In this document: positions 1 through 64,000 of the stretch, piece by piece
Numbering within the stretch: position 1 is the first letter of the stretch
How the letters are laid out: the number at the start of each line of letters is the position of its first letter
From: Gordius sp. MW1
Taxonomy: Eukaryota; Nematomorpha; Gordioida; Gordea; Gordiidae
DNA length: 64,000 bases
Reading direction: 5' to 3'
Assembly (NCBI GenBank): GCA_964036665.1
Contig: OZ038528.1
Span: forward strand, 17,223,245-17,287,244
Position numbers and translations under genes: made by a program
Notes under the pieces: generated by a model
The model's input: the letters and a program-made list of their open reading frames with translations, nothing else
What the model was told of the DNA's origin: nothing
The model's database searches: none

Positions 1-550
1 TTAACGAAAGTCAGCTGACACATTTCAAGTTAGAGAATTATCATTTATTGACATAGAAAATTCTCGAAAACATAAACGAAAATATATAAAGCTTGCAGAT
101 TCTATATATTGAGACAAACACACACTGCTGCTTTACATCACCCTGCCAAAAAACTTAGCGTCATCTTTACTTTTATCTCCTCGTTCGTACCCAACTTAAC
201 TGTATTTCTCGTTTATAACTTTTACCCTTTTTGTATTTGTTTGTTGAAAGTAAAATAAATAAATTACCATTCGAATTATTTCAAACATTACATGCTTGAT
301 CTATTAATAAATGCTTCTATTGCCCAATGATCAACAATTGTATCCTCTATACGGGTTTTAATTTATTATCTTGCAAATTTATATTTACTATTCTATATCG
401 GTTTTAGTATGGCTAAACACGTATACATTATATAGCAGTTAATATAGATCTTTATAAAATTTCAATTTATTAAACACGTTGATATGTAGAACTTAATAAC
501 ATAGTTATGTTTAGTTATTTGCAATATACAAATTTTGTTTATGGATTATA
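1..550. other. AT-rich sequence, no gene recognised
   Basis: This stretch before the first Helitron is AT-rich with no long open frame, no tRNA-like fold and no recognisable transposon terminus. I see nothing in it that I can name. Confidence 0.5.
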
Positions 551-645
551 TCTTATATAAAAAAATGAAACTATGTGTCTGTGTATGCCGCCACCAATTT
601 TGGAAAACTACCAGACAGATCGGCTCAAAATTCCATAGTTTATTC

Positions 646-1711
646 TAGAGATGCACCGATTACACTATTTTGTGCCGATACCGATACCAGCCGATACTTA
701 AGATTTTTTTGCCGATACCGATACCATGCCGATACTTATAATAAAAAAAATTTTTGTACTAAAAAATATATGCAAATATGTTAGTACATTTAATGTTCTT
801 GATTTTAAGTAAAAATCTTTGGTTATATAATGCCAGGTGAGACTCATATGGGCATCTGTTGCTGCTTTTCTAGACCATATATCCGTTGTAAAATTAAAAA
901 ACATTGTATCACAAGAAAATAGTTTTTTATCATTAGTAATTTCTTCCATTATTTTTTTTTAATAATAAAATAACATACATTTTAATTAAAGCAGTTTCAG
1001 AAAAATAAGACCAACTTGGAATGACATATTTAGGACAAATTTTTTTTATTAATCTATTAAATCCAATATCTTCTACAATTGAAAAGGGTTGTGAGTCCAA
1101 TGCAATCATTTCAGCAATTTGAGTAATACTCTCTCCTTAATCATGTGTACTATCCCACATTTTATTAAGCTCAATCACTTCTTTTAATGTAGATTGAATA
1201 TTAGAAGCTGTTTTTTGTTTATTTAAAAATCTTTTTTGTAAGAATACTGCGAAATTCGATTGGATGTCTAGTTTTTAAATGTTTCCTAAATTTGAAGTAT
1301 TAAAGGAATGTTTGTCTTTGCCCCCACGACTTATTTTAGCTTTGCATAATTCACATATTACAATTTTTTCATCTGCTGACACAACAAAATAACTCCATAG
1401 TGTATCTAAAGAATCCATCTAAGGCTTAATATATATTAATTTTTAAAATAAAACAATATTGACTTAAAAGCGCAGTTATTCGGAACAGATGGTCAATGAG
1501 TTTATTATACACCACATAGAAATATTTATAGCCAATCAAATGAAACAATTTTCAAAAAATTTGAAACGCCCTCTATTTTTTAATGGTAGGAGATACTATA
1601 AATATTATTTTTTGAGTTTCATATTGAAAAAGGTATTGGCTTGGTAATTGCCGATACTAGCAAAGTATCGGCGCCGATACCATGCCTATACTTGGCATCG
1701 GTGCATCTCTA
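646..1711 (-). mobile_element. Decayed hAT transposon nested in Helitron A
   Basis: The terminal inverted repeats are TAGAGATGCACCGAT at 646 and ATCGGTGCATCTCTA ending at 1711, a common hAT-type TIR. Flanking octamers GTTTATTC (638-645) and GCTTATTT (1712-1719) agree at 6 of 8 positions, as expected of an aged 8-bp target duplication. Sister Helitron copies at about 2,530 and 12,510 carry the uninterrupted site, which independently fixes both boundaries. The inside carries a broken transposase on the minus strand. Subterminal copies of GCCGATACCGATACC line both ends. Confidence 0.85.
700..1418 (-). pseudogene. hAT transposase remnant (BED finger plus N-terminal catalytic region)
   Basis: Reading the minus strand from ATG at 1418, the first ~47 codons form a BED-type zinc finger: WSYF, then CELCKAKISRGGKDKHSF and NTSNL. 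An in-frame stop follows at about 1,275. After frame breaks, segments typical of ZBED/hAT transposases follow: [17 protein letters not shown] near 1,110, and FTTDIWSRKAATDAHMSL near 850-900. Homology stops at about 780, so the C-terminal dimerisation region has been deleted. It is a dead copy. The family call rests on these motifs only. Confidence 0.82.
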
Positions 1712-2441
1712 GCTTATTTCTGACACTCCGGAGCATGTTTTAAGATTTGTTCGAGCCAAATCGGTCCAGTAGTTTTCGATCGAGTTTGTATTTATACGTT
1801 TTGACGTTTAATAAAATGTCAATCAAACGCAACCTCATGTACTGCGTATCTATCGTTTGTAGTGTGATAAATGTAGGCATGTGCTGTGGAAAATGGAAAC
1901 TTTTTACGATTTGAAACATTAAATCAAAGCATTTTTTTTCTTATTTTTCACGTCAATTATTATTAATATAGGACGATCGTGTCCCCTTTTGCGTGGCTAA
2001 ATAAATTAAAAAATCTAATTTTGTCATTTTTTGCGCGTTAAATATGGAGAAAAATGAAAACATTTTTAAAAAAGACCAATAAATGTTGATATATCTCAGT
2101 TCTTCGGACATTATTAAGTTCAGAATTAAAAGTTTTATTCAGAAACAAATATTTATAATTATGATATTGTTTCTTAATTACAAAAAATTAAAAAAAATTG
2201 CATGAAGGGCCAGGGGGCCAAAGATTTTTTCCTTGGGGGGGGCCATGGGGCCAGGTTTTCTCTTTTGGGTGGGCCTGGGCCTTGGACCCTCTTTAACTAT
2301 TTGTTTAAAAATTTCTGCATAATAAACACTTACCAATTATATTTGATATTCTTAATCTATTGAAATTTATATATAAGATGATATATATTCTACTAATACA
2401 CCCGGGTAAATGGCAAAACAACGTTTGCCGGGTTCATCTAG

Positions 2442-2773
2442 TCTTATATATAAAAATGAAACTATGTGTTTATATATGCCGCCATCAATTTTGTAAAACC
2501 ACCAGACCGATTCGGCTCAAAATTTCACAGTTTATTCCTGACACTCAGGCATGTTTTAAGATTTGTTCGAGCCAAATCGGTCCAGTAGTTTTCGAGTATT
2601 CGTACGCGTTGCACTGTATACAAAAATAGAACAATTGAAGTAGAACATATAGATAGGCATCAAACTTTATTTTTACTTCAATAACCGCTTTATCATCATA
2701 TATGCCCTAAAATTTCAACATAATTTAATACACCCGGGTAAATGGCAAAACAACGTTTGCCGGGTTCATCTAG
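2442..2773 (+). mobile_element. Short non-autonomous Helitron B, joined to the 3' end of A
   Basis: This 332-bp element begins TCTTATATATAAAAATG directly after the CTAG of Helitron A. It ends with the same hairpin and CTAG at 2770-2773, followed by T. It shares its 5' ~150 bp with A and with the fragment at 12,404. Nothing in it encodes a protein; the open frame across its start is incidental. Head-to-tail Helitron junctions are a known product of insertion beside an existing copy or of read-through replication. Confidence 0.75.
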
Positions 2774-2782
2774 TTTAATATA

Positions 2783-3090
2783 CAGTCAAAACTTCTTAAT
2801 CGCAAATGGGATTATCGCGAAAATCTTATAATCGCGAAGTTAACCGCTATTTTTTTTTACGATAATATTAACAAAAACATCGTTTATTGACAAATCGCTT
2901 ATTAGTACAATATCGGCTATTCACAAACATTTTCGAGTCCTTAAATCAACCAGATAATTATATAAAATATCGTTTTATTGCGAAGCGTGAGAAATGAATA
3001 TTTAATATAATGTACATACACTTTTATTTCCATCGTTTAATCGCGAATTTTTTTTCAGGCCCAAGGCTTTGCAATTAAACGCTTTTGATA
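2783..3090. mobile_element. Probable pogo/Tc1-mariner-like MITE
   Basis: The left end, CAGTCAAAACTTCTTAATCG after TA, is imperfectly mirrored at the right by GCAATTAAACGCTTTTGA followed by TA. Short repeats built on ATCGCGAA recur throughout (2,812, 2,835, 3,040). TA-flanked CAGT-type ends fit the pogo/mariner group. The right boundary is approximate and there is no coding capacity. Confidence 0.42.
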
Positions 3091-3216
3091 TATATATATA
3101 ATTTATTAATATTTGCTATTTAGAAATTTATAGTCTAATAAAACTATAGACTGCCGTACAGGCTATAATTTTTAAGTAAGGGTGTAGGCCGCCATTACTT
3201 TCGTCTCATAAACTAT

Positions 3217-4443
3217 GAGAACAAATTATTGTGCTCAGTTAATTCATTTTTTGCTCAGTAAAATATTCAAATGCTCAGTAGAATAAACAAATGCTCAGTA
3301 AAATAATTCAATGCTCAGTAGAATAATTAAATGCTCAGTAAATAATTTAATGTTCATTAATTTAATTAATTGTTCAGTATAAAATTCATTTGTCAGTTTT
3401 TTTATTCAAATCTTGCTCAGTAATTTTTTTATTTATGCAAAGTAACTAAGAATTAGTTTTTAAAATAAAATCATAGAGCGCGAACCCAAAATATCTAAGT
3501 AAGAGTCTTGCGTGTTTCCCATGGTCAAAGTGCTGGCCTGAAAAATGGTTTATTTTTGTTTATATATTAATTAAAATAAATTTTATTTCATAAACTACCT
3601 CCTCCAAGTGCAATTGTCCATCGTTTTGTAAACAATATATTTGCAAACATGTCGTTGGGTTGGCAACTAAACTTAAATTTTGCCAACCACCTAGAGAAGC
3701 CAAAAATGTGCCTATAGGGCAAAAAAGAAAACGAGGCAGACCCTCAAAGGCTAAATCAGCCTTTATTGTTCAGTAATGGTAAGTTTAGATTATTTAGCAT
3801 TGATTATATAACAAATTTTAGGTTTTTGAAATAAAAGTTGTCTCCAGCAAAATTTGTCTATTTTTTATTTTAAATTGTTAATTATTATTATTTATCTGTA
3901 TTTGTAAATATTTGTGATTATATTCAAATAAAAATTTTATATTTTCCCTTTATAAAGTTTAAGATTGATAAATCTCAACAAAATTTGCAAAAAAATACAT
4001 TATAAACATGTAAAATTTAAGAAGGGAAAGGCAGACGCAGAGCATTTTAGAATGGGAATTATAGGTCATTACTTTTCATAGCTTTTTTAATTTGCCATTT
4101 ATTTATTTGAAGGGAGAGAAAGGGACAAGGGGAAAAAATCAAGACACTAAGATATTCTAACCTTTAAAAATTTAACAATCAGGTCTCCAATATATTTAAT
4201 TTAGCCAAAATAAACTATTTTAATTTCTTAACATTTAATTTAACTTTATTTTTACAAAATATTAGTGCTAAATAGATTAAGATTGAATATTATTTAATAA
4301 AATCTGAGCATTTTTTTGAAAATACTGAGCATTTTGGATTTATAACTGAGCAATATTAAGATTATTTACTGAGCATTTTGAATTTTTTACTGAGCATAGT
4401 GATAAAATACTGAGCATATTTTACTGAGCACTTAAATAGCATC
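3217..4443 (+). mobile_element. Probable MULE-type element with subterminal TGCTCAGT arrays
   Basis: The 10-bp direct repeat CATAAACTAT at 3207-3216 and 4444-4453 brackets a 1,227-bp unit. The left 230 bp contain at least seven copies of TGCTCAGT spaced ~20-23 bp apart. The right ~150 bp contain the reverse complement ACTGAGCA six times. Inverted subterminal arrays of this sort often bind transposase. A short coding relic at 3,666-3,776 ends in an AT-hook tail. Target duplications of 8-11 bp and AT-hook-tailed transposases are both known in Mutator-like elements, hence the call. The superfamily remains an inference. Confidence 0.6.
3666..3776 (+). pseudogene. Transposase C-terminal relic with AT-hook
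   Basis: The 36-codon open stretch ends at TAA 3774-3776 and reads ...GQKRKRGRPSKAKSAFIVQ. The basic KRGRP core is an AT-hook. A short basic tail of this form closes many MULE/FLYWCH-type transposases. No catalytic domain survives upstream. It lies between the inverted TGCTCAGT arrays of the surrounding element, which suggests it is the tail left by an internal deletion. Confidence 0.45.
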
Positions 4444-4453
4444 CATAAACTAT

Positions 4454-6333
4454 CTAAGCGCTAATCATTTCGCTGGATTTTAATATTTATTTTATAAATT
4501 TATATAAGCAAATATAAGCTAACAAAGCCCAAACAAAAACTAATTTTAAGATAAAAATAAATTGAACTACATCGAAAACATTTAAATTTGTGTAGAACTT
4601 TTAAATCTATAAGGAAAAAATATAATATCGTTAAAAGTAATATTAGCGCTATCTATACTATATTTTCTACACGCTATAAAACATTAGATTTAACATTATA
4701 GGGTTTCTATATATGGAATTTAACTACATATAGAGTTGCCGTCATAAAATTTTACGAGCCTAAAATACTAATTAATTGTCAACTAAAAAAAATCGACCCT
4801 TAAAATTTAAGGTTTTATTTTATTTTTGCTTAATATAAGTTTTAATTGTTGGTTCAAATTGTTCAAAAAATTATAAAGCAATTTTTTTTTGTGTATTAAT
4901 TGATGACTCATGTAATTAAAAGTTGTAAATAATAATGTTCCTCATCTATAATTTGATGTACAAAGAATAAAAATATATCAAAAAACTTTTATTTCAATCT
5001 TTCTAAAAAAAGTCTAAGAATTTTTTAGAAGTTTATTTCATAAGTATAAAAAGAAATAAAAATAACAATACAGTTCATGCATATAATCGCATAAAAATAT
5101 ACATATACAGGTTTTTTAATTGGCTAGATTTACAAATTACAACATTCCTTGGCAGATTGGGCTGTGCTAACCCTTATAGGCTATGCACTCATTGCCCCTG
5201 GTAGCAGTTTATATACAATCCCTTTGCCCACATTAACACACCTTTGAAATATTATATATATAAGAATTAATTAATACCTTTCAAAAACATCGTAAAATCA
5301 AGATGAGGCCTTATAACAATCTTGCCAAGTAGAAAGCATATTTAAATAATATAAATGAAAACTTAAGGGTTTAAACTAGTTACCACTTTAAAATTAAAGA
5401 TAATAATTAAACTTCTGATTGATAAAGACTTTTATTTTAAAACCTGTCAAAATAGAAATGTAAGGCTGACTAACAAATAAAATTGGATTAATTATTTAAA
5501 TAATGATTAAATCAAAGCAAAACTTTAAAATAAAAAACTATAAATTTTATCAATTCATTGTATACTAAAATATCATTTTATGTCTAGAAAGTTATAAATG
5601 TAAAAATAATGAAGGTTTTTAAAACCACAACTTACAATTTAAGAAACCTTTTATTAAATAAATAAGTAAGCCATGTAAAGTAAAGCTAATATACCGCCAA
5701 ATATACATGCGATGGACCAATTCTGTTAGATCATTACCATCATCCAAAATTACATTTAAAGGTTGATTGTCTTTAAAAAACAAGATCTACAATCATTACC
5801 ATCATCAAAAATCAAATTTAAAGGTTAATTAACTTGTAGAGGATTTCTACTTTATTCTTAATAACCTCTCTATCGTTAAGCATTAGCTTATATACCATTG
5901 TAAAGAGGTTAATATGAATAACTCGTAAGGTATTTGGGGGCTATTTAAATTATAATGAGTGTGAATAGAATAAGGAGGAGTGTGAATAAAGTGATAGCCA
6001 AATAATAAAGGTGCCAGTATTCTAATTACGGAATACTATAAACTTTAAAAAACAAGGTCCACAATATATAAACATAAAAAAATCAAAACAATATGTACCT
6101 GCTCAATACATCATATATATTCTTCGTCTGTTTCTCTCTTCCAGACATATACAGGGATACCAGCTTTGAATATTGCAGCAGCTGCATGATCTTGTGTAGA
6201 AAATATGTTACAACCATAGACTAACACTTAATCTAAATTTATAATATAATCATTTAAACCTCATGTGAGGGTCTTTATATATGTATTATAGTTTTTTAAT
6301 ATTATTCAAATATTAATTTATAATAAAACTTAA
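4454..6333. other. AT-rich intergenic DNA with a small direct repeat
   Basis: No gene or element end is recognised. A ~65-bp imperfect direct repeat (ATTACCATCATC...TTTAAAGGTT) lies at about 5,733-5,770 and 5,796-5,828. The rest is AT-rich with short homopolymers. Confidence 0.5.
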
Positions 6334-6837
6334 TCTTAATATATATATATAAAAATGTAACTCGGTTTTCTTTGTCCTCTAATAACTCCTAAAGTTCTGG
6401 ACCGAATGCCGCCAAATTTGTTGCCTTATCATCCTAGATGGTTTATATATACTTTTTATCGACCGGCGACAGCTGTAACCCTGTTTTTTGGTAGTGCTTA
6501 CCGCCATCTAGCGGATTATTTATACTACGTTTTTTGTACTTATTTATCGTTATGGTGCTACTTTTTGCCTTAAACTTTTTCCACAATTGCTTTGCCATTG
6601 TGTCTCAATTTTTTACTCAACTACGCCCGTTTTTTTTAACAATATATAAATCTGTAACAAATTAATATTCTCGATACCGTAAAACCTCACCATTTACTTA
6701 AATAAATATAACGCTAGCTTTTAAAAACTATCGTATCCGGAGATACAATTAAAACAAAATTCGAATAATTTTTTTTACAAATTTTATCCCCAGATTTCAA
6801 TAACAACAAATACTAATTTTACTTTAATGCATAAAAT
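6334..6837 (+). mobile_element. Helitron 5' end, truncated
   Basis: TCTTAATATATATATATAAA at 6334 is followed by a Helitron-like leader with an AACTCCTAAAGTTCTGGACCG block, similar in layout to the start of Helitron C. No CTRR end is found before the Helentron-like element begins near 6,838, so only the 5' part is present. Confidence 0.5.
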
Positions 6838-8735
6838 ATTAATTGCTATGCAATTTATGGGCTCCTTTTTTGGTGTCCGTTGTCCGATGTCTGTCCGTTA
6901 CCCTCCCTATCTATTTGCATTTGGTATATTAGGTTATCGCTTTTTTAAATTAATGCATGAGAAAGAGGTGCCCCACCCCTCATCTCTATCTCCCTCGCTG
7001 TGTTATTTTTAATTGCTATGCATAAGAGGTGCCCCACCCCTCATCTCTATCTCCCTCGCTGTGTTATATATAAGATTTGTTAAATTATCTATTATATAAA
7101 CATAAATAAAAGTTGTTTACTTTTAATTGCTATGCAATTTAACTAGTTATATAATAAGCATAAATAAAAGTTGTTTACTTTTAATTGCTATGCAATTTAA
7201 CTAGTTTTTGTTATATAATAAACATAGATAAAAGTTGTTTACTTTTAATGCTATGCAATTTAACTAGTTATATAATAAACATAAATAAAAGTTGTTTACT
7301 TTTTAATTGCTATGCAATTTAACTAGTTTTGGGGTTAGAATCCCGGAGTTTTTTTTTGACTCTTATGATTGTTCTTGTTACTATCATTGATAATAAGAAT
7401 TTTTGGCCGTCCGCTGGCTGCTGACCAATGAAAAAAATGACCATTGGCCAAAATTTGAATCGAAATTATTTTTTTCGTTTTTTTTTGACTATTATGATTG
7501 TTCCTGTTTCTACCATTGCTATTATGACTTTTTGGCCGTCCGCTGGCTGCTGACCAATGTTATATAATAAACATAAATAAAAGATGTTTACTTCTAATTG
7601 CTATGCAATTTAACTAGTTTTTGGGTTAGAATCCCGGAGTTTTTTTGACTCTTATGATTGTTCTTGTTACTATCATTGATAATAAGACTTTTTGGCCGTC
7701 CGTTGGCTGCTGACCAATGAAAAAAATGACCATTGGCCAAAATGTGAATCCGAGTTTATTTTTTCGTTTTTTTTGACTATTATGATTGTTCCTGTTACTA
7801 CCATTGCTATTATGATTTTCTGGCCGTCCGCTGGCTCCTGACCGATGGAAAAAATGACCATTGGCCAAAATGTGATTCGAAATTATTTTTTTCGTTTTTT
7901 TTGACTATTATGATTGTTCCTGTTCCTACCATTGCTATTATGACTTTTTGGCCGTCCGCTGGCTGCTGACCAATGGAATAAAATGACCATTGGCCAAAAT
8001 GTGATTCGAAAACTTTTTTCCCTTTTTTTTTTGACTATTATGAATTTATATCCGCTTTTACCGTGTTCTGGCTGCTGACCAATGGAAAAAAATGACTATT
8101 GGCCAAAATGTGATTCGAAATTTTTTTTTTCGTTTTTTTTACTCTTATGAATTTATATCCACTTTTACCGTGTGCTGGCTGCTGACCAATGGAAAAAAAT
8201 GACCATTGGCCGAAGTGAGCATCAAAATTTTTTTTTCCGTTTTTTTGGCTATCATTGACTTATAGAGTATCTGTGGGTACTGACCAATAGAGAAAAAGTG
8301 ACCATTGGCCAAATTTTTGATTTTTTTAATTAAAAATTGTTCAAATTCAACAAAATATTTCTCCCAACAATTCTGCAAATTCTTATCATTGTGTTGTTTT
8401 ATAATATAATGTTTGTTAGACCCATAATCACTAAAGGCCATAAAAACTAATGTAATACGCAACTAGATGCAAACACTAAATCTAACCCTTGCCTATATTA
8501 CATTTTGCCGTTATTACATTTTGCCTATAATGGAAAATTTGTATAAATAATTTATTAATCATTAGGCATTTAATACCCCCCTATAGGCATTCTCGCCCCT
8601 TCCCACCTTTCTCGCCCATAAATTGCATAGCAAATATGATACATTTATACGAAGTACAGATGAGTCGTCCCCTCTTCCCTTCCCCTCTTCCCTTCCCTTC
8701 TCCCCCTTCCCACCAGGGCCGAAGGCCCGAGTTTT
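6838..8735 (+). mobile_element. HINE-L: Helentron-like non-autonomous tandem-repeat element
   Basis: The left end reads ATTAATTGCTATGCAATTTATGGGCTC. An inverted copy, CCCATAAATTGCATAGCAAAT, lies not at the right tip but about 100 bp inside it (8,616). The tip itself is the hairpin GGGCCGAAGGCCC (8716-8728). A 5' terminal sequence whose inverted partner is subterminal and followed by a short hairpin is the known asymmetric-TIR layout of Helentrons. Inside are a ~60-bp array (AGTTGTTTAC...CTATGCAATTTAACTAGTT, 7,080-7,330) and a ~105-130-bp array (7,370-8,300). No protein is encoded. Its inverted twin lies at 57,659-59,560. Confidence 0.66.
7370..8310 (+). repeat. ~105-130-bp tandem repeat with CCATTGG/CCAATGG hairpin
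   Basis: About eight monomers each contain GCTGACCAATGG, an A-rich spacer and CCATTGGCC, an inverted pair that can form a hairpin. Most also contain GGCCGTCCGCTGGCTG and a TTGACTATTATGATTGTTCC block. Open frames across the array reflect the repeat and are not genes. Confidence 0.8.
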
Positions 8736-9014
8736 TTTTACTTACGATTCCTTTTTTTAAGAGGGCGACACCAATGTAATGACTGGCGGAAAAAAGCTGA
8801 GCGAAGGAATTAAAAAATTTATTAACGCTAATACGACTAAATATTTACAACAATAAAGGAGATTTACAATTAAAATAATTTGCAACGGTAAAATTATATT
8901 GTTCCGTAAAATTACAATAAAAGGGGGAAAACGTAGGGATTGGGGACAATTACAAAGGTTTTAGGAGAAGTACAAGGTTTTGGGAAAAATTTATAAGGAC
9001 TGAAATATTGATGA
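8736..9014. other. Short AT-rich spacer
   Basis: It lies between HINE-L and the foldback MITE. I see no coding or terminal signal here. Confidence 0.5.
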
Positions 9015-9476
9015 ACCATAGACTACATAGACTGCATCACGGTATAAAATGTGTGTGTTTTTTTCCGCCATTTTGATGAACACTACCGTCCTATATCACA
9101 TAATGGCGTTTTGCGCTCTGCCGTTTTTTTCGAACAGGAGAGGTAAAGAAAAAAGGTTTTGATTCCATAAATAAGTAAGATATTACTAAATATATGATAT
9201 TTTAAAAAATTTTTAATATCATTACAGTTTTTACATTTTTAATTTTTATGAAATGTGTCAATAATAAATTTTTTAAAATATCATATATTTAGTAATATCT
9301 TACTTATTTATGGAATCAAAAACTTATTTCTTTACCTCTCCAGTTCGAAAAAAACGGCACAGCGCAAAACGCCATTATGTGATATAGAACGGTAGTGTTC
9401 ATCAAAATGGAGGCAAATTTCACACACAATTTGCCATATGGAATATATGACATGAGCAGTCTATGTAGTCTATGGT
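9015..9476. mobile_element. Foldback MITE (~460 bp palindrome)
   Basis: The two halves are inverted copies over nearly their full length, from ACCATAGACTACATAGACTG at the left to CAGTCTATGTAGTCTATGGT at the right, with a ~40-bp AT loop near 9,215-9,255. The arms differ by scattered substitutions and small indels (for example near 9,050 and 9,415). I found no clear target-site duplication, so the superfamily is open. It encodes no protein. Confidence 0.72.
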
Positions 9477-9954
9477 AATAACTCGCTTTTAAAGCTGAAC
9501 CTTCCCAGGGTGGTGGCTTGATTGAACGAGCAATGTACGCGAAATCTTCAGACGCAGCTGCGAAAATGAGTACCAGATGTGGCTGAGTTAAAAAGAAAAA
9601 GTAATTTAAAAAAAAGAGCGTCAAAGAAACTTAGCCACTTCCGCGTCTAGGTTAACCCGCGGTAAAAGTGCTTTCCTTTGACCAATTCCTTTTTTAATTA
9701 TAAGGATTGCAGAACCGTTCTTTAACCCTTTTACATTAACATTAATAAAATAAATCTAAGTAAGATCAAAGTATACCGCGGACATTAGAACGTGGTATAC
9801 TAACATATGGTAACGTGGTATACACGTATACCACAGAAACATTCCCACGTTTCTGCTTTTTTGCTATTTTTGCGAAGTTTTTTTATATTACAACTACCAA
9901 ATCATTTACATATTTCTGCTATTCTTTAGAAGAAAGTAATAATTGCATAATTTA
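9477..9954. other. Spacer with no recognised feature
   Basis: It holds short repeats of CGTGGTATAC at about 9,793-9,835 and otherwise nothing I can assign. Confidence 0.45.
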
Positions 9955-12403
9955 TCTATCTAATATATAAAATTCTCGTGAACTGTGTTTGGTATTCAAC
10001 TCCTCCGAAACGGCTGGACCGAATTAGATGGAAATTTTTGCCAATATTTGGTAGGTCTGAGCTAGGTTTTAAACTCTATTCCAAATCTCTAAGTGATAAG
10101 ACGGTCACGTTATTTTGTTTTATACGTTTTGACGTTTAATAAAATGTCAATCAAAAGCAACCTCGTGAGTCGTGACTTAATGAGTATCTCTCGTGTTCTT
10201 TAAAAATATGAATATACAGTCCTTTAATAAAAGCGTATCATCACTTATAGTATTTTCTAAAACGTCATGCGTGTAGGTAGTGTAGTGTGATAAATGTAGG
10301 CATGTGCTACGGAAAATGGAAACTTTTTACGATTTTAAACATTAAATCAAAGTCATTTTTTTGCTTATTTTCACGTCAATTATTATTATAGGACGGTGGT
10401 GTCCCCTCCTGCGTGGCTAAACAAATTAAAAAAACTAATTTTGTCATTTTTGGGCGTTAAATAAGGAGAAAAATGAAAATACTTTTAACAAAGCGCCAAT
10501 AAATGTTGATATATCTCAGTTCTTCGGACCTCTAAGAAGGGCTCCGCCCCAACTCCTAACAAGGTTAGTGTCCTCGGTTCTTTGGTGATAGGTAGCGCAT
10601 CCGGGCCCCGTGTTGTTTTTTGTTGAGCCTTTAACCTAAGCTCTTCTACACTTCGTTGAAAAACATTTCATTTGCTGTGAAATTTAAGAAGGGGAGGAAA
10701 ACGGATTTTAATGTTTGAGGGTTTGCCTACGTCCATGCTTATACCGGTTGCTTTAAGTATTTATGAATTATCTGAGTACACTGAGGGCTTATTGACCAAA
10801 GTAAGGTTTGTGGGCAATGCTTTTTTACGACCCCTCATTATATCTCAGTTTTTAATGCTGTATATCTAGGCATATTTTAAACAAAAAGGAGGATTTGCCT
10901 AGGAAGTTAGGGGTGTTTCGGAAATAACCGAAATTAATGATGTTGCTCCGGGCTCGATTCGGGTGCAAAAAAATGGCTTTTCGCCTCGGGCCGGACTACT
11001 CATACAAATTAACGTAAGACAGTGGTCATTTTATGGAGCATTTTAAACCTGGATTGTGGATTATTAAAATAATTAAATAAAGATAGAATACATGTGAACA
11101 ACAAAGTGAGTTTAAAAAAACCTTATTTTTTGGTCGAATAAATTAATTAAGGAATTAAAAATTGATTAATAAGAATCGGCATTAAACACCAGGGAAGTAA
11201 AGCTTATAAAAGTCACAGAGATGAGAATTTTACGGTGGAGCTTACCGTAAACTAAGCTCGACCATATGACGAATGACTTTCTCATGACAAAAAAGAATAT
11301 TCAACCTATGGCGGACATGATTAACGAAAATCGGTTAAGGTGTTATGAATATTACTAAGGGGGACACGAATGACCTAAATCGAAAAGTACTGGACATGGA
11401 GGTGCCGGAGAAGAGAGGAAGAGGACGCCCCCGTGTCACATGGAGCGGGCAAGGCGATAAAGTTATGAAAACTAAAGAGTAGTCAAGACATGGCACTCAC
11501 CCGGTCAAGATGCAAGAAACTTATCAAAATAAACCCCACGACCGTGGGTCCAAATAACTGATAAAGAAGAAGATTCAAACAAAGGGCTTCACCCCTGTAC
11601 CCCAACTCGGGCTGCCCCTCTAAACCTTACTAAAGGGGCTCCACCCCTTAAACCCCTGTATACTTGCTGTCTTTTTGTGGCCTTATTAGGCTCTCCTAAA
11701 TTCGTATGGGAACATACATTTGCTATGCAATTTAAGCAATAGTAAAAATTAACGGAGGGCAAATTGAGGGTAGAGGGTCGGGCTACGTCTATAATGGTAC
11801 CTGTTGGCTTAAGCTACACAATGTATCAGCAAAACATGATAACAATGAGACACTATTGCTAAAAAGCTCGGTTGGGGGCCAATGATATACCTAAAGTTTC
11901 TAAGCTGATGTAGGCAGAATTGTACTTTGCCCAAATAAGTGAAAAGCTGGACGCGCTAAAATATGTTCAGGCGCAAAAATAAAACAGATTTTCAGGGCAG
12001 GTTGGGGTTTTGATTGAAGTCCGAAAACGGTCATTTGCCAGATACGTGATTTTGCGGTAGGACCAAAAAAAGTTTTTAGCACCTTTAACAAAAAAAAACC
12101 TGTGGCAATTTACAAATTAATCAATTCTTTCGGCATGTATTAATTAATTTGACAGTATATTTATAAAGGCAAAATGTGTAAAGCAAAGCTATAAAAAATT
12201 TGATGTTAAGTACTTTGCCTATGTGTTTATATTTTGTATTTAGCGTGTTAATTCTTCCAACATTGTTCGTGAATTATTTCTCATAGGACAATTTATTTTA
12301 ATCGCTCATTATATGATCGAGGCATAACGATGAGCATGCACATCACTTATAGTATTTTCTAGAAGTAGTGTATATAGCAAAACAACGTTTGCCGGGTCAG
12401 CAG
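9955..12403 (+). mobile_element. Helitron C, carrying a non-LTR fragment
   Basis: It starts TCTATCTAATATATAAAATT at 9955, with the AACTCCTCCGAAACGGCTGGA block known from many arthropod Helitrons. It ends in AACGTTTGCCGGGTCAGCAG at 12,403, a degraded form of the A/B terminus. Bases 10,110-10,530 match Helitron A. No Rep/helicase is visible. The middle holds a fragment of a non-LTR ORF2 (11,335-11,590) and GC-richer sequence that may be captured. The next Helitron begins at the very next base. Confidence 0.58.
11335..11590 (+). pseudogene. RTE-like non-LTR retrotransposon ORF2 C-terminus
   Basis: The plus strand reads NRKVLDMEVPEKRGRGRPRV followed by a TW. This resembles the basic tail of endonuclease/reverse-transcriptase ORF2 proteins of RTE-type elements (K-L-M-V-P-G-K-R-GRP pattern). 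It continues to a terminal block with repeats of GATAAAGAAGAAGA (about 11,560-11,577), the usual sort of 3' tail. Upstream RT motifs are absent and stops interrupt the frame. It is a 3' fragment, either inserted in or captured by the surrounding Helitron. Confidence 0.6.
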
Positions 12404-12642
12404 TCTTATATATAAAAATGAAACTATGTGTGTTTGTGTGTTTGTTTGTGTGTATGCCACCACCAAATTTGGAAAACTACCAGACCGATTTGGCTCAAAA
12501 TTTCACAGTTTATTCCCCATACTCCGGAGCATGTTTTAAGATTTGTTCGAGCCAAATCGGTCCAGTAGTTTTCGAGGGGTCACGAGTGTATGTATGTATG
12601 TTCCAGTGATATATAACTTGTAAAAGATAATTGCAAAACAGA
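12404..12642 (+). mobile_element. Helitron D, 5' portion only
   Basis: It begins TCTTATATATAAAAATGAAA directly at the end of Helitron C and follows Helitron B for ~180 bp. The CTRR terminus is missing. Sequence switches to the HINE-M left end near 12,643. Confidence 0.62.
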
Positions 12643-13530
12643 ATTATTAATTTCCATGCAATTTATGGGCTCTTTTTTTGTTGTCCGTCCGTTGTCGTCC
12701 ACCAAGTTATGGCGCCAGCTTTGTGACCTAGAGGTCTAGAGTTCAATCCCAGGAAAGGACGAATTTTTTTAATTTTTTTTTTAATTAAATTAATATTTTG
12801 TTCTTGTTAATACCATTGATAATATGACTTTTTGACCGTCCGCTGGCTACTGACCGATGAAATATATTGATTTTCTAAACATAAAACACAACTTCATTAT
12901 TTCATTATCTATATAAATAACATAAAAACTTCTACAATTTTAATACCAGCAGGGTGTGAGTGGGTATAGCGCACGGCTTGTGTCCCGTAGGCTCGTGTTC
13001 AATCCCAGGAGAGGACGAATTTTTTTTTAAATTAAATTAATATTTTGTTCTTGTTAATACCATTGATAATATGAATTTTTGACCGTCCGCTGGCTACTGA
13101 CCAATGGAAAAATGACCTTTGGCCAAATAAATCGAAATTTTATTTTTTCGTTTTTCAATTGGGTATATTAGGTTAACATATAATTACCCTATGCCCTTTC
13201 CTACAAGGGCCTACGCCTCTACTGATATGGGTCCTTGTGCCCCTACAAAAGCCTATGCCTCTACTGATGTGGGTTCGAATCCCGGCGAGGGCAAATTTTT
13301 ATATTTTTTAAATTAATATATTGTTCTTGTTAATACCATTTAACTTTTTAAATATTTGTATAAATTAGTAATTAACTAATAATTTTGCATTTAATACCCC
13401 CCCCCCCTATGGGCATTCTCGCCCCTTCCCACCTTTCTCGCCCAAAAAATTGCATAGCAAATATGTTACGTTTATACGGAGTATAGATGAGTCGTCCCCC
13501 CTTCCCACGAGGGCCGAAGGCCCGATTTTT
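12643..13530 (+). mobile_element. HINE-M: Helentron-like element with tRNA-like modules
   Basis: The left end is ATTAATTTCCATGCAATTTATGGGCTC. The right end has CCCAAAAAATTGCATAGCAAAT near 13,442, then the GGGCCGAAGGCCC hairpin at 13,511-13,523. The ends thus match HINE-L and HINE-R. The interior is shorter: three modules, each with a tRNA-like B box, a T/A-rich run and TTGTTCTTGTTAATACCATT, and only two copies of the CCGTCCGCTGGCTACTGACC monomer. Confidence 0.6.
12703..13292 (+). repeat. Three tRNA-like modules inside HINE-M
   Basis: B-box-like sequences GAGTTCAATCCCAGG (12,740), GTGTTCAATCCCAGG (12,995) and GGGTTCGAATCCCGGCG (13,271) each lie ~20 bp before a T-run. A degenerate A-box, GAGTGGGTATAGCGCACGGC, precedes the second (12,958). 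The acceptor stems do not pair, so these are not functional tRNA genes. They look like tRNA-derived (SINE-type) pieces. Weaker echoes (GGTTAGAATCCCGGAG) occur in HINE-L and HINE-R at the same junction. Confidence 0.5.
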
Positions 13531-14013
13531 TATATTCCTGACAGAAAATAATCAGGAATTAGTGTTAATATTATATGTTGCTTAACTTTAGATTATTTGT
13601 TGCCTAATATTAGCAAGTTATTAGCAAATTCGCCACATGTCCATTTCGCCAGATGGCCAGGAGCGGTTGATGCATATACAAACAATAAACTCGGCTTATA
13701 AATTTATTTTAAATAATATATTCGTGATGAACTGGTTCAATTATATTGTATAGTTCAAGAATTTGAAAAAAATAACTAGTTCAAGTTTAATCTTAAAAAA
13801 ACGAACTAGTTCAAGTTCACAGTTCAAATTTTCTGGAAGTAAATAGTTCAGTTCTAAGTTCAGAAAAAAGTGAGCTAGTTCTATGAACTAGTTCTTAACA
13901 GCTCTAAATATATATAAGATTGAGAAACGAAGAACTACAAAGTAAAGATTATTTAAACAAATAACACGATAATTTACGTTGACAAAGATAAACCCATAAG
14001 CCATTAAATCTCA
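13531..14013. other. Spacer with AACTAGTTC repeats
   Basis: Bases 13,725-13,905 hold a cluster of the palindrome GAACTAGTTC and half-site variants. The cluster may be the subterminal part of a DNA transposon ending at TAGAGCTGTTAAGAACTAG (minus strand, 13,907). The other end was not found. Confidence 0.4.
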
Positions 14014-14019
14014 TTTATT
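14014..14019 (-). terminator. Candidate distal poly(A) signal
   Basis: AATAAA on the minus strand, ~1.55 kb past the Pumilio stop. Its use is unproven. If used, both UGUANAUA sites would be in the 3' UTR. Confidence 0.3.
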
Positions 14020-14402
14020 GTTATGAAACACCGAAAGAAGATTACATGTGGTAGTATGTATAAACATAACTATATTATAAAGGAAGGAGGGTTTAATGAA
14101 ATACAAGAAAGTAAAGAGGAAGTAAGGGGGGCTAGAGGTGCGTGCAAATATTGATGAAGAAAGCTCACGTCTTATACGCACGACAATCTCCCTCAATAAC
14201 AGAGGGCATTTGACGTCAGGGTATTTAACTAGGAGGTTTGTTTGTTGTCGATCGATCCGATATAAAACCTCCCAACTCGTGTTACTCCTACACGTGATAA
14301 TATACTTATCGAACTTAAAAATAAGTAAGCATTAAAGGGGATTGGGGCTTAAGAAGGGGAACATGATTACCAGTTATAAAGGATATATCCGTGAAACATC
14401 AT

Positions 14403-14410
14403 TATGTACA
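14403..14410 (-). promoter_or_regulatory. Candidate Pumilio response element UGUACAUA
   Basis: TATGTACA on the plus strand is TGTACATA in the transcript sense, an exact UGUANAUA match. It lies ~1.16 kb after the stop codon, past the proximal poly(A) hexamer, so it is in the message only if the distal site is used. Confidence 0.35.
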
Positions 14411-14700
14411 AAAATCATGCGATGTATCAGAACCCGAAACACAAATTGGGGTTGGATGTGGTTCCACTTGTATGTGTGTGTGTTGTGTTTGTACGTATAA
14501 TCGAAACGAATAAATAGCATTTAAAATTAAGGGGTGCGTGTACACAAAACCCATCAACTAATCAAAGGGAAACGTAAGATACAAAATAGTATATTGGTTG
14601 ACGATATACTTACAAGTAATGTTACATCACCATTATTTAATGTGTGTTAAATAAGAAGCGGGTCTCGTTAGTTAAAACTTAAAATCCAAAAATAAAGATG

Positions 14701-14706
14701 TTTATT
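14701..14706 (-). terminator. Candidate proximal poly(A) signal
   Basis: AATAAA on the minus strand, ~0.86 kb after the stop codon and shortly after the UGUAUAUA site. Use is unproven. Confidence 0.35.
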
Positions 14707-14774
14707 CAATGATGATGATAAAACGATTAATCGCTACAGTTGGGAATCTAAGTAGATATGTAAATATAGATATA

Positions 14775-14782
14775 TATATACA
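14775..14782 (-). promoter_or_regulatory. Candidate Pumilio response element UGUAUAUA
   Basis: The minus strand reads TGTATATA, the canonical site predicted for this protein's own PUF repeats, ~0.79 kb after the stop. It lies in an alternating TA tract, so chance occurrence is more likely than for a mixed-sequence site. Confidence 0.4.
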
Positions 14783-15567
14783 TGTTACAATAACGATCGA
14801 AGTTTTGGTAAAAATTATTCAAAGTAACCGTAATTAGTGTTGTTATATTATATTTATTATACATCGTTAGTTGGGGTGTATTATGTATACCTATAAGAAT
14901 TTTTACATTATTTGCTAAAGGTGTGTGATTAGGGGTTATGATAAGGTATGATTCAGGCCAAGTAGGGTCGGGCATATTAAACATTATTGAAAATATGATA
15001 AAGTAAACAATTAAAACCCAGTTTAAACTATAAATATTTGAATTATATACGTGTATGAAGGATATATCATAAGTCCAAAGTGGTGAATCGAATTCCGCCA
15101 CCACATACATTTATGCACAAATTATAATGATGAATGTGGCATACAAAAATGTGTGGTTCAATCGCATAATAATGTGGTGTAAAGAGGGAGAGTGGGGTAT
15201 CAAACCACCGACAAAGCCCAAGGTCGGCGTCGTTTAAATGCAAAAAGTGTAAAGCAACCGTATAATATAATAAACACGTCGTAGGATGGTGGTAATAAAA
15301 ACCGAGTTACACAAAAGCACGTTTAATCAATCGGTTAGCTAGCACCAAAAATCCAACCCAAAAATTCGAGAATGATGCGAGGTGGGGTCTTGCAATTCCC
15401 CGCGAAAATGTATCGAATGGTTTTAATCGTTACACAGTTGGGGTGGGTGTATGTGTTAGATTGGTTTTAAATGGCTCAAAACATTAGGAAGTAATTTGGA
15501 AATCTTTAAACACATTAATAAAACCAAGAAAAGATGGAGAAAGTAAGTTGTATAGACAGAATAATCA

Positions 15568-15967
15568 TTATTCGGTGCTGGGGCCTAGAGATGAAGAGGA
15601 GGAGTTATTGACAATGGTGGAACTTTGATTAACCTTAATCAACTCGTTCATAACGCGAGACGCTATGCTCTGGTGACTGTAGTCCCCGTAACCACTCACA
15701 CCACCGGGGTTCGTGTTATTATTAGAGGTGTTGGTGTTGATATTAGGGGCGTTCGATAATTTTATTCCCAGGCCGCAGTTGCCCAAATATTTTTCCAGCT
15801 TGCTCAGCACGTGTTTACCGTACGTAAATTTTCGTAGGGCCGGGATGTGAGGCCGAATTTTTTGAATCAATAGTTTTTTCTGAGCCGGCTCAGCCAGGTC
15901 CAACAACTTTTGGACGACGTAGTTCGCGAACTGATCCTTCATCATGATAAACAGGGCGCTATTCATT
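15568..15967 (-). CDS. pum: pum exon 16: PUF repeat 8 and C-terminal tail
   Basis: It encodes residues ~1277-1409. Repeat 8 carries NYVVQ (U-reading N, Y, Q). The C-cap follows with [20 protein letters not shown], which packs on repeat 8 in known PUF structures. The tail is N/S-rich and ends SLGPSTE before TAA. The acceptor is TTTTAG at 15,968; the first base completes a glycine codon. Confidence 0.93.
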
Positions 15968-18900
15968 CTAAAACGAGCGATAATATTTCTTTAAATCTTT
16001 TAAGTAATTACGATGTTCAGTTTAATAGGGTAAATGCTCAGTTTTTTGTATTAGCTTCATTTCGGACAAAGATTAAAATTAAACAAGATGTTTTAAAAAA
16101 AACGACTATCTAAATAATTATTCAACTTTGTATTTTATACTATACAGAAACAAAATACCAGGTGCATATTGAACCGTAAGAGCGCGGTAGTTAAAGAAAA
16201 TGATTTGGAGATAAAAATCTGGTGCAACATGTTAATTACCCTTCTCCAGTATTGCAAATTTCGTCGACCAGCATAATTTTCTCCAACCGTGAAGAGTGAA
16301 TTACGCATTTTTCCACCACGTTGCTAATATTTAAACGACAAGATATATAACCCCAAAATAGGTATCAATGGGGTATAAATATGATTATGAAAAGCAAAGA
16401 TTATATCTTAGTCTTGTACGGGTCTTCTCAAACTCATTCAAAACATAATTATAGTGGCATAAGCAACAAACTTGTCTAGAAGATAGAGAATCTCACGCAT
16501 AAAGGCTTCACAAAATTTGTTAAATTCCACGATCGTAAAATAGTTAACCCTCATCATTTTTAGCATACAAAAAAGCGAAGGCACCACACCTAGCGAATTT
16601 GTGTTGACTCAACGGTACTATTTTGCCCCTGAGAGCGGCGATAATCTTGCTCTTATCCTCGGGCGCCCCGTGTTCCAGCACGTGTTGAATGACGTAATTC
16701 CCGTACTGATCTTGCACCAACATTTCCATGTGCTCGTGCAACTCGTCCAAGATGGGCCCGACCTGATCCGAAGAGCAATGCTCGAGAATGCGTTGAATGA
16801 CGCGACAGCCGTAAGGGTGGACAGAGAGGGAATAAACTTGGGTACGGAAGGCGTCTATTATGAATTGCAGCGAGGTGGGATTTATGCATTCGATGCACTT
16901 TTGCACCACGTGATTCCCGTTCTGATCCTTCACGCACTTCAGGATGTGCCCGTTCAGTTCGGTCACTATTTCGGCCTACACAAAAAACGCGCCAAAACAG
17001 AAATATTTTTAGGAGACATACCAAAATTAGAAACGAAAAATCAAAAGCCGATGAAAAGTTTGAAAAACTGAAGATTTATAAATCTTATAAACATTTGCTG
17101 TCAAATCCAACAACCCTAAATGCTACTATCAAATTTTAGTTGATAAGATACGATCTTCGAATTTATAAAAACCGAAGTTTATAAAACTTTCAATTTAATT
17201 GACTGAAATGGATAAAAAAAAACATTTTAATCATTAATCTAACCATATCTAAATTGTTTAAATTTAAGTGGGTTATAGAACAAATAACCAACGGTCATAA
17301 GCTAGTCTATTTGCGAAAGCAAAATGCATAGATCCACAGACATTAAAACCCTTATAAGATTCCACGGCAATTATGCATAAATTATAAGTTGGGTAGGACA
17401 CGACAACCAAAAGCGAGCCCATAAATTGCATAGCAATTAATATAGTCTAAGTAAGGTTATTCTTAGAACGGTTTATTTTCCATCGTTAACCCTTAAAAAA
17501 CATAAGTTATTTAGGATCTATAAAAAAATGAAATAGAAAATATGCATTACTTGATCTTCTAGCGGGATGGATTCGAGAGCTTTTTGAATGACCCGACACC
17601 CGTACATCTGCAGGGCGAGGGGTAGGACGTTGCCTTTAACTTTTTGCGCCAGGGCCCGCTTTTGGTCCGGCGCCCCAAATTCGAAAAACTTTTGGATGAC
17701 GTAATTCCCAAACACGTCCGTCATGAGAGCGTAAGCGTGATTCAGAATTTCGGTGAACACCATGTGGGATTCGGCGGCCGTGGCCCGTTCCAGCTTTTGT
17801 TGGATGAAACGGGAGCCGTGTTGGTCCTGGGAAAATTCGACGATGTGACTAGCCAAATCCTTGAGTTGCAGGTTGACGAAACGATTGTTGCGAAAGTCTT
17901 CCAACAGCTTGCTCCGCGGGTTTTGTTGTCCGGCTTCGGCAACGCCACCACCGCGATTGCTGCCGTTGAAGTTGCCGTTTAACCTGTAGTGCGTGAGTGA
18001 TGATATTATTTATATGAAAAAGGGCCTCTGAATCGCCTTGTAGCGAAGACGGTTAAATCCTTGGTTGTAAATTATTATGAATATGTATTCATATTTGTTT
18101 TCATTCTCCTCCTTTAGTGTTTCTGAAAATACCAAGAAAATATTTGAAACCAACATCCGCCTTAAATAATTTCTTAATTTAAATGTGATCAAACGGGGAA
18201 ATTGATTTTATGAGATCATATTTTATACCATTTGAATAACTATGTTTACATTTTGTACACCTTAAAAAGTTGTTGTAGTGAAGTAAAAATTTTTTATTTA
18301 AGATAGAAAATCTAGGCAGATTCACAATTTGACATTGAAGGATTTAACAAAGCAGATCGTGTTCCAAACGCTAAATTAATTAAAATTCGTTTAGATTTCG
18401 CAAACGCTGTATTCCTCTTAAACAGGATACTCCCCATTCTTTAAAATGCATTGTTAATTGCAAAAAAAGAAGGATAATAATTCTAGTAAACAATTTATGA
18501 GCATTCGTTGGTCTTAGAAGTGGAAGTTATCGAGGGGAAGGGTATAATTACGTTTTGGTTTGACGATTCCATACGGGAAAATTGATCATACCACCGACAC
18601 CACCCTTCCCACTAAAACCTTTAAGTTTGGCGTCCATGGCAGAGTTAGGACCCATAAAACGACTACCGCTTCTCGACAGTTGACCTGGGCAAGATGTGCA
18701 AACAAGTGTTTACGAATAACTATGGCAAAATAACGATAACAGCAGCGAGTAAATATGATCCTTTCCAATACTTATATCAAAGTAGCCAGGGGGTAGCGGC
18801 TGCCCCCTCTAAATCCCAAAAATTTTCATTTTGTAATTTATAAATGACTAAAATTCATAATAATTTGCCCCTCCCTAGCTCATTATTGCTTCCCTACAAA

Positions 18901-21900
18901 TCCAATCCTGGCTACGCCCATGACTTTCACATTTTTAGCCTTGCAAAAAAGTTCAATTAACATATAAAATAAATAACTATTTCGCGACTTTAAATATAGG
19001 GTAGCGTTTATAATAATTTTGCTTTGGATTAAATAGTAAGTAAGCCGAAGAGCTTTATTTTCACCCGTAACCCTATTTTGGATTAAAAAGTAAGTATGCC
19101 GAAAGAGCTTTAATTTCACCCGTAAGCCTATTTGTTAAGTAGTTAGATAATAAAATTGCATCGCTTTACGCCAATATAATAATAAATAGAGTAGGGTTAG
19201 GTTAAAATTAAAACCTGTCAAACCACCACGGTCCAGCATCAAATTGCCGAAGGGGGTCAAGGGGTTCGCACCGGCGGGGGAGGAGGGATTGCCGGGAGCG
19301 CCAGCGTTGAGGTTTAGCATGCTCATCATGCCTCCCATCAAGTTAAGGTTGTTTGGGGGTCTGGAACATGAACCGGCGGCGGACCCGTTATTGAGTTGCT
19401 GCTGCTGGACTGCAGCCGCGGCTGCGGCCATCTGAATCTGAATCAAGAGCATCTGTTGCTGCTGCGCCTGCTGCTGGTGTTGTTGTTGAGCGGCGGCGGC
19501 AGCTGCCATTGCCGCCATACCTAGAAGGGGGTTAGGGAAAGAGTTGTTAAATTGCTAACTAACTTCAACTCCAAACGCGAGCACGCACACTGAGTTGCTT
19601 AATATGCGCGTTAGCACAATATGTACTCGCTGTTCGGTGCACTAGGAGGAACAGTAGCATATAAAAATGCTCGAGGGCCAAGCAGAAACTCGTGCAGAAC
19701 TTAACCCCCGTCTTGGATGGATATCAAACTCGTAAAATATTCATTGAGTTTCAACCTGACACTTATGGTGTTATAGCCCTAAACTAAGGGAATATATTTA
19801 ATATAGGGGAGGAAGTGAAATTAGCATCCACCTTTTTACGGGTTCCAAAAATGTATGTAGCCTAAATTTAGGAACAAATCAGCCGTTTTCAGCTAAAATA
19901 AAAGGAAAGATAAAACAAGAGAGAGAGAAGCGAGATTGTTAAACACCCTTTCAAGGGGTATAGAAAAGTATAAAGCCAAAATTTAGGTGAAAACCTCTAT
20001 TAAGCTGAAATAAATGGAAATTTTTTTAAAACGAGGGAAATAAGTGTCATTATTAAACACCCTTTCAAGGGGTATAGAAAAGTATAAAGCAAAGTTTTGG
20101 TGAAAACCAACTCTTTCCCTGAAATAAATTACGAATCATTTCAAATAAACAACTATAAAAGGCATCGGTCAGCCCGTTCATGCTGTTGACTCACGATTAC
20201 GCTGCACATATAAGTAAAAATCGTAGAAAACAAAGCTGTAGCCCGGTCAAAACGAGAAGCGTTCCAGCAAATTCGCGCAAAATAATAGCTTTACCACTCA
20301 TACCCATTATGCTATTACTGGCTCCGGCCTGGGTGCTGCCAGAATTCGAATTGGCGTTGTTATGGTGATTAGCGTTCGCCAGGATGAGTTGCTGGTAGGT
20401 GTATGCGGCCGCGGCTGCAGCATTAGAACTAGCGGGGTCTTCCGAACTGGCCCCCGCGTTAACGTCGTCTAAATTGAGACAGCCGTTGTTTCCCGCCTCG
20501 GAGGCGTCGTGTTGCTGAGAGGCTCCATCGGTGTCTAAAATAAATTAGCCCATTAAGAGAGGACACTTTTTGAGAAAAGTCGTATGAATATATTTGACCT
20601 TAGGTTTTAATGGGTTAAGTGCACGCGAGTTTGCATAGGTTAAGTACGCATCGAAAGTTTTAGGTATACGATGAGAGAAAATTGTACTTAGCCTGGCATA
20701 TGTCCCCCTCCCCAATATTAAAAACATATAATTGGCGTAGTTCCTTTATTTGTAAAGCCAATACGAGATAAACAAAAATATAAGTATCCACAGACAATTT
20801 CCAATAGCTGATTGTCACACTAAGGTGACGGCCAGCTTCTTTAAACATTTACAAGAGGGGTGACGCTCGGCTATCCAGGCCTGACAACCGTGTTGACGAT
20901 GTGATATATTTTACAATTTTTCGAAACAAAGTGCTAAAAGCGGTATTTGAACCCGCGAGCTCTTGTTCAAAGACAGAGCCTATACCAGCTACGTCTCCAC
21001 GCCCCTATCTACAGACAATAAAAACTTTAAATTAGAGTCCTGCCCAAATGATCCGACTGTGAGTTTTAATAAAGATAAAAGTAGGTTGTATCTTGGGTTA
21101 TAAAATCTCAAGTTTGCACAAATATATTTTAAATTTATCTATATTGCACGAATTTTAAAAAACGAAATCGAATATAAGCAGTTAAAAGCTATGGAAGATG
21201 CTTTCCCCTTACTGTTAGCAGCCATAAGAGATTGGAGGACGTTGGACTGGTAGCCGGGGAGGTTTCCGTTCATGAGAACTTGCTGATTATTTTGGTAATA
21301 AGTCGGCGGGATCAAGTGATATTGCGTGGCAAATAAGTTGGAAAAATTGTCACCTAAAGAGGGGTGATATATCGAATCACAACTTGAATCGGTAATAAAG
21401 TGCAATATGTCACTCAACGTGGTATAAATAAAATGAATGTTTATGATAAATCTGCTTAAGGAAATTCCTTATTCTAACCAATCCTAATCTGATCAAACGG
21501 TTAAGGTATAAATAAAGTGGAAAAATAACTTAAAAGTTAAGCAAAAAATATAAAAAGTAACATTTAAGGCATAATTCAGGTTAAACAAATTTTAAGTCAT
21601 ACCTCCAACCAGGGCGGCAGCTTGTTGAAAAACGTTCATGCCGCCACCGCCGTTGCTGCTGTTACCGCCATTGTTAGCCATAGCACCGTACCCGTTGGCG
21701 TTATTATTGTAGTCGACGAGAGCAGACGTTTCTTTTCTGCAAACGCTTTGATGCGATAAGGTTGGGGGAGACGAGGTCGACCTATTATTGTAGGGCGAAG
21801 TTTGAGACTGCTGGGAAGCCTGGTGGTGGTTGTTGTTAGCGTTGCAAGAATTGAACGCGTTGTAAAGCAGCTGTTGCACGGGGCCCGTTGGGGCGGCAGG

Positions 21901-24900
21901 GGGCTGACCGGGTTGCGAGGAGATTGTAGCTTGTTGTTGTTGAGCATTGTGTTGAATTTGTCCCTGTTGCTGCTGTTGTTGCTGCTGCTGCTGCAAGTAG
22001 TGTTGAATAAAGTTGGGGGGATAGAGGTTCCAGGGCGGGAAGCCGTAATATTGATGTGGAACTATTAGGGTAGAGTAGAAAAGGAGGGAAATATAGTAAA
22101 AAAATATGCACGAATAAAACGACAGTGAGCTAAACATGAACGTCAGTCGAACGAATAAATCCAACAAATGAATTTTACTTAATAACTACGTAATATACGT
22201 ATGGTTTAAAATGATTTAATCTATACTTGAATAAGCAAATAATGCAAGAGTTTTTACAAAATCCAATCTTTTCACCGATCATGTTATATAAATGACGTTA
22301 CTCTACGACCGTTCCAAGTCCGTGTGCAAAAAGTGGAGGGTTGGCGTCAAATCGCAAACCGAGTGTAAAAACCACTTCATAAAATGATAGTTAGCCATTA
22401 AACAAAAATCCATTATTAATTGCAATATTAATAAAATGGGCCGTGATTAATTTGATATACAAACGTACAATTAATTTGCTGCTGTTGTTGGGCGGCAGCC
22501 GCGGCGGCTGCGTATTGCTGTTGAGCGAGCCAAATCTGTTGCTGTTGTTGGTTCCTCTGCTGATGTAGATATAGCTATGCAAAGGCAAAAAAACTTTAAA
22601 CTCCTACCATATAAAAATGTATTTCAATTACGAAATCAGTAATATAATTTATCGATTGATTTTGGTATAGAAGTGGAAACACAGTAAGGGAAGATTACTT
22701 GTTGGGAATATTCTAGGAGCTGAGGGTCGGTATTAACATTGGCAGAAGAGAAAGAAGGGCCACCGCCATTAGTTGAATTGTGATTGGATTGAAACGAGGA
22801 AGAATTATGAATGTCCGCTCCTGCCCCGCTCATATTTTCACCCGCACCTAGATATATTTGCAATATAAAAATTTATTAGTTTCGATGAAACAAACGCTTT
22901 CAAATATCGGTCGCAATCAAACAAGCCAGGGGATATGATTTAATAGTATGAAAAACGTATTGAACCAACGATGAGGGTTTTGCCTAGTTACAATACTATA
23001 TATAAACACCATGTCTAAAGACAACGCAAATATTTTGAGATTAATTGCCTAATCTAGTGTTGCTTGGTTTTGTTTAATCGGACTTTGATCCAACTAAGAC
23101 TAATGGTCGATTCAACAAAACAGACCAAAATCCTTTGGTCCGTTTTTCAGATTTGGGCTAAGCCTAGAAGTCGACAATACAAAATCCAAGTCTTTATTTA
23201 TAATACAAGAAATTAAAGCATTTTTCAATCAATTCTTTAAATATCAAATTAAACGGGGCCAGGTGCAAAACGCAATTCCCTCTCTCCCCTTCCCCCATTT
23301 AATTGCTCGCCCGCCAAGTGCCTTGTAGTAGTAGGTATCAATCTCGATAACATATCGTGCGTGAGTTTACCCGAAACCGAACTGCCGCTATGGTTGTGAT
23401 TGTTGAGGGGGGAAGTGAGCTGAGATTGTTCACCGGTAAAAGAAGTGTTACTATTCATGCAAGAGCCGGCGGCTCCTCCTTGGTTCCCCGCCCCGGCCGA
23501 GGCGATGGAGCCTGGTGAAATGGCTTCGGGGCCGAGCATGGAGAGGGGTGAAGAGGTGCTTGAAGCGGCTAGCAGAGCTATGGAAGGCACAGTAACTGCC
23601 CCTCCACGATAACTCAGCGGACTGGATTCCGCGTTGTTATTGTTGTTATTACTGCTGTTATTGCTAATGATGGTCGCGTTGTTGTTATCGTTGGGGTAGC
23701 TGTTGTTGTTATTATTGTTGTTATTGGGGTTGTTGGTGGGGCCGGAGGAGGTGGAAGAAGAGTTGAAAGGGTGGTTCATGGCCAAGATATCCGAGGTCGG
23801 TGATAGGACGTGACTGCGTAAATCATATTGTGTCTGCGTTATTATATTTTAGCCAGTGAAATTATGCTCAAATTATACCTCACGAGGTTTTAGAAAAGAA
23901 GTGTAGATTCATCTTTGAAAAATAATTGCCATTATGAATCACTTTTTTGTTGAAAAAATTTGTCAAAATTTGGTTTAAGAAAGCGATGGATGAAACATTA
24001 ATGCCTCAAAAAATATAATATACCGTACAGAGAAAGGAAGACCTAAACATACACTAAACTCGATTCAACTACACTTTAAGAATAGTTATTTATAACTATG
24101 AAATACCAAACGGACAATATACTAATCTCAACAATTTTTCTATTCTTGTATTCCCATCCTCTCTCGTAGAGGACAGAAATAAAAATAGCCAAAGTTATGA
24201 ATTAAACACTTCAATTCTGTAATTTAAAGTTCAGATTATTATCCAAAATCCGACAAAGGGCAGTGAGAAAGGGGAAACATGTTGTACCTGAAATTATCAT
24301 CATCGAGGCCGTTGTTAGAATGGTTCAAATTGATGCTGCCAGAGAGGGAGCTATCGTTGCCACCGGCCGCCTTCCTAAGCAACTCCTTCTCAAAGGGGGA
24401 GTGGGGAGATGTGTGAATCGAATCGATATCCTTCGCGGGATACCAAATACATAGCAGGAAATATAATTGAGAGGGAGAGGAAATGAGTTTGAACATATGC
24501 AAAAAAGACATTTTAAATGACTTGTAAGAATTAAAGCATCTTAAAGCTCATTTGTAATTGCAATTAGAGGTCTGCTGGGTCGGCCTGCTGGCCCTAGCCC
24601 GGCTCGCGCCTAAAATAGGGTTAAGCTAAAAAGTCAAACGGGGCTTGGGCCAAGATAAATAAAACAATTTGGTCATTTGCTCCCTTTCAAAATTATAAGT
24701 ATGAAGAATGCATGTAGTAGTTTAAGGGAGATATTGTTATTATTGTAGATAAATTTGTTTCTATGGTTGAAAAAACATCAGCCATCGATATCATTTTATT
24801 TATAGTAAGTATAGTTTTTTGTCATTTCCAGCTCTGAGCGCCATTAGAGAGCACTTTCAATAAGGTTAGTTGTCCTATAGTAAGGTCCAGAGCTCAATAA

Positions 24901-27900
24901 AATTGCATAGCAATTAATACAAAAAGTATTTTAATTTAAAACGACAATATTAGATTATGATTTTATTTGAGTTGGAAATTAGCACCTTTTTACACAACAT
25001 TTTTATTATGCAAATAAAATTTTTTAAACAATGTGGGCGTTTTTAATTAGTGCGGACCTGATGCGACGCAATTAATTGGTTAGATTGTAAGGGGCTGGGC
25101 CGGACCCCAACTCAATATTTAGGCCCATGCACATCTCCAATTGTAATATACAACAAAAATTTAAAGAGGAAAGCAGGGATCGAGAGATATAAAGGGGGGT
25201 GGTAAAGGGAATAGTGGCAGCGAACGGAACTAACCTGATTCCCGGACACATTTCCCAGCACGTATTCGACCATACTAATGTCGAGCCCACCATTCTCGGA
25301 AGACTGCCCTTTGGAGGCAACGGCGAAAGATGCGGAATCCCGGTCATTCATGTAGTAACGGGGTAATATGCCTTCACCATTTTCTACAATAATCGAAGAG
25401 CCAAGTAAAAATTAACAAAATTACCTTATTAATCGTATAAAAATTCAAAACTATATCACATTTTGGGAATAGTAACAGCTTTTACACCATGTATTGCCCT
25501 CAATTCAAAAGGTAACGTGATAAACTTTATGGTAGTTTAAGTGTTCTAATTCTAAGGTAAGCCACTATCACTTAAAAAAATGTCATTATTTAAAAAATAA
25601 TCCTGTTCTAAATTATGGGGGAGAGAATCAAAACTTATATATCTATGAATTAATCGACCGACAATCGATTAATTAACTAACCTTGACGCATGAGGTTAGA
25701 CTGATTGGTGGAAGCGGTCGAGGCATTTTTAACGATTTTCAAGGGGTTGGTGGAGGTGTTATCGTTGCTATTGACCGCATTACTGTTCCACGGGTTAGAA
25801 GTGTTGTTCCAATGCGAAGCTCCCAAAAAGAGACCACCGGCCCCGGTGCCCACCTTGCTCAAATTGTCCTCTTGGGAACGCTTGTGCTGCTGAGACGCTG
25901 TTTGCAGCGAGGATGGGTAGTGTCGATTGCCCGAAACCAAACCTCCTTCGGCTGCCCTATGCCTGTGATGGTCTAGGTGCGGGCCAGTGGCCCCGAAGTG
26001 CTTCGCGTTAATCCCCTCCCCAGCGTCTCCCCATATCTTCTTTGCCGTTTGAGATATCTATACGGAAAGACGATTATCATACGTGTGTAATTTGTATGGG
26101 AGTTGTGGACTAAGTAAACTAGTTATGTAAAAAAGGTAAGGCCAATCAATATAGAGAAGCGTCTTCTGCATGCAGGACAGAAAATATAATTCGGATGGGA
26201 ATAATGATTGCAAATTCAATAACTTTATGCGTTAAAGCTTATAATGGGACAGATTCGAATAAAATTATATTCAGGGGTGGGATTAAACTTGCGACTTAGG
26301 AATGACCCAAACCCTCTATTTTTTAGGACTTTAATGCGGTTATTGGTGCAAACTTCTTACTTTTCTAATCATTTGGAAGCTAGCTAAGGTTCTCAAAATC
26401 ATTGGAAAAAATTGCAAAATAAAAAACACAGGTCTACAAAAAAAAACATTCCGTCATCTGATAATTGATAGAGGGTTGCGAGCTGAGCAATATTATGTAT
26501 TGCCCTTTCCCCAGACCTACAGATTTTCAGATAAATTAGCTAAAAGGTGTAGAAAATTTATTTTTTCGTTTTTAAAGGTAAATTACGGGTCCATTTTTAA
26601 TATTTATTTATCAACCTTCAACCTATCCAGAAAATTTGCAGGTCTAAATGTATATTGCTACTCCGAGTAAATTTCTCTATCATAATTAATTGCAAGGGGA
26701 TGGAATAACAAAGTCAATATTAGTAGACTTGTGTAATTAATACATTGCTTTGACGCCCATCTTAAAAAAATTTGGGCCGAGTCAAATCTCAATGCAGGAT
26801 CGAGAGTTAATCGGCTACAAAAGACGGATTTAAAGACCTTTTGAAACGTCTAGAACTAATTTATTCAATACATTTGATATAAAGCAAACTATTCAAAAAA
26901 CAATTAATTAAAAAAGGCACATGACTATACATAACGTTTTGATCTATAGTCTTGGAATACAAAAAAGAATTGAAAAATTAGGAGGTTGGATTAAAAATTT
27001 AATTTTACACCACTCTCTAGTTTTATATCGAGCAAGACGAGATGAAGGATTTTTAAAAGACATTAGCCTGGGACGACGAATGTAGGACACAGGCTAAGTC
27101 GCCTTGACATTTTGCCAAATCTAGGTGCCGCTCAAAAGCGAGGTCCATCCCCACAAAAACTATCCACGCTTGGCGTATACAAAATACAAGTCGAGGGAGG
27201 AGGCGAAAGCCTATAAAACAACCAAGGCGCGACACCAGCTAGCAGCAGCACACGTAAGAAAGAAAGGAGCGAAGAAAGGCAAAGTATGCCGTTGAACGGT
27301 AATAACATATTGACACACTTCTTCCTTCCCTCCCTCTTCCCTCACTTACATAAAAGTTTTCTTCGTGCGAAGCGAAGGAGGTGATGGTTCTCGAAAACAA
27401 ATAACGGCGCAACAATAGGAGAGAGAAAAGTAAATTTTCTGTTATGCCTCACCACGGTAGTGTCCCGAGGTCTAACCAGAAATTGGTTTTAGGTTCAGGT
27501 TGTCAAAACCTTAACCTAATTGGTAGATACGGATTTTATTTGAATATTGGTAACGGCTTCTTCATCAATTTTAAGCACGAAAGTGAAATAGAATCTTCTA
27601 CATAAAGATTATTTCCTTCCCACATAACTCTTATGCTCGTTTGAGTTTATTACAAAAATACGACCAGTATGCATTAGCGTTAAGCGCTCAACTCGGCAAA
27701 TAAACAAGTGACCTTAATAAAATTAGGTTATTAATTAAAAAGGTCGAACGTTTTCCATGCACAAGGTGATGTTATTCGGCCAAAATGGCGTTTCGAATGG
27801 CATCAACAGCATTTTAAACTAAAAACTACGATTTTTCATCTATGGTTAGAGTTAATAATAGTTAAATCAGAAAAAATGCCTAGCAATTTTGAATAATACT

Positions 27901-30900
27901 GTAAGACGGAATTGACAAACCAAAACAAATTAATAATAAAAACGCTATTTTGTTTGAGGGGAAGCTGGAAGTAGAACTCATCGCGATTGTGAGTTGGGAA
28001 TCATCGCACCTAAAGTGCAGACCTATTAATATTTTTTTTATTATTATCGTAAAAACCAACATTAAAGCCGATGGATGATAAAAATGATGTATACATTAAT
28101 TTTAGTATTATTCATGTAATATGACCTACAAAAAAAAAATTTTGACATATTTTAGGGCGCACAAAACGCCATTTTTACAAATATTTACCTAACTTAAATT
28201 CGATGTTCCCGATTGGTCATTAACGAGATCACGAGGTCACTGGGAAAAGAGGATTAAATAGATTACCAACCACTCTGTTTTATCGGGCGCGAGCAAAGAG
28301 ATATTTAGAGCACGAAAGTTATGAAACCATGGAGTTTTTGTCACAAATAAAATTGAAGCTTTCTAATATCACGGTAAAATTCAGTCTTTAGATGATTTAG
28401 TATAAGGTCAGGTTAGAGTGGATTTTAAGGTAGTTTGTGAATTAACCAGCTAAAAAATGGCCAAGTAAAAGAATAAGCTTTTGTTAAAAGCATAATTTAT
28501 ACCCTCCAACTCCAATGTTGTAAAAACGGCTGGGTTTTGTTTGGTTGACCTTTAGTTTTAGGCGACCTTAGGCTTAGTTGGCATTTGAAACTAACATTTT
28601 GGTCTGTTTAGTCGAAAAACAAACCGAGTGGACCGCTAGTCTTAGTTAAACCAAACGTCGACCAAACAAAACCCAGCAGTTTTTACAAGACTAATACCCT
28701 CTATTTTAAGGGGATTAGAAAGGGCACTACGAACAATATGTGCGGCAAAAGTTATTTAAAGACCTAGAAGAAGGACATGTGGAGAAACGAGAAAAGTAAA
28801 GCAACTGGATAGGAGTTTTAGATATAGTAAGAGAGAGAGAGAGAGAATTAAAGAGCCATTTTACAAAGCAAAATTAACCAGGAGATGAGCTATTAAGAAT
28901 AAGAAGCAATGAGTAATTGTCCAACTGCATACAGTTAGAAATGGATGGTCAAATATTTATATAGTTTTGCCCCGATATGGAGTTCTAAATATAAATGCGC
29001 TCGCGCTGTTTATTTTTATCATATTACCCACACCTCACCTCACCTCGCCGCTTTAGGTTTTGAAAACGCAGCACGCCGTATCCTCATCATTCGAGATAAA
29101 TGGGAGGCGATATGTTTTTGTTTCTTTGGTTTGAAAACTAGACAAAGTTAAGGGAGCGGCCAAAACGTGTTTTTTAAATGCGGCGGCTTTCCACAAACAA
29201 GCCTTACATCTCACTAGTTCGTAAATCAACTTGCCTCGTGAATAGCCAAACATGTCATGTGATTCGTAAGAGAAGGAAGATACGCGAGACAACTATAAAA
29301 AGCTTGGATTAAGTAGTGAAATCTTAACGACAATTAAAACAAAAATAAAATATTTTTAAACTCAATAACGGTTATGGGCCCTCCGATGACTGTTCGTTGA
29401 ATGGACCAAATGGGGCGGTAAGGTTTTTTGTTTAAAAAATTGTGGAACTTTTGAAATGAAAATTGGTTAAAATATCGCGATTGAAGCATAATCATGATAT
29501 GGACAATGAAAATAGATCCCAAAAAGCCCAAAGTAAAAGCATTGTACATAGTAATATCTAAAAAATTTCCCCAGGGGTAAGGCGTTTAGATAAAACAGGT
29601 GCGTTTAAATCGAAATTGCTTCGGGCCAAACAAACTTCCCTACGAAATGTGTGTGCAAAAAAGTATCCGTTCGGATCGGGTGCAAATACTGGATTGTGTA
29701 CGTATATGAGTTTCAAGCTGTAAAGGGGAGAGTGAATGAAGGGAGAATCAAATATATTTTAGCACTCTATAAACTGCTAGAACCAAACAACATAAGGCGG
29801 AACAATTTACCAAACAGCGAACCTGGCAGTACAAAAGTTCAGCGTGGATTAGAAATTTGGAAAAGCAATTTTAACGGGGAGGTTGATGTCCTATCTCTCT
29901 TAATACAGTAAAAAGTTGTTAAATTAAAATGGCAGCTATTTGTGAAAGGTTGAGAATTGAAGTGTCCAAATTTAAAGCATTTTTGCGCGAGAATCAAAGC
30001 TTATCGATTGATTACCAATGCAATGGCGGGATCGGTTTGGTCCACAAAAATCATTTGGTAAAGCGTGGGGAAGCCACTAAGTCATTCCTAATCGCCAATG
30101 ATGCGTCGTATATTAATAAAAGGAGGAATTTCAGAGTAGGATCGTAGCGGATGGGTTCAATCAAAGATTTAAATCGCTTTATAAATGCTGGTGGGATGGA
30201 TGATAAAATGGAAGTGGCTATACAGAATGTACAATTACAGAGGCGATTAAGCAGGGAAAAGTAACTATAAATTGGGAGAAAACATTTTATGATGTAGGAT
30301 GCATCTCACTCTACTACTATCTATCTATTTGTAAATGCACGAAAGTATATGCGATGTTGGTGTTAGTGGATGCAGCTTTGAAAAAGAGGGGGAGGGGGAA
30401 AAGGATAAACAAATTGGTTTATTTACTCTTGGGACGCGTGTGGTGGGTGGGTGCCCGAAATTGCGTTAAAGGTCAGAAAAAGGCGAAATTGGGGACAAAT
30501 AGTGGAAATATATTGCATGCTTTTGAGATGACTGATTTTAGCGGAGACGATAGCATGTAGGTGGTGAGTGTTTATTACAAAAAAATGTAATAATGAATGA
30601 GATGAGATGCAGGCAAACTTAATCCTAAAACACCTAATCTCTCCCTCACACACTCTTTACACCGAATGCTAGAATCCTTCTCTATCCTTTTACAATGGCA
30701 CCCTCCACATTCCTCTACGATTTCATAAAAAACATTTTTGATTTCAGGTGCTCGAGAGTGGACTAGCCGTAGCTAAAATTGGATTAGAGGGGGACAAATG
30801 ATTTAGGGCAACGCAAAATGATAATTTTTTGAAAATTCTTCCGTGATAGGGAGGCCAGCCGCCCCTACCCTGCCTATATCCATAATAATAGATGTATTAG

Positions 30901-33900
30901 AATAGCCAAAATGATTAATCATATCGACCAAATCCACTGGCCTGGACGTAAATTCTTTTAGGCAAAATTTTCACCTTCTCTTCTGGTTTTTAGGGTGTAA
31001 TATAATGTAATCATTTGCCCCCCCCCCATATTTATATTTAATAAATGTTTAGTCATGATTTAAGCTATAAAAAGTCGCTAATGTCAAAATCTTGATTAAA
31101 AATTAGGCTTTTTATAACGCCAAGACATTGTTTTGTTCACATAATAATAAGTGAGGCGTCAACCAAAAAAAAAATTCAAAAAATTTGCGGGAAGCGACAC
31201 GACAAAACCCATACCAACCAGTTCTTCATAAATTAATGTGGGCATGTCTGGCCTTGTCGTTTCATTTACCTCATTAGAAATTTGTTATGTTTCCGTATAC
31301 ATGTTGTTTGTGTGAAGAAGACAAAAGACGAGGTTTAAAGTATATTTAGTTCGCTTTTTCACATGTTTGACTAAACGGCTGAAACAATAATTGAAATTAG
31401 CCGAACATTTGTTCGATAAGCCAGGACGAAAAAAGTGGATAAATCAGAGGAGTCAGGCGTGTATTATTGTTTAGGTGAATCTATTACAAAAGCTAATATT
31501 GGCTGATTTAGAGGCAAAATGAGTGGTGTTATGACGCTCGACAACTTTAAAATGTGTAAGCTGGTGCAATTGGACGTTCAACTCAGAAAAGCATTTTCGG
31601 TAATATAAAGCCATTCATCGCAACTTAGTTGGTCGGGCTGACAAAAAAATGGTAATCAACACGGACCTTAATCCCAAAAAATTATGGTCGACGATTTTTA
31701 CAGAGAGGAGAGTTTTCTTTATTGACCAGCCGAGTTAGGGATTGTAGGAGATGAAACGGTTTGAAACAATTTCTAGGTTGAGGCGAAGTCTAACGACTCC
31801 ATAACATTTATTCTCAGTTAGTGTTGTATTAATTATATGTAACATCGTGTAGTAGTTTTTAACACAATTCACATACATATTATACACATACAACATTCGC
31901 TTCGCGCTGCCGAGCAAAAATGGCTCCGGGCTTTACACACTATTGACATATTAACCCAATAACAGGGGGAACACGCGATAAAGCAAGGGAAGGGGGGAGC
32001 TCTTCCCTAGCATAGCAGTGAAGTGAATGTTGAGAGAATGACGACGAGGAGAGAGATGAATTTACAGCTACGCTAATGCGACTATTACAATTACTACTAC
32101 TGTATAACCGACGGGGTTTTGATGTGAAATTAGAAGTAGTTGTTAGTAGTGAGTGAGAGGGGAGGGAAAGGGAACAAAGAGAGGATATCTTATACACTCG
32201 GTGTGTTTAGCAACGCGAGATGGTTAGGACGAAAAGATAAAAGATGACTTGAGATAGATAAAAATTATAGGAGGCGGAGATGACAGAGTCGATATTAAGA
32301 AAATCAGGTTTTTTTAGAGTAAATGGAATAAATTTAAGTATTAGAACGGATTAATCCAAATTATGAGCCAAGAACTAGAGAAAATGTTGCAATAAGCAGC
32401 TTTGTCGCCGCTGTTGAGCAGGCCCGTTTTGTGGCCTACATTAGGAAGAGTGAAAAGAGGTAGTAGCTCAAGTAGACAGGTTGTAAGGAAAAACGAAAGG
32501 ATGCCATGACATCCATAGCCTAGGAATAACAAGAAAAGAGGGAGTTTAATTAATAACATGCTAAAACGAAAAAAACTTATAAAGAATCGGTATTTAAAAG
32601 ATTAAAAGTTTATGCAAAAAAGAATTAGAGTAATAATTGTATCAAAATTGACGACGGTAGAAAGGGGGGTGCAGATCGTTATGAGCCCGAGTTGAAGTGA
32701 AACAAAAATTTGAAAGTTCAAATCCGATAGTCTTTAGCTTAAATTAACGGCAGGTGACAATAGCCGATAAATGTTTTTTGTGGGTAAGGTGAAATGGCCC
32801 ACCAGATTGGAAGACAAAAAGGATGATCATGAAGTATAATACAAAGTTTAATTAAAGTTTTACCCTCTTCCGGATCAAACTTTCAAAAACAGGGGAGAAG
32901 TAATTGGTATGCACATCACAAAAACGCTCAAGAGGACTTAAAAGTCAAAAATACAAAATGAACCACCAACACCGTTCAAATTATTTGAGATTAGGTGACT
33001 ACAAAAGGAGAGATTTCTTTCAGAATTTGGACCATATATTAGTCGCAATTGGTAACAATTTCCTCAAAAGATACACCAATTTGCCCGCTACCTTGCAATG
33101 AATCAGCTGGCCTCTAGTTTGGTGACGCTCGCTTAGAGTGTCGTAAGAACGGCTGGTTTTGTTTGGTCAATCTTTGGTTCAACTAAGACTAATGGTCGAC
33201 TCCGATCTGTTTTTGATATTTTGAATAAGCCTAGAGGTCGACTAAGAAAAACGGACCAATGTCGACTAATACCAAATGTCGACCAAACCAAACCCAGCTG
33301 ATTTTACAACACTAACCCTTAGTTCCAAATTTATGGCCTGTTTTTAACACAATTTTCATCCATCCCAACTCTAAACACTTAATTTCTTTTGCTAGCAGGT
33401 CATATCGGAACCTGACTTCAAAGCATTTGTAAGCGTTAGGATTGAAAACGATTTCGAGGTCGCATACATGCATACTGCAGCAAAGGAAACACAACAACGG
33501 CAGGCAGGATAGGATGGCTGGTTGAAAAAGCAGCTTAGTGCGTCGTCGTTATACTTGGTCTCCTCTATCCTAAGCTTACATTTTTTATTCACAAACTGCA
33601 TATCTCCCCAAATACAAACCCGATAAAAGAAGCTGCAAGATATATCCCCAACCCCGGGGAGCCTCGTATTTATTTTACTATATTTACATATCTGAAATAT
33701 TGTCGTGTTGCCTCGGTCAATTAATAGGCACGTGGAGAAAGGGCCATAATATGGATGGACGGGGGAAGTAATTGGATTAAAGGGTCAATGCGAGTGATTT
33801 ATTATTATTGATAATTAAACAAGGCGAAGGCTAGCTTAGATGCAATATTGGAGCCAGAACGAGACCAAGGTCAGCACGGGGGAACTAGTCAAATAAACTT

Positions 33901-36900
33901 GAAACTTAGATTAATTTTATGGTAATAACGTGGAGATGACCAAAACTGCTTAACTGACAGCCTTTTTAATCGCTGCAATTTAGGGGTTAGCTGTTTTTCA
34001 CAACTTTAAAAATATCATATTGCCGGTGTACTAGTATTTTAGATGAAAAGTGTTGGCACTAGAGTTAAAACATAAAAGGATACAAATTTCAAACCAAGAA
34101 TAGAGAGAGACCCATATATATCACAAAAAGAAATCTAAGGTTCTCTTCCATGTCAATAAGCCGACCGTACAATTCAATATAATCTTACCCACCCTGACCT
34201 GTTTAAATAGAATCTAAGTAAAAAACGTAACAAAAAAACTCCCCATTTGCACTGCTACTGCTAGCATCGACCATAACACAAAATTCGATCCAAAATCCCT
34301 CAAACCCGTTGTGATGAAACGTAGTAATTACTATTGCACATTGGAGTACTCCTCCTTTAACGAGAAGTATCATATATCCGCGGATGCTTGTAGCTAACGA
34401 TATTCTCGCGTGCTGCCGGTGCTGCTGCTGCAAAGCCAACGAACCGGGCCTGGAAGAAAGGGTTAAAATTTTTGTAGCGAAAAAACAAACTTTAATTAGG
34501 TAAAACGGGGTTATAACCGTGTGTACGGGGGGGGGGGGGGGTGGAGGCAAGTTTATATTATTGGTTGTTCAATTATTATTAAAATGGTTATCGGTTGCGT
34601 GATCTCTGTAAAGAGAGAGGTAATCTCTTTTATACGCTCTTCTCTCTTCCCTATGCCTGCTGCTGCGATCGATAAGCGGGGATCGGCTTTTGGTGCTAAA
34701 CCCGAAGTTGCCCAGTTCCAAACAAACAAAAAAGTTGTTTTAAAGCTAACTTAAACAGAGGGGGGCGGGCACACAGGCTCGTGTCCAACTCAAAAGGGGA
34801 AGAGTTAACGACACGCATAGGCAAAATAGCGACGACTAATTACACGAGGGCAGGGGGGATGAGTTGGAGGCAGGGCAAAATCAATTTTAAAATAGGAGAT
34901 GGCTTTTTGTTCCGGTCGAGTGGACAGTTTATAATTCTTAGGACGTAGCTAAGGATTTAAAAGCTCGAGTAAATTAAGTTGCTCTTTAACGAGCGACGCT
35001 GCCTGAGGTGGCAAAAGTTTTATAAGAAACACAAATGGTAATCAATGATGAAAGGAAATGAGGTTGCGAAAGATGAAAATTAATTTACCATCGAAATGAT
35101 GTTGTGAAAAGCCGAAAATTTGTGTTCAAATATTCGAGTCCGGGTTGAATTTAAATTTGATTCGGAAATATTATCAGCTTCGTAGATTTTTTTATGGAAT
35201 AAAGCGAGATATTACTTATTTTAAAAAATAGAAGACTTGCGTTGTATAAACTCGTTAAACTTCTATGCATATTCCTTGTTTCATAAATCTTTGATCCAAA
35301 GTGCGTACAAGTTTTTATAATCAACATCTGGGTAAGGCTATAGAGCATCTCTTTAAAGGTCGAAATATAGATTATGAGCAAAAATGTCAATTGACAATTT
35401 TTAAAATATCGTTTTATAAAGTGTGGCTCTAGCTATATTATGTTTGTGTAGTAGGCCCCGTTTATTAAACCCAAGCTAGCTAAACAAGTAAAACAACGGG
35501 CAAACACCCCCAACTATGTGAGTATAATAAATAACTCAAAGCAAGCCGCTTTGTGTACGGCATGTGCGGAGGTTCAAAAAATGTACAAATATACTATATA
35601 GCAACGCTATCAAGAGATTTTATGGAAATGGTAGTGACAAAATTATTTGTAAACGGTTCCAATTTTAAAGAGTCGCGCGCCCAGTTTAAATATATAATTT
35701 CGTCAGAACAAGTTTAAAATTATACAAGAAATGGGATAGAAAGGTTTTGGGCAATTTATTTGAGTTCGGGAGGGGTAAAGTATTAAATTAGATATTGAGA
35801 AACTGGAAGATGCGTGAAAAATATTAATTGTGACTCGTAACGTCGTAAACAAAGGTTCGATAATGGATTGTCGAGGCTCGAGCGATTATGCTGATTAATG
35901 CAATCGTAGGTGGTGATAAACGGCTAAGCTGGCGTTAAATGGTGATGGGCAAATAGATGTATCGACGGGCCGATCGAATGCAAATAGAACTAATGTCGAT
36001 ATGGCCATACAAATAAAGGCCAAACAAATTTTCGAGTCAGTAGATAAGGTGAAAAAGCGCTGGTAGAGGACAAAACGGCATTATATATTTTAGTAAACCA
36101 TACAACAAGTTATCTTATCAATTGTTTAGGGCTTTAGGGGGCAGGGATAAAATTAATTTTTAACGTAACCTACGGGTAAAAAACGGGAATTATAAATCAC
36201 CAATCGAGACGCTATGGAAATTAAGGGCCAAACCAAAATTCATAATGTAGCGGACGTTTTTAAACATATTTTAAATTCTAAAATTTCAATCTGATATAGG
36301 CGATTCAGAGGTTCCGTGTCCATAGGACGCCTTGGTGCGAAAATTATTGGTAGGAATGTTATACAGATTAAAGAATTGTGGGCTTAGGGGTAGTCACCTT
36401 GGCTGCCTAAGGGCCCGTCTTAATATACGATTCAACTTCATGGCGCCATATTTTTGTTTGTTTAAATATGCGATATACATGTCGTGGAATCAACAATTTT
36501 ATTTAGTTACCATATGAATATGCATAATTAGCGTAATTAAAGAATAAATATTTGTTTTATGAGCAAAAACACAAAAACAGAACAAAAATGAAGTGACGCT
36601 CGTATTTAAGACGCGGCTATGTTCTAACATGCATTCGCTTTTTGAATCTAGAAGTTTCAAAATCGCGTATTATGACGCACCCTAACCCGAACAAAAGGCT
36701 GCATAAAGTGCTTCCTTTATTTATTTTGACGCGGCAATCATTTTCGCACCATACCTCTAAATACTATTATACTTCGGCGCCATGCCAAAGCCAGAATCTT
36801 ACTAAAGACTTGATAGCTAAATGTTAGAAACTCTTCTTGTAGCAGCTAGTTTGGGATTAAACTGAGAAAAATTTGCAATTTGATGATAAAATTATGAGCA

Positions 36901-39245
36901 TAAATTCACCAAACAAATCCTACCAAGAGTTCAAGTTAAAAGTTCGATTCAACATTGTAAATTTACTAACTCCAACGAATATAGAAATACCTATAATCGT
37001 TCCAAAATTGTAGTCGGTAGCAAAGACGGAAGTTATTTAGCTAACAGGTTTATAAAGTGTCGAGGCTATAAGGCGCAAATTCAAAACGCCAAAGAAAGAT
37101 TCCGAAAAAACTAATGGATTGAGCAAAACCTGCATCATTGATTTATTTATCTATGATAGAGATTTGTAAATACTTTTGGCCTCTTAGTCAGTCCCACGCT
37201 CTCTCCAAACCAAATGATCGATCCTTTAACACCGCCCTAGAGATTCCAATCTCTTGACGAGGCACTAAGTTGTGTCAAGATGGGATATATAATTTAATTT
37301 TTCTCTTATTATGCAAAGAAAACCCAACTGGGCACGTAGACCTCAAGTATTTATGAAAAAATGAGGTGGGCTGGATCTCTAAATTCATAATGGCTCTCTT
37401 CCTCAGTCAGTTCGTTGGGTGGGAATCTCGAAGGCACCAGTGTAAAACTTAATTAAACTCTTACTGTGTTGCAAAAAAACCTGGGTTTTGTTTAGCCCAC
37501 CTTTGGTTTTAGTCGACTAGCCAAAAGTTTTTTGGTCTGTTTTTCTTAGTCGAAATTCGAAAAACAGACCATAGTCTACCGTGAAAAGGTCGACTAGACT
37601 AAACCCAGGTCTTTTTACAACGCTACGTCTGTACATCTTAAAGTGTGTTACAATTAATTTCCAGGCGCCCAACTACTTCAGTGCACAGCACATTGATTTT
37701 AGTAATTCGTGCTGCCCCAAAATTTACTCCGATATCATCCACGCTAGAGGAGTGTGGCGGATTTAAAGGCAAGCCGCGTGATGCTGTTGCTGAGATAAAG
37801 CCTGGTGGTGCGTGAACTCAACTCTTTAATTTTCTCAGCGTTTAAAATGTAGGCAATGGAGGGGGGGGGGGACGAGGAGAAGGCAAAAACGGCAGAGCGC
37901 AATATGAAGATAGGCGAAAAAAATGAGTTTTTTGAACTCCCTTCCTCGCTGCTTGCCTCTCCTACATAATAAAGCCCGTTCACTCTGCATCCCCTCCCCC
38001 GTCCCTCATTCCTAACACTAAATATTCCATCCCATTTCCAACAAATACCTATATCCATCCCACATGATTATGATGATATTACTATTGAGTAGATCTCTTT
38101 TTCCTCCTTACTTATAAGGCTCATCCCTTATGCAAGAAAGTGGGCATAACACTGCAACCTTTTATTGCCTCTTACGCAGGCTTCAAGCACCCCAGTTGTA
38201 CAATGGGGAGGGGACAAGGGGAGAGACAGTGGTGAGAGAACAGATTTATGTATTTGTACGTGTAATACTCTTTCCCCTCCTTAATAAGCTTTTAAAATGG
38301 GAGGAGTAGGCACTTTAATATGAGCAAAAGTTAATTATGATAATATTTAAAAGCTTTTTATGCACGCTGCCCCTATCCCATACTATACAAATTATATTAG
38401 GTGGTGATGTATGGAGTGAGGCTAGATAGCTATTGTACACTTGCAAAGCCACAAGAAATGCAATCAGTCAAACAAATATTGCAAATGTCATGACTGGCAA
38501 CCATATAAATATCAAATAATTATTCAGACTTTAAAATACCCCTTCCATAAATCTTTGAAATTAAACCATATAATTATTTGCCAACCTTTTGTAAATTGGT
38601 TGGATTTATGAAATGACATAAATATTGTTAAACTATACTTGCCATAAATTAAAATTAAATAAAAAGTACTTCTAAAGTACATTAAAATAGGGCTATAAAA
38701 TTATGCTTACAAAAGTGAAAGTGTCCTTTGATTTTTTTTAAATATAATTAAGTAAAGGAAAAGAACAATATCCGAAGACAAACACAATAGAAGTATAAAA
38801 GTAATACCACAGATAGTGTTTAATTTTAACACTTAAGTAGATATGGTACACCTAAACATAATATGTTTCTATACAACTAAAAAGTCAAACTTACTAAATT
38901 ATTTAAATTTAAGCTATAGTTTAATATAAAAGGGAGCAAGAACAAAGGAAAAAATTGCAAATACAAATGCATATTTATATTAATATAAAGGTAAAAGTTA
39001 TAAGAATAAAAATAAAGAATTAATGTTGAGCAAAATAAAAAAATTACCTGATATACCAAGCTATCATCACCAAGTGCCCACCGCTGTTTAGCAAGATTAT
39101 TGTCAATGTTATTTTGAGGTCTTTGAAAAAAATAACCAACCATTGCATCGTCTTGCGATCTATTAGTCGAATTAGATCTCCCAGCACTGCCTTCAGGAGC
39201 AGAAGAAAAAAGATCGTTAGTGTTTTCCCATACTACATCGTTCAT
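15568..39245 (-). CDS. pum: Pumilio-family RNA-binding protein (16 coding exons)
   Basis: This cytoplasmic translational repressor binds UGUANAUA in mRNA 3' UTRs. Exons, 5' to 3': 39245-39048, 26057-25682, 25383-25235, 24430-24288, 23813-23272, 22847-22699, 22559-22469, 22061-21603, 21353-21213, 20534-20295, 19520-19215, 18684-18552, 17983-17551, 16975-16590, 16323-16240, 15967-15568. All junctions are GT-AG, phases agree, and lengths sum to 4,230 nt (1,409 aa plus stop), between the usual vertebrate and fly sizes. The N-terminus carries the conserved [15 protein letters not shown] motif; SMVEYVL and PHQYYG follow. PUF repeats span ~999-1370 with cores SRFIQ, NYVIQ, CRVIQ, NHVVQ, CRVIQ, NYVIQ, SNVVE, NYVVQ. 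Family call is certain. The exon 5 donor and exon 4 acceptor are the least sure boundaries. Confidence 0.93.
16240..16323 (-). CDS. pum: pum exon 15: 84-nt exon with PUF repeat 7
   Basis: This small exon encodes [20 protein letters not shown] and ends near CNTGEG. Repeat 7's core SNVVE reads G in the RNA. The serine codon AG|C is split across the exon 14/15 junction. Acceptor ATTAG and donor GTAATT fit both neighbours in phase. It is easily missed by ORF-based gene calling. Confidence 0.92.
16590..16975 (-). CDS. pum: pum exon 14: PUF repeats 4-6
   Basis: It encodes residues ~1121-1249, starting [20 protein letters not shown]. Cores are NHVVQ (repeat 4), CRVIQ (repeat 5) and NYVIQ (repeat 6), reading N, A and U. 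It ends SQHKFA with donor GTGTGG, a non-optimal but phase-consistent site. Confidence 0.94.
17390..17443 (-). repeat. Solo HINE end inside a pum intron
   Basis: CGACAACCAAAAGCGAGCCC followed by ATAAATTGCATAGCAATTAA matches the left terminus of the Helentron-like family in inverted orientation. Nothing else of the element is present nearby. Confidence 0.6.
17551..17983 (-). CDS. pum: pum exon 13: start of the PUM homology domain, repeats 1-3
   Basis: A glycine/asparagine-rich lead is followed by [13 protein letters not shown] (residue ~999), where the PUM homology domain begins. Cores are SRFIQ, NYVIQ and CRVIQ for repeats 1-3 (A, U, A). It ends IPLEDQ with donor GTAATG. Confidence 0.94.
18552..18684 (-). 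CDS. pum: pum exon 12
   Basis: Acceptor GCCCAG and donor GTAATT give a 133-nt exon in phase with both neighbours. It encodes [20 protein letters not shown] and continues through a basic, glycine-rich stretch to NRQTK. This links the disordered N-terminal region to the PUM domain. The exon was deduced from phase and splice sites, not from homology. Confidence 0.75.
19024..19131. repeat. ~55-bp direct duplication in pum intron 11
   Basis: Two adjacent copies of TTTGGATTAAA(T/A)AGTAAGTA...CCGAA(A)GAGCTTTA.TTTCACCCGTAA, differing at a few bases. Confidence 0.6.
19215..19520 (-). CDS. pum: pum exon 11: A/Q-rich segment
   Basis: It encodes alternating polyalanine and polyglutamine, then a P/N/L-rich segment with [18 protein letters not shown]. 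Acceptor TTCTAG and donor GTTTTA are used. Low-complexity A/Q tracts of this kind occupy the repression region of animal Pumilios. Confidence 0.85.
19930..20130. repeat. ~110-bp tandem duplication in pum intron 10
   Basis: TTAAACACCCTTTCAAGGGG and the following GTATAGAAAAGTATAAAGC occur at about 19,938 and 20,052 with matching context. The core CCCTTTCAAGGG is self-complementary. Confidence 0.65.
20295..20534 (-). CDS. pum: pum exon 10
   Basis: It encodes an acidic start ([14 protein letters not shown]), then [14 protein letters not shown], a run of six alanines, [20 protein letters not shown] and ...SIMGMSG. Acceptor TTTTAG and donor GTAAAG are in phase with exons 9 and 11. Confidence 0.85.
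20935..21005 (-). repeat. tRNA-like (SINE-type) sequence
   Basis: The minus strand reads GACGTAGCTGGTATAGGC (A-box-like), a CTCTGTCTTTGAACAAGAG stem-loop, then GCGGGTTCAAATACCGC (B-box-like, with a 9-base loop instead of 7). The acceptor ends do not pair. It is more likely a tRNA-derived repeat than a working tRNA. Confidence 0.45.
21213..21353 (-). CDS. pum: pum exon 9
   Basis: It encodes [20 protein letters not shown] and an N/Q/L-rich continuation ending SLMAAN. Acceptor CTTTAG and donor GTAAGG are used, with phase 1 at both ends. Confidence 0.88.
21603..22061 (-). CDS. pum: pum exon 8: PHQYYG motif and polyglutamine
   Basis: It opens [19 protein letters not shown], a motif shared with other animal Pumilios (PHQYYG..PW..YP). 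A run of ten glutamines, then N/H/Q/S- and G-rich tracts follow. It ends [10 protein letters not shown] with donor GTATGA. Confidence 0.92.
22469..22559 (-). CDS. pum: pum exon 7: Q/A tract
   Basis: This 91-nt exon encodes [20 protein letters not shown] and a further A/Q run ending QIN. The acceptor is CATCAG and the donor GTACGT. Phases match exons 6 and 8. Confidence 0.85.
22699..22847 (-). CDS. pum: pum exon 6
   Basis: It encodes [20 protein letters not shown] and an N/S/G-rich stretch ending [10 protein letters not shown]. Acceptor ATCTAG and donor GTAATC are used, phase 1 in and phase 0 out. Confidence 0.85.
23055..23178. mobile_element. Truncated hAT-type MITE in pum intron 5
   Basis: It begins TAGTGTTG and continues TTGGTTTTGTTTAATCGG...ACTAAGACTAATGGTCGA, matching the MITE at 33,134. 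The right end is missing. Confidence 0.5.
23272..23813 (-). CDS. pum: pum exon 5: polyasparagine/serine region
   Basis: The largest exon (542 nt) starts [20 protein letters not shown]. Two asparagine-rich tracts are followed by [20 protein letters not shown] and [13 protein letters not shown]. The acceptor is TACGCAG. The donor chosen, GTTTTG at 23,271-23,266, is weak but is the site giving the phase exon 6 requires. Confidence 0.78.
24288..24430 (-). CDS. pum: pum exon 4
   Basis: It encodes [20 protein letters not shown] and an S/N/G-rich end (GLDDDNF). Donor GTACAA gives phase 2, as exon 5 needs. Acceptor GCGAAG is pyrimidine-poor, so the start could shift slightly. Confidence 0.75.
25235..25383 (-). 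CDS. pum: pum exon 3: SMVEYVL motif
   Basis: It encodes [20 protein letters not shown] and later [25 protein letters not shown] is a short motif conserved in animal Pumilio N-termini. Acceptor TTGTAG and donor GTTAGT are used. Confidence 0.9.
25682..26057 (-). CDS. pum: pum exon 2
   Basis: It encodes [20 protein letters not shown], an H/R-rich stretch ([12 protein letters not shown]), then [15 protein letters not shown] and [16 protein letters not shown]. Acceptor TATAG and donor GTTAGT are used. It joins exon 1 in phase 0 across the ~13-kb intron. Confidence 0.85.
28507..28693. mobile_element. hAT-type MITE in pum intron 1 (copy 1)
   Basis: The inverted ends are ATGTTGTAAAAACGGCTGGG and CCCAGCAGTTTTTACAAGAC followed by TA. 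The octamer ATACCCTC occurs at 28499-28506 and 28694-28701, consistent with an 8-bp target duplication, although six extra bases sit between it and the left TIR. Confidence 0.65.
33134..33314. mobile_element. hAT-type MITE in pum intron 1 (copy 2)
   Basis: TAGAGTGTCGTAAGAACGGC at the left pairs with GATTTTACAACACTA at the right. The interior (GGTTTTGTTTGGTC, ACTAAGACTAATGGTCGAC) matches copy 1 and the truncated copy at 23,055. The flanking octamers do not match. Confidence 0.62.
37462..37625. mobile_element. hAT-type MITE in pum intron 1 (copy 3)
   Basis: The left end GTGTTGCAAAAAAACCTGGG pairs with the right end CCCAGGTCTTTTTACAACGC, followed by TA. GTCGACTAG occurs inside both halves. It is the same family as the copies at 28,507 and 33,134. 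Confidence 0.6.
39048..39245 (-). CDS. pum: pum exon 1: start codon and [15 protein letters not shown] motif
   Basis: ATG at 39,245 is preceded four codons upstream by an in-frame TAA, which supports it as the start. It encodes [13 protein letters not shown], then [19 protein letters not shown] and [11 protein letters not shown], the N-terminal signature of animal Pumilios. Donor GTAATT. Non-coding 5' exons may exist further right. Confidence 0.92.
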
Positions 39246-40937
39246 ATTTGATAATTACACTATCTACATATGTACACTAAATAAAAAAATAGTTATACAT
39301 GGATATAGGTTGCAAAGCATAGAAGCTTACTATGCAAAACTATCTATACAATACGTTTATACAGGATAAACAAAATTTGGGATTTATATAAATAAAAATA
39401 ATTCAAAATCAACAAAGCTGTCAAATTATTATCTAACATTTTTATTTCGAAAATAAATTAACATTCATTAAAATTTTTTTATTATTTGTTAATTGTGTAT
39501 AATATACAAATAATATATATTAATAAAGAATATGAGATTGTAACTTGTATTAATATTAAATATTAATAATATGTTGGCTCTCTATACACTTTTTTAACAC
39601 TTAATAAGCCTTAATTAATAAAGTTTCAACTATAAGCGACTAGGAACTCAACTTATTTTATTTGTAAGATTAAAGCCAGATAGACTTTTAATAGCAACTT
39701 CATAGTTTATTTTTAGATCAATTATTTTTAAGAATGTTGAAATAGCTAAATAATAGTACCTAATTATTGAATACGATAAGAACATATATGCAGTTCTTAG
39801 TGTCTAGTCTAAGTTCCAGATAATCATATTTTCTTAAACTTTATTTAGTTTTTATAAAAGAGATTGTTTATTTACGGGAACGCTATTATGTTTGATTGAA
39901 GTTATAACTCGTGGTTCCCGCAAAAACGTGGCGTTCTTATAAGGTGGCAAAGGCTGTGAGAGCCATATTTATAGTGCGATATCTAGTATTGAAGAGGAGA
40001 ATCTCTTGGCCATCTCATTCGTCGGCCCCTACAAACTCCATATTCATGCGCCTCATCGGCCCCCAGCTTAGAAAAGCCATTAAAGATAACAATTACAAGG
40101 TCCATCTTTCCATCTTTTTGGCCGAACTAAAAACTACTAAATTACGTATCAAATCGGGTATAAGCCCTTTAGTAAGTTGATTAAAAGCTACGATCAAATT
40201 GCTATTAACAAATGTGGTAGTTTATTATATTATGCTCGTTGTGACTATCCTATAAATGGCAATAGACTTTAGATAAAAGAGAGGAGACGGAAAATTTATT
40301 TTCAATGTGGTAATAGTTATTATTGTAATTTTCATAATCTGTCACTTGTATATAAATTCTACCCTCGTCAACTGTTAAACATTTGTAGAATTAATTTTGA
40401 AGAAGATGTATGTATACAATGCAAGTTACTAAATATCCGTAAAAGAGCATTGTGACAGTGGGCAATTGTGACAAGGACAATAAGAACAGCCACAAAGTAA
40501 GTAAAGCTATTCATCAGTCGTCGGAGAATTTTTATCGCCCAGTAACCGCATATCTTACTCTATTTGAGTTACAAGTATATTCGAGTTCAAAAATATCCGT
40601 GCAAAGTTTGACTGCATTATTGATACATAGTTTAAATCAGTCGTGCCTGCAGAACACTTTATTAAATAAGTTATATTTCAGCTGTATAAATATTATTTAT
40701 GTCCACATACCATAAATTGCCACTTCAAAATTGCTTTGAGTTGCAACCGGTCATAAAAGGTGCGGATCATTTGCTTTTGTTAGTCTATTCAAAAGCTTGA
40801 GTTTTAAGAGACTCATTACAAAATTCTTTTAACGTGATAATATTTAATCAATTTGAAACTAACACCCCTCCAAAAATAGTATATTTTAAGTTTATTGATA
40901 TTGAAGAGATTTTTGGTTTTCATATTGAGAATTGAGG
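39246..40937. other. 5' flank of pum; no gene recognised
   Basis: This AT-rich stretch holds the presumed 5' UTR and promoter side of pum. A plus-strand frame at 39,911-40,180 is open for 89 codons but shows no family resemblance. No core promoter element is clear enough to call. Confidence 0.45.
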
Positions 40938-41399
40938 GTACACATTAGTGTTGTAAAAAACCAAGGGTTTCTATTGGTTGCCTGCAAGCGTTGGCGTTTT
41001 TTTTCACCCAACCTTTTCAGTGTTAGGTGAATTTTCTTGGGAGGGCTTTGGCGTTTGGCGTTTTTGTAAAAAACACCCAAAGCGTTTTGGGTGTTTTTTT
41101 TGGGGCACCTTTGGCGTTTAGGTTTGGGTGTATTAAAGAGCTAAAGGGTTTGGGTGGATAATATTATTAACCTTTTGGTTTAGTTTTGGTCGTTTTGGGT
41201 TGGGCATGCAAATATATCGATTTGTTTATCATATTTGTGTATTTAGATTTAGGTATTGAACTTTTAATTTAAGAAAATAAAAATAAATGTATCATGACGT
41301 CACAATCTAGTAAATTCAGTAAATTATAATTAATTATTATGCATTATAGAAGTAGGTAGTAATTAATATGTTTTATTTATGAAAAAAATTTGTGAAGAT

Positions 41400-42690
41400 T
41401 TGCCCCCCCCCCTTATTTTTTACCCTCTTTCTCACCTGGGGAGGAACGGCGGGCAGGTGGGGTGTTTTGCCCCCCACCCTAATTTTTTACCCTCTTTCTG
41501 ATGCGGGGGAGAGGGGGGTGTTTTGCCCCCCCCCTAATTTTTTACCCTCTTTCTGATGCGGGGGAGAGGGGGGGGCATGGGGGGTGTTTTGCCCCCCCCC
41601 CTAATTTTTTACCCTCTTTCTGATGTGGGGGAGAGGGGGGCATGGGGGGTGTTTTGCCCCCCCCCCCTAATTTTTTACCCTCTTTCTGATGTGGGGGAGA
41701 GGGGGGGCATAGGGGGTGTTTTGCCCCCCCCCCTAATTTTTTATACTCTTTCTAATGCGGGGAGGGGGGGGGGGGCATGGGGGGTGTTTTGCCCCCCCCC
41801 CCAATTTTTTACCCTCTTTCTGATGCGAGGGAGAGGGGGGGCAGGGGGTGTTTTGCCCCCCCCCCTAATTTTTTATCCTCTTTCTAATGCGGGGGAGAGG
41901 GGGGCATGGGGGGGGGGGGGGGTGTTTTGCCCCCCCCTAGTTTTTTACCCTCTTTTTAATGCGGGGGAGAGGGAAGCATGGGGGTGTTCCGCCGCGGGGG
42001 AGAGGGGGGCATGGGGGGTGTTTTGCCCCCCCCCCCATTTTTACCCTCTTTCTGATGCGAGGGAGAGAGGGGCAACGAGTGTTTTGCCCCCCCCCCCCTA
42101 ATTTTTTATACTCTTTCTAATGCGGGGAGGGGGGGGGGCATGGGGGGTGTTTTGCCCCCCCCCCTAATTTTTTACCCTCTTTCTGATGTGGAGGAGAGGG
42201 GGGGGGGCATGGGGGGTGTTTTGCCCCCCCCCCTAATTTTTTACCCTCTTTCTGATGTGGGGGAGAGGGGGGCATGGGGGGTGTTTTGCCCCCCCCCCCC
42301 CCAATTTTTTACCCTCTTTCTGATGCGAGGGAGAGGGGGGGGGCAAGGGGTGTTTTGCCCCCCCCCCTAATTTTTACCCTCTTTCTGATGCGAGGGAGAG
42401 AGGGGCAAGGAGTGTTTTGCCCCCCCCCCCCCCCTAATTTTTTATACTCTTTCTAATGCGGGGAGGGGGGGGGCATGGGGGGTGTTTTGCCCCCCCCCCC
42501 CTTTTTTACCCTTTTTCTAATGCGGGGGAGAGGGGGGGGCATGGGGGATTATTTGCCCCCCCCCCCCAATTTTTTACCCTCTTTCTGATGCGAGGGAGAA
42601 GGGGGGCAGGGGTGTTTTGCCCCCTCCCCCTAATTTTTTACCCTCTTTCTGATGCGGGGGAGAGGGGTGCAGGTGGGGTGTTTTCAATAA
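41400..42690 (+). repeat. Left ~60-bp G/C-run minisatellite array
   Basis: Roughly twenty copies of a unit containing GGGGGAGAGGGGGGCATGGG, then GGTGTTTTGCCCCCCCCCC and TAATTTTTTACCCTCTTTCT. G-run and C-run lengths vary between copies. Each unit pairs G-tracts with C-tracts and could fold as hairpin, G-quadruplex or i-motif. Long frames across it are repeat translations. Confidence 0.92.
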
Positions 42691-43974
42691 ATAGAAAACG
42701 ATTATAAAGTGAGATTTATCTGGCCATTCGAGAGCAGATTTTGAATTCAATCCTTCAATTAAAAATTAATATTTTAATTCATTCTAAATTAATGACAGCT
42801 AACAGACCCCCATTTAAATATTCCCGGCAATAGCAATTTTAATCACAAAATTTAATTTAAATATATTTTGAATTCCTCGCCTCTTGTAAAAGATAAAGAC
42901 TTATTAATTATATAATATCCCTTTTATTTTATATTTAAACTATATTTTCAATATGAGAGAACGGCATCCCGCGCGACTCGAAATATCACCACTCCCATGT
43001 ATCATGTACATGTTCATGTACTAATCCACCCTCTCTCTCCCTTTCTCGTTGCAATGCATGCGCAACCTATCAGATTTAAGATAAGTACTAAACTAAATAT
43101 ATAAAAAAATAAGGCACAACAAGGCATGGTGTGGCGTGGGCTGGCTAGGCTCTTTATTACATCATTTTACATTCATTTCTTTTTTAACGTAACATATCAA
43201 GGTATGTAGAAGTTGCAAATCATATTATTATAAATAAAATTAATGAAAATTAAACTTTTTTTTATTATGTCAACTACTAATTAAGTCATAAGCAATTAGA
43301 AAATTAAGTTTCTTATTAAATAATAAGCAACAATTTAAATTAAGATGCTTAACTCATTTTTGTTACTCAGAAAAGTCCGTTTTTTTATGATCCTTATAAG
43401 CATTGTAAACGCGAGGTCTAAGTCAACAGGACGTAGAGTGTTGGTGCCTTGTCTTGTGAAAGCATAGTAATTAATAGCATGATATGCTTTTTGGAAATAC
43501 CTTAAGTTTTTCCATTAAATGCCCAGATAACTTAAATAGTAAAACTTACTTACCCAGATGGCAAATTTTTTTAAATTGGTAAAATTTCATATTAATATTA
43601 TATTTAATAATACATCTTATTCTTAAATGAAGTTAAATTAAAAAATTTATTTTAATTGATATGGTATATTAAGACAATTGTTGACCGCAAATCTTCAAAA
43701 ATATATTTTCGAATTTTAGAAAATCTTTGTCATATAATAAGTCAATTTTCAAAAAAAAAATAAATTTCAATAGAAAATGTTGATTAAGACATTTGTCTCC
43801 ACTGTGACCGCAAATCTTCCCAAAAATATTTTTTATAATAGTAGAACATAAATATAAGAAGTCTATTTTCAAAAAAAAATACTAATTTCAATAGAAAATG
43901 TTGATTATGACATTTGTCACCACCGTGACCGCAAAAATTCACAAAAATATTTTGAAAGGGTTAAAAAGGGCTTT
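42691..43974. other. Central spacer of the mirrored hAT-type element
   Basis: AT-rich, with no transposase motif. At 43,672-43,955 there are ~2.5 copies of a ~122-bp repeat containing TGACCGCAAATCTTC and TTTCAATAGAAAATGTTGAT. Confidence 0.7.
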
Positions 43975-45130
43975 CCGGTCCCCCCCCCCCGGGTGAGAAA
44001 GAGAGTCAAAAATAAGAAGAGGGGCGATTCACCCCCCCCCCTCTCCCCGGCATCAGAAAGAGGGTAAAAAATAAGGGGGTGGGGACAAAACACCCCCCAT
44101 GCCCCCCCCCTCTCCCCCGCATCAGAAATAGGGTAAAAAATTAAAGGAGGTGTAAAACACCCCCCTGCCAGCCCCCTCTCCCTCGCATCAGAAAGAGGGT
44201 AAAAAATTAGGGGGGAGGGGGGCCAAACACCCCCCTGCCCCCCCCCCCTCTCCCCCGCATCAGAAAGAGGGTAAAAAATTGGGGGGGGGGGCAAAACACC
44301 CCCCATGCCCCCCTCTCCCCCGGATCAGAAAGAGGGTAAATAATTAGGGGGGGGGCAAAACACCCCCTATGCCCCCCTCTCTTCCACATCAAAAAGAGGG
44401 TAAAAAATTAGGGGGGGCAAAACACCCCCCATGCCCCCCTCTCCCCCACATCAGAAAGAAAGTAAAAAAATTAGGGGGGAGGGGGGGGGGGACAAAACAC
44501 CCCCTGCCCCCTCTCCCCCACTTAAGAAAGAGGGTAAAAAATTAGGAAGGGGCAAAACACCCCCCTTCCACCCCCTATCCCTCGCATCAGAAAGAGGGTA
44601 AAAAATTGGGGGGGGGCAAAAACCCCCCATGCCCCCCTCTCCCCCACTTAAGAAAGAGGGTAAAAAATTAGGGGGGAGGGGGGCAAAACACCCCCCTGCC
44701 CCCCCCCCCCCGCCTTAGAAAGAGGGTAAAAAATTAGGGGGGGGCAAAACACCCCCCATGCCCCCCCTCTCCTCCACATCAGAAAGAGGGTAAAAAATTA
44801 GGTGGCTAGGGGCAAAACACCCCCCTCTCCCTCGCATCAGAAAGAGGGTAAAAAAGTAGGGGGGACAGGGGGGCAATACACCCCCCATGCCCCCCGCCCT
44901 CTCCCCCACATCAGAAAGAGGGTAAAAAATTAGGTGGGGGGGGGCAAAACACCCCCCATGCCCCCCTCTCCCCCACATCAGAAAGAGGGTAAAAGATTAG
45001 GGGGGGCAAAACACCCCCCTCTCCCCCGCATCAGAAAGAGGGTAAAAAATTAGGGGGGGGGGGCAAACACCCCACCTGCCCGCCGTTCCTCCCCAGGTGA
45101 GAAAGAGGGTAAAAAATAAGGGGGGGGGCA
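43975..45130 (-). repeat. Right minisatellite array, inverted relative to the left
   Basis: Roughly eighteen copies of the same unit on the opposite strand (CATCAGAAAGAGGGTAAAAA then ATTAGGGGGGG...CAAAACACCCCCC). It is not collinear copy by copy with the left array, so unit number and run length have drifted independently. Confidence 0.92.
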
Positions 45131-45796
45131 AATCTTCACAAATTTTTTTCATAAATAAAACATATTAATTTACTACCTACTTCTATAATGCATAATAATT
45201 AATTATAATTTACTGAATTTACTAGATTGTGACGTCATGATACATTTATTTTTATTTTCTTAAATTAAAAGTTCATTACCTAAATCTAAATACACAAATA
45301 TGATAAACAAATTGATATATTTGCATGCCCAACCCAAAACGACCAAAACCAAACCAAAAGGTTAATAATATTATCCACCCAAACCCTTTAGCTCTTTAAT
45401 ACACCCAAACCTAAACGCCAAAGGTGCCCCAAAAAAAACACCCAAAACGCTTTGGGTGTTTTTTACGAAAACGCCAAACGCCAAAGCCCTCCCAAGAAAA
45501 TTCACCTAACACTGAAAAGGTTGGGTGAAAAAAAACGCCAACAACTAAGCTTAGCAATACGCTGGGAAAAACCAGCCAGCCGTTTTTACAACACTAGTAC
45601 ACATGTAAGGCATTACTAATTGTTATGTTGTACACAGTTATTAGGTGCCCTATCAACTGGCCGAAAACTATCTCGCCGAATTTAATGTCCCCCGGTTAAA
45701 AACGGTCAATATATATTAATCTAAAATATAAGAATATAATAGCATATTGTATATCAGAGTGTAAATTGTATAATGTGCTAGCGTTTAAAGTCATAC

Positions 45797-46345
45797 TAAA
45801 TACTTATACTTTACACATTTTGGGAAATTTGAAAATAACTTAGTTTCTAATCCTAAAAATCTATGTAAACATGACATTTTGCTATGTATTACAAACCTTA
45901 AACTTAATTACTTATACTGTACACATTTTGGGAAATATGAAAATAACTTAGTTTTTAACCCTATAAATCTATAGAAACATGACATTTTGCTATGTATTAC
46001 AAATCTTAAACTTAAATACTTATTCTGTACACATTTTGGGAAATTTAAAAATAACTTAGGTTCTAATTCTAAAAATCTATATAAACATGACATTTTGGTA
46101 TATATTACAAATCGTAAACTTAAATATTTATACTGTATACTTTTTGGGAAATTTGGAAGTAACTTAGTTTCTAAGCCTAAAAATCTGTATAAACATGACA
46201 TTTTGCTATGTATAACAATCTTAAACTTGAATACTTATACTGTATACATTTTGGGAAATTTGAAAATAACTTAGTTTCTAATCCTAAAAATCTATATAAA
46301 CATGACATTTTGCTATGTATAACAAATCTTTAACTTGAATACTTA
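45797..46345. repeat. ~107-bp tandem satellite, about five copies
   Basis: The unit includes ACACATTTTGGGAAATTTGA, AACTTAGTTTCTAA and AAACATGACATTTTGCTATG, repeating near 45,815, 45,921, 46,029, 46,138 and 46,246. The array stops exactly at the 5' LTR of the gypsy element. Frames open on both strands are repeat translations. Confidence 0.85.
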
Positions 46346-46346
46346 T

Positions 46347-46541
46347 TGTTATATATGGTATTTATGTTATATAATTAATATTGTAATATTGTATTTTAAT
46401 ATGTATTCCCAAACGAGACTACCAATCGTTTCTTATGTTCTTTTTCGCCATCTTTTTTTCATTGTTTGTTTTATCGCGCTTCTAATAAATTAATAGTATA
46501 AACTCAAGTTGTAATACGAGTTATAATATTTGGCGCTGCGA
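46347..46541 (+). repeat. 5' LTR of the gypsy element (approximate end)
   Basis: It starts TGTTATATATGG and shares CAAACGAGACTACCAATCGT and TTCGCCATCTT with the 3' copy. The match runs to GCGCTGCGAG at 46,541; the exact LTR/leader border is unclear because the 3' copy also contains that block. Confidence 0.75.
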
Positions 46542-46549
46542 GTTCTGAA

Positions 46550-47101
46550 ATGTCGTTAGAACCTTATTTTTCCAAATTAGAAAAAAAAATCCTTAGGGAA
46601 TTCGTATCTACTAAGGAAAATATTGAAGATTATTTGGATCATCTCGACGCACGTTTGAATATTTTAGGAATTTCTTCCAATTTAGCTAGAAAGAAATTAA
46701 TCAAGGAATACGGACAATCTTAGGAAAATCCCAAACTCTATAATAATACCACATGGGATGAAGTTGCCTCAGCGTTACAAAAGGTTTTTAAGAAGACGAC
46801 GTCGACGGTGGCGGCCAGAATGGAGCTCATGAGATCGAAAAGAGCCCGGGGAGAATCGGTCCTGGACTACTATCGGAAAATCAATGCGTTAACGCTTGAT
46901 TGCAAATATAAAATTGACATTGAAGCTCGGATTCGAGATCAGCTGATCTTCGGAGTTGATATGCAACGGTTAGAACTGGAGATTAGTACAAATTATTCCA
47001 ATCTGGAGGAAAAGGCAGGAAGTCCACTCACCTTGGAGAAGGTGATGGACATGGCTCTAACTTTAGAAAGAGCTGAAAAAGTGACTCGGGATAATATTTA
47101 G
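46550..47101 (+). pseudogene. gypsy gag (capsid region) with two in-frame TAG codons
   Basis: ATG at 46,550 opens MSLEPYFSKLEKKILREFVS. The frame is broken by TAG at 46,721-46,723, continues through ARMELMRSKRARGESVLDYY (Gag-like helical region) and meets a second TAG at 47,099-47,101. Beyond that the same frame runs directly into two zinc knuckles and pol. Both stops share the 10-mer TTAGGAAAAT. Confidence 0.8.
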
Positions 47102-48631
47102 GAAAATATTCATGTTGTTCAAAAGATATCGAGGGCACAAGACGAGAGGTATTCTAAATGCCAACGTTGCGGCGGTCATCGGCCGAATCAGTGTCCCGCC
47201 TTTATGGCGTATTGTAGGAAGTGTAACAGAAAGGGGCATTACGCTCGATGTTGCAAAGGTGGTTACAAGGTACAACAAGTATGTATGACCTCCGAAAAAG
47301 ATAATGACGCCGATTCGATGGACTCAATATGCCAAATTAATCGCCGAGGGCGTCGGGCCACGATTGAGGTGAAAATCAACGGTCTCGGGACTGTGATGGA
47401 TTTCGACACTGGTGCGCAAGTATCGGTAATTAACGCATCATTACGGGATGAAATCGGCCATCCAGTACTCAGGAAGGCCATACCACCGCTAGTGTACGGT
47501 TGTACACCCCTAAAAATATTGGGTGAATCGACGGTCAAGGTCCAGGTGGGAAATCGAATGAAAAATTTAACGGTGGTAGTTAGCAAGGGTAAGGAGGTAC
47601 CACTTTTTGGACTACCATGGAGTTTAGCCTTCAACTTAGTACTTCCCCCGATGGTTGAAATTCATAAGGTAAGTAGTGCTAACAACTCGCTTACTAGAGA
47701 TTTTGATAAATATAGTATGGTTTTTGATGGGAAACTAGGATTAATAAATTCTTGCGAACCAATAATTATCCATTTGAAGTCAAATGCAACTCCTAGATCT
47801 TGGCAAGCTAGGAGGGTTCCGTTTCCTTTGAGAGCCCCTCTAGAGAAAGAGCTCCAAAGATTGGTTATCGCAGGTGTGTTAAAGCCAGTGGATCCCAACA
47901 TTACACCCATTCGATGGGCTACTCCAATTGTGATCGTAAGGAAACCTAATAATGACATCCGTATCTGCGCCGATTTCAAGGTTACGGTGAATCCAAATTT
48001 AATTATAGATTACCATCATATTCCAACATTTCAAGATGTTGCCGCAAAAATTTCGGGAGGAAGGAAGTTCACGAAAATTGATCTTAAAGATGCATATCTG
48101 CAAATGCCTGTTTCCGAGAAATCACAAGATCTCTTAGTTATTTCAACCAATTTGGGTTATTACAAATACTGTCGGCTTCCGTTTGGGTTGTCCTCAGCTC
48201 CAGCCATTTTCCAGAGGTTTATGGACAACTTACTAAAAGATTGTCCTAAGACAGGAGTTTACCTTGATGATATAATAATCACCGGCGAAAATGATGAGGA
48301 GCACATTGCAAACGTTAATAAAGTTTTAATGAAATTAAAAGATTCGGGGATTAAAGCACAGTTTAATAAAATTCAGTTTTTGGAAGATTCGGTTGAATTT
48401 TTAGGGTTTATGATTGATAAAGAAGGTATCCATCCCTCCGGATCAAAGATACAAGCCATTTTAGATATGAAAAGACCCACTAATAGATCCGAGTTAAAAT
48501 CTTTTCTTGAGATGTTTTGCTATCAAGAAAAATTTATTCCTAGCATCATGGTATTTTGTCACCATTGCACCGACTCACTGGTACGAAATCTAGATGGGTA
48601 TGGTCACAGGTTGAGGAGCAAATATTTTTAA
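47102..48631 (+). pseudogene. gypsy nucleocapsid-protease-reverse transcriptase
   Basis: The frame opens with two zinc knuckles, CQRCGGHRPNQC and CRKCNRKGHYARC, then a retroviral-type protease (DFDTGAQVSVI) and RT. RT landmarks are ADFKVTVNPNL, KIDLKDAYLQMPV, LPFGLSSAPAIFQ and the catalytic YLDDIIITG. RT is in frame to about 48,530, after which frameshifts throw the connection region out of frame and the product ends at 48,631. It would copy the element's RNA to DNA in virus-like particles. This copy is broken. Confidence 0.88.
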
Positions 48632-48683
48632 AGCTAAATCGATTTTAAAGAATTGCAATACCTTAATCCCTTATTCACCATCC

Positions 48684-49280
48684 TTGCCCTTGGTGCTGGA
48701 AACCGACGCTTCGGAGAAAGGATTTGGGGCAGTGTTGCCTCATGCATGTGAGGCTGGACTATTGCGTCCTATTGCGTATGCTTCGAGAACACTTTCAAAC
48801 GCCGAGGAAAGTTATGCTACTATTGATAAGGAAGCTAAAGCCATTTTATGGGCGGTCCAAAAATTTCACACCTACATTTATGGAAGGAAATTTATTATAA
48901 GAACGGATCATAAACCTTTAGGGCGTTTGTTTGGGGAAAATAGGGATCTTCCAAAAATAGTAAATAATCGATTGATGCGTTGGGCTTATCATCTATCGGC
49001 CTACGATTTTTCAGTGGAGTACATTGAAGGCAAACGGAATAAAGTAGCTGACGCACTTTCAAGAGCGCCCTTACTTCTTACAGAAGAGATTCACAACAGC
49101 GATGATGTATCAATGCTTAGGATAAAAAACATCCTCCTTAATGTGTTATCACTATCGGGAAAGACTATTAGTGAAGAAATTGATAAGGATTTTAAATTGC
49201 GTAAAATAAAGAACTTTATAAATAAAGGTTGGCCCTCACGCAAAAAGGATATTCCACAAAAAATTTGGGGTCTTTTATAA
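48684..49280 (+). pseudogene. gypsy RNase H fragment
   Basis: LVLETDASEKGFGAVL carries the first catalytic aspartate; YATIDKEAKAILWAVQKF and IRTDHKPL follow, as in Ty3/gypsy RNase H. The segment is out of frame with the RT upstream (break near 48,628) and with integrase downstream (break near 49,270). Confidence 0.85.
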
Positions 49281-49320
49281 TCGCAGAACAGAGCTAAGTT
49301 GTGAAAACAATTTATTATTT

Positions 49321-50556
49321 ATGGATGGGCGGATGGTTATACCACAATCCCTTCGGCAGCGAGTGTTAATTAATCTGCATAAAGGTCACCCCGGTATATT
49401 GGCTATGAAATCTATCGGGAGGTTCTATTGCTGGTGGCCTCAACTGAGTTCGGAGATTGAAAATTTTGTGAACGCTTGTAAAGCATGTCAACAGAATCGT
49501 GGGGACGCTAATGAAGTTCCATTGTTTTCATGGAATGTCCCCGAGTTTCCTTGGGAAAGAATTCATATCGATTTTGCGGGACCAATTGAGGGTTATTCGT
49601 GGTTAATAGTAGTCGACGGATTTTCAAAATGGATGGATGTTGAACTCTTACAGTCAACAACAACTCAGGCCTCTCTTCGAATCCTTAGGAAGTGGTTTGC
49701 CCTTTATGGGGTCCCTAGACAAATTGTTTCGGACAACGGACCCCAATTCATGGGGTTGGAGTTTCAAAATTTTTGCAAGGAGAATAACATCATACACATG
49801 AAATCTTCTCCATATCATCCTAAGACTAACGGGTTAGCAGAGAGAGGAATTCAAACTTTGAAGAAAAGGTACGCGGCTATCAGAATGCAGAAGACGAACC
49901 CTCATGAATGTTTGTCAGATGTCTTGATGACTTACCGAATAAGCACTTTAAATTCAACAGGATCATCACCATATAAGCTAATGTTTGGACATATGAAAAC
50001 GGCTTGGGATTGGGCACGATCTCCGGTTAAGTCAAAATTGAAAAAACAAGTTTGGTCAACCGAGGAGCGGCATAACAAAGGATTAAAGACTCGGGAATTT
50101 CTTTCAGAACAGCCGGTAAGGAATGAAACGAGACCCGGATGGCGTGAAGGTTCGATAATAACTAGAACGGGGCCCTTGTCTTACTCAGTGGAAGCAAATG
50201 GAAAGAAATTGCGGAAGCATGCCGACCAGCTAAAGAATAGATTCGTAGATTCAAGAGAAGAGCCTGTACAATCTTCTTCTCCACACGCATCAGTTACGCC
50301 TTGGGGAGAGGTGGAGTTTGAACCGTCACTTACGCCAGGAGAAGAGACTGTGTTGGAAGCGTCATTTACGCCAGGAGAAGAGACGGTATTGGAACCGTCA
50401 CTAAAGCCAGGAGAAGAGACGGTATTAGAACCGTCAATTACGCCAGGAGAAGAGACGGATTTCGCCGGGGAGGAGAGTCAATCTAACTTAGGTCAAACGT
50501 CTCGCCCGAAACGCGATGTTCGTCCCCTGCAAGACTTATCGAGGAAAAATAATTAA
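49321..50556 (+). CDS. gypsy integrase, largely intact frame
   Basis: The HHCC zinc-binding domain is seen as LHKGHPG and CKACQ. The catalytic triad sits in HIDFAGP, SDNGPQF and GLAERGIQT. The 411-residue frame closes with a ~12-residue repeat (PSLTPGEETVLE and variants, four to five copies, 50,310-50,460), an acidic tail unusual for the domain. The start given is an internal methionine; the natural protein begins upstream across a frameshift near 49,270. Confidence 0.85.
   Translation: MDGRMVIPQSLRQRVLINLHKGHPGILAMKSIGRFYCWWPQLSSEIENFVNACKACQQNRGDANEVPLFSWNVPEFPWERIHIDFAGPIEGYSWLIVVDGFSKWMDVELLQSTTTQASLRILRKWFALYGVPRQIVSDNGPQFMGLEFQNFCKENNIIHMKSSPYHPKTNGLAERGIQTLKKRYAAIRMQKTNPHECLSDVLMTYRISTLNSTGSSPYKLMFGHMKTAWDWARSPVKSKLKKQVWSTEERHNKGLKTREFLSEQPVRNETRPGWREGSIITRTGPLSYSVEANGKKLRKHADQLKNRFVDSREEPVQSSSPHASVTPWGEVEFEPSLTPGEETVLEASFTPGEETVLEPSLKPGEETVLEPSITPGEETDFAGEESQSNLGQTSRPKRDVRPLQDLSRKNN
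50310..50460 (+). repeat. 36-bp minisatellite in the integrase tail
   Basis: CCGTCACTTACGCCAGGAGA AGAGAC-type units repeat four to five times in frame, giving the PGEETVLEP motif. The unit is a multiple of three, so the frame is kept. Confidence 0.85.
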
Positions 50557-50581
50557 AAGCCACAACGAAAGGGAGGAGATA

Positions 50582-50741
50582 TGTTATAAATGGTATTTAT
50601 GTTATATAATTAATATTGTAATATTGTATTTTAATATGTATTCCCAAACGAGACTACCAATCGTTTCTGATGTTCTATTTTCGCCATCTTGTTTTCATTG
50701 TTTGTTTTATCGCTCTCGAGTTATAATATTTGGCGCTGCGA
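50582..50741 (+). repeat. 3' LTR of the gypsy element
   Basis: It starts TGTTATAAATGG directly after the polypurine tract and matches the 5' repeat to TTTATCGC. It then lacks ~36 bp and rejoins at GAGTTATAATATTTGGCGCT. Confidence 0.78.
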
Positions 50742-51130
50742 GGTGTGCTTTAAAAAAAGGGGAGAGTGATTGATGATTTTCGGAGTTGAGTTGAAATGAA
50801 ATAGAAAGAGATGCGTGTCTACTACGTCTAGCTAGGGAAATACTGATAAATATATTAGGGTAAGTAAGGGGTGAGGAGGTGGTATTGGGCATCAAAAATG
50901 GTATAGTAAAAAAAGAATGCAAAAATAATTATGAAAAGGTATACTAAAAATTATTAATTTAATTATTATTGTTTATTTTAAATTTGAAAATCCGATGCCG
51001 ATCCGATCCGACTAAAATAAAATGTTGATCCGATCCGATCCGACTTCCAAAATTAAAATGTTGACCCGATCCGCCGAATCCGAGTTCGGACGGATCGGGT
51101 CGGATCGGATTGATCCGTGCACACCTGTAG
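50742..51130. other. Spacer with a probable hAT terminus
   Basis: Bases 50,990-51,128 are rich in GATCCGATCCGA repeats and end, on the minus strand, as ACAGGTGTGCACGGATC. CAGGTGTGCACGG-type ends occur on hAT elements. The opposite end was not found. Confidence 0.4.
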
Positions 51131-52108
51131 TATAATCTAAAGATTTGTAGGAAGAACTGATACACCCTGTCCTAAAAAATCATAGAATGTTATAAATAAA
51201 CTTACAAATAATTTGAATAAGCTATATAATATATAAGTGCTAATAATTATAAGTTACCTTCATGTGAGATGTCAAGAGTTATCTAAATATCTCCTGCACT
51301 TTCAAGAATCTCAGTATTAATTTAAGGAATCATTGATTTAACCTATTTATATCTAGAATAGACTTTTACTTGATGTAATTAAGCTTTAACAATTAACAAA
51401 TGATAATACTCTAGCTTTGTTGTATAATCTAAAGATTTATAGGAAGAACTGATACACCCTCTCATAAAAAATCGTAGAATGTTATAAATAAACTTACAAA
51501 TAATTTGAATAAGCTATATAATATATAAGTGCTAATAATTATAAGTTACCTTCATGTGAGATGTCAAGAATTATCTAAATATCTCCTGCACTTTTAAGAA
51601 TCTCAGTATTAATTTAAGGAATCATTGATTTAACCTATTTATATCTAGAATAGACTTTTATTTGATGTAATTAAGCTTTAACAATTAACAAATGATAATA
51701 TTCTAGCTTTGTTGTATAATCTAAAGATTTGTAGGAAGAACTGATACACCCTCTCCTAAAAAATCATAGAATGTTATAAATAAACTTACAAATAATTTGA
51801 ATAAGCTATATAATATATAAGTGCTAATAATTATAAGTTACCTTCATGTGAGATGTCAAGGGTTATCTAAATATCTCCTGCACTTTTAAGAATCTCAGTA
51901 TTAATTTAAGGAATGATTTAACCTATTTATATCTAGAATAGACTTTTATTTGATGAAATTAAGCTTTAACAATTAACAAATGATAATATACTAGCTTTGT
52001 TGTATAATCTAAGGATTTGTAGGAAGAATTGATACACCCTCTCCTAAAAAATCATAGAATGTTATAAATAAACTTACAAATTATTTGGATAAGCTATATA
52101 ATATATAA
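51131..52108. repeat. 292-bp tandem satellite, ~3.4 copies
   Basis: The unit starts TATAATCTAAAGATTTGTAG and recurs at 51,131, 51,423, 51,715 and 52,003 (spacing 292, 292, 288). Copies differ by a few substitutions and one 4-bp deletion. There is no coding capacity. Confidence 0.93.
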
Positions 52109-52234
52109 GAACTTAAGACATTTTACATTTGTAAAACATTTTACACTTGGAAAATTAAAATTAACGGGAGTTTAGATATTTAGAGATTTTTACTTTTGTC
52201 AATTGAAACGATACGGGCTCAAAGCAGCAGTTTG

Positions 52235-52445
52235 AATCGGGGTCAAACGTTTTCAGGGTCAAACGTTATAAAACACCTAAAAATAACTAAAACCTTACCC
52301 TAACCTTACCCCTATTATAGAGAACCCTAATTATGTATGAAACCTTCAGATCTACCTAAATTAAAAGCTTATATCATAATTTTTATAGAAATTTTTAGTT
52401 AATTTTAGGTGTTTTATAACGTTTGACTTGAGAACGTTTGACTTG
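52235..52445. repeat. Short inverted repeat built on TCAAACGTT
   Basis: GTCAAACGTTATAAAACACC at 52,258 is the reverse complement of GGTGTTTTATAACGTTTGAC at 52,409. Each arm has a second TCAAACGTT outside it, separated by a ~100-bp loop. It may be a MITE. A CCTTACCCTAACCTTACCCC stretch lies in the loop. Confidence 0.6.
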
Positions 52446-52696
52446 ATACCGTTGAAAATAAACGGTAAAATGAACGTTATAATGATTGGTTGATTACTTA
52501 AGATATATGACATATCATATAAATTTCAGTTGCGAAATTGTCTATGAATTTTATTGGTTGTCTGTATTATGAACGGTCGTTATTTTGAACAGAAGCGGCT
52601 CAAAAGCAAATAAAATGTTTCATATTTATTACTTATGTAATTTTCAGGCTCGTCTTTGGTTGTCCTGTCTTTTCCTTCATGTCCTCCCTGTGTTGT

Positions 52697-52913
52697 TAAG
52701 ATGGCCTCCAAATTTACTAACTAACGCGAAGGCCATTAAAAGGCTCAACGAAAAGGCAGTTAAAACCAGTAAGCGCTTGAGATGGGTAATAAAATCATAA
52801 AATCTTATCCTGGTGACAAAAGCCAATCGGAAAAGTAGTTAAAACCAGTAAGCGAGGGGGGGGGGGGTATAGGGAAAAAGAAACCGACTACGAAAACGAT
52901 GTGAAACACCACA
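52697..52913 (-). repeat. 3' LTR
   Basis: It matches 59,907-60,121 except for G-run length and about three substitutions. The left border is set by the GTTGT target duplication, the right by the polypurine tract. Confidence 0.92.
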
Positions 52914-53019
52914 CCTCCCCCTTTAGCGAGAAGTCGAAGACTTGAAGTCTGTGGTTGTTGTTATTGTTTTCCTTTTCTCTCTCTCTGCGCTTTTCTTTTA
53001 CGTATCGCGTCAGTTAGCA

Positions 53020-53112
53020 CATTTCGGATGTCGCGTGTGATGGCATAGCACATCTTGGATGTCGCGTGTGATGGCATAGCACATCTTGGATGTCGCGTGT
53101 GATGGCATAGCT
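53020..53112. repeat. 31-bp tandem repeat in the element's 3' region
   Basis: Three copies of CACATCTTGGATGTCGCGTG TGATGGCATAG, the first slightly diverged. Between the 3' LTR and the last ORF. Confidence 0.85.
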
Positions 53113-53476
53113 TTTCATGTCGCAGGTCTCGCGTTCAATGGCATATCTCATACGTCGCAGGCTTTCTTTCTATTTCACCTTCTAGGATAATACCCATGTA
53201 CAATAATGGTCCCCGACGGATGGATAAAAAACATGTACAATATTCATTGCAGAAGGATAATATATATATATTTATCTCCTTTCTTTCGGATAATAAACGT
53301 GTATAATAATTGTTAAGGAAGAATAATTTTTTTTTTTTTTTTTTTTTAAACATAATAAACATGTAACTGTGAAGCAACAATAATGGTTACAAAAGTATAA
53401 TATATATAATATGCGTATGTATTTGGGGGGGGGGGGACATTAAACAAACAAAAACAATTAAGCTCGTCTCTGTCCT

Positions 53477-53941
53477 CTAACGAGAAGTCGAAGCGGCCGT
53501 CCCATCGAGTTTCAGGACTTCTAAAGCCCCCTCAATCCGGACTGCCGGTTCTCCCTCCTCCCGGGTCGGACCTATTGGCCTATTGATCGCCTGGGTTTTC
53601 GGGCACATCGGGGGTAGATGCCTCCTCCTGCATCCCCAGCACCTTTTACCACGGGCCCGAGTTAATTCGGCCACCTGGCCTTCTCGACGAGAGCCAGCGG
53701 TCACCCCGGCTTGTACAGACCCCGATGCCCCAGTTTCTGCAGGAATCAACTCCGCAGCTGGTTGGCCGTTTCCCCTTGGTCTCACCCGAGGTGTTGCCAC
53801 AACGGGGTGTACAAGATTAACCACTCTCGCCCGCCCTGTCGGTTCCACCTCAAAGGTAATCAACAGGGGCCTCCGCACATGGACTGGCGCCGTCGGAATC
53901 ACTTCCAGACGCACATCATACCATGCAGTAGGTATTCTCAT
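53477..53941 (-). CDS. Extra ORF 3' of integrase with a zinc knuckle
   Basis: ATG at 53,941 follows an in-frame TAG directly, giving a defined 154-residue frame. It is markedly more GC-rich than the pol genes beside it. Near residues 98-112 it reads CWGCRRRHLPPMC, a CX2CX3HX4C zinc-knuckle pattern, inside an R/P/E-rich protein. It sits in the position of an env or accessory gene but shows no signal peptide or membrane segment. A nucleic-acid-binding accessory or displaced Gag-like piece is possible; I do not recognise a family. The frame may be open partly because of composition. Confidence 0.5.
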   Translation of the reverse strand: MRIPTAWYDVRLEVIPTAPVHVRRPLLITFEVEPTGRARVVNLVHPVVATPRVRPRGNGQPAAELIPAETGASGSVQAGVTAGSRREGQVAELTRARGKRCWGCRRRHLPPMCPKTQAINRPIGPTREEGEPAVRIEGALEVLKLDGTAASTSR

Positions 53942-54001
53942 CTAATGCAGAATATAAAAATATAAGATTTAACATTCTACATACAAAAAGTCTTTCAACT
54001 A

Positions 54002-55972
54002 TTAAGCATTGTACAATTTAATTTGTTCCTCATGCCTAGTTTCAATCTTATTTGTTTCAGCATTTCTAATCTTATAAATCCTTGAGCCTACCTGCTCCAC
54101 TATCTCCCCTAGCACCCATCTAGGTTCCTTCAAGTAGTTCCTATACCAAACCTTCTGATTTAGCTTTAATCTAGGACTATCTGACCTAGGTAGTACTGGT
54201 TCGAGATATTGTAACAAGTCAGGCGGGTACCTCAACTTTCTGCTTAAGAATTCATAGCTAACTGAAGGACGATTAGGAAACCTTGGAGCCATATTATGAT
54301 ATAACCTTAACATCCATGTACCTCCCTTCGTCTCTTTAGCTACTCTTAACCATTTTTTGACTATTCCTACATACCTCTCCACCTGCCCATTTGAGCTAGG
54401 GTGATAAGGAGGCGTTAGTAAATGGCTAATCTTAAATTCTAAACAAAATTTTTTAAATTCTACGCTTACGAAAGCCTTCCCATTATCTGTAACAATGTAG
54501 GTAGGTAATCCGTACGCGCCAAATAATTCTTTTAAAATATTTATTGTTACTTTACCTGACATGCTAAAAACGTTCTTAAATTCCGTCCAACCGGAATATG
54601 CATCAACAATTAATATAAAACGTTTCTTGTCAAATTCGAAAAAATCAACATGTATCTTCTCCCAGGGAGATTTGGGACGTGGCCATCTAGCCTTTCTATT
54701 CCTCCGCGGCATTGGTGCGTCAAGCTTACATAGCCCGCACTGCCGGACAAAGTTTTCAATGTCTTTGTTAATTTTAGGCCACCAGACATATTGTCTAGCT
54801 AGTCCCTTCATCTTAACCATCCCTGCATGACCTTGATGTAAAACGCCTAACACCTCTTGGCGAATTTTACTGGGAACCACTAACCTTTCCTGTCTCTTAA
54901 GCACGTCATCTTCTAAATACATTTCGTTTAAAACATGTTTAAAGGGTGATGGTATGTTAGTGTCCTCGTCCAAGCCAAGTAAAATGTTCGTAACCTTAAT
55001 TATATCAGGGTCTGCATTACTCTCGGTTATAATGTCTTTTAAATCCAAAATTTTTATTATGTTTATGACCTCTCCTCCAACAATCTCACAAGATAAAGAA
55101 TCACTATTAGCTTCGATGTCATCTGCGCCCAAACGCGATAATACATCAGCTAAATCATTGTCTTCACCTTTGCAATATCTAAGAGTTAAGGTAAAATTTC
55201 CTAACATAACAAGCCAACGCTGTAATCTACCAGACATTAGTAGTTGGTCGTTAGTCTTTTTAAACAAAGCAACTAGAGGTTTATGATCCGTGACTACAGT
55301 AAACGATTTACCAATCAAATATTCTCGACATCGCTGTAATCCGTACATCATTGCTAGAGCCTCCCGTTCAATAACAGAATATCGGACCTCCGTTTTATTT
55401 AGCTTACGCGAAAAATACAAAATAGGGTGTTCAACATTATCCTCGACTTGACATAACGCGCCGCCGATGCCTACATTTGACGCATCGACTCTTAAAATCT
55501 GTTGCTTGTCGGGGTTGTAACACCTTAATACGGGTTTAGTTAGTAAAATATTTTTTAAATAATTAAAATTATCTGTATGCGTCTCGTCCCATTTAAATAA
55601 AACAGACTTTTTGGTCAATTCATATAATGGTCCAGCGAATTCCATATAATTAGTTATAAAGCGACTATAATAATTCATTACACCCAAAAATGACGAAAGT
55701 TCCTTTTTATTAGTTGGTATTTTAATATCCCTAATTGCCGTAACTTTGTCAAACCTAGGTTGAATATTACCATCACTTAAAATATGACCTAAATATAAGA
55801 TCTGTTCTGTTCCAAAAACGCATTTCTTAGCCGAAACCTTTAATCCTTTTACTTTGATTAATTCAAGAATTTTGATTAGGCGCATATCATGTTCTTCTCT
55901 AGTTATACCCGTGACTAAAATGTCGTCTAAATAAAATATAACGCCGTCTAAATTACTAAAAATGGAAGCCAT
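54002..55972 (-). CDS. gypsy pol, second part: RT end, RNase H, integrase
   Basis: The 656-residue frame begins just before the RT catalytic motif (FYLDDILVTG). RNase H shows LRVDASNVGIGGALCQ, EREALAMMYGL and VTDHKPL. Integrase shows LHQGHAGMVKMK with CGLCK (zinc domain), then HVDFFEFD, VTDNGKAF and NGQVERYV for the DDE triad, and a GPY-like C-terminus ending in HEEQIKLYNA. It is uninterrupted to its stop at 54,002. The N-terminal half lies in another frame (55,948-57,087), so one frameshift near 55,970 splits pol in this copy. Confidence 0.9.
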   Translation of the reverse strand: MASIFSNLDGVIFYLDDILVTGITREEHDMRLIKILELIKVKGLKVSAKKCVFGTEQILYLGHILSDGNIQPRFDKVTAIRDIKIPTNKKELSSFLGVMNYYSRFITNYMEFAGPLYELTKKSVLFKWDETHTDNFNYLKNILLTKPVLRCYNPDKQQILRVDASNVGIGGALCQVEDNVEHPILYFSRKLNKTEVRYSVIEREALAMMYGLQRCREYLIGKSFTVVTDHKPLVALFKKTNDQLLMSGRLQRWLVMLGNFTLTLRYCKGEDNDLADVLSRLGADDIEANSDSLSCEIVGGEVINIIKILDLKDIITESNADPDIIKVTNILLGLDEDTNIPSPFKHVLNEMYLEDDVLKRQERLVVPSKIRQEVLGVLHQGHAGMVKMKGLARQYVWWPKINKDIENFVRQCGLCKLDAPMPRRNRKARWPRPKSPWEKIHVDFFEFDKKRFILIVDAYSGWTEFKNVFSMSGKVTINILKELFGAYGLPTYIVTDNGKAFVSVEFKKFCLEFKISHLLTPPYHPSSNGQVERYVGIVKKWLRVAKETKGGTWMLRLYHNMAPRFPNRPSVSYEFLSRKLRYPPDLLQYLEPVLPRSDSPRLKLNQKVWYRNYLKEPRWVLGEIVEQVGSRIYKIRNAETNKIETRHEEQIKLYNA

Positions 55973-57087
55973 TGCTGTTGAAAAATAGCAGCAGACACGC
56001 TTAAGCCGAAAGGTAATCTCTTGAATCTAAATAGTCCGGCATCAGTATTAATTGCTAAAAGCCGCGACGACCTTTCGTCTACCTTAAGCTGCAAATACGC
56101 ATTAGCCAAATCAATTTTTGAAAAAAATTTAGCTCCCTGTAATTTAACGAAAATCATTTCTAACCTCGGCAGCGGGTATTTTACTTCAATAACAAATCTA
56201 TTAACTGTAACCCTATAGTCAGCACAGACGCGTACCGTACCGTCAGGTTTCCTGACCGGTACTAGAGGTGTTGCCCATTCTGAATAATCTATGGGTTCAA
56301 TCACCTCGTCTTTAAGCCAACTTTTAATTACAGAATCTACCTTATCTTTTATAATTAAAGGTAAACGTCTTGCAGGACAAAATTTAGGTATGGCGTTTGA
56401 ATTTACTCTAATTGAGACAATTCTATCCTTCACACAGCCCAAATTATTCTCAAAAATGTCCGAAAATTTAGCCAAAATTAATGTAATTTCTGCTGGCCAT
56501 GTTGTGACAAGTTCTGCCTTTGCCCTCGGAACTGATTCATGGACAACTGATTTCAATGAAATCCTGCCCTCTGAATTAGTTATAAAATGGGGTGCTTCAC
56601 GGCTACAAGACTCAGCGTCCCCGCTCTCTAAAACACCACTGGGCAATCGCGATGCCACTATGGACTCAGCTTTAAAACTACAAATTTTATTTAAATTATC
56701 TGACTCACAAATTCCCCACCAGTTTAATTTAGGGCCTATTACCTTTATCCATGGCCATCCCATTATGTTGTCCACATCCTCCTTGAGTATATATAACTCT
56801 AGATTAACCTTATAATTATTCACTGTTACTATTACATTAACTTTACCTAATACATTAATATAAGTATTGTTAACTTGTTTAGCTAAAAGACCTGCTGCCT
56901 TATATTTTCTTAGCGGCCAATATTTTTTAAAACTACGGTGACTTATGATCGAAATGGAAGCGCCCGTATCTATCAACATTTTAATATAAATATCATCAAT
57001 ATTAATCACCGCTGATGGTGTAATTGATGCTTTAAACATATTGATCGAATCCTCGCGGCGCCATTTCCCAAATTCAATGTGCGACAA
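55948..57087 (-). pseudogene. gypsy pol, first part: protease and N-terminal RT
   Basis: The protease motif LIDTGASISIIS lies near residue 40. RT fingers and palm follow: ADYRVTVNRFV, KIDLANAYLQLKV, LPFGLSVSAAIFQQ. Directly after that motif a one-base shift (about 55,970) puts the catalytic YLDD motif into the next frame. The overlap of the two frames is ~25 bp. Apart from this break the coding is open, matching the low LTR divergence. Confidence 0.88.
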
Positions 57088-57093
57088 GATTAG

Positions 57094-57630
57094 TCAGTCA
57101 TGCACGGCTTGCCTCTCAGCAACCGCGCCTCCATGACCGACCTGTCTCACTCCTCTATCAGTACCGTTATTATCGTATTGATTATGAAAATTACAACAAT
57201 TAGGTTTAAACGGACGTTGATAATTGTCCTCATTAACTCGGTAACTGTTTGGAAAACCGTCATTTTTAGTATAAAAGTTCGGAGTTTTAAAATAATTATT
57301 ATCTCGGTTTCGGAAACCACCAGGGTAACTGAAATCGGGATTATGAATATCTCTCCTATCGTTATAATTAGGTTTATTTCTTAGGCAGTCAACACTTTTA
57401 TGACCTCTTCTATGGCATCGATAACACCTCAATGTTTTTAAAACAAATACCTTCTCAACTCTCCTAACCTTATAGAGAATATAAATTAATATAAACGACA
57501 AACTAATTAACGCGATCAATATTTTATCCGCGCATAAGTAATTGAAAAAATTAATAGCAATTGAAGGTGCGAAGAACGAAAAAACATTTGCTAGTAATAT
57601 ATATATATGTAAATAATAAAACGTAAACAC
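57094..57630 (-). pseudogene. gag remnant with CCHC zinc knuckle
   Basis: CYRCHRRGHKSVDC is a classical retroviral CX2CX4HX4C knuckle, followed by an N/Y/R-rich tail ending VRQVGHGGAVAERQAVHD. Upstream residues are hydrophobic and do not look like capsid. HINE-R starts ~30 bp beyond the first methionine, and no capsid coding is seen on its far side. Confidence 0.6.
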
Positions 57631-57658
57631 TTTATTAAAACTCCATCAAATATATATA

Positions 57659-59560
57659 ATCTCGGGCCTTCGGCCCTCGTGGGAAGGGGGAGAAGGGAAG
57701 GGAAGAGGGGAAGGGAAGAGGGGAAGGGAAGGGGGGACGACTCATCTGTACTTCGTATAAATGTATCATATTTGCTATGCAATTTATGGGCGAGAAAGGT
57801 GGGAAGGGGCGAGAATGCCTATAGGGGGGTATTAAATGCCTAATGATTAATAAATTATTTATACAAATTTTCCATTATAGGCAAAATGTAATAACGGCAA
57901 AACGTAATATAGGCAAGGGTTAGATTTAGTGTTTGCATCTAGTTGCGTATTACATTAGTTTTTATGGCCTTTAGTGATTATGGGTCTAACAAACATTATA
58001 TTATAAAACAACACAATGTTAAGAATTTGCAGAATTGTTGGGAGAAATTTTTTGTTGAATTTGAACAATTTTTAATTAAAAAAATCAAAAATTTGGCCAA
58101 TGGTCACTTTTTCTCTATTGGTCAGTACCCACAGATACTCTATAAGTCAATGATAGCCAAAAAAACGGAAAAAAAAATTTTCGAAACACATTTTGGCCAA
58201 TGGTCATTTTTTTCCATTGGTCAGCAGCCAGGACACGGTAAAAGTGGATATAAATTCATAATAGTAAAAAAAAAACGAAAAAAAAAATTTCGAATCACAT
58301 TTTGGCCAATGGTCATTTTTTTCCATTGGTCAGCAGGCAGGACACGGTAAAAGTGGATATAAATTTATAATAGTCAAAATAAACGAAAAAACAATTTTCG
58401 AATCATATTTTGGTCAATGGTCATTTTATTCCATTGGTCAGCAGCCTGCGGACGGCCAAAAAGTCATAATAGCAATGGTAGGAACAGGAACAATCATAAT
58501 AGTCAAAAAAAAACGAAAAAAATAATTTCGATTCACATTTTGGCCAATGGTCATTTTTTCCATTGGTCAGCAGCCAACGGACGGCCAAAAAGTCATAATA
58601 GCAATGGTAGTAACAGGAACAATCATAATAGTAAAAAAAAACGAAAAAATAAACTCGGATTCACATTTTGGCCAATGGTCATTTTTTTCATTGGTCAGCA
58701 GCCAGCGGACGGCCAAAAAGTCTTATTATCAATGATAGTAACAAGAACAATCATAAGAGTCAAAAAAAACTCCGGGATTCTAACCCCAAAACTAGTTAAA
58801 TTGCATAGCAATTAGAAGTAAACATCTTTTATTTACGTTTATTATATAACATTGGTCAGCAGCCAGCGGACGGCCAAAAAGTCATAATAGCAATGGTAGA
58901 AACAGGAACAATCATAATAGTCAAAAAAAAACGAAAAAAATAATTTCGATTCACATTTTGGCCAATGGTCATTTTTTTCATTGGTCAGCAGCCAGCGGAC
59001 GGCCAAAAATTCTTATTATCAATGATAGTAACAAGAACAATCATAAGAGTCAAAAAAAACTCCGGGATTCTAACCCCAAAACTAGTTAAATTACATAGCA
59101 ATTAAAAAGTAAACAACTTTTATTTATGTTTATTATATAACTAGTTAAATTGCATAGCATTAAAAGTAAACAACTTTTATCTATGTTTATTATATAACAA
59201 AAACTAGTTAAATTGCATAGCAATTAAAAGTAAACAACTTTTATTTATGCTTATTATATAACTAGTTAAATTGCATAGCAATTAAAAGTAAACAACTTTT
59301 ATTTATGTTTATATAATAGATAATTTAACAAATCTTATATATAACACAGCGAGGGAGATAGAGATGAGGGGTGGGGCACCTCTTATGCATAGCAATTAAA
59401 AATAACACAGCGAGGGAGATAGAGATGAGGGGTGGGGCACTCTTTCTCATGCATAGCAATTAAAAATCGATAACCTAATATACCCAATGCAAATAGATAG
59501 GGAGGGTAACGGACAACGGACAACCAAAAACGAGCCCATAAATTGCATAGCAATTAATAT
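57659..59560 (-). mobile_element. HINE-R: Helentron-like element inside the gypsy leader
   Basis: It is the inverted counterpart of HINE-L (6,838-8,735). Hairpin GGGCCTTCGGCCC at 57,663-57,675, subterminal ATTTGCTATGCAATTTATGG at 57,769, and terminal CCCATAAATTGCATAGCAAT at 59,535. The CCAATGG array (58,090-59,050) and the ~60-bp array (59,060-59,330) are also present. It interrupts the LTR element, so it inserted after it. No coding. Confidence 0.68.
58090..59050 (-). repeat. CCAATGG/CCATTGG hairpin repeat array of HINE-R
   Basis: Eight or so monomers of ~105-130 bp, each with GGCCAATGGTCATTTTTTCC and ATTGGTCAGCAGCC. It corresponds to 7,370-8,310 in inverted orientation, with a different order of monomer variants. 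Confidence 0.8.
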
Positions 59561-59906
59561 ATCATAATAACTTATCACACCAAAAAAAACTTTAAACTAA
59601 ATCAAGCAATATATAATTGGATTAAATGGTTGCACTTAAAATTCTAATCAAAAAAATTCTAAACGAAACAAATTGCAGGCAAAGATAAAAGAATAGAAAT
59701 ATAATTACAATTAAACAAAATAGATGCATTATGTGAATTCTATTTACCTTTTTATTCTTTTTGATTTTGTTTTGTAGATTTAATTTTGCCTATTGTATAC
59801 GAATGTCTCGCCGCCAATACTTGATAATCTTGTTTCGAACTTTTCGGAAAATTGATACGATGTGTTCTATATCTTGAGGGTCCGGTTGGGTAACTTCTGA
59901 CGCCGC
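59561..59906 (-). other. 5' leader of the minus-strand gypsy element
   Basis: It lies between the 5' LTR and HINE-R. On the minus strand the LTR is followed by GCGGCGTCAGAAGTTACCC, the place of the primer-binding site. A frame from within the LTR (60,036-59,752) runs across it but has no family resemblance. Confidence 0.55.
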
Positions 59907-60121
59907 TAAGATGGCCTCCAAATTTACTAACTAACGCGAAGGCCATTAAAAGGCTCAACGAAAAGGCAGTTAAAACCAGTAAGCGCTTGAGATGGGTAAT
60001 AAAATCATAAAATCTTATCCTGGTGACAAAAGCCAATCGGAAAAGTAGTTAAAACCAGTAAGCGAGGGGGGGGGGTATAGGGGAAAAGAAACCGACTACG
60101 AAAACGGTGTGAAACACCACA
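59907..60121 (-). repeat. 5' LTR
   Basis: It is nearly identical to 52,697-52,913. Its right border is followed by the target duplication GTTGT (60122-60126). Confidence 0.92.
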
Positions 60122-60126
60122 GTTGT

Positions 60127-60928
60127 TTAACTTGGCTTTTTAATAATCACTATAACTTATAAGGGTTGGCTGGCTTCTGTAGAAGTCTTTATTTTGCTTT
60201 CGCATATAATTAGCTAATGACCACTGGTTGTCTTTAATTTTTTAACCTCCCCCAAACACAAATTTCATTTTTGCTTTTGGGCCTGACTGATTACCTTAAT
60301 ATATATATTTTTTGGCAATTTGTTGCTTTATAACGAATAATTACGAAACTGGCTGAATAATTCCCTGCAAATTAATGATGACCGTTGCTTACTTAGTCTT
60401 TATTTTACCCTGGCCCGAGAGAAAAATCCTTGTTAATTGCTACTTTTTTGCTGTTTATTTTGTTCATAATTTTTTTTGGCAACTTGTATAGACTGTTGCT
60501 TTATGACGGATTAATGCGAAATTGGCTAAATTATTCCGTGCAAATTAATTATCTAATTATTTCATAAATTCACTTAAAAGAGAAATGTAAGATTCACTTT
60601 AATAGATAATTTAAAATGTAGATGGCAGTATAAAGGATAATTTTAATTCGGAAATATTTATTCTCTTTATTGGAGTATAATTCTAAATAACCCAAATAAA
60701 AATTTTTATTATAACATTCTTAAATAAAATAGATAGATGGAATAGCCCATCATTACAAAAATTTCTTAGCCCCATACTTTTTAAAAGAAGGGAGGGAGCA
60801 GTCTATTAAATGGATTAATCTAAACCCACATTTAGGTTAAAATAATAATTTAGCCATGTTTGTTCCCCTTTTTATTCAATATATATATGGATACGATAAC
60901 TATAGACATTCAAAAGTCATCGCCATTT
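60127..60928. other. Spacer with an imperfect ~165-bp direct repeat
   Basis: TTTTTTGGCAA(T/C)TTG...TTGCTTTATAACGAATAATT at about 60,308 recurs at about 60,471 with substitutions. Nothing else is recognised. Confidence 0.5.
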
Positions 60929-61712
60929 GATAGCGTCCTCACTAAAAGAAGCCCGTTTTGCTACAAAGATCGATATGAAATCCGCTTTTTTCTCTATTCC
61001 CCTTGACCCAGCGATCAGTCACTTGTTCGGCTTCAAAGTGGGAAGACGAAAATATTGTTACAACGTCCTGCCTATGGGAGCAAGCTTCTCCCCCTACGTG
61101 TTACAGCAGATAATGCTTGACCTGTGTGCGAAATCGGTCACCACTTGTAGGTACAACGTGTACCTCGACGATGTATTGATCTATGGGCCTACATACGAAA
61201 TTGTCCGAGCCAACACTCAATCTTTCCAAAGGCTGTGCTCGAAATGGAATCTCTCTATTAACCCCCGCAAATCGATCCTTACACCCGTACAGGAGCTGTC
61301 ATACTTGGGTATCGATATCAACCTCATACGTCACACGCTCAATATCAATGACAAGTTCTTCGAAAAAATAGATGCTGCGTCTAGAATCATGTCCCACTTT
61401 ACAACCACAAACACAAAACCACACCCCCTAGTGACACAAATATGCCTAGGAATCCTCACGCATTACATATACATGGTGACAGGATGGTCCAAATATATGT
61501 CCCCTTGGTACAACTTATTCTTAAGCGACAACCCGGTCCCATTCAATACCAGGTGGATGACAATCAAGCTAATGGAATTACGAGAGGCCCTTACCTTCCC
61601 ACTACCCATGCAATTGACCTTTTCCCACGTTGTTTCCGCGGATGCCTCAACAAAATACCTGGGAATATCCTTTCGAGGTCACAACATGTCAATTACCAAG
61701 GCAGACGCGATG
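60929..61712 (+). pseudogene. Inverted RT copy plus RNase H fragment
   Basis: The plus-strand frame has RT motifs ATKIDMKSAFFSIPL, LPMGASFSPYVLQQ and catalytic YLDDVLIYG, then LGIDIN. It is truncated at the 5' side. Unlike the minus-strand copy it continues past RT into a tether and VSADASTKYLGISF, an RNase H-like first motif. It then runs into its own mirror image at 61,713. Bases 60,929-61,504 are the left arm of the palindrome. Confidence 0.82.
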
Positions 61713-62288
61713 GGGGACATATATTTGGACCATCCTGTCACCATGTATATGTAATGCGTGAGGATTCCTAGGCATATTTGTGTCACTAGGGGGTGTGGTT
61801 TTGTGTTTGTGGTTGTAAAGTGGGACATGATTCTAGACGCAGCATCTATTTTTTCGAAGAACTTGTCATTGATATTGAGCGTGTGACGTATGAGGTTGAT
61901 ATCGATACCCAAGTATGACAGCTCCTGTACGGGTGTAAGGATCGATTTGCGGGGGTTAATAGAGAGATTCCATTTCGAGCACAGCCTTTGGAAAGATTGA
62001 GTGTTGGCTCGGACAATTTCGTATGTAGGCCCATAGATCAATACATCGTCGAGGTACACGTTGTACCTACAAGTGGTGACCGATTTCGCACACAGGTCAA
62101 GCATTATCTGCTGTAACACGTAGGGGGAGAAGCTTGCTCTCATAGGCAGGACGTTGTAACAATATTTTCGTCTTCCCACTTTGAAGCCGAACAAGTGACT
62201 GATCGCTGGGTCAAGGGGAATAGAGAAAAAAGCGGATTTCATATCGATCTTTGTAGCAAAACGGGCTTCTTTTAGTGAGGACGCTATC
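60929..62288. repeat. 576-bp near-perfect inverted duplication of RT
   Basis: Arms 60,929-61,504 and 61,713-62,288 have equal length and differ by a single base that I noticed (G against A in the codon after the LPM motif, about 61,078 and 62,139). The spacer is 208 bp. Arm borders are abrupt (GATAGCGTCC outside, GTCCCC inside). Confidence 0.92.
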
Positions 62289-62959
62289 AATGGGATGGAT
62301 TTGAGGGAAAACGGGTATTTTATGAAGTTGCGTGAGACTGTACCCAGGTCAGCTATTAGTCTAGGGCTTCCATCACTCTTCGGGATGAAGTACATTGAGG
62401 ATGGGATTGTTGTAGAAGACTCTCTAACCACTTGAGAATCGACCACTTCGTATGCTAGCTGTCTATGTTCCCGAGAAATAGGGTGCACCCGGGTTGGTAC
62501 GAAGTATTTTCTTCCATTCGAGGTTATTGCCATTCTATCGTACAGCGGCTTGAAACCATGACGTGCCACTTTGTTTGTGAAGGAAGATTGTGAACGATGA
62601 GGTTTAAGGATGGTAGTTTCGATGTTTAACGGATGAGTGAAGGTGGAGTGAGAAAAGTTAACGATTAAGATTTGGGGAAAAAGAGGGATATTGGATGGTT
62701 CGCTGATGATTGGTGGATCCTCGCCGTCAGGACCCACCACCGTCCAATCATTTTGGAGATGTTCCGGCACATTAGCTGGAGAGGGTGGCGACGTGGTAAA
62801 GGGCGGATCGGGCTCCTCTACCTCCGGACCATTGTCAGGGGAGATCGTGTTTAGGGCGAGACTCCTGGCTATCGAGGTGATGTTAGTTAGCCAGCCAGGA
62901 ATCCGTTCGTCTCCCTCTGACCTCAGCGGGTATACACCACTGCTGAGGGTCGCCGCCAC
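61713..62959 (-). pseudogene. Retroelement pol: N-terminal region and reverse transcriptase
   Basis: Upstream of RT are ~150 residues, P/E-rich then basic, without a D(S/T)G protease motif. Next come STTIPSSMYFIPKSDGSPRL and ADLGTVSRNFIKYPFSLKSI, then the RT block with YLDDVLIYG. The frame runs off into the inverted spacer before RNase H. Absence of protease and the form of the RT fit a DIRS-like element better than Ty3/gypsy, but the clade is unresolved. No tyrosine recombinase or integrase lies in the window. The start at 62,959 is a GTG; the frame is open further upstream, so the true start is uncertain. Confidence 0.75.
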
Positions 62960-63118
62960 CTTCCGGACGTGGGATCGCTCCCTACGTCCTATCCTCTGAC
63001 GCCCCTTTCTTTCTTGCCGGGGGCGCCCTTCTTTGATTCTGAGGTCGACCAGTCGAACGAAAGGAACTTGCTTGTTCCGTGTATTCTGCTCGGGGCCTGG
63101 TGTATGTTCTGTGTGTAT

Positions 63119-63895
63119 TTACGGGTTCCGTGTATGACCCAAGTCCATTTCTCTCCGCCCAGTCTTTGGATTTTCCTGTGACTGCCTGCCACCCGTAGTA
63201 TGTTGCCAATGCGAGGGTCTTACTCTATCCGAGAACTTATCGATAGTATCATCAAAGCAGTCTATCGATTCCCCCATTGATAACAGGAACTCGGCCTCAT
63301 GGCGTTGGTATGGCGGGATTGAAGGATTCTTGTCGCAGGCTTCTTTGAGGGCCTTCAGCCTTTTCTTGAGAAGTTCGACGTTAGTAGGTTCCATGGTAGG
63401 GGAACATTTTGCCTTTTCAATGTCAATGATTCTTTTGAGTTCCGCGTCTGTCAACATATGCATCTTTGCTGGTTGCGACGGCCCCCAATGCGTGAGATCC
63501 TCAGCGGATTCATAAACATGGGATGATGTGGCTTGTGCTCCGCCCGTCATGGGTCTTGTTTCTCTGCTGGCGGGTCCGGGCAAGCGTGACTCCAGCAACG
63601 CTTCCATGCGGTTCATTTTCGAGGCCCAGCCGGCAATCAATGAGTGCAGCTGATAAGCCGATGGTATTGATTCCTTTTCAGGCGTCTTTAGGGGTGAGAT
63701 AATGGCCTCCGTAACCACTTCTGACTCCGTGAGGACCTTGTCTGTTTGCCCAGGCGGTATATAGTTATTCAGGAACAACGTCTGCGAAAACATGTCCGTC
63801 ATTGGGATGATGGTTTGGACCGTTGACACGGAGGAGGTACCAGGGGTGATGTAGGTAAGAGTAGTCATCGTGATCTCTCTCTTTCCTCTTGGCAT
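63119..63895 (-). CDS. Gag-like ORF1 of the RT element
   Basis: A 258-residue frame precedes pol on the same strand. It has an S/T-rich start, a helical middle (LHSLIAGWASKMNRMEALLE; DAELKRIIDIEKAKCS) and a charged segment (LLKKRLKALKEACDKNPSIP). No zinc knuckle is visible. Position before pol and helix content suggest a Gag-like structural protein; I do not recognise a defined family. The frame ends ~160 bp before the listed pol start, so frameshifting or separate initiation would be needed. The first ATG may lie slightly downstream of the true start. Confidence 0.6.
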   Translation of the reverse strand: MPRGKREITMTTLTYITPGTSSVSTVQTIIPMTDMFSQTLFLNNYIPPGQTDKVLTESEVVTEAIISPLKTPEKESIPSAYQLHSLIAGWASKMNRMEALLESRLPGPASRETRPMTGGAQATSSHVYESAEDLTHWGPSQPAKMHMLTDAELKRIIDIEKAKCSPTMEPTNVELLKKRLKALKEACDKNPSIPPYQRHEAEFLLSMGESIDCFDDTIDKFSDRVRPSHWQHTTGGRQSQENPKTGRREMDLGHTRNP

Positions 63896-64000
63896 AAGGC
63901 AAGGGAAGGGGGGTTAGTTATATGGGGAAGTAGGGAATTGGGCAAGGTAAAAACAGGGGGGAATTCCTGATGTGGCTAATAGTAGTTCCGCACAAAAATT
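63896..64000. other. Upstream leader of the RT element, cut by the window edge
   Basis: Only ~100 bp remain. No LTR or terminal repeat can be judged here. Confidence 0.4.

Follow-up and report, generated by a model that had tools for sequence, protein, structure and literature searches.

A probable hAT-superfamily foldback element in Gordius whose array slot is filled by one of two unrelated mirrored minisatellites

Introduction

The origin of matching tandem arrays in both arms of foldback transposons is a standing question. It is raised by an element in Gordius sp. MW1, found in a stretch of 64,000 nt (contig OZ038528.1), called the window here. Read directly from the sequence, the element spans 40946-45596 (4,651 bp) inside an exact 8-bp duplication, and carries two mirrored arrays of a unit with long G and C runs. 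What kind of element is this, and are the arrays working parts of it or baggage? It is probably a non-autonomous, recently active foldback of the hAT superfamily, with the arrays as passengers and the arms shaped by arm-templated repair.

Structure of the element

The features are as follows (TSD, target site duplication; evidence in parentheses).

40938-40945, no strand: left TSD copy, GTACACAT (sequence; duplications at other copies)
40946-45596, plus strand: whole element, 4,651 bp, without a transposase (sequence; other copies; open frames of the spacer)
40946-40989, plus strand: left-specific end, the 14-nt tip and 30 bp absent from the right end (arm comparison)
40990-41401, plus strand: left flanking domain, matching its right counterpart at 98.8% (arm comparison)
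41068-41099, no strand: 32-bp near-palindrome within the left flanking domain, with GGGTGTTTT once per strand
41370-41388, plus strand: junction GTTTTATTTATGAAAAAAA, common to the sister family; the array slot starts just inside it
41404-42685, plus strand: left G-run/C-run array, ~20 units
41433-41459, plus strand: left outermost-unit marker, CACCTGGGGAGGAACGGCGGGCAGGTG
42686-43975, plus strand: spacer (middle domain); longest frame entirely within it, 70 aa
43976-45129, minus strand: right G-run/C-run array, ~18 units, mirrored
45073-45099, minus strand: right outermost-unit marker
45130-45542, minus strand: flanking domain, right copy
45543-45596, minus strand: right-specific end, the 14-nt tip and 40 bp absent from the left end (arm comparison)
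45597-45604, no strand: right TSD copy, GTACACAT (sequence)

The 14-nt tip TAGTGTTGTAAAAA is present at each end; the next 30-40 bp differ between the ends, after which ~412 bp again form inverted copies. The inverted arms (40990-41571 and 44961-45542) are 92% complementary overall and 98.8% over the 413 bp outside the arrays. The left array could be divided into 19 splits, one of ~1.5 units, and the right into 14, three of them 2 or 3 units long, which gives ~20 and ~18 units. Together the arrays make up 52.4% of the element, bearing out a preliminary description in which more than half of it was two inverted arrays of about these sizes. The spacer holds 121-bp direct repeats at 43682-43956, and no transposase is encoded in the element, the longest spacer-internal frame being that of 70 aa. 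The element thus has the layout of a foldback, with a flanking domain, an outer domain built of tandem repeats and a middle domain. A search of the window at gathering thresholds found no Rfam families. The closest match to the Gypsy pol of the window is in another hairworm, Gordionus, at 40% identity. Cadherin matches number 29, with 28 of them above the cut-off, although the control search also gives a signal in 1 of 14 genomes; these observations make an animal source likely and a nematomorph possible.

Genomic copies and target sites

The structure is not a product of chance, since the genome contains 2,362 exact matches to the 21-nt unit core (reversed control, 0), and the 14-nt tip has 4,691 places (reversed control, 31). 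With up to 3 mismatches, the left-specific end was found at 205 places (32-nt probe) and the right-specific end at 288 (37-nt probe); the spacer probe gave 175. Elements join one left-type to one right-type end: among exact probe matches on contigs C1-C4 (68 left, 93 right), combinations of opposed ends no more than 12 kb apart were left-right in 57 cases, left-left in none and right-right in three, and 14 of the 68 left tips had no opposed right tip within that distance.

The family is recently active. Between the window copy and one on another contig (L039) there are no substitutions in 2,488 run columns, with 5 run gaps, while 25 of the 35 G/C runs of at least 9 differ in length; such run-length differences could be sequencing errors. 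Copies free of mutual substitutions differ by whole units and also in how far their long G/C runs extend.

That the element moved as a unit, and is hAT-like, had been proposed from its exact duplication and its tips. Movement as a unit with 8-bp duplications is now shown by other copies, which share the tips, and two of the checks suggested at the time, for duplications flanking the arms elsewhere and for empty sites, gave positive results. An exact 8-bp TSD flanks the arms in six of eight G/C-type copies with both ends visible (the other two, L041 and L044, have no matching TSDs), in two further G/C-type copies (L028 and L029), and in four of seven copies chosen because they lack the spacer probe, one of these four (L082) sitting in a (GTAT)n repeat. 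L028 and L029 are inserted in copies of a host repeat, for which a 31-nt joint probe found nine empty places (six exact, one with one mismatch and two with two mismatches; reversed control, 0), with ATACGTAC unchanged in eight. In the three empty sites fetched (L065-L067), the two sequences that border the element in occupied copies run straight into each other, with an 8-bp overlap. These sites show that insertion was clean.

Among 30 left flanks, T is found at position 2 in 20 and A at position 7 in 21 (binomial p with T or A taken as 33%, 1.7e-4 and 3.7e-5), a set in which three flanks come from copies of a single site, two belong to (GTAT)n repeats and not every flank is a demonstrated TSD; for 28 independent flanks the values are 6.9e-4 and 1.7e-4. 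This preference fits an Ac-type hAT, the target preference given for Ac-type hobo in the available text of PMC8961557 being nTnnnnAn.

A sister family with a different array

Four copies (L082-L085) form a sister family with both ends, the flanking domain (~90-93% over 280 bp), the junction and small spacer islands as in the window type. In the slot, an AT-rich 110-bp repeat, also mirrored, takes the place of the G/C array; BLAST of this unit against the left array of the window found no match. For 57 left tips on C1-C3, the slot has G/C markers in 40, the 110-bp repeat in 10, both in none and neither in 7 (compiled from the exact places of the outer marker and the spacer, 11 places of the unit core on C1, and 32 of those found for the 110-bp unit, with every C1-C3 cluster included). 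One of two unrelated minisatellites is therefore seen to fill the slot behind the same ends. A 980-bp, almost array-free type (L088) was grouped with the sister copies.

Because relatives with the same ends bear a wholly different repeat in the same place, the arrays look replaceable, which suggests that they are baggage and not working parts. A related G/C unit is also found between unrelated ends, in the one copy examined of a further type (L048).

In six of eight copies, aligning the left with the right array scores no higher than the top result from 30 shuffles of the inner units, whereas in the other two (L042 and L043) it beats the shuffles; apart from these two, the arrays are indeed not collinear, as the preliminary description had it. 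Its further claim, that the arrays expand independently, tells part of the story: units are gained and lost arm by arm in the window subfamily, but in some sister copies the two arms have become nearly alike. In L083 and L085, identity is 99.5% between the two arms and 96.0% at most to other copies, from which it seems that one arm was copied onto the other in two of the four sister copies; in L082 and L084 the arm-to-arm match is 95.2%. A new inverted duplication could also give near-identical arms. In the G/C family, a tree of the inner TIRs, drawn for signs of arm homogenisation, has very few differences to work with.

A scheme that would accommodate these observations has three parts. A hAT transposase encoded elsewhere would recognise the ends and flanking domain and move the element in trans; the arrays would be passengers, growing and shrinking by slippage or unequal exchange; and breaks in one arm would be repaired with the other arm as template, so that the arrays become mirrored and a slot may be refilled with a new repeat. 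If it occurs, arm-templated repair would give transposons a direct route for making and spreading minisatellites.

A broader reading, which we hold tentatively and at slightly under even chances, is that mirrored arms are a modular layer over the ends, the arms being copied mutually and minisatellites passing between unrelated ends; a new repeat in one arm would then spread to the other by such copying. The combinations seen would in that case be a mix of ends A with the G/C array (window), ends A with the 110-bp repeat (L082) and ends B with a related G/C array (L048).

Relation to known elements

Foldback elements with arrayed arms are already known; the hAT-like variant is new, as is a sister family with the same ends and an unrelated mirrored array in the same slot. 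No hAT foldback with arrayed arms was found by title or abstract in the literature searched, which took in few subscription papers. Lineage-specific tandem repeats reportedly ride on a Xenopus MITE (Hikosaka and Kawahara, 2004, by title, as cited in PMC2872659).

In Galileo, a foldback-like member of the P superfamily in Drosophila, the TIRs are very long and grow through tandem repeats; it also shares with the window family unequal repeat numbers between arms, chimeric copies and recent activity (available text of PMC3573991, PMC4168063). It differs in its P-type transposase and TSDs of mostly 7 bp, with three copies at 8 (PMC4168063), and in its repeats, which are ~140-210 bp long and few in each arm; the exchange of one array for another, unrelated array is not described in those portions of the two papers (PMC3573991, PMC4168063). 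Tetris, a foldback of Drosophila virilis, has the same flanking, tandem-repeat outer and middle domains and no ORF; as far as the accessible text goes, it differs in a TSD of 8-10 bp, its authors' placement in Mutator, a ~220-bp repeat and just three structurally complete copies (PMC4079207). FoldBack4 (FB4) of Drosophila melanogaster is likewise palindromic and non-autonomous with minisatellite-like tandem modules inside, but its arrays are described as variants of one module set, and the part of PMC4022104 available makes no hAT assignment. The Ac family of hATs (hobo, Hermes, Ac) shares the 8-bp TSD with nTnnnnAn preference and the short tips; the length stated for hAT TIRs is 10-25 bp (PMC8961557, available text), in contrast to the inverted ends of ~460 bp plus arrays, behind unequal ends of 44 and 54 bp, in the window element. 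With its many near-identical copies, its two alternative arrays and its end rule, this system allows a test of whether arrays aid transposition or are by-products of arm-templated repair.

Alternative explanations

As a first alternative, the arrays might offer the transposase additional binding sites, a role put forward for Galileo, with a site in each unit helping the ends to meet; in Galileo, the sites for the THAP domain are located in the TIR tandem repeats (PMC3688188, available text). Here, among the 9-mers present in the flanking domain, GGGTGTTTT alone reaches five or more occurrences in an array: it is found once per flanking-domain strand, 16 times in the left array, 12 times in the right, and nowhere on the plus strand of the remaining window. 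A shared 9-mer is, however, weak evidence where the DNA is rich in T and G, and GGGTGTTTT is missing from both strands, flanking domain included, in all five sister copies (L082-L085 and L088), which have the same ends and, in four cases, exact TSDs. A binding role thus seems unlikely, though it is the best placed of the alternatives.

The superfamily assignment can also be questioned. The hAT tip pattern is YAGNGNTG. The tips of the window element start TAGTGTTG at both ends, which we take to match it, and matches to the Pfam hAT dimerisation domain are abundant in the genome (3,413 first-look candidates, 150 scored). These two points, with the 8-bp TSD and its nTnnnnAn preference, argue against membership in another superfamily with ~8-bp duplications (P/Galileo or Mutator) and mere resemblance to hAT. 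Such membership would suit an element without its own transposase, and arrayed-arm foldbacks are recorded for Galileo (P) and Tetris (Mutator) in the available text of PMC4168063 and PMC4079207. All exact TSDs are 8 bp, against mostly 7 in Galileo; Mutator TSDs are ~9 bp, and the 8-10 bp of Tetris include this length. Since three Galileo copies also have 8, the comparison with Galileo is not decisive by itself. On balance we regard another superfamily as improbable, and hAT as the likely home of the element.

Ten transposase loci were searched for tips or TIR/TSD, with twelve more downstream stretches and one upstream. The tip pair of the window type surrounds the transposase in none of 22 stretches at distinct hAT-domain matches (L047-L052, L057-L060, L068-L079), a partial sample, given that 150 matches were scored in the genome. 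The nearest case is L051, where a tip with one mismatch (CAGTGTTG...) lies in the right orientation 0.9 kb downstream of the transposase; no partner tip lies in L051 or the 2 kb upstream (L080). At L071 an exact tip is 2 kb away, pointing outward. No hAT locus examined is thus linked by tips as an autonomous partner. Long copies of the element (L053, L054, L081) have open frames of up to 107, 146 and 137 aa, respectively, the longest of which resemble translations of the array or of some other repeat. For one hAT frame (L057), the top named matches are in insects, with Rhizophagus further down.

It had been suggested that the units could form G-quadruplexes or i-motifs and the whole a giant hairpin. 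The arrays might then be kept because such structures, formed by their G/C runs, cause replication to stall or bring about excision or silencing. C and G runs inside a unit can pair in predicted folds, long G/C runs vary among copies, and the plus strand of the left array has 9 G4 motifs (mean of 100 shuffles, 4.1; maximum, 9). The other three strand counts are 3, 1 and 4, against shuffle means of 2.5, 1.5 and 3.5, and on no strand of either array does the count exceed the maximum of 100 shuffles. Folding z-scores for five units are -0.70, 0.35, 0.14, -2.05 and -1.27, with one clearly better than shuffles. The signals for G-quadruplexes and unit hairpins are therefore not clearly beyond composition, and sister copies L082-L085, with the same ends, contain no more than a single G or C run of length 6 or above. 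Given these counts, folds and relatives, a structural role is not clearly supported, and we think it very improbable.

Finally, assembly is difficult through long homopolymers and inverted repeats, but it is scarcely credible that the mirrored repeats are an assembler artefact, given that copies with separate TSDs lie at unrelated loci, that units keep a consistent order on each side, that the ends pair consistently and that the empty sites match.

Anatomy of the element

The window corresponds to C2:17223245-17287244, and the genome comprises 211.8 Mb in 12 contigs. From the outside in, both sides run in the same order: specific end, flanking domain, array, and then the central spacer.

Parts of the hAT-like foldback element (window coordinates)
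40946-45596: whole element, 4,651 bp, with exact GTACACAT on both sides
44 bp: left-specific end, sharing only the 14-bp tip TAGTGTTGTAAAAA with the right end
54 bp: right-specific end, sharing only the same 14-bp tip with the left end
About 412 bp per side, inside the specific ends: flanking domain, left and right 98.8% identical
41404-42685: left G-run/C-run array, mirroring the right
43976-45129: right G-run/C-run array, mirroring the left
1.29 kb between the arrays: spacer, without a long open frame

The foldback shape, array length and non-collinear arms of the preliminary description are all borne out. Two other tandem arrays lie near the element, with periods of 108 bp (45797-46346) and 292 bp (51126-52109).

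Family and ends

The element is a member of a family. A 455-bp left-end query gave 614 first-look candidates in the genome; all 40 that were scored match over the full query, and nine, counting the window's own, reach the top score at 100% identity. Four short probes, none of which found any place when reversed, gave 175 genome places for the spacer (25 nt, up to 2 mismatches), and with up to 3 mismatches 269 for the outermost unit (27 nt), 205 for the left end (32 nt) and 288 for the right end (37 nt). Among the 100 outer-marker places listed, 33 of 35 pairs of exact neighbours less than 8 kb apart are mirrored, at spacings of 1.3-5.9 kb.

The left and right ends are not interchangeable, despite the otherwise mirrored arms, since opposed combinations within 12 kb are almost all left-right (57, with 0 left-left and 3 right-right; exact probe matches only, 68 left and 93 right, contigs C1-C4). 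A nearest opposed right tip could be paired with 54 of the 68 left tips. On C2:5564906-5659072, right tips recur about every 37 kb with the strand alternating each time, which points to a large tandem duplication. The tip TAGTGTTGTAAAAA itself has 4,691 exact places in the genome and marks other elements besides this family: eight loci read at the first of these have different subterminal sequences, mostly CGGCTGG-like.

Insertion and empty sites

Both ends are in view in eight copies with G/C arrays (the window's, L039-L044 and L046; L045 is cut off). Six have an exact 8-bp target site duplication (TSD); the sides of L041 and L044 do not match. Of 30 left flanks, 20 have T at position 2 and 21 have A at position 7, the preference reported for Ac-type hAT elements (PMC8961557).

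Three further copies (L028, L029, and L034) have an identical flank for 93 bp and diverge beyond it; therefore they probably derive from a single insertion into a dispersed repeat, later copied along with it. ATACGTAC flanks L028 and L029 on both sides, while the right end of L034 lay outside the fetched stretch. The host repeat, which begins CCTTTCGTTTCAAAATGCC, carries the element as a passenger (flanks of these three copies; L065-L067), and the flanks inspected show no obvious duplication belonging to the repeat itself. It was found unoccupied at nine places, six exact, one with one mismatch and two with two; one of these differs within the 8 bp itself. In three fetched empty sites both flanks match occupied copies at 92-100% and overlap by exactly 8 bp. 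Together with the exact TSDs in six of eight copies, these sites uphold the earlier proposal that the structure moved as a unit.

Array turnover

Aligned with L039, which lies on another contig, the window copy has 0 substitutions in 2,488 run columns and 5 run gaps. G/C runs of at least 9 differ in length in 25 of 35 cases, runs of 6-8 in 1 of 50, and A/T runs of at least 9 in 0 of 2; these differences could reflect either true slippage or homopolymer error. In L040 and L046, too, there are 0 substitutions, but entire units differ. When arrays from the same side are aligned between copies, identity is 94.8-100% over the aligned columns and the gaps are unit-sized; the left and right arrays of one copy are 94.1-96.9% identical. 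With runs collapsed and 30 shuffles per copy, the left-right alignment score is no higher than for shuffled inner units in six of eight copies, and above the shuffles in L042 and L043. Given the unit-sized gaps and left-right scores mostly at shuffle level, the arms of this lineage diverge through unit turnover.

A different array in the same slot

Seven more copies (L082-L088) with the same ends lack a spacer-probe match. In L082-L085 the flanking domains share about 90-93% identity with those of the window element across 280 bp, and the junction GTTTTATTTATGAAAAAAA is present as in the window element, plus islands of spacer. No G/C unit was found in these four; the slot just inside the junction is filled by a mirrored AT-rich unit of 110 bp, for which BLAST found no match in the window's left array.

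Copies with the same ends and no spacer-probe match (110-bp units, left/right)
L082: 3.9/9.0
L083: 9.7/9.7
L084: 6.7/6.7
L085: 17.0/8.9
L086: 229-bp miniature
L087: complex locus
L088: 980 bp, about one unit between two flanking domains

TSDs are exact in four of the seven (L082, within a GTAT repeat, L083, L084, and L088), one base off in L086, and unmatched in L085 (in a GTAT repeat) and L087. A 32-nt unit probe with up to 1 mismatch found 536 genome places (0 when reversed), those listed being mostly in mirrored groups. Around 57 left tips on C1-C3, a G/C-type marker lies within 3.5 kb of 40, the 110-bp unit of 10, both of 0 and neither of 7, among the marker places used (exact outer-marker and spacer places, 11 unit-core places on C1, and 32 of the 110-bp-unit places, which represent every cluster on C1-C3).

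A related G/C unit (78-79% over 164-166 bp) forms mirrored arrays at L048 (with L061), between inverted ends for which BLAST found no match in the window's flanking domain; this type was examined with its ends in one copy, interrupted by another transposon. Its probe (25 nt, up to 1 mismatch) found 2,031 genome places, against 0 in the control. Where the core can be read, L048 units mostly have CTCACC, as does the outermost unit of the window family, most inner units of which have CTGATG. This is as would be expected if the edges of the arrays are old and turnover takes place in the middle. The foldback at L048 (C7:4982628-4985870) also harbours part of a hAT element at about 851-2000; this fragment has a dimerisation domain, and its ends resemble AGAGGCCTGCACGGGTC / GCAGGCCTC.

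Likeness between arms

In both L083 and L085, the left and right arms share 99.5% identity across the 420 bp nearest the junction; the same stretch is at most 96.4% identical between different copies, and at most 96.0% where either of these is involved. L082 and L084, at 95.2% each, have no excess over between-copy identity. In L083 the arms are 99.67% identical over 1,508 bp, arrays included. The simplest reading of these identities is that one arm was copied onto the other; alternatively, an inverted duplication may have formed anew. Arm-onto-arm copying would let both arms gain the same new repeat.

Possible roles of the arrays

One possibility, which we consider rather unlikely, is that the arrays supply extra transposase-binding sites. 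GGGTGTTTT is the sole frequent array word also found in the flanking domain, but such a role is weakened because it is missing from five sister copies, flanking domain included. Nor is the G-quadruplex or i-motif folding proposed earlier clear: G4 motif counts never exceed the shuffle maximum (the left array + strand has 9, matching the top count among 100 shuffles, which average 4.1; the remaining array strands have 3, 1, and 4), and one of five units folds clearly beyond composition.

In 22 hAT loci inspected, no transposase was linked to the family's ends. At one of them (L057, C6:5653600-5660200), two hAT genes stand in inverted orientation to each other. Each has a 573-aa frame and is about 98% similar to L058; the best named matches are in insects.

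Relation to known foldbacks

In Xenopus, a MITE reportedly carries tandem repeats. Arrayed foldback arms, as in the window element, are already known from FB4 (PMC4022104), Galileo of the P superfamily (PMC4168063, PMC3573991), and Tetris, assigned to Mutator by its authors (PMC4079207); none of the three is placed in hAT by these sources. For Galileo, independent arm dynamics and chimeric copies (PMC4168063, PMC3573991) and extra binding sites (PMC3688188) are on record. Full-text literature searches, judged by titles and abstracts, found no hAT foldback with arrayed arms; what is new here is the hAT-like form.

Other structures in the window

A second mirrored structure (6968-8710 and 57695-59440) has arm pieces 90-100% complementary, about 49-52 kb apart, and holds 58-, 128-, and 13-bp tandem arrays. 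The match extends outward (88% over 166 bp), and relatives occur elsewhere: an insertion within the spacer of the long copy L081 is 91-94% identical to these arms across as much as 1.3 kb. The structure is either a single giant element or a pair of copies from another foldback family. A perfect 578-bp inverted repeat (60927-61504 / 61713-62290, 100%, 208 bp between) overlaps reverse-transcriptase frames. There are also two Gypsy-type elements (47102-50556 and 54002-57093), the second with its best match in the hairworm Gordionus.
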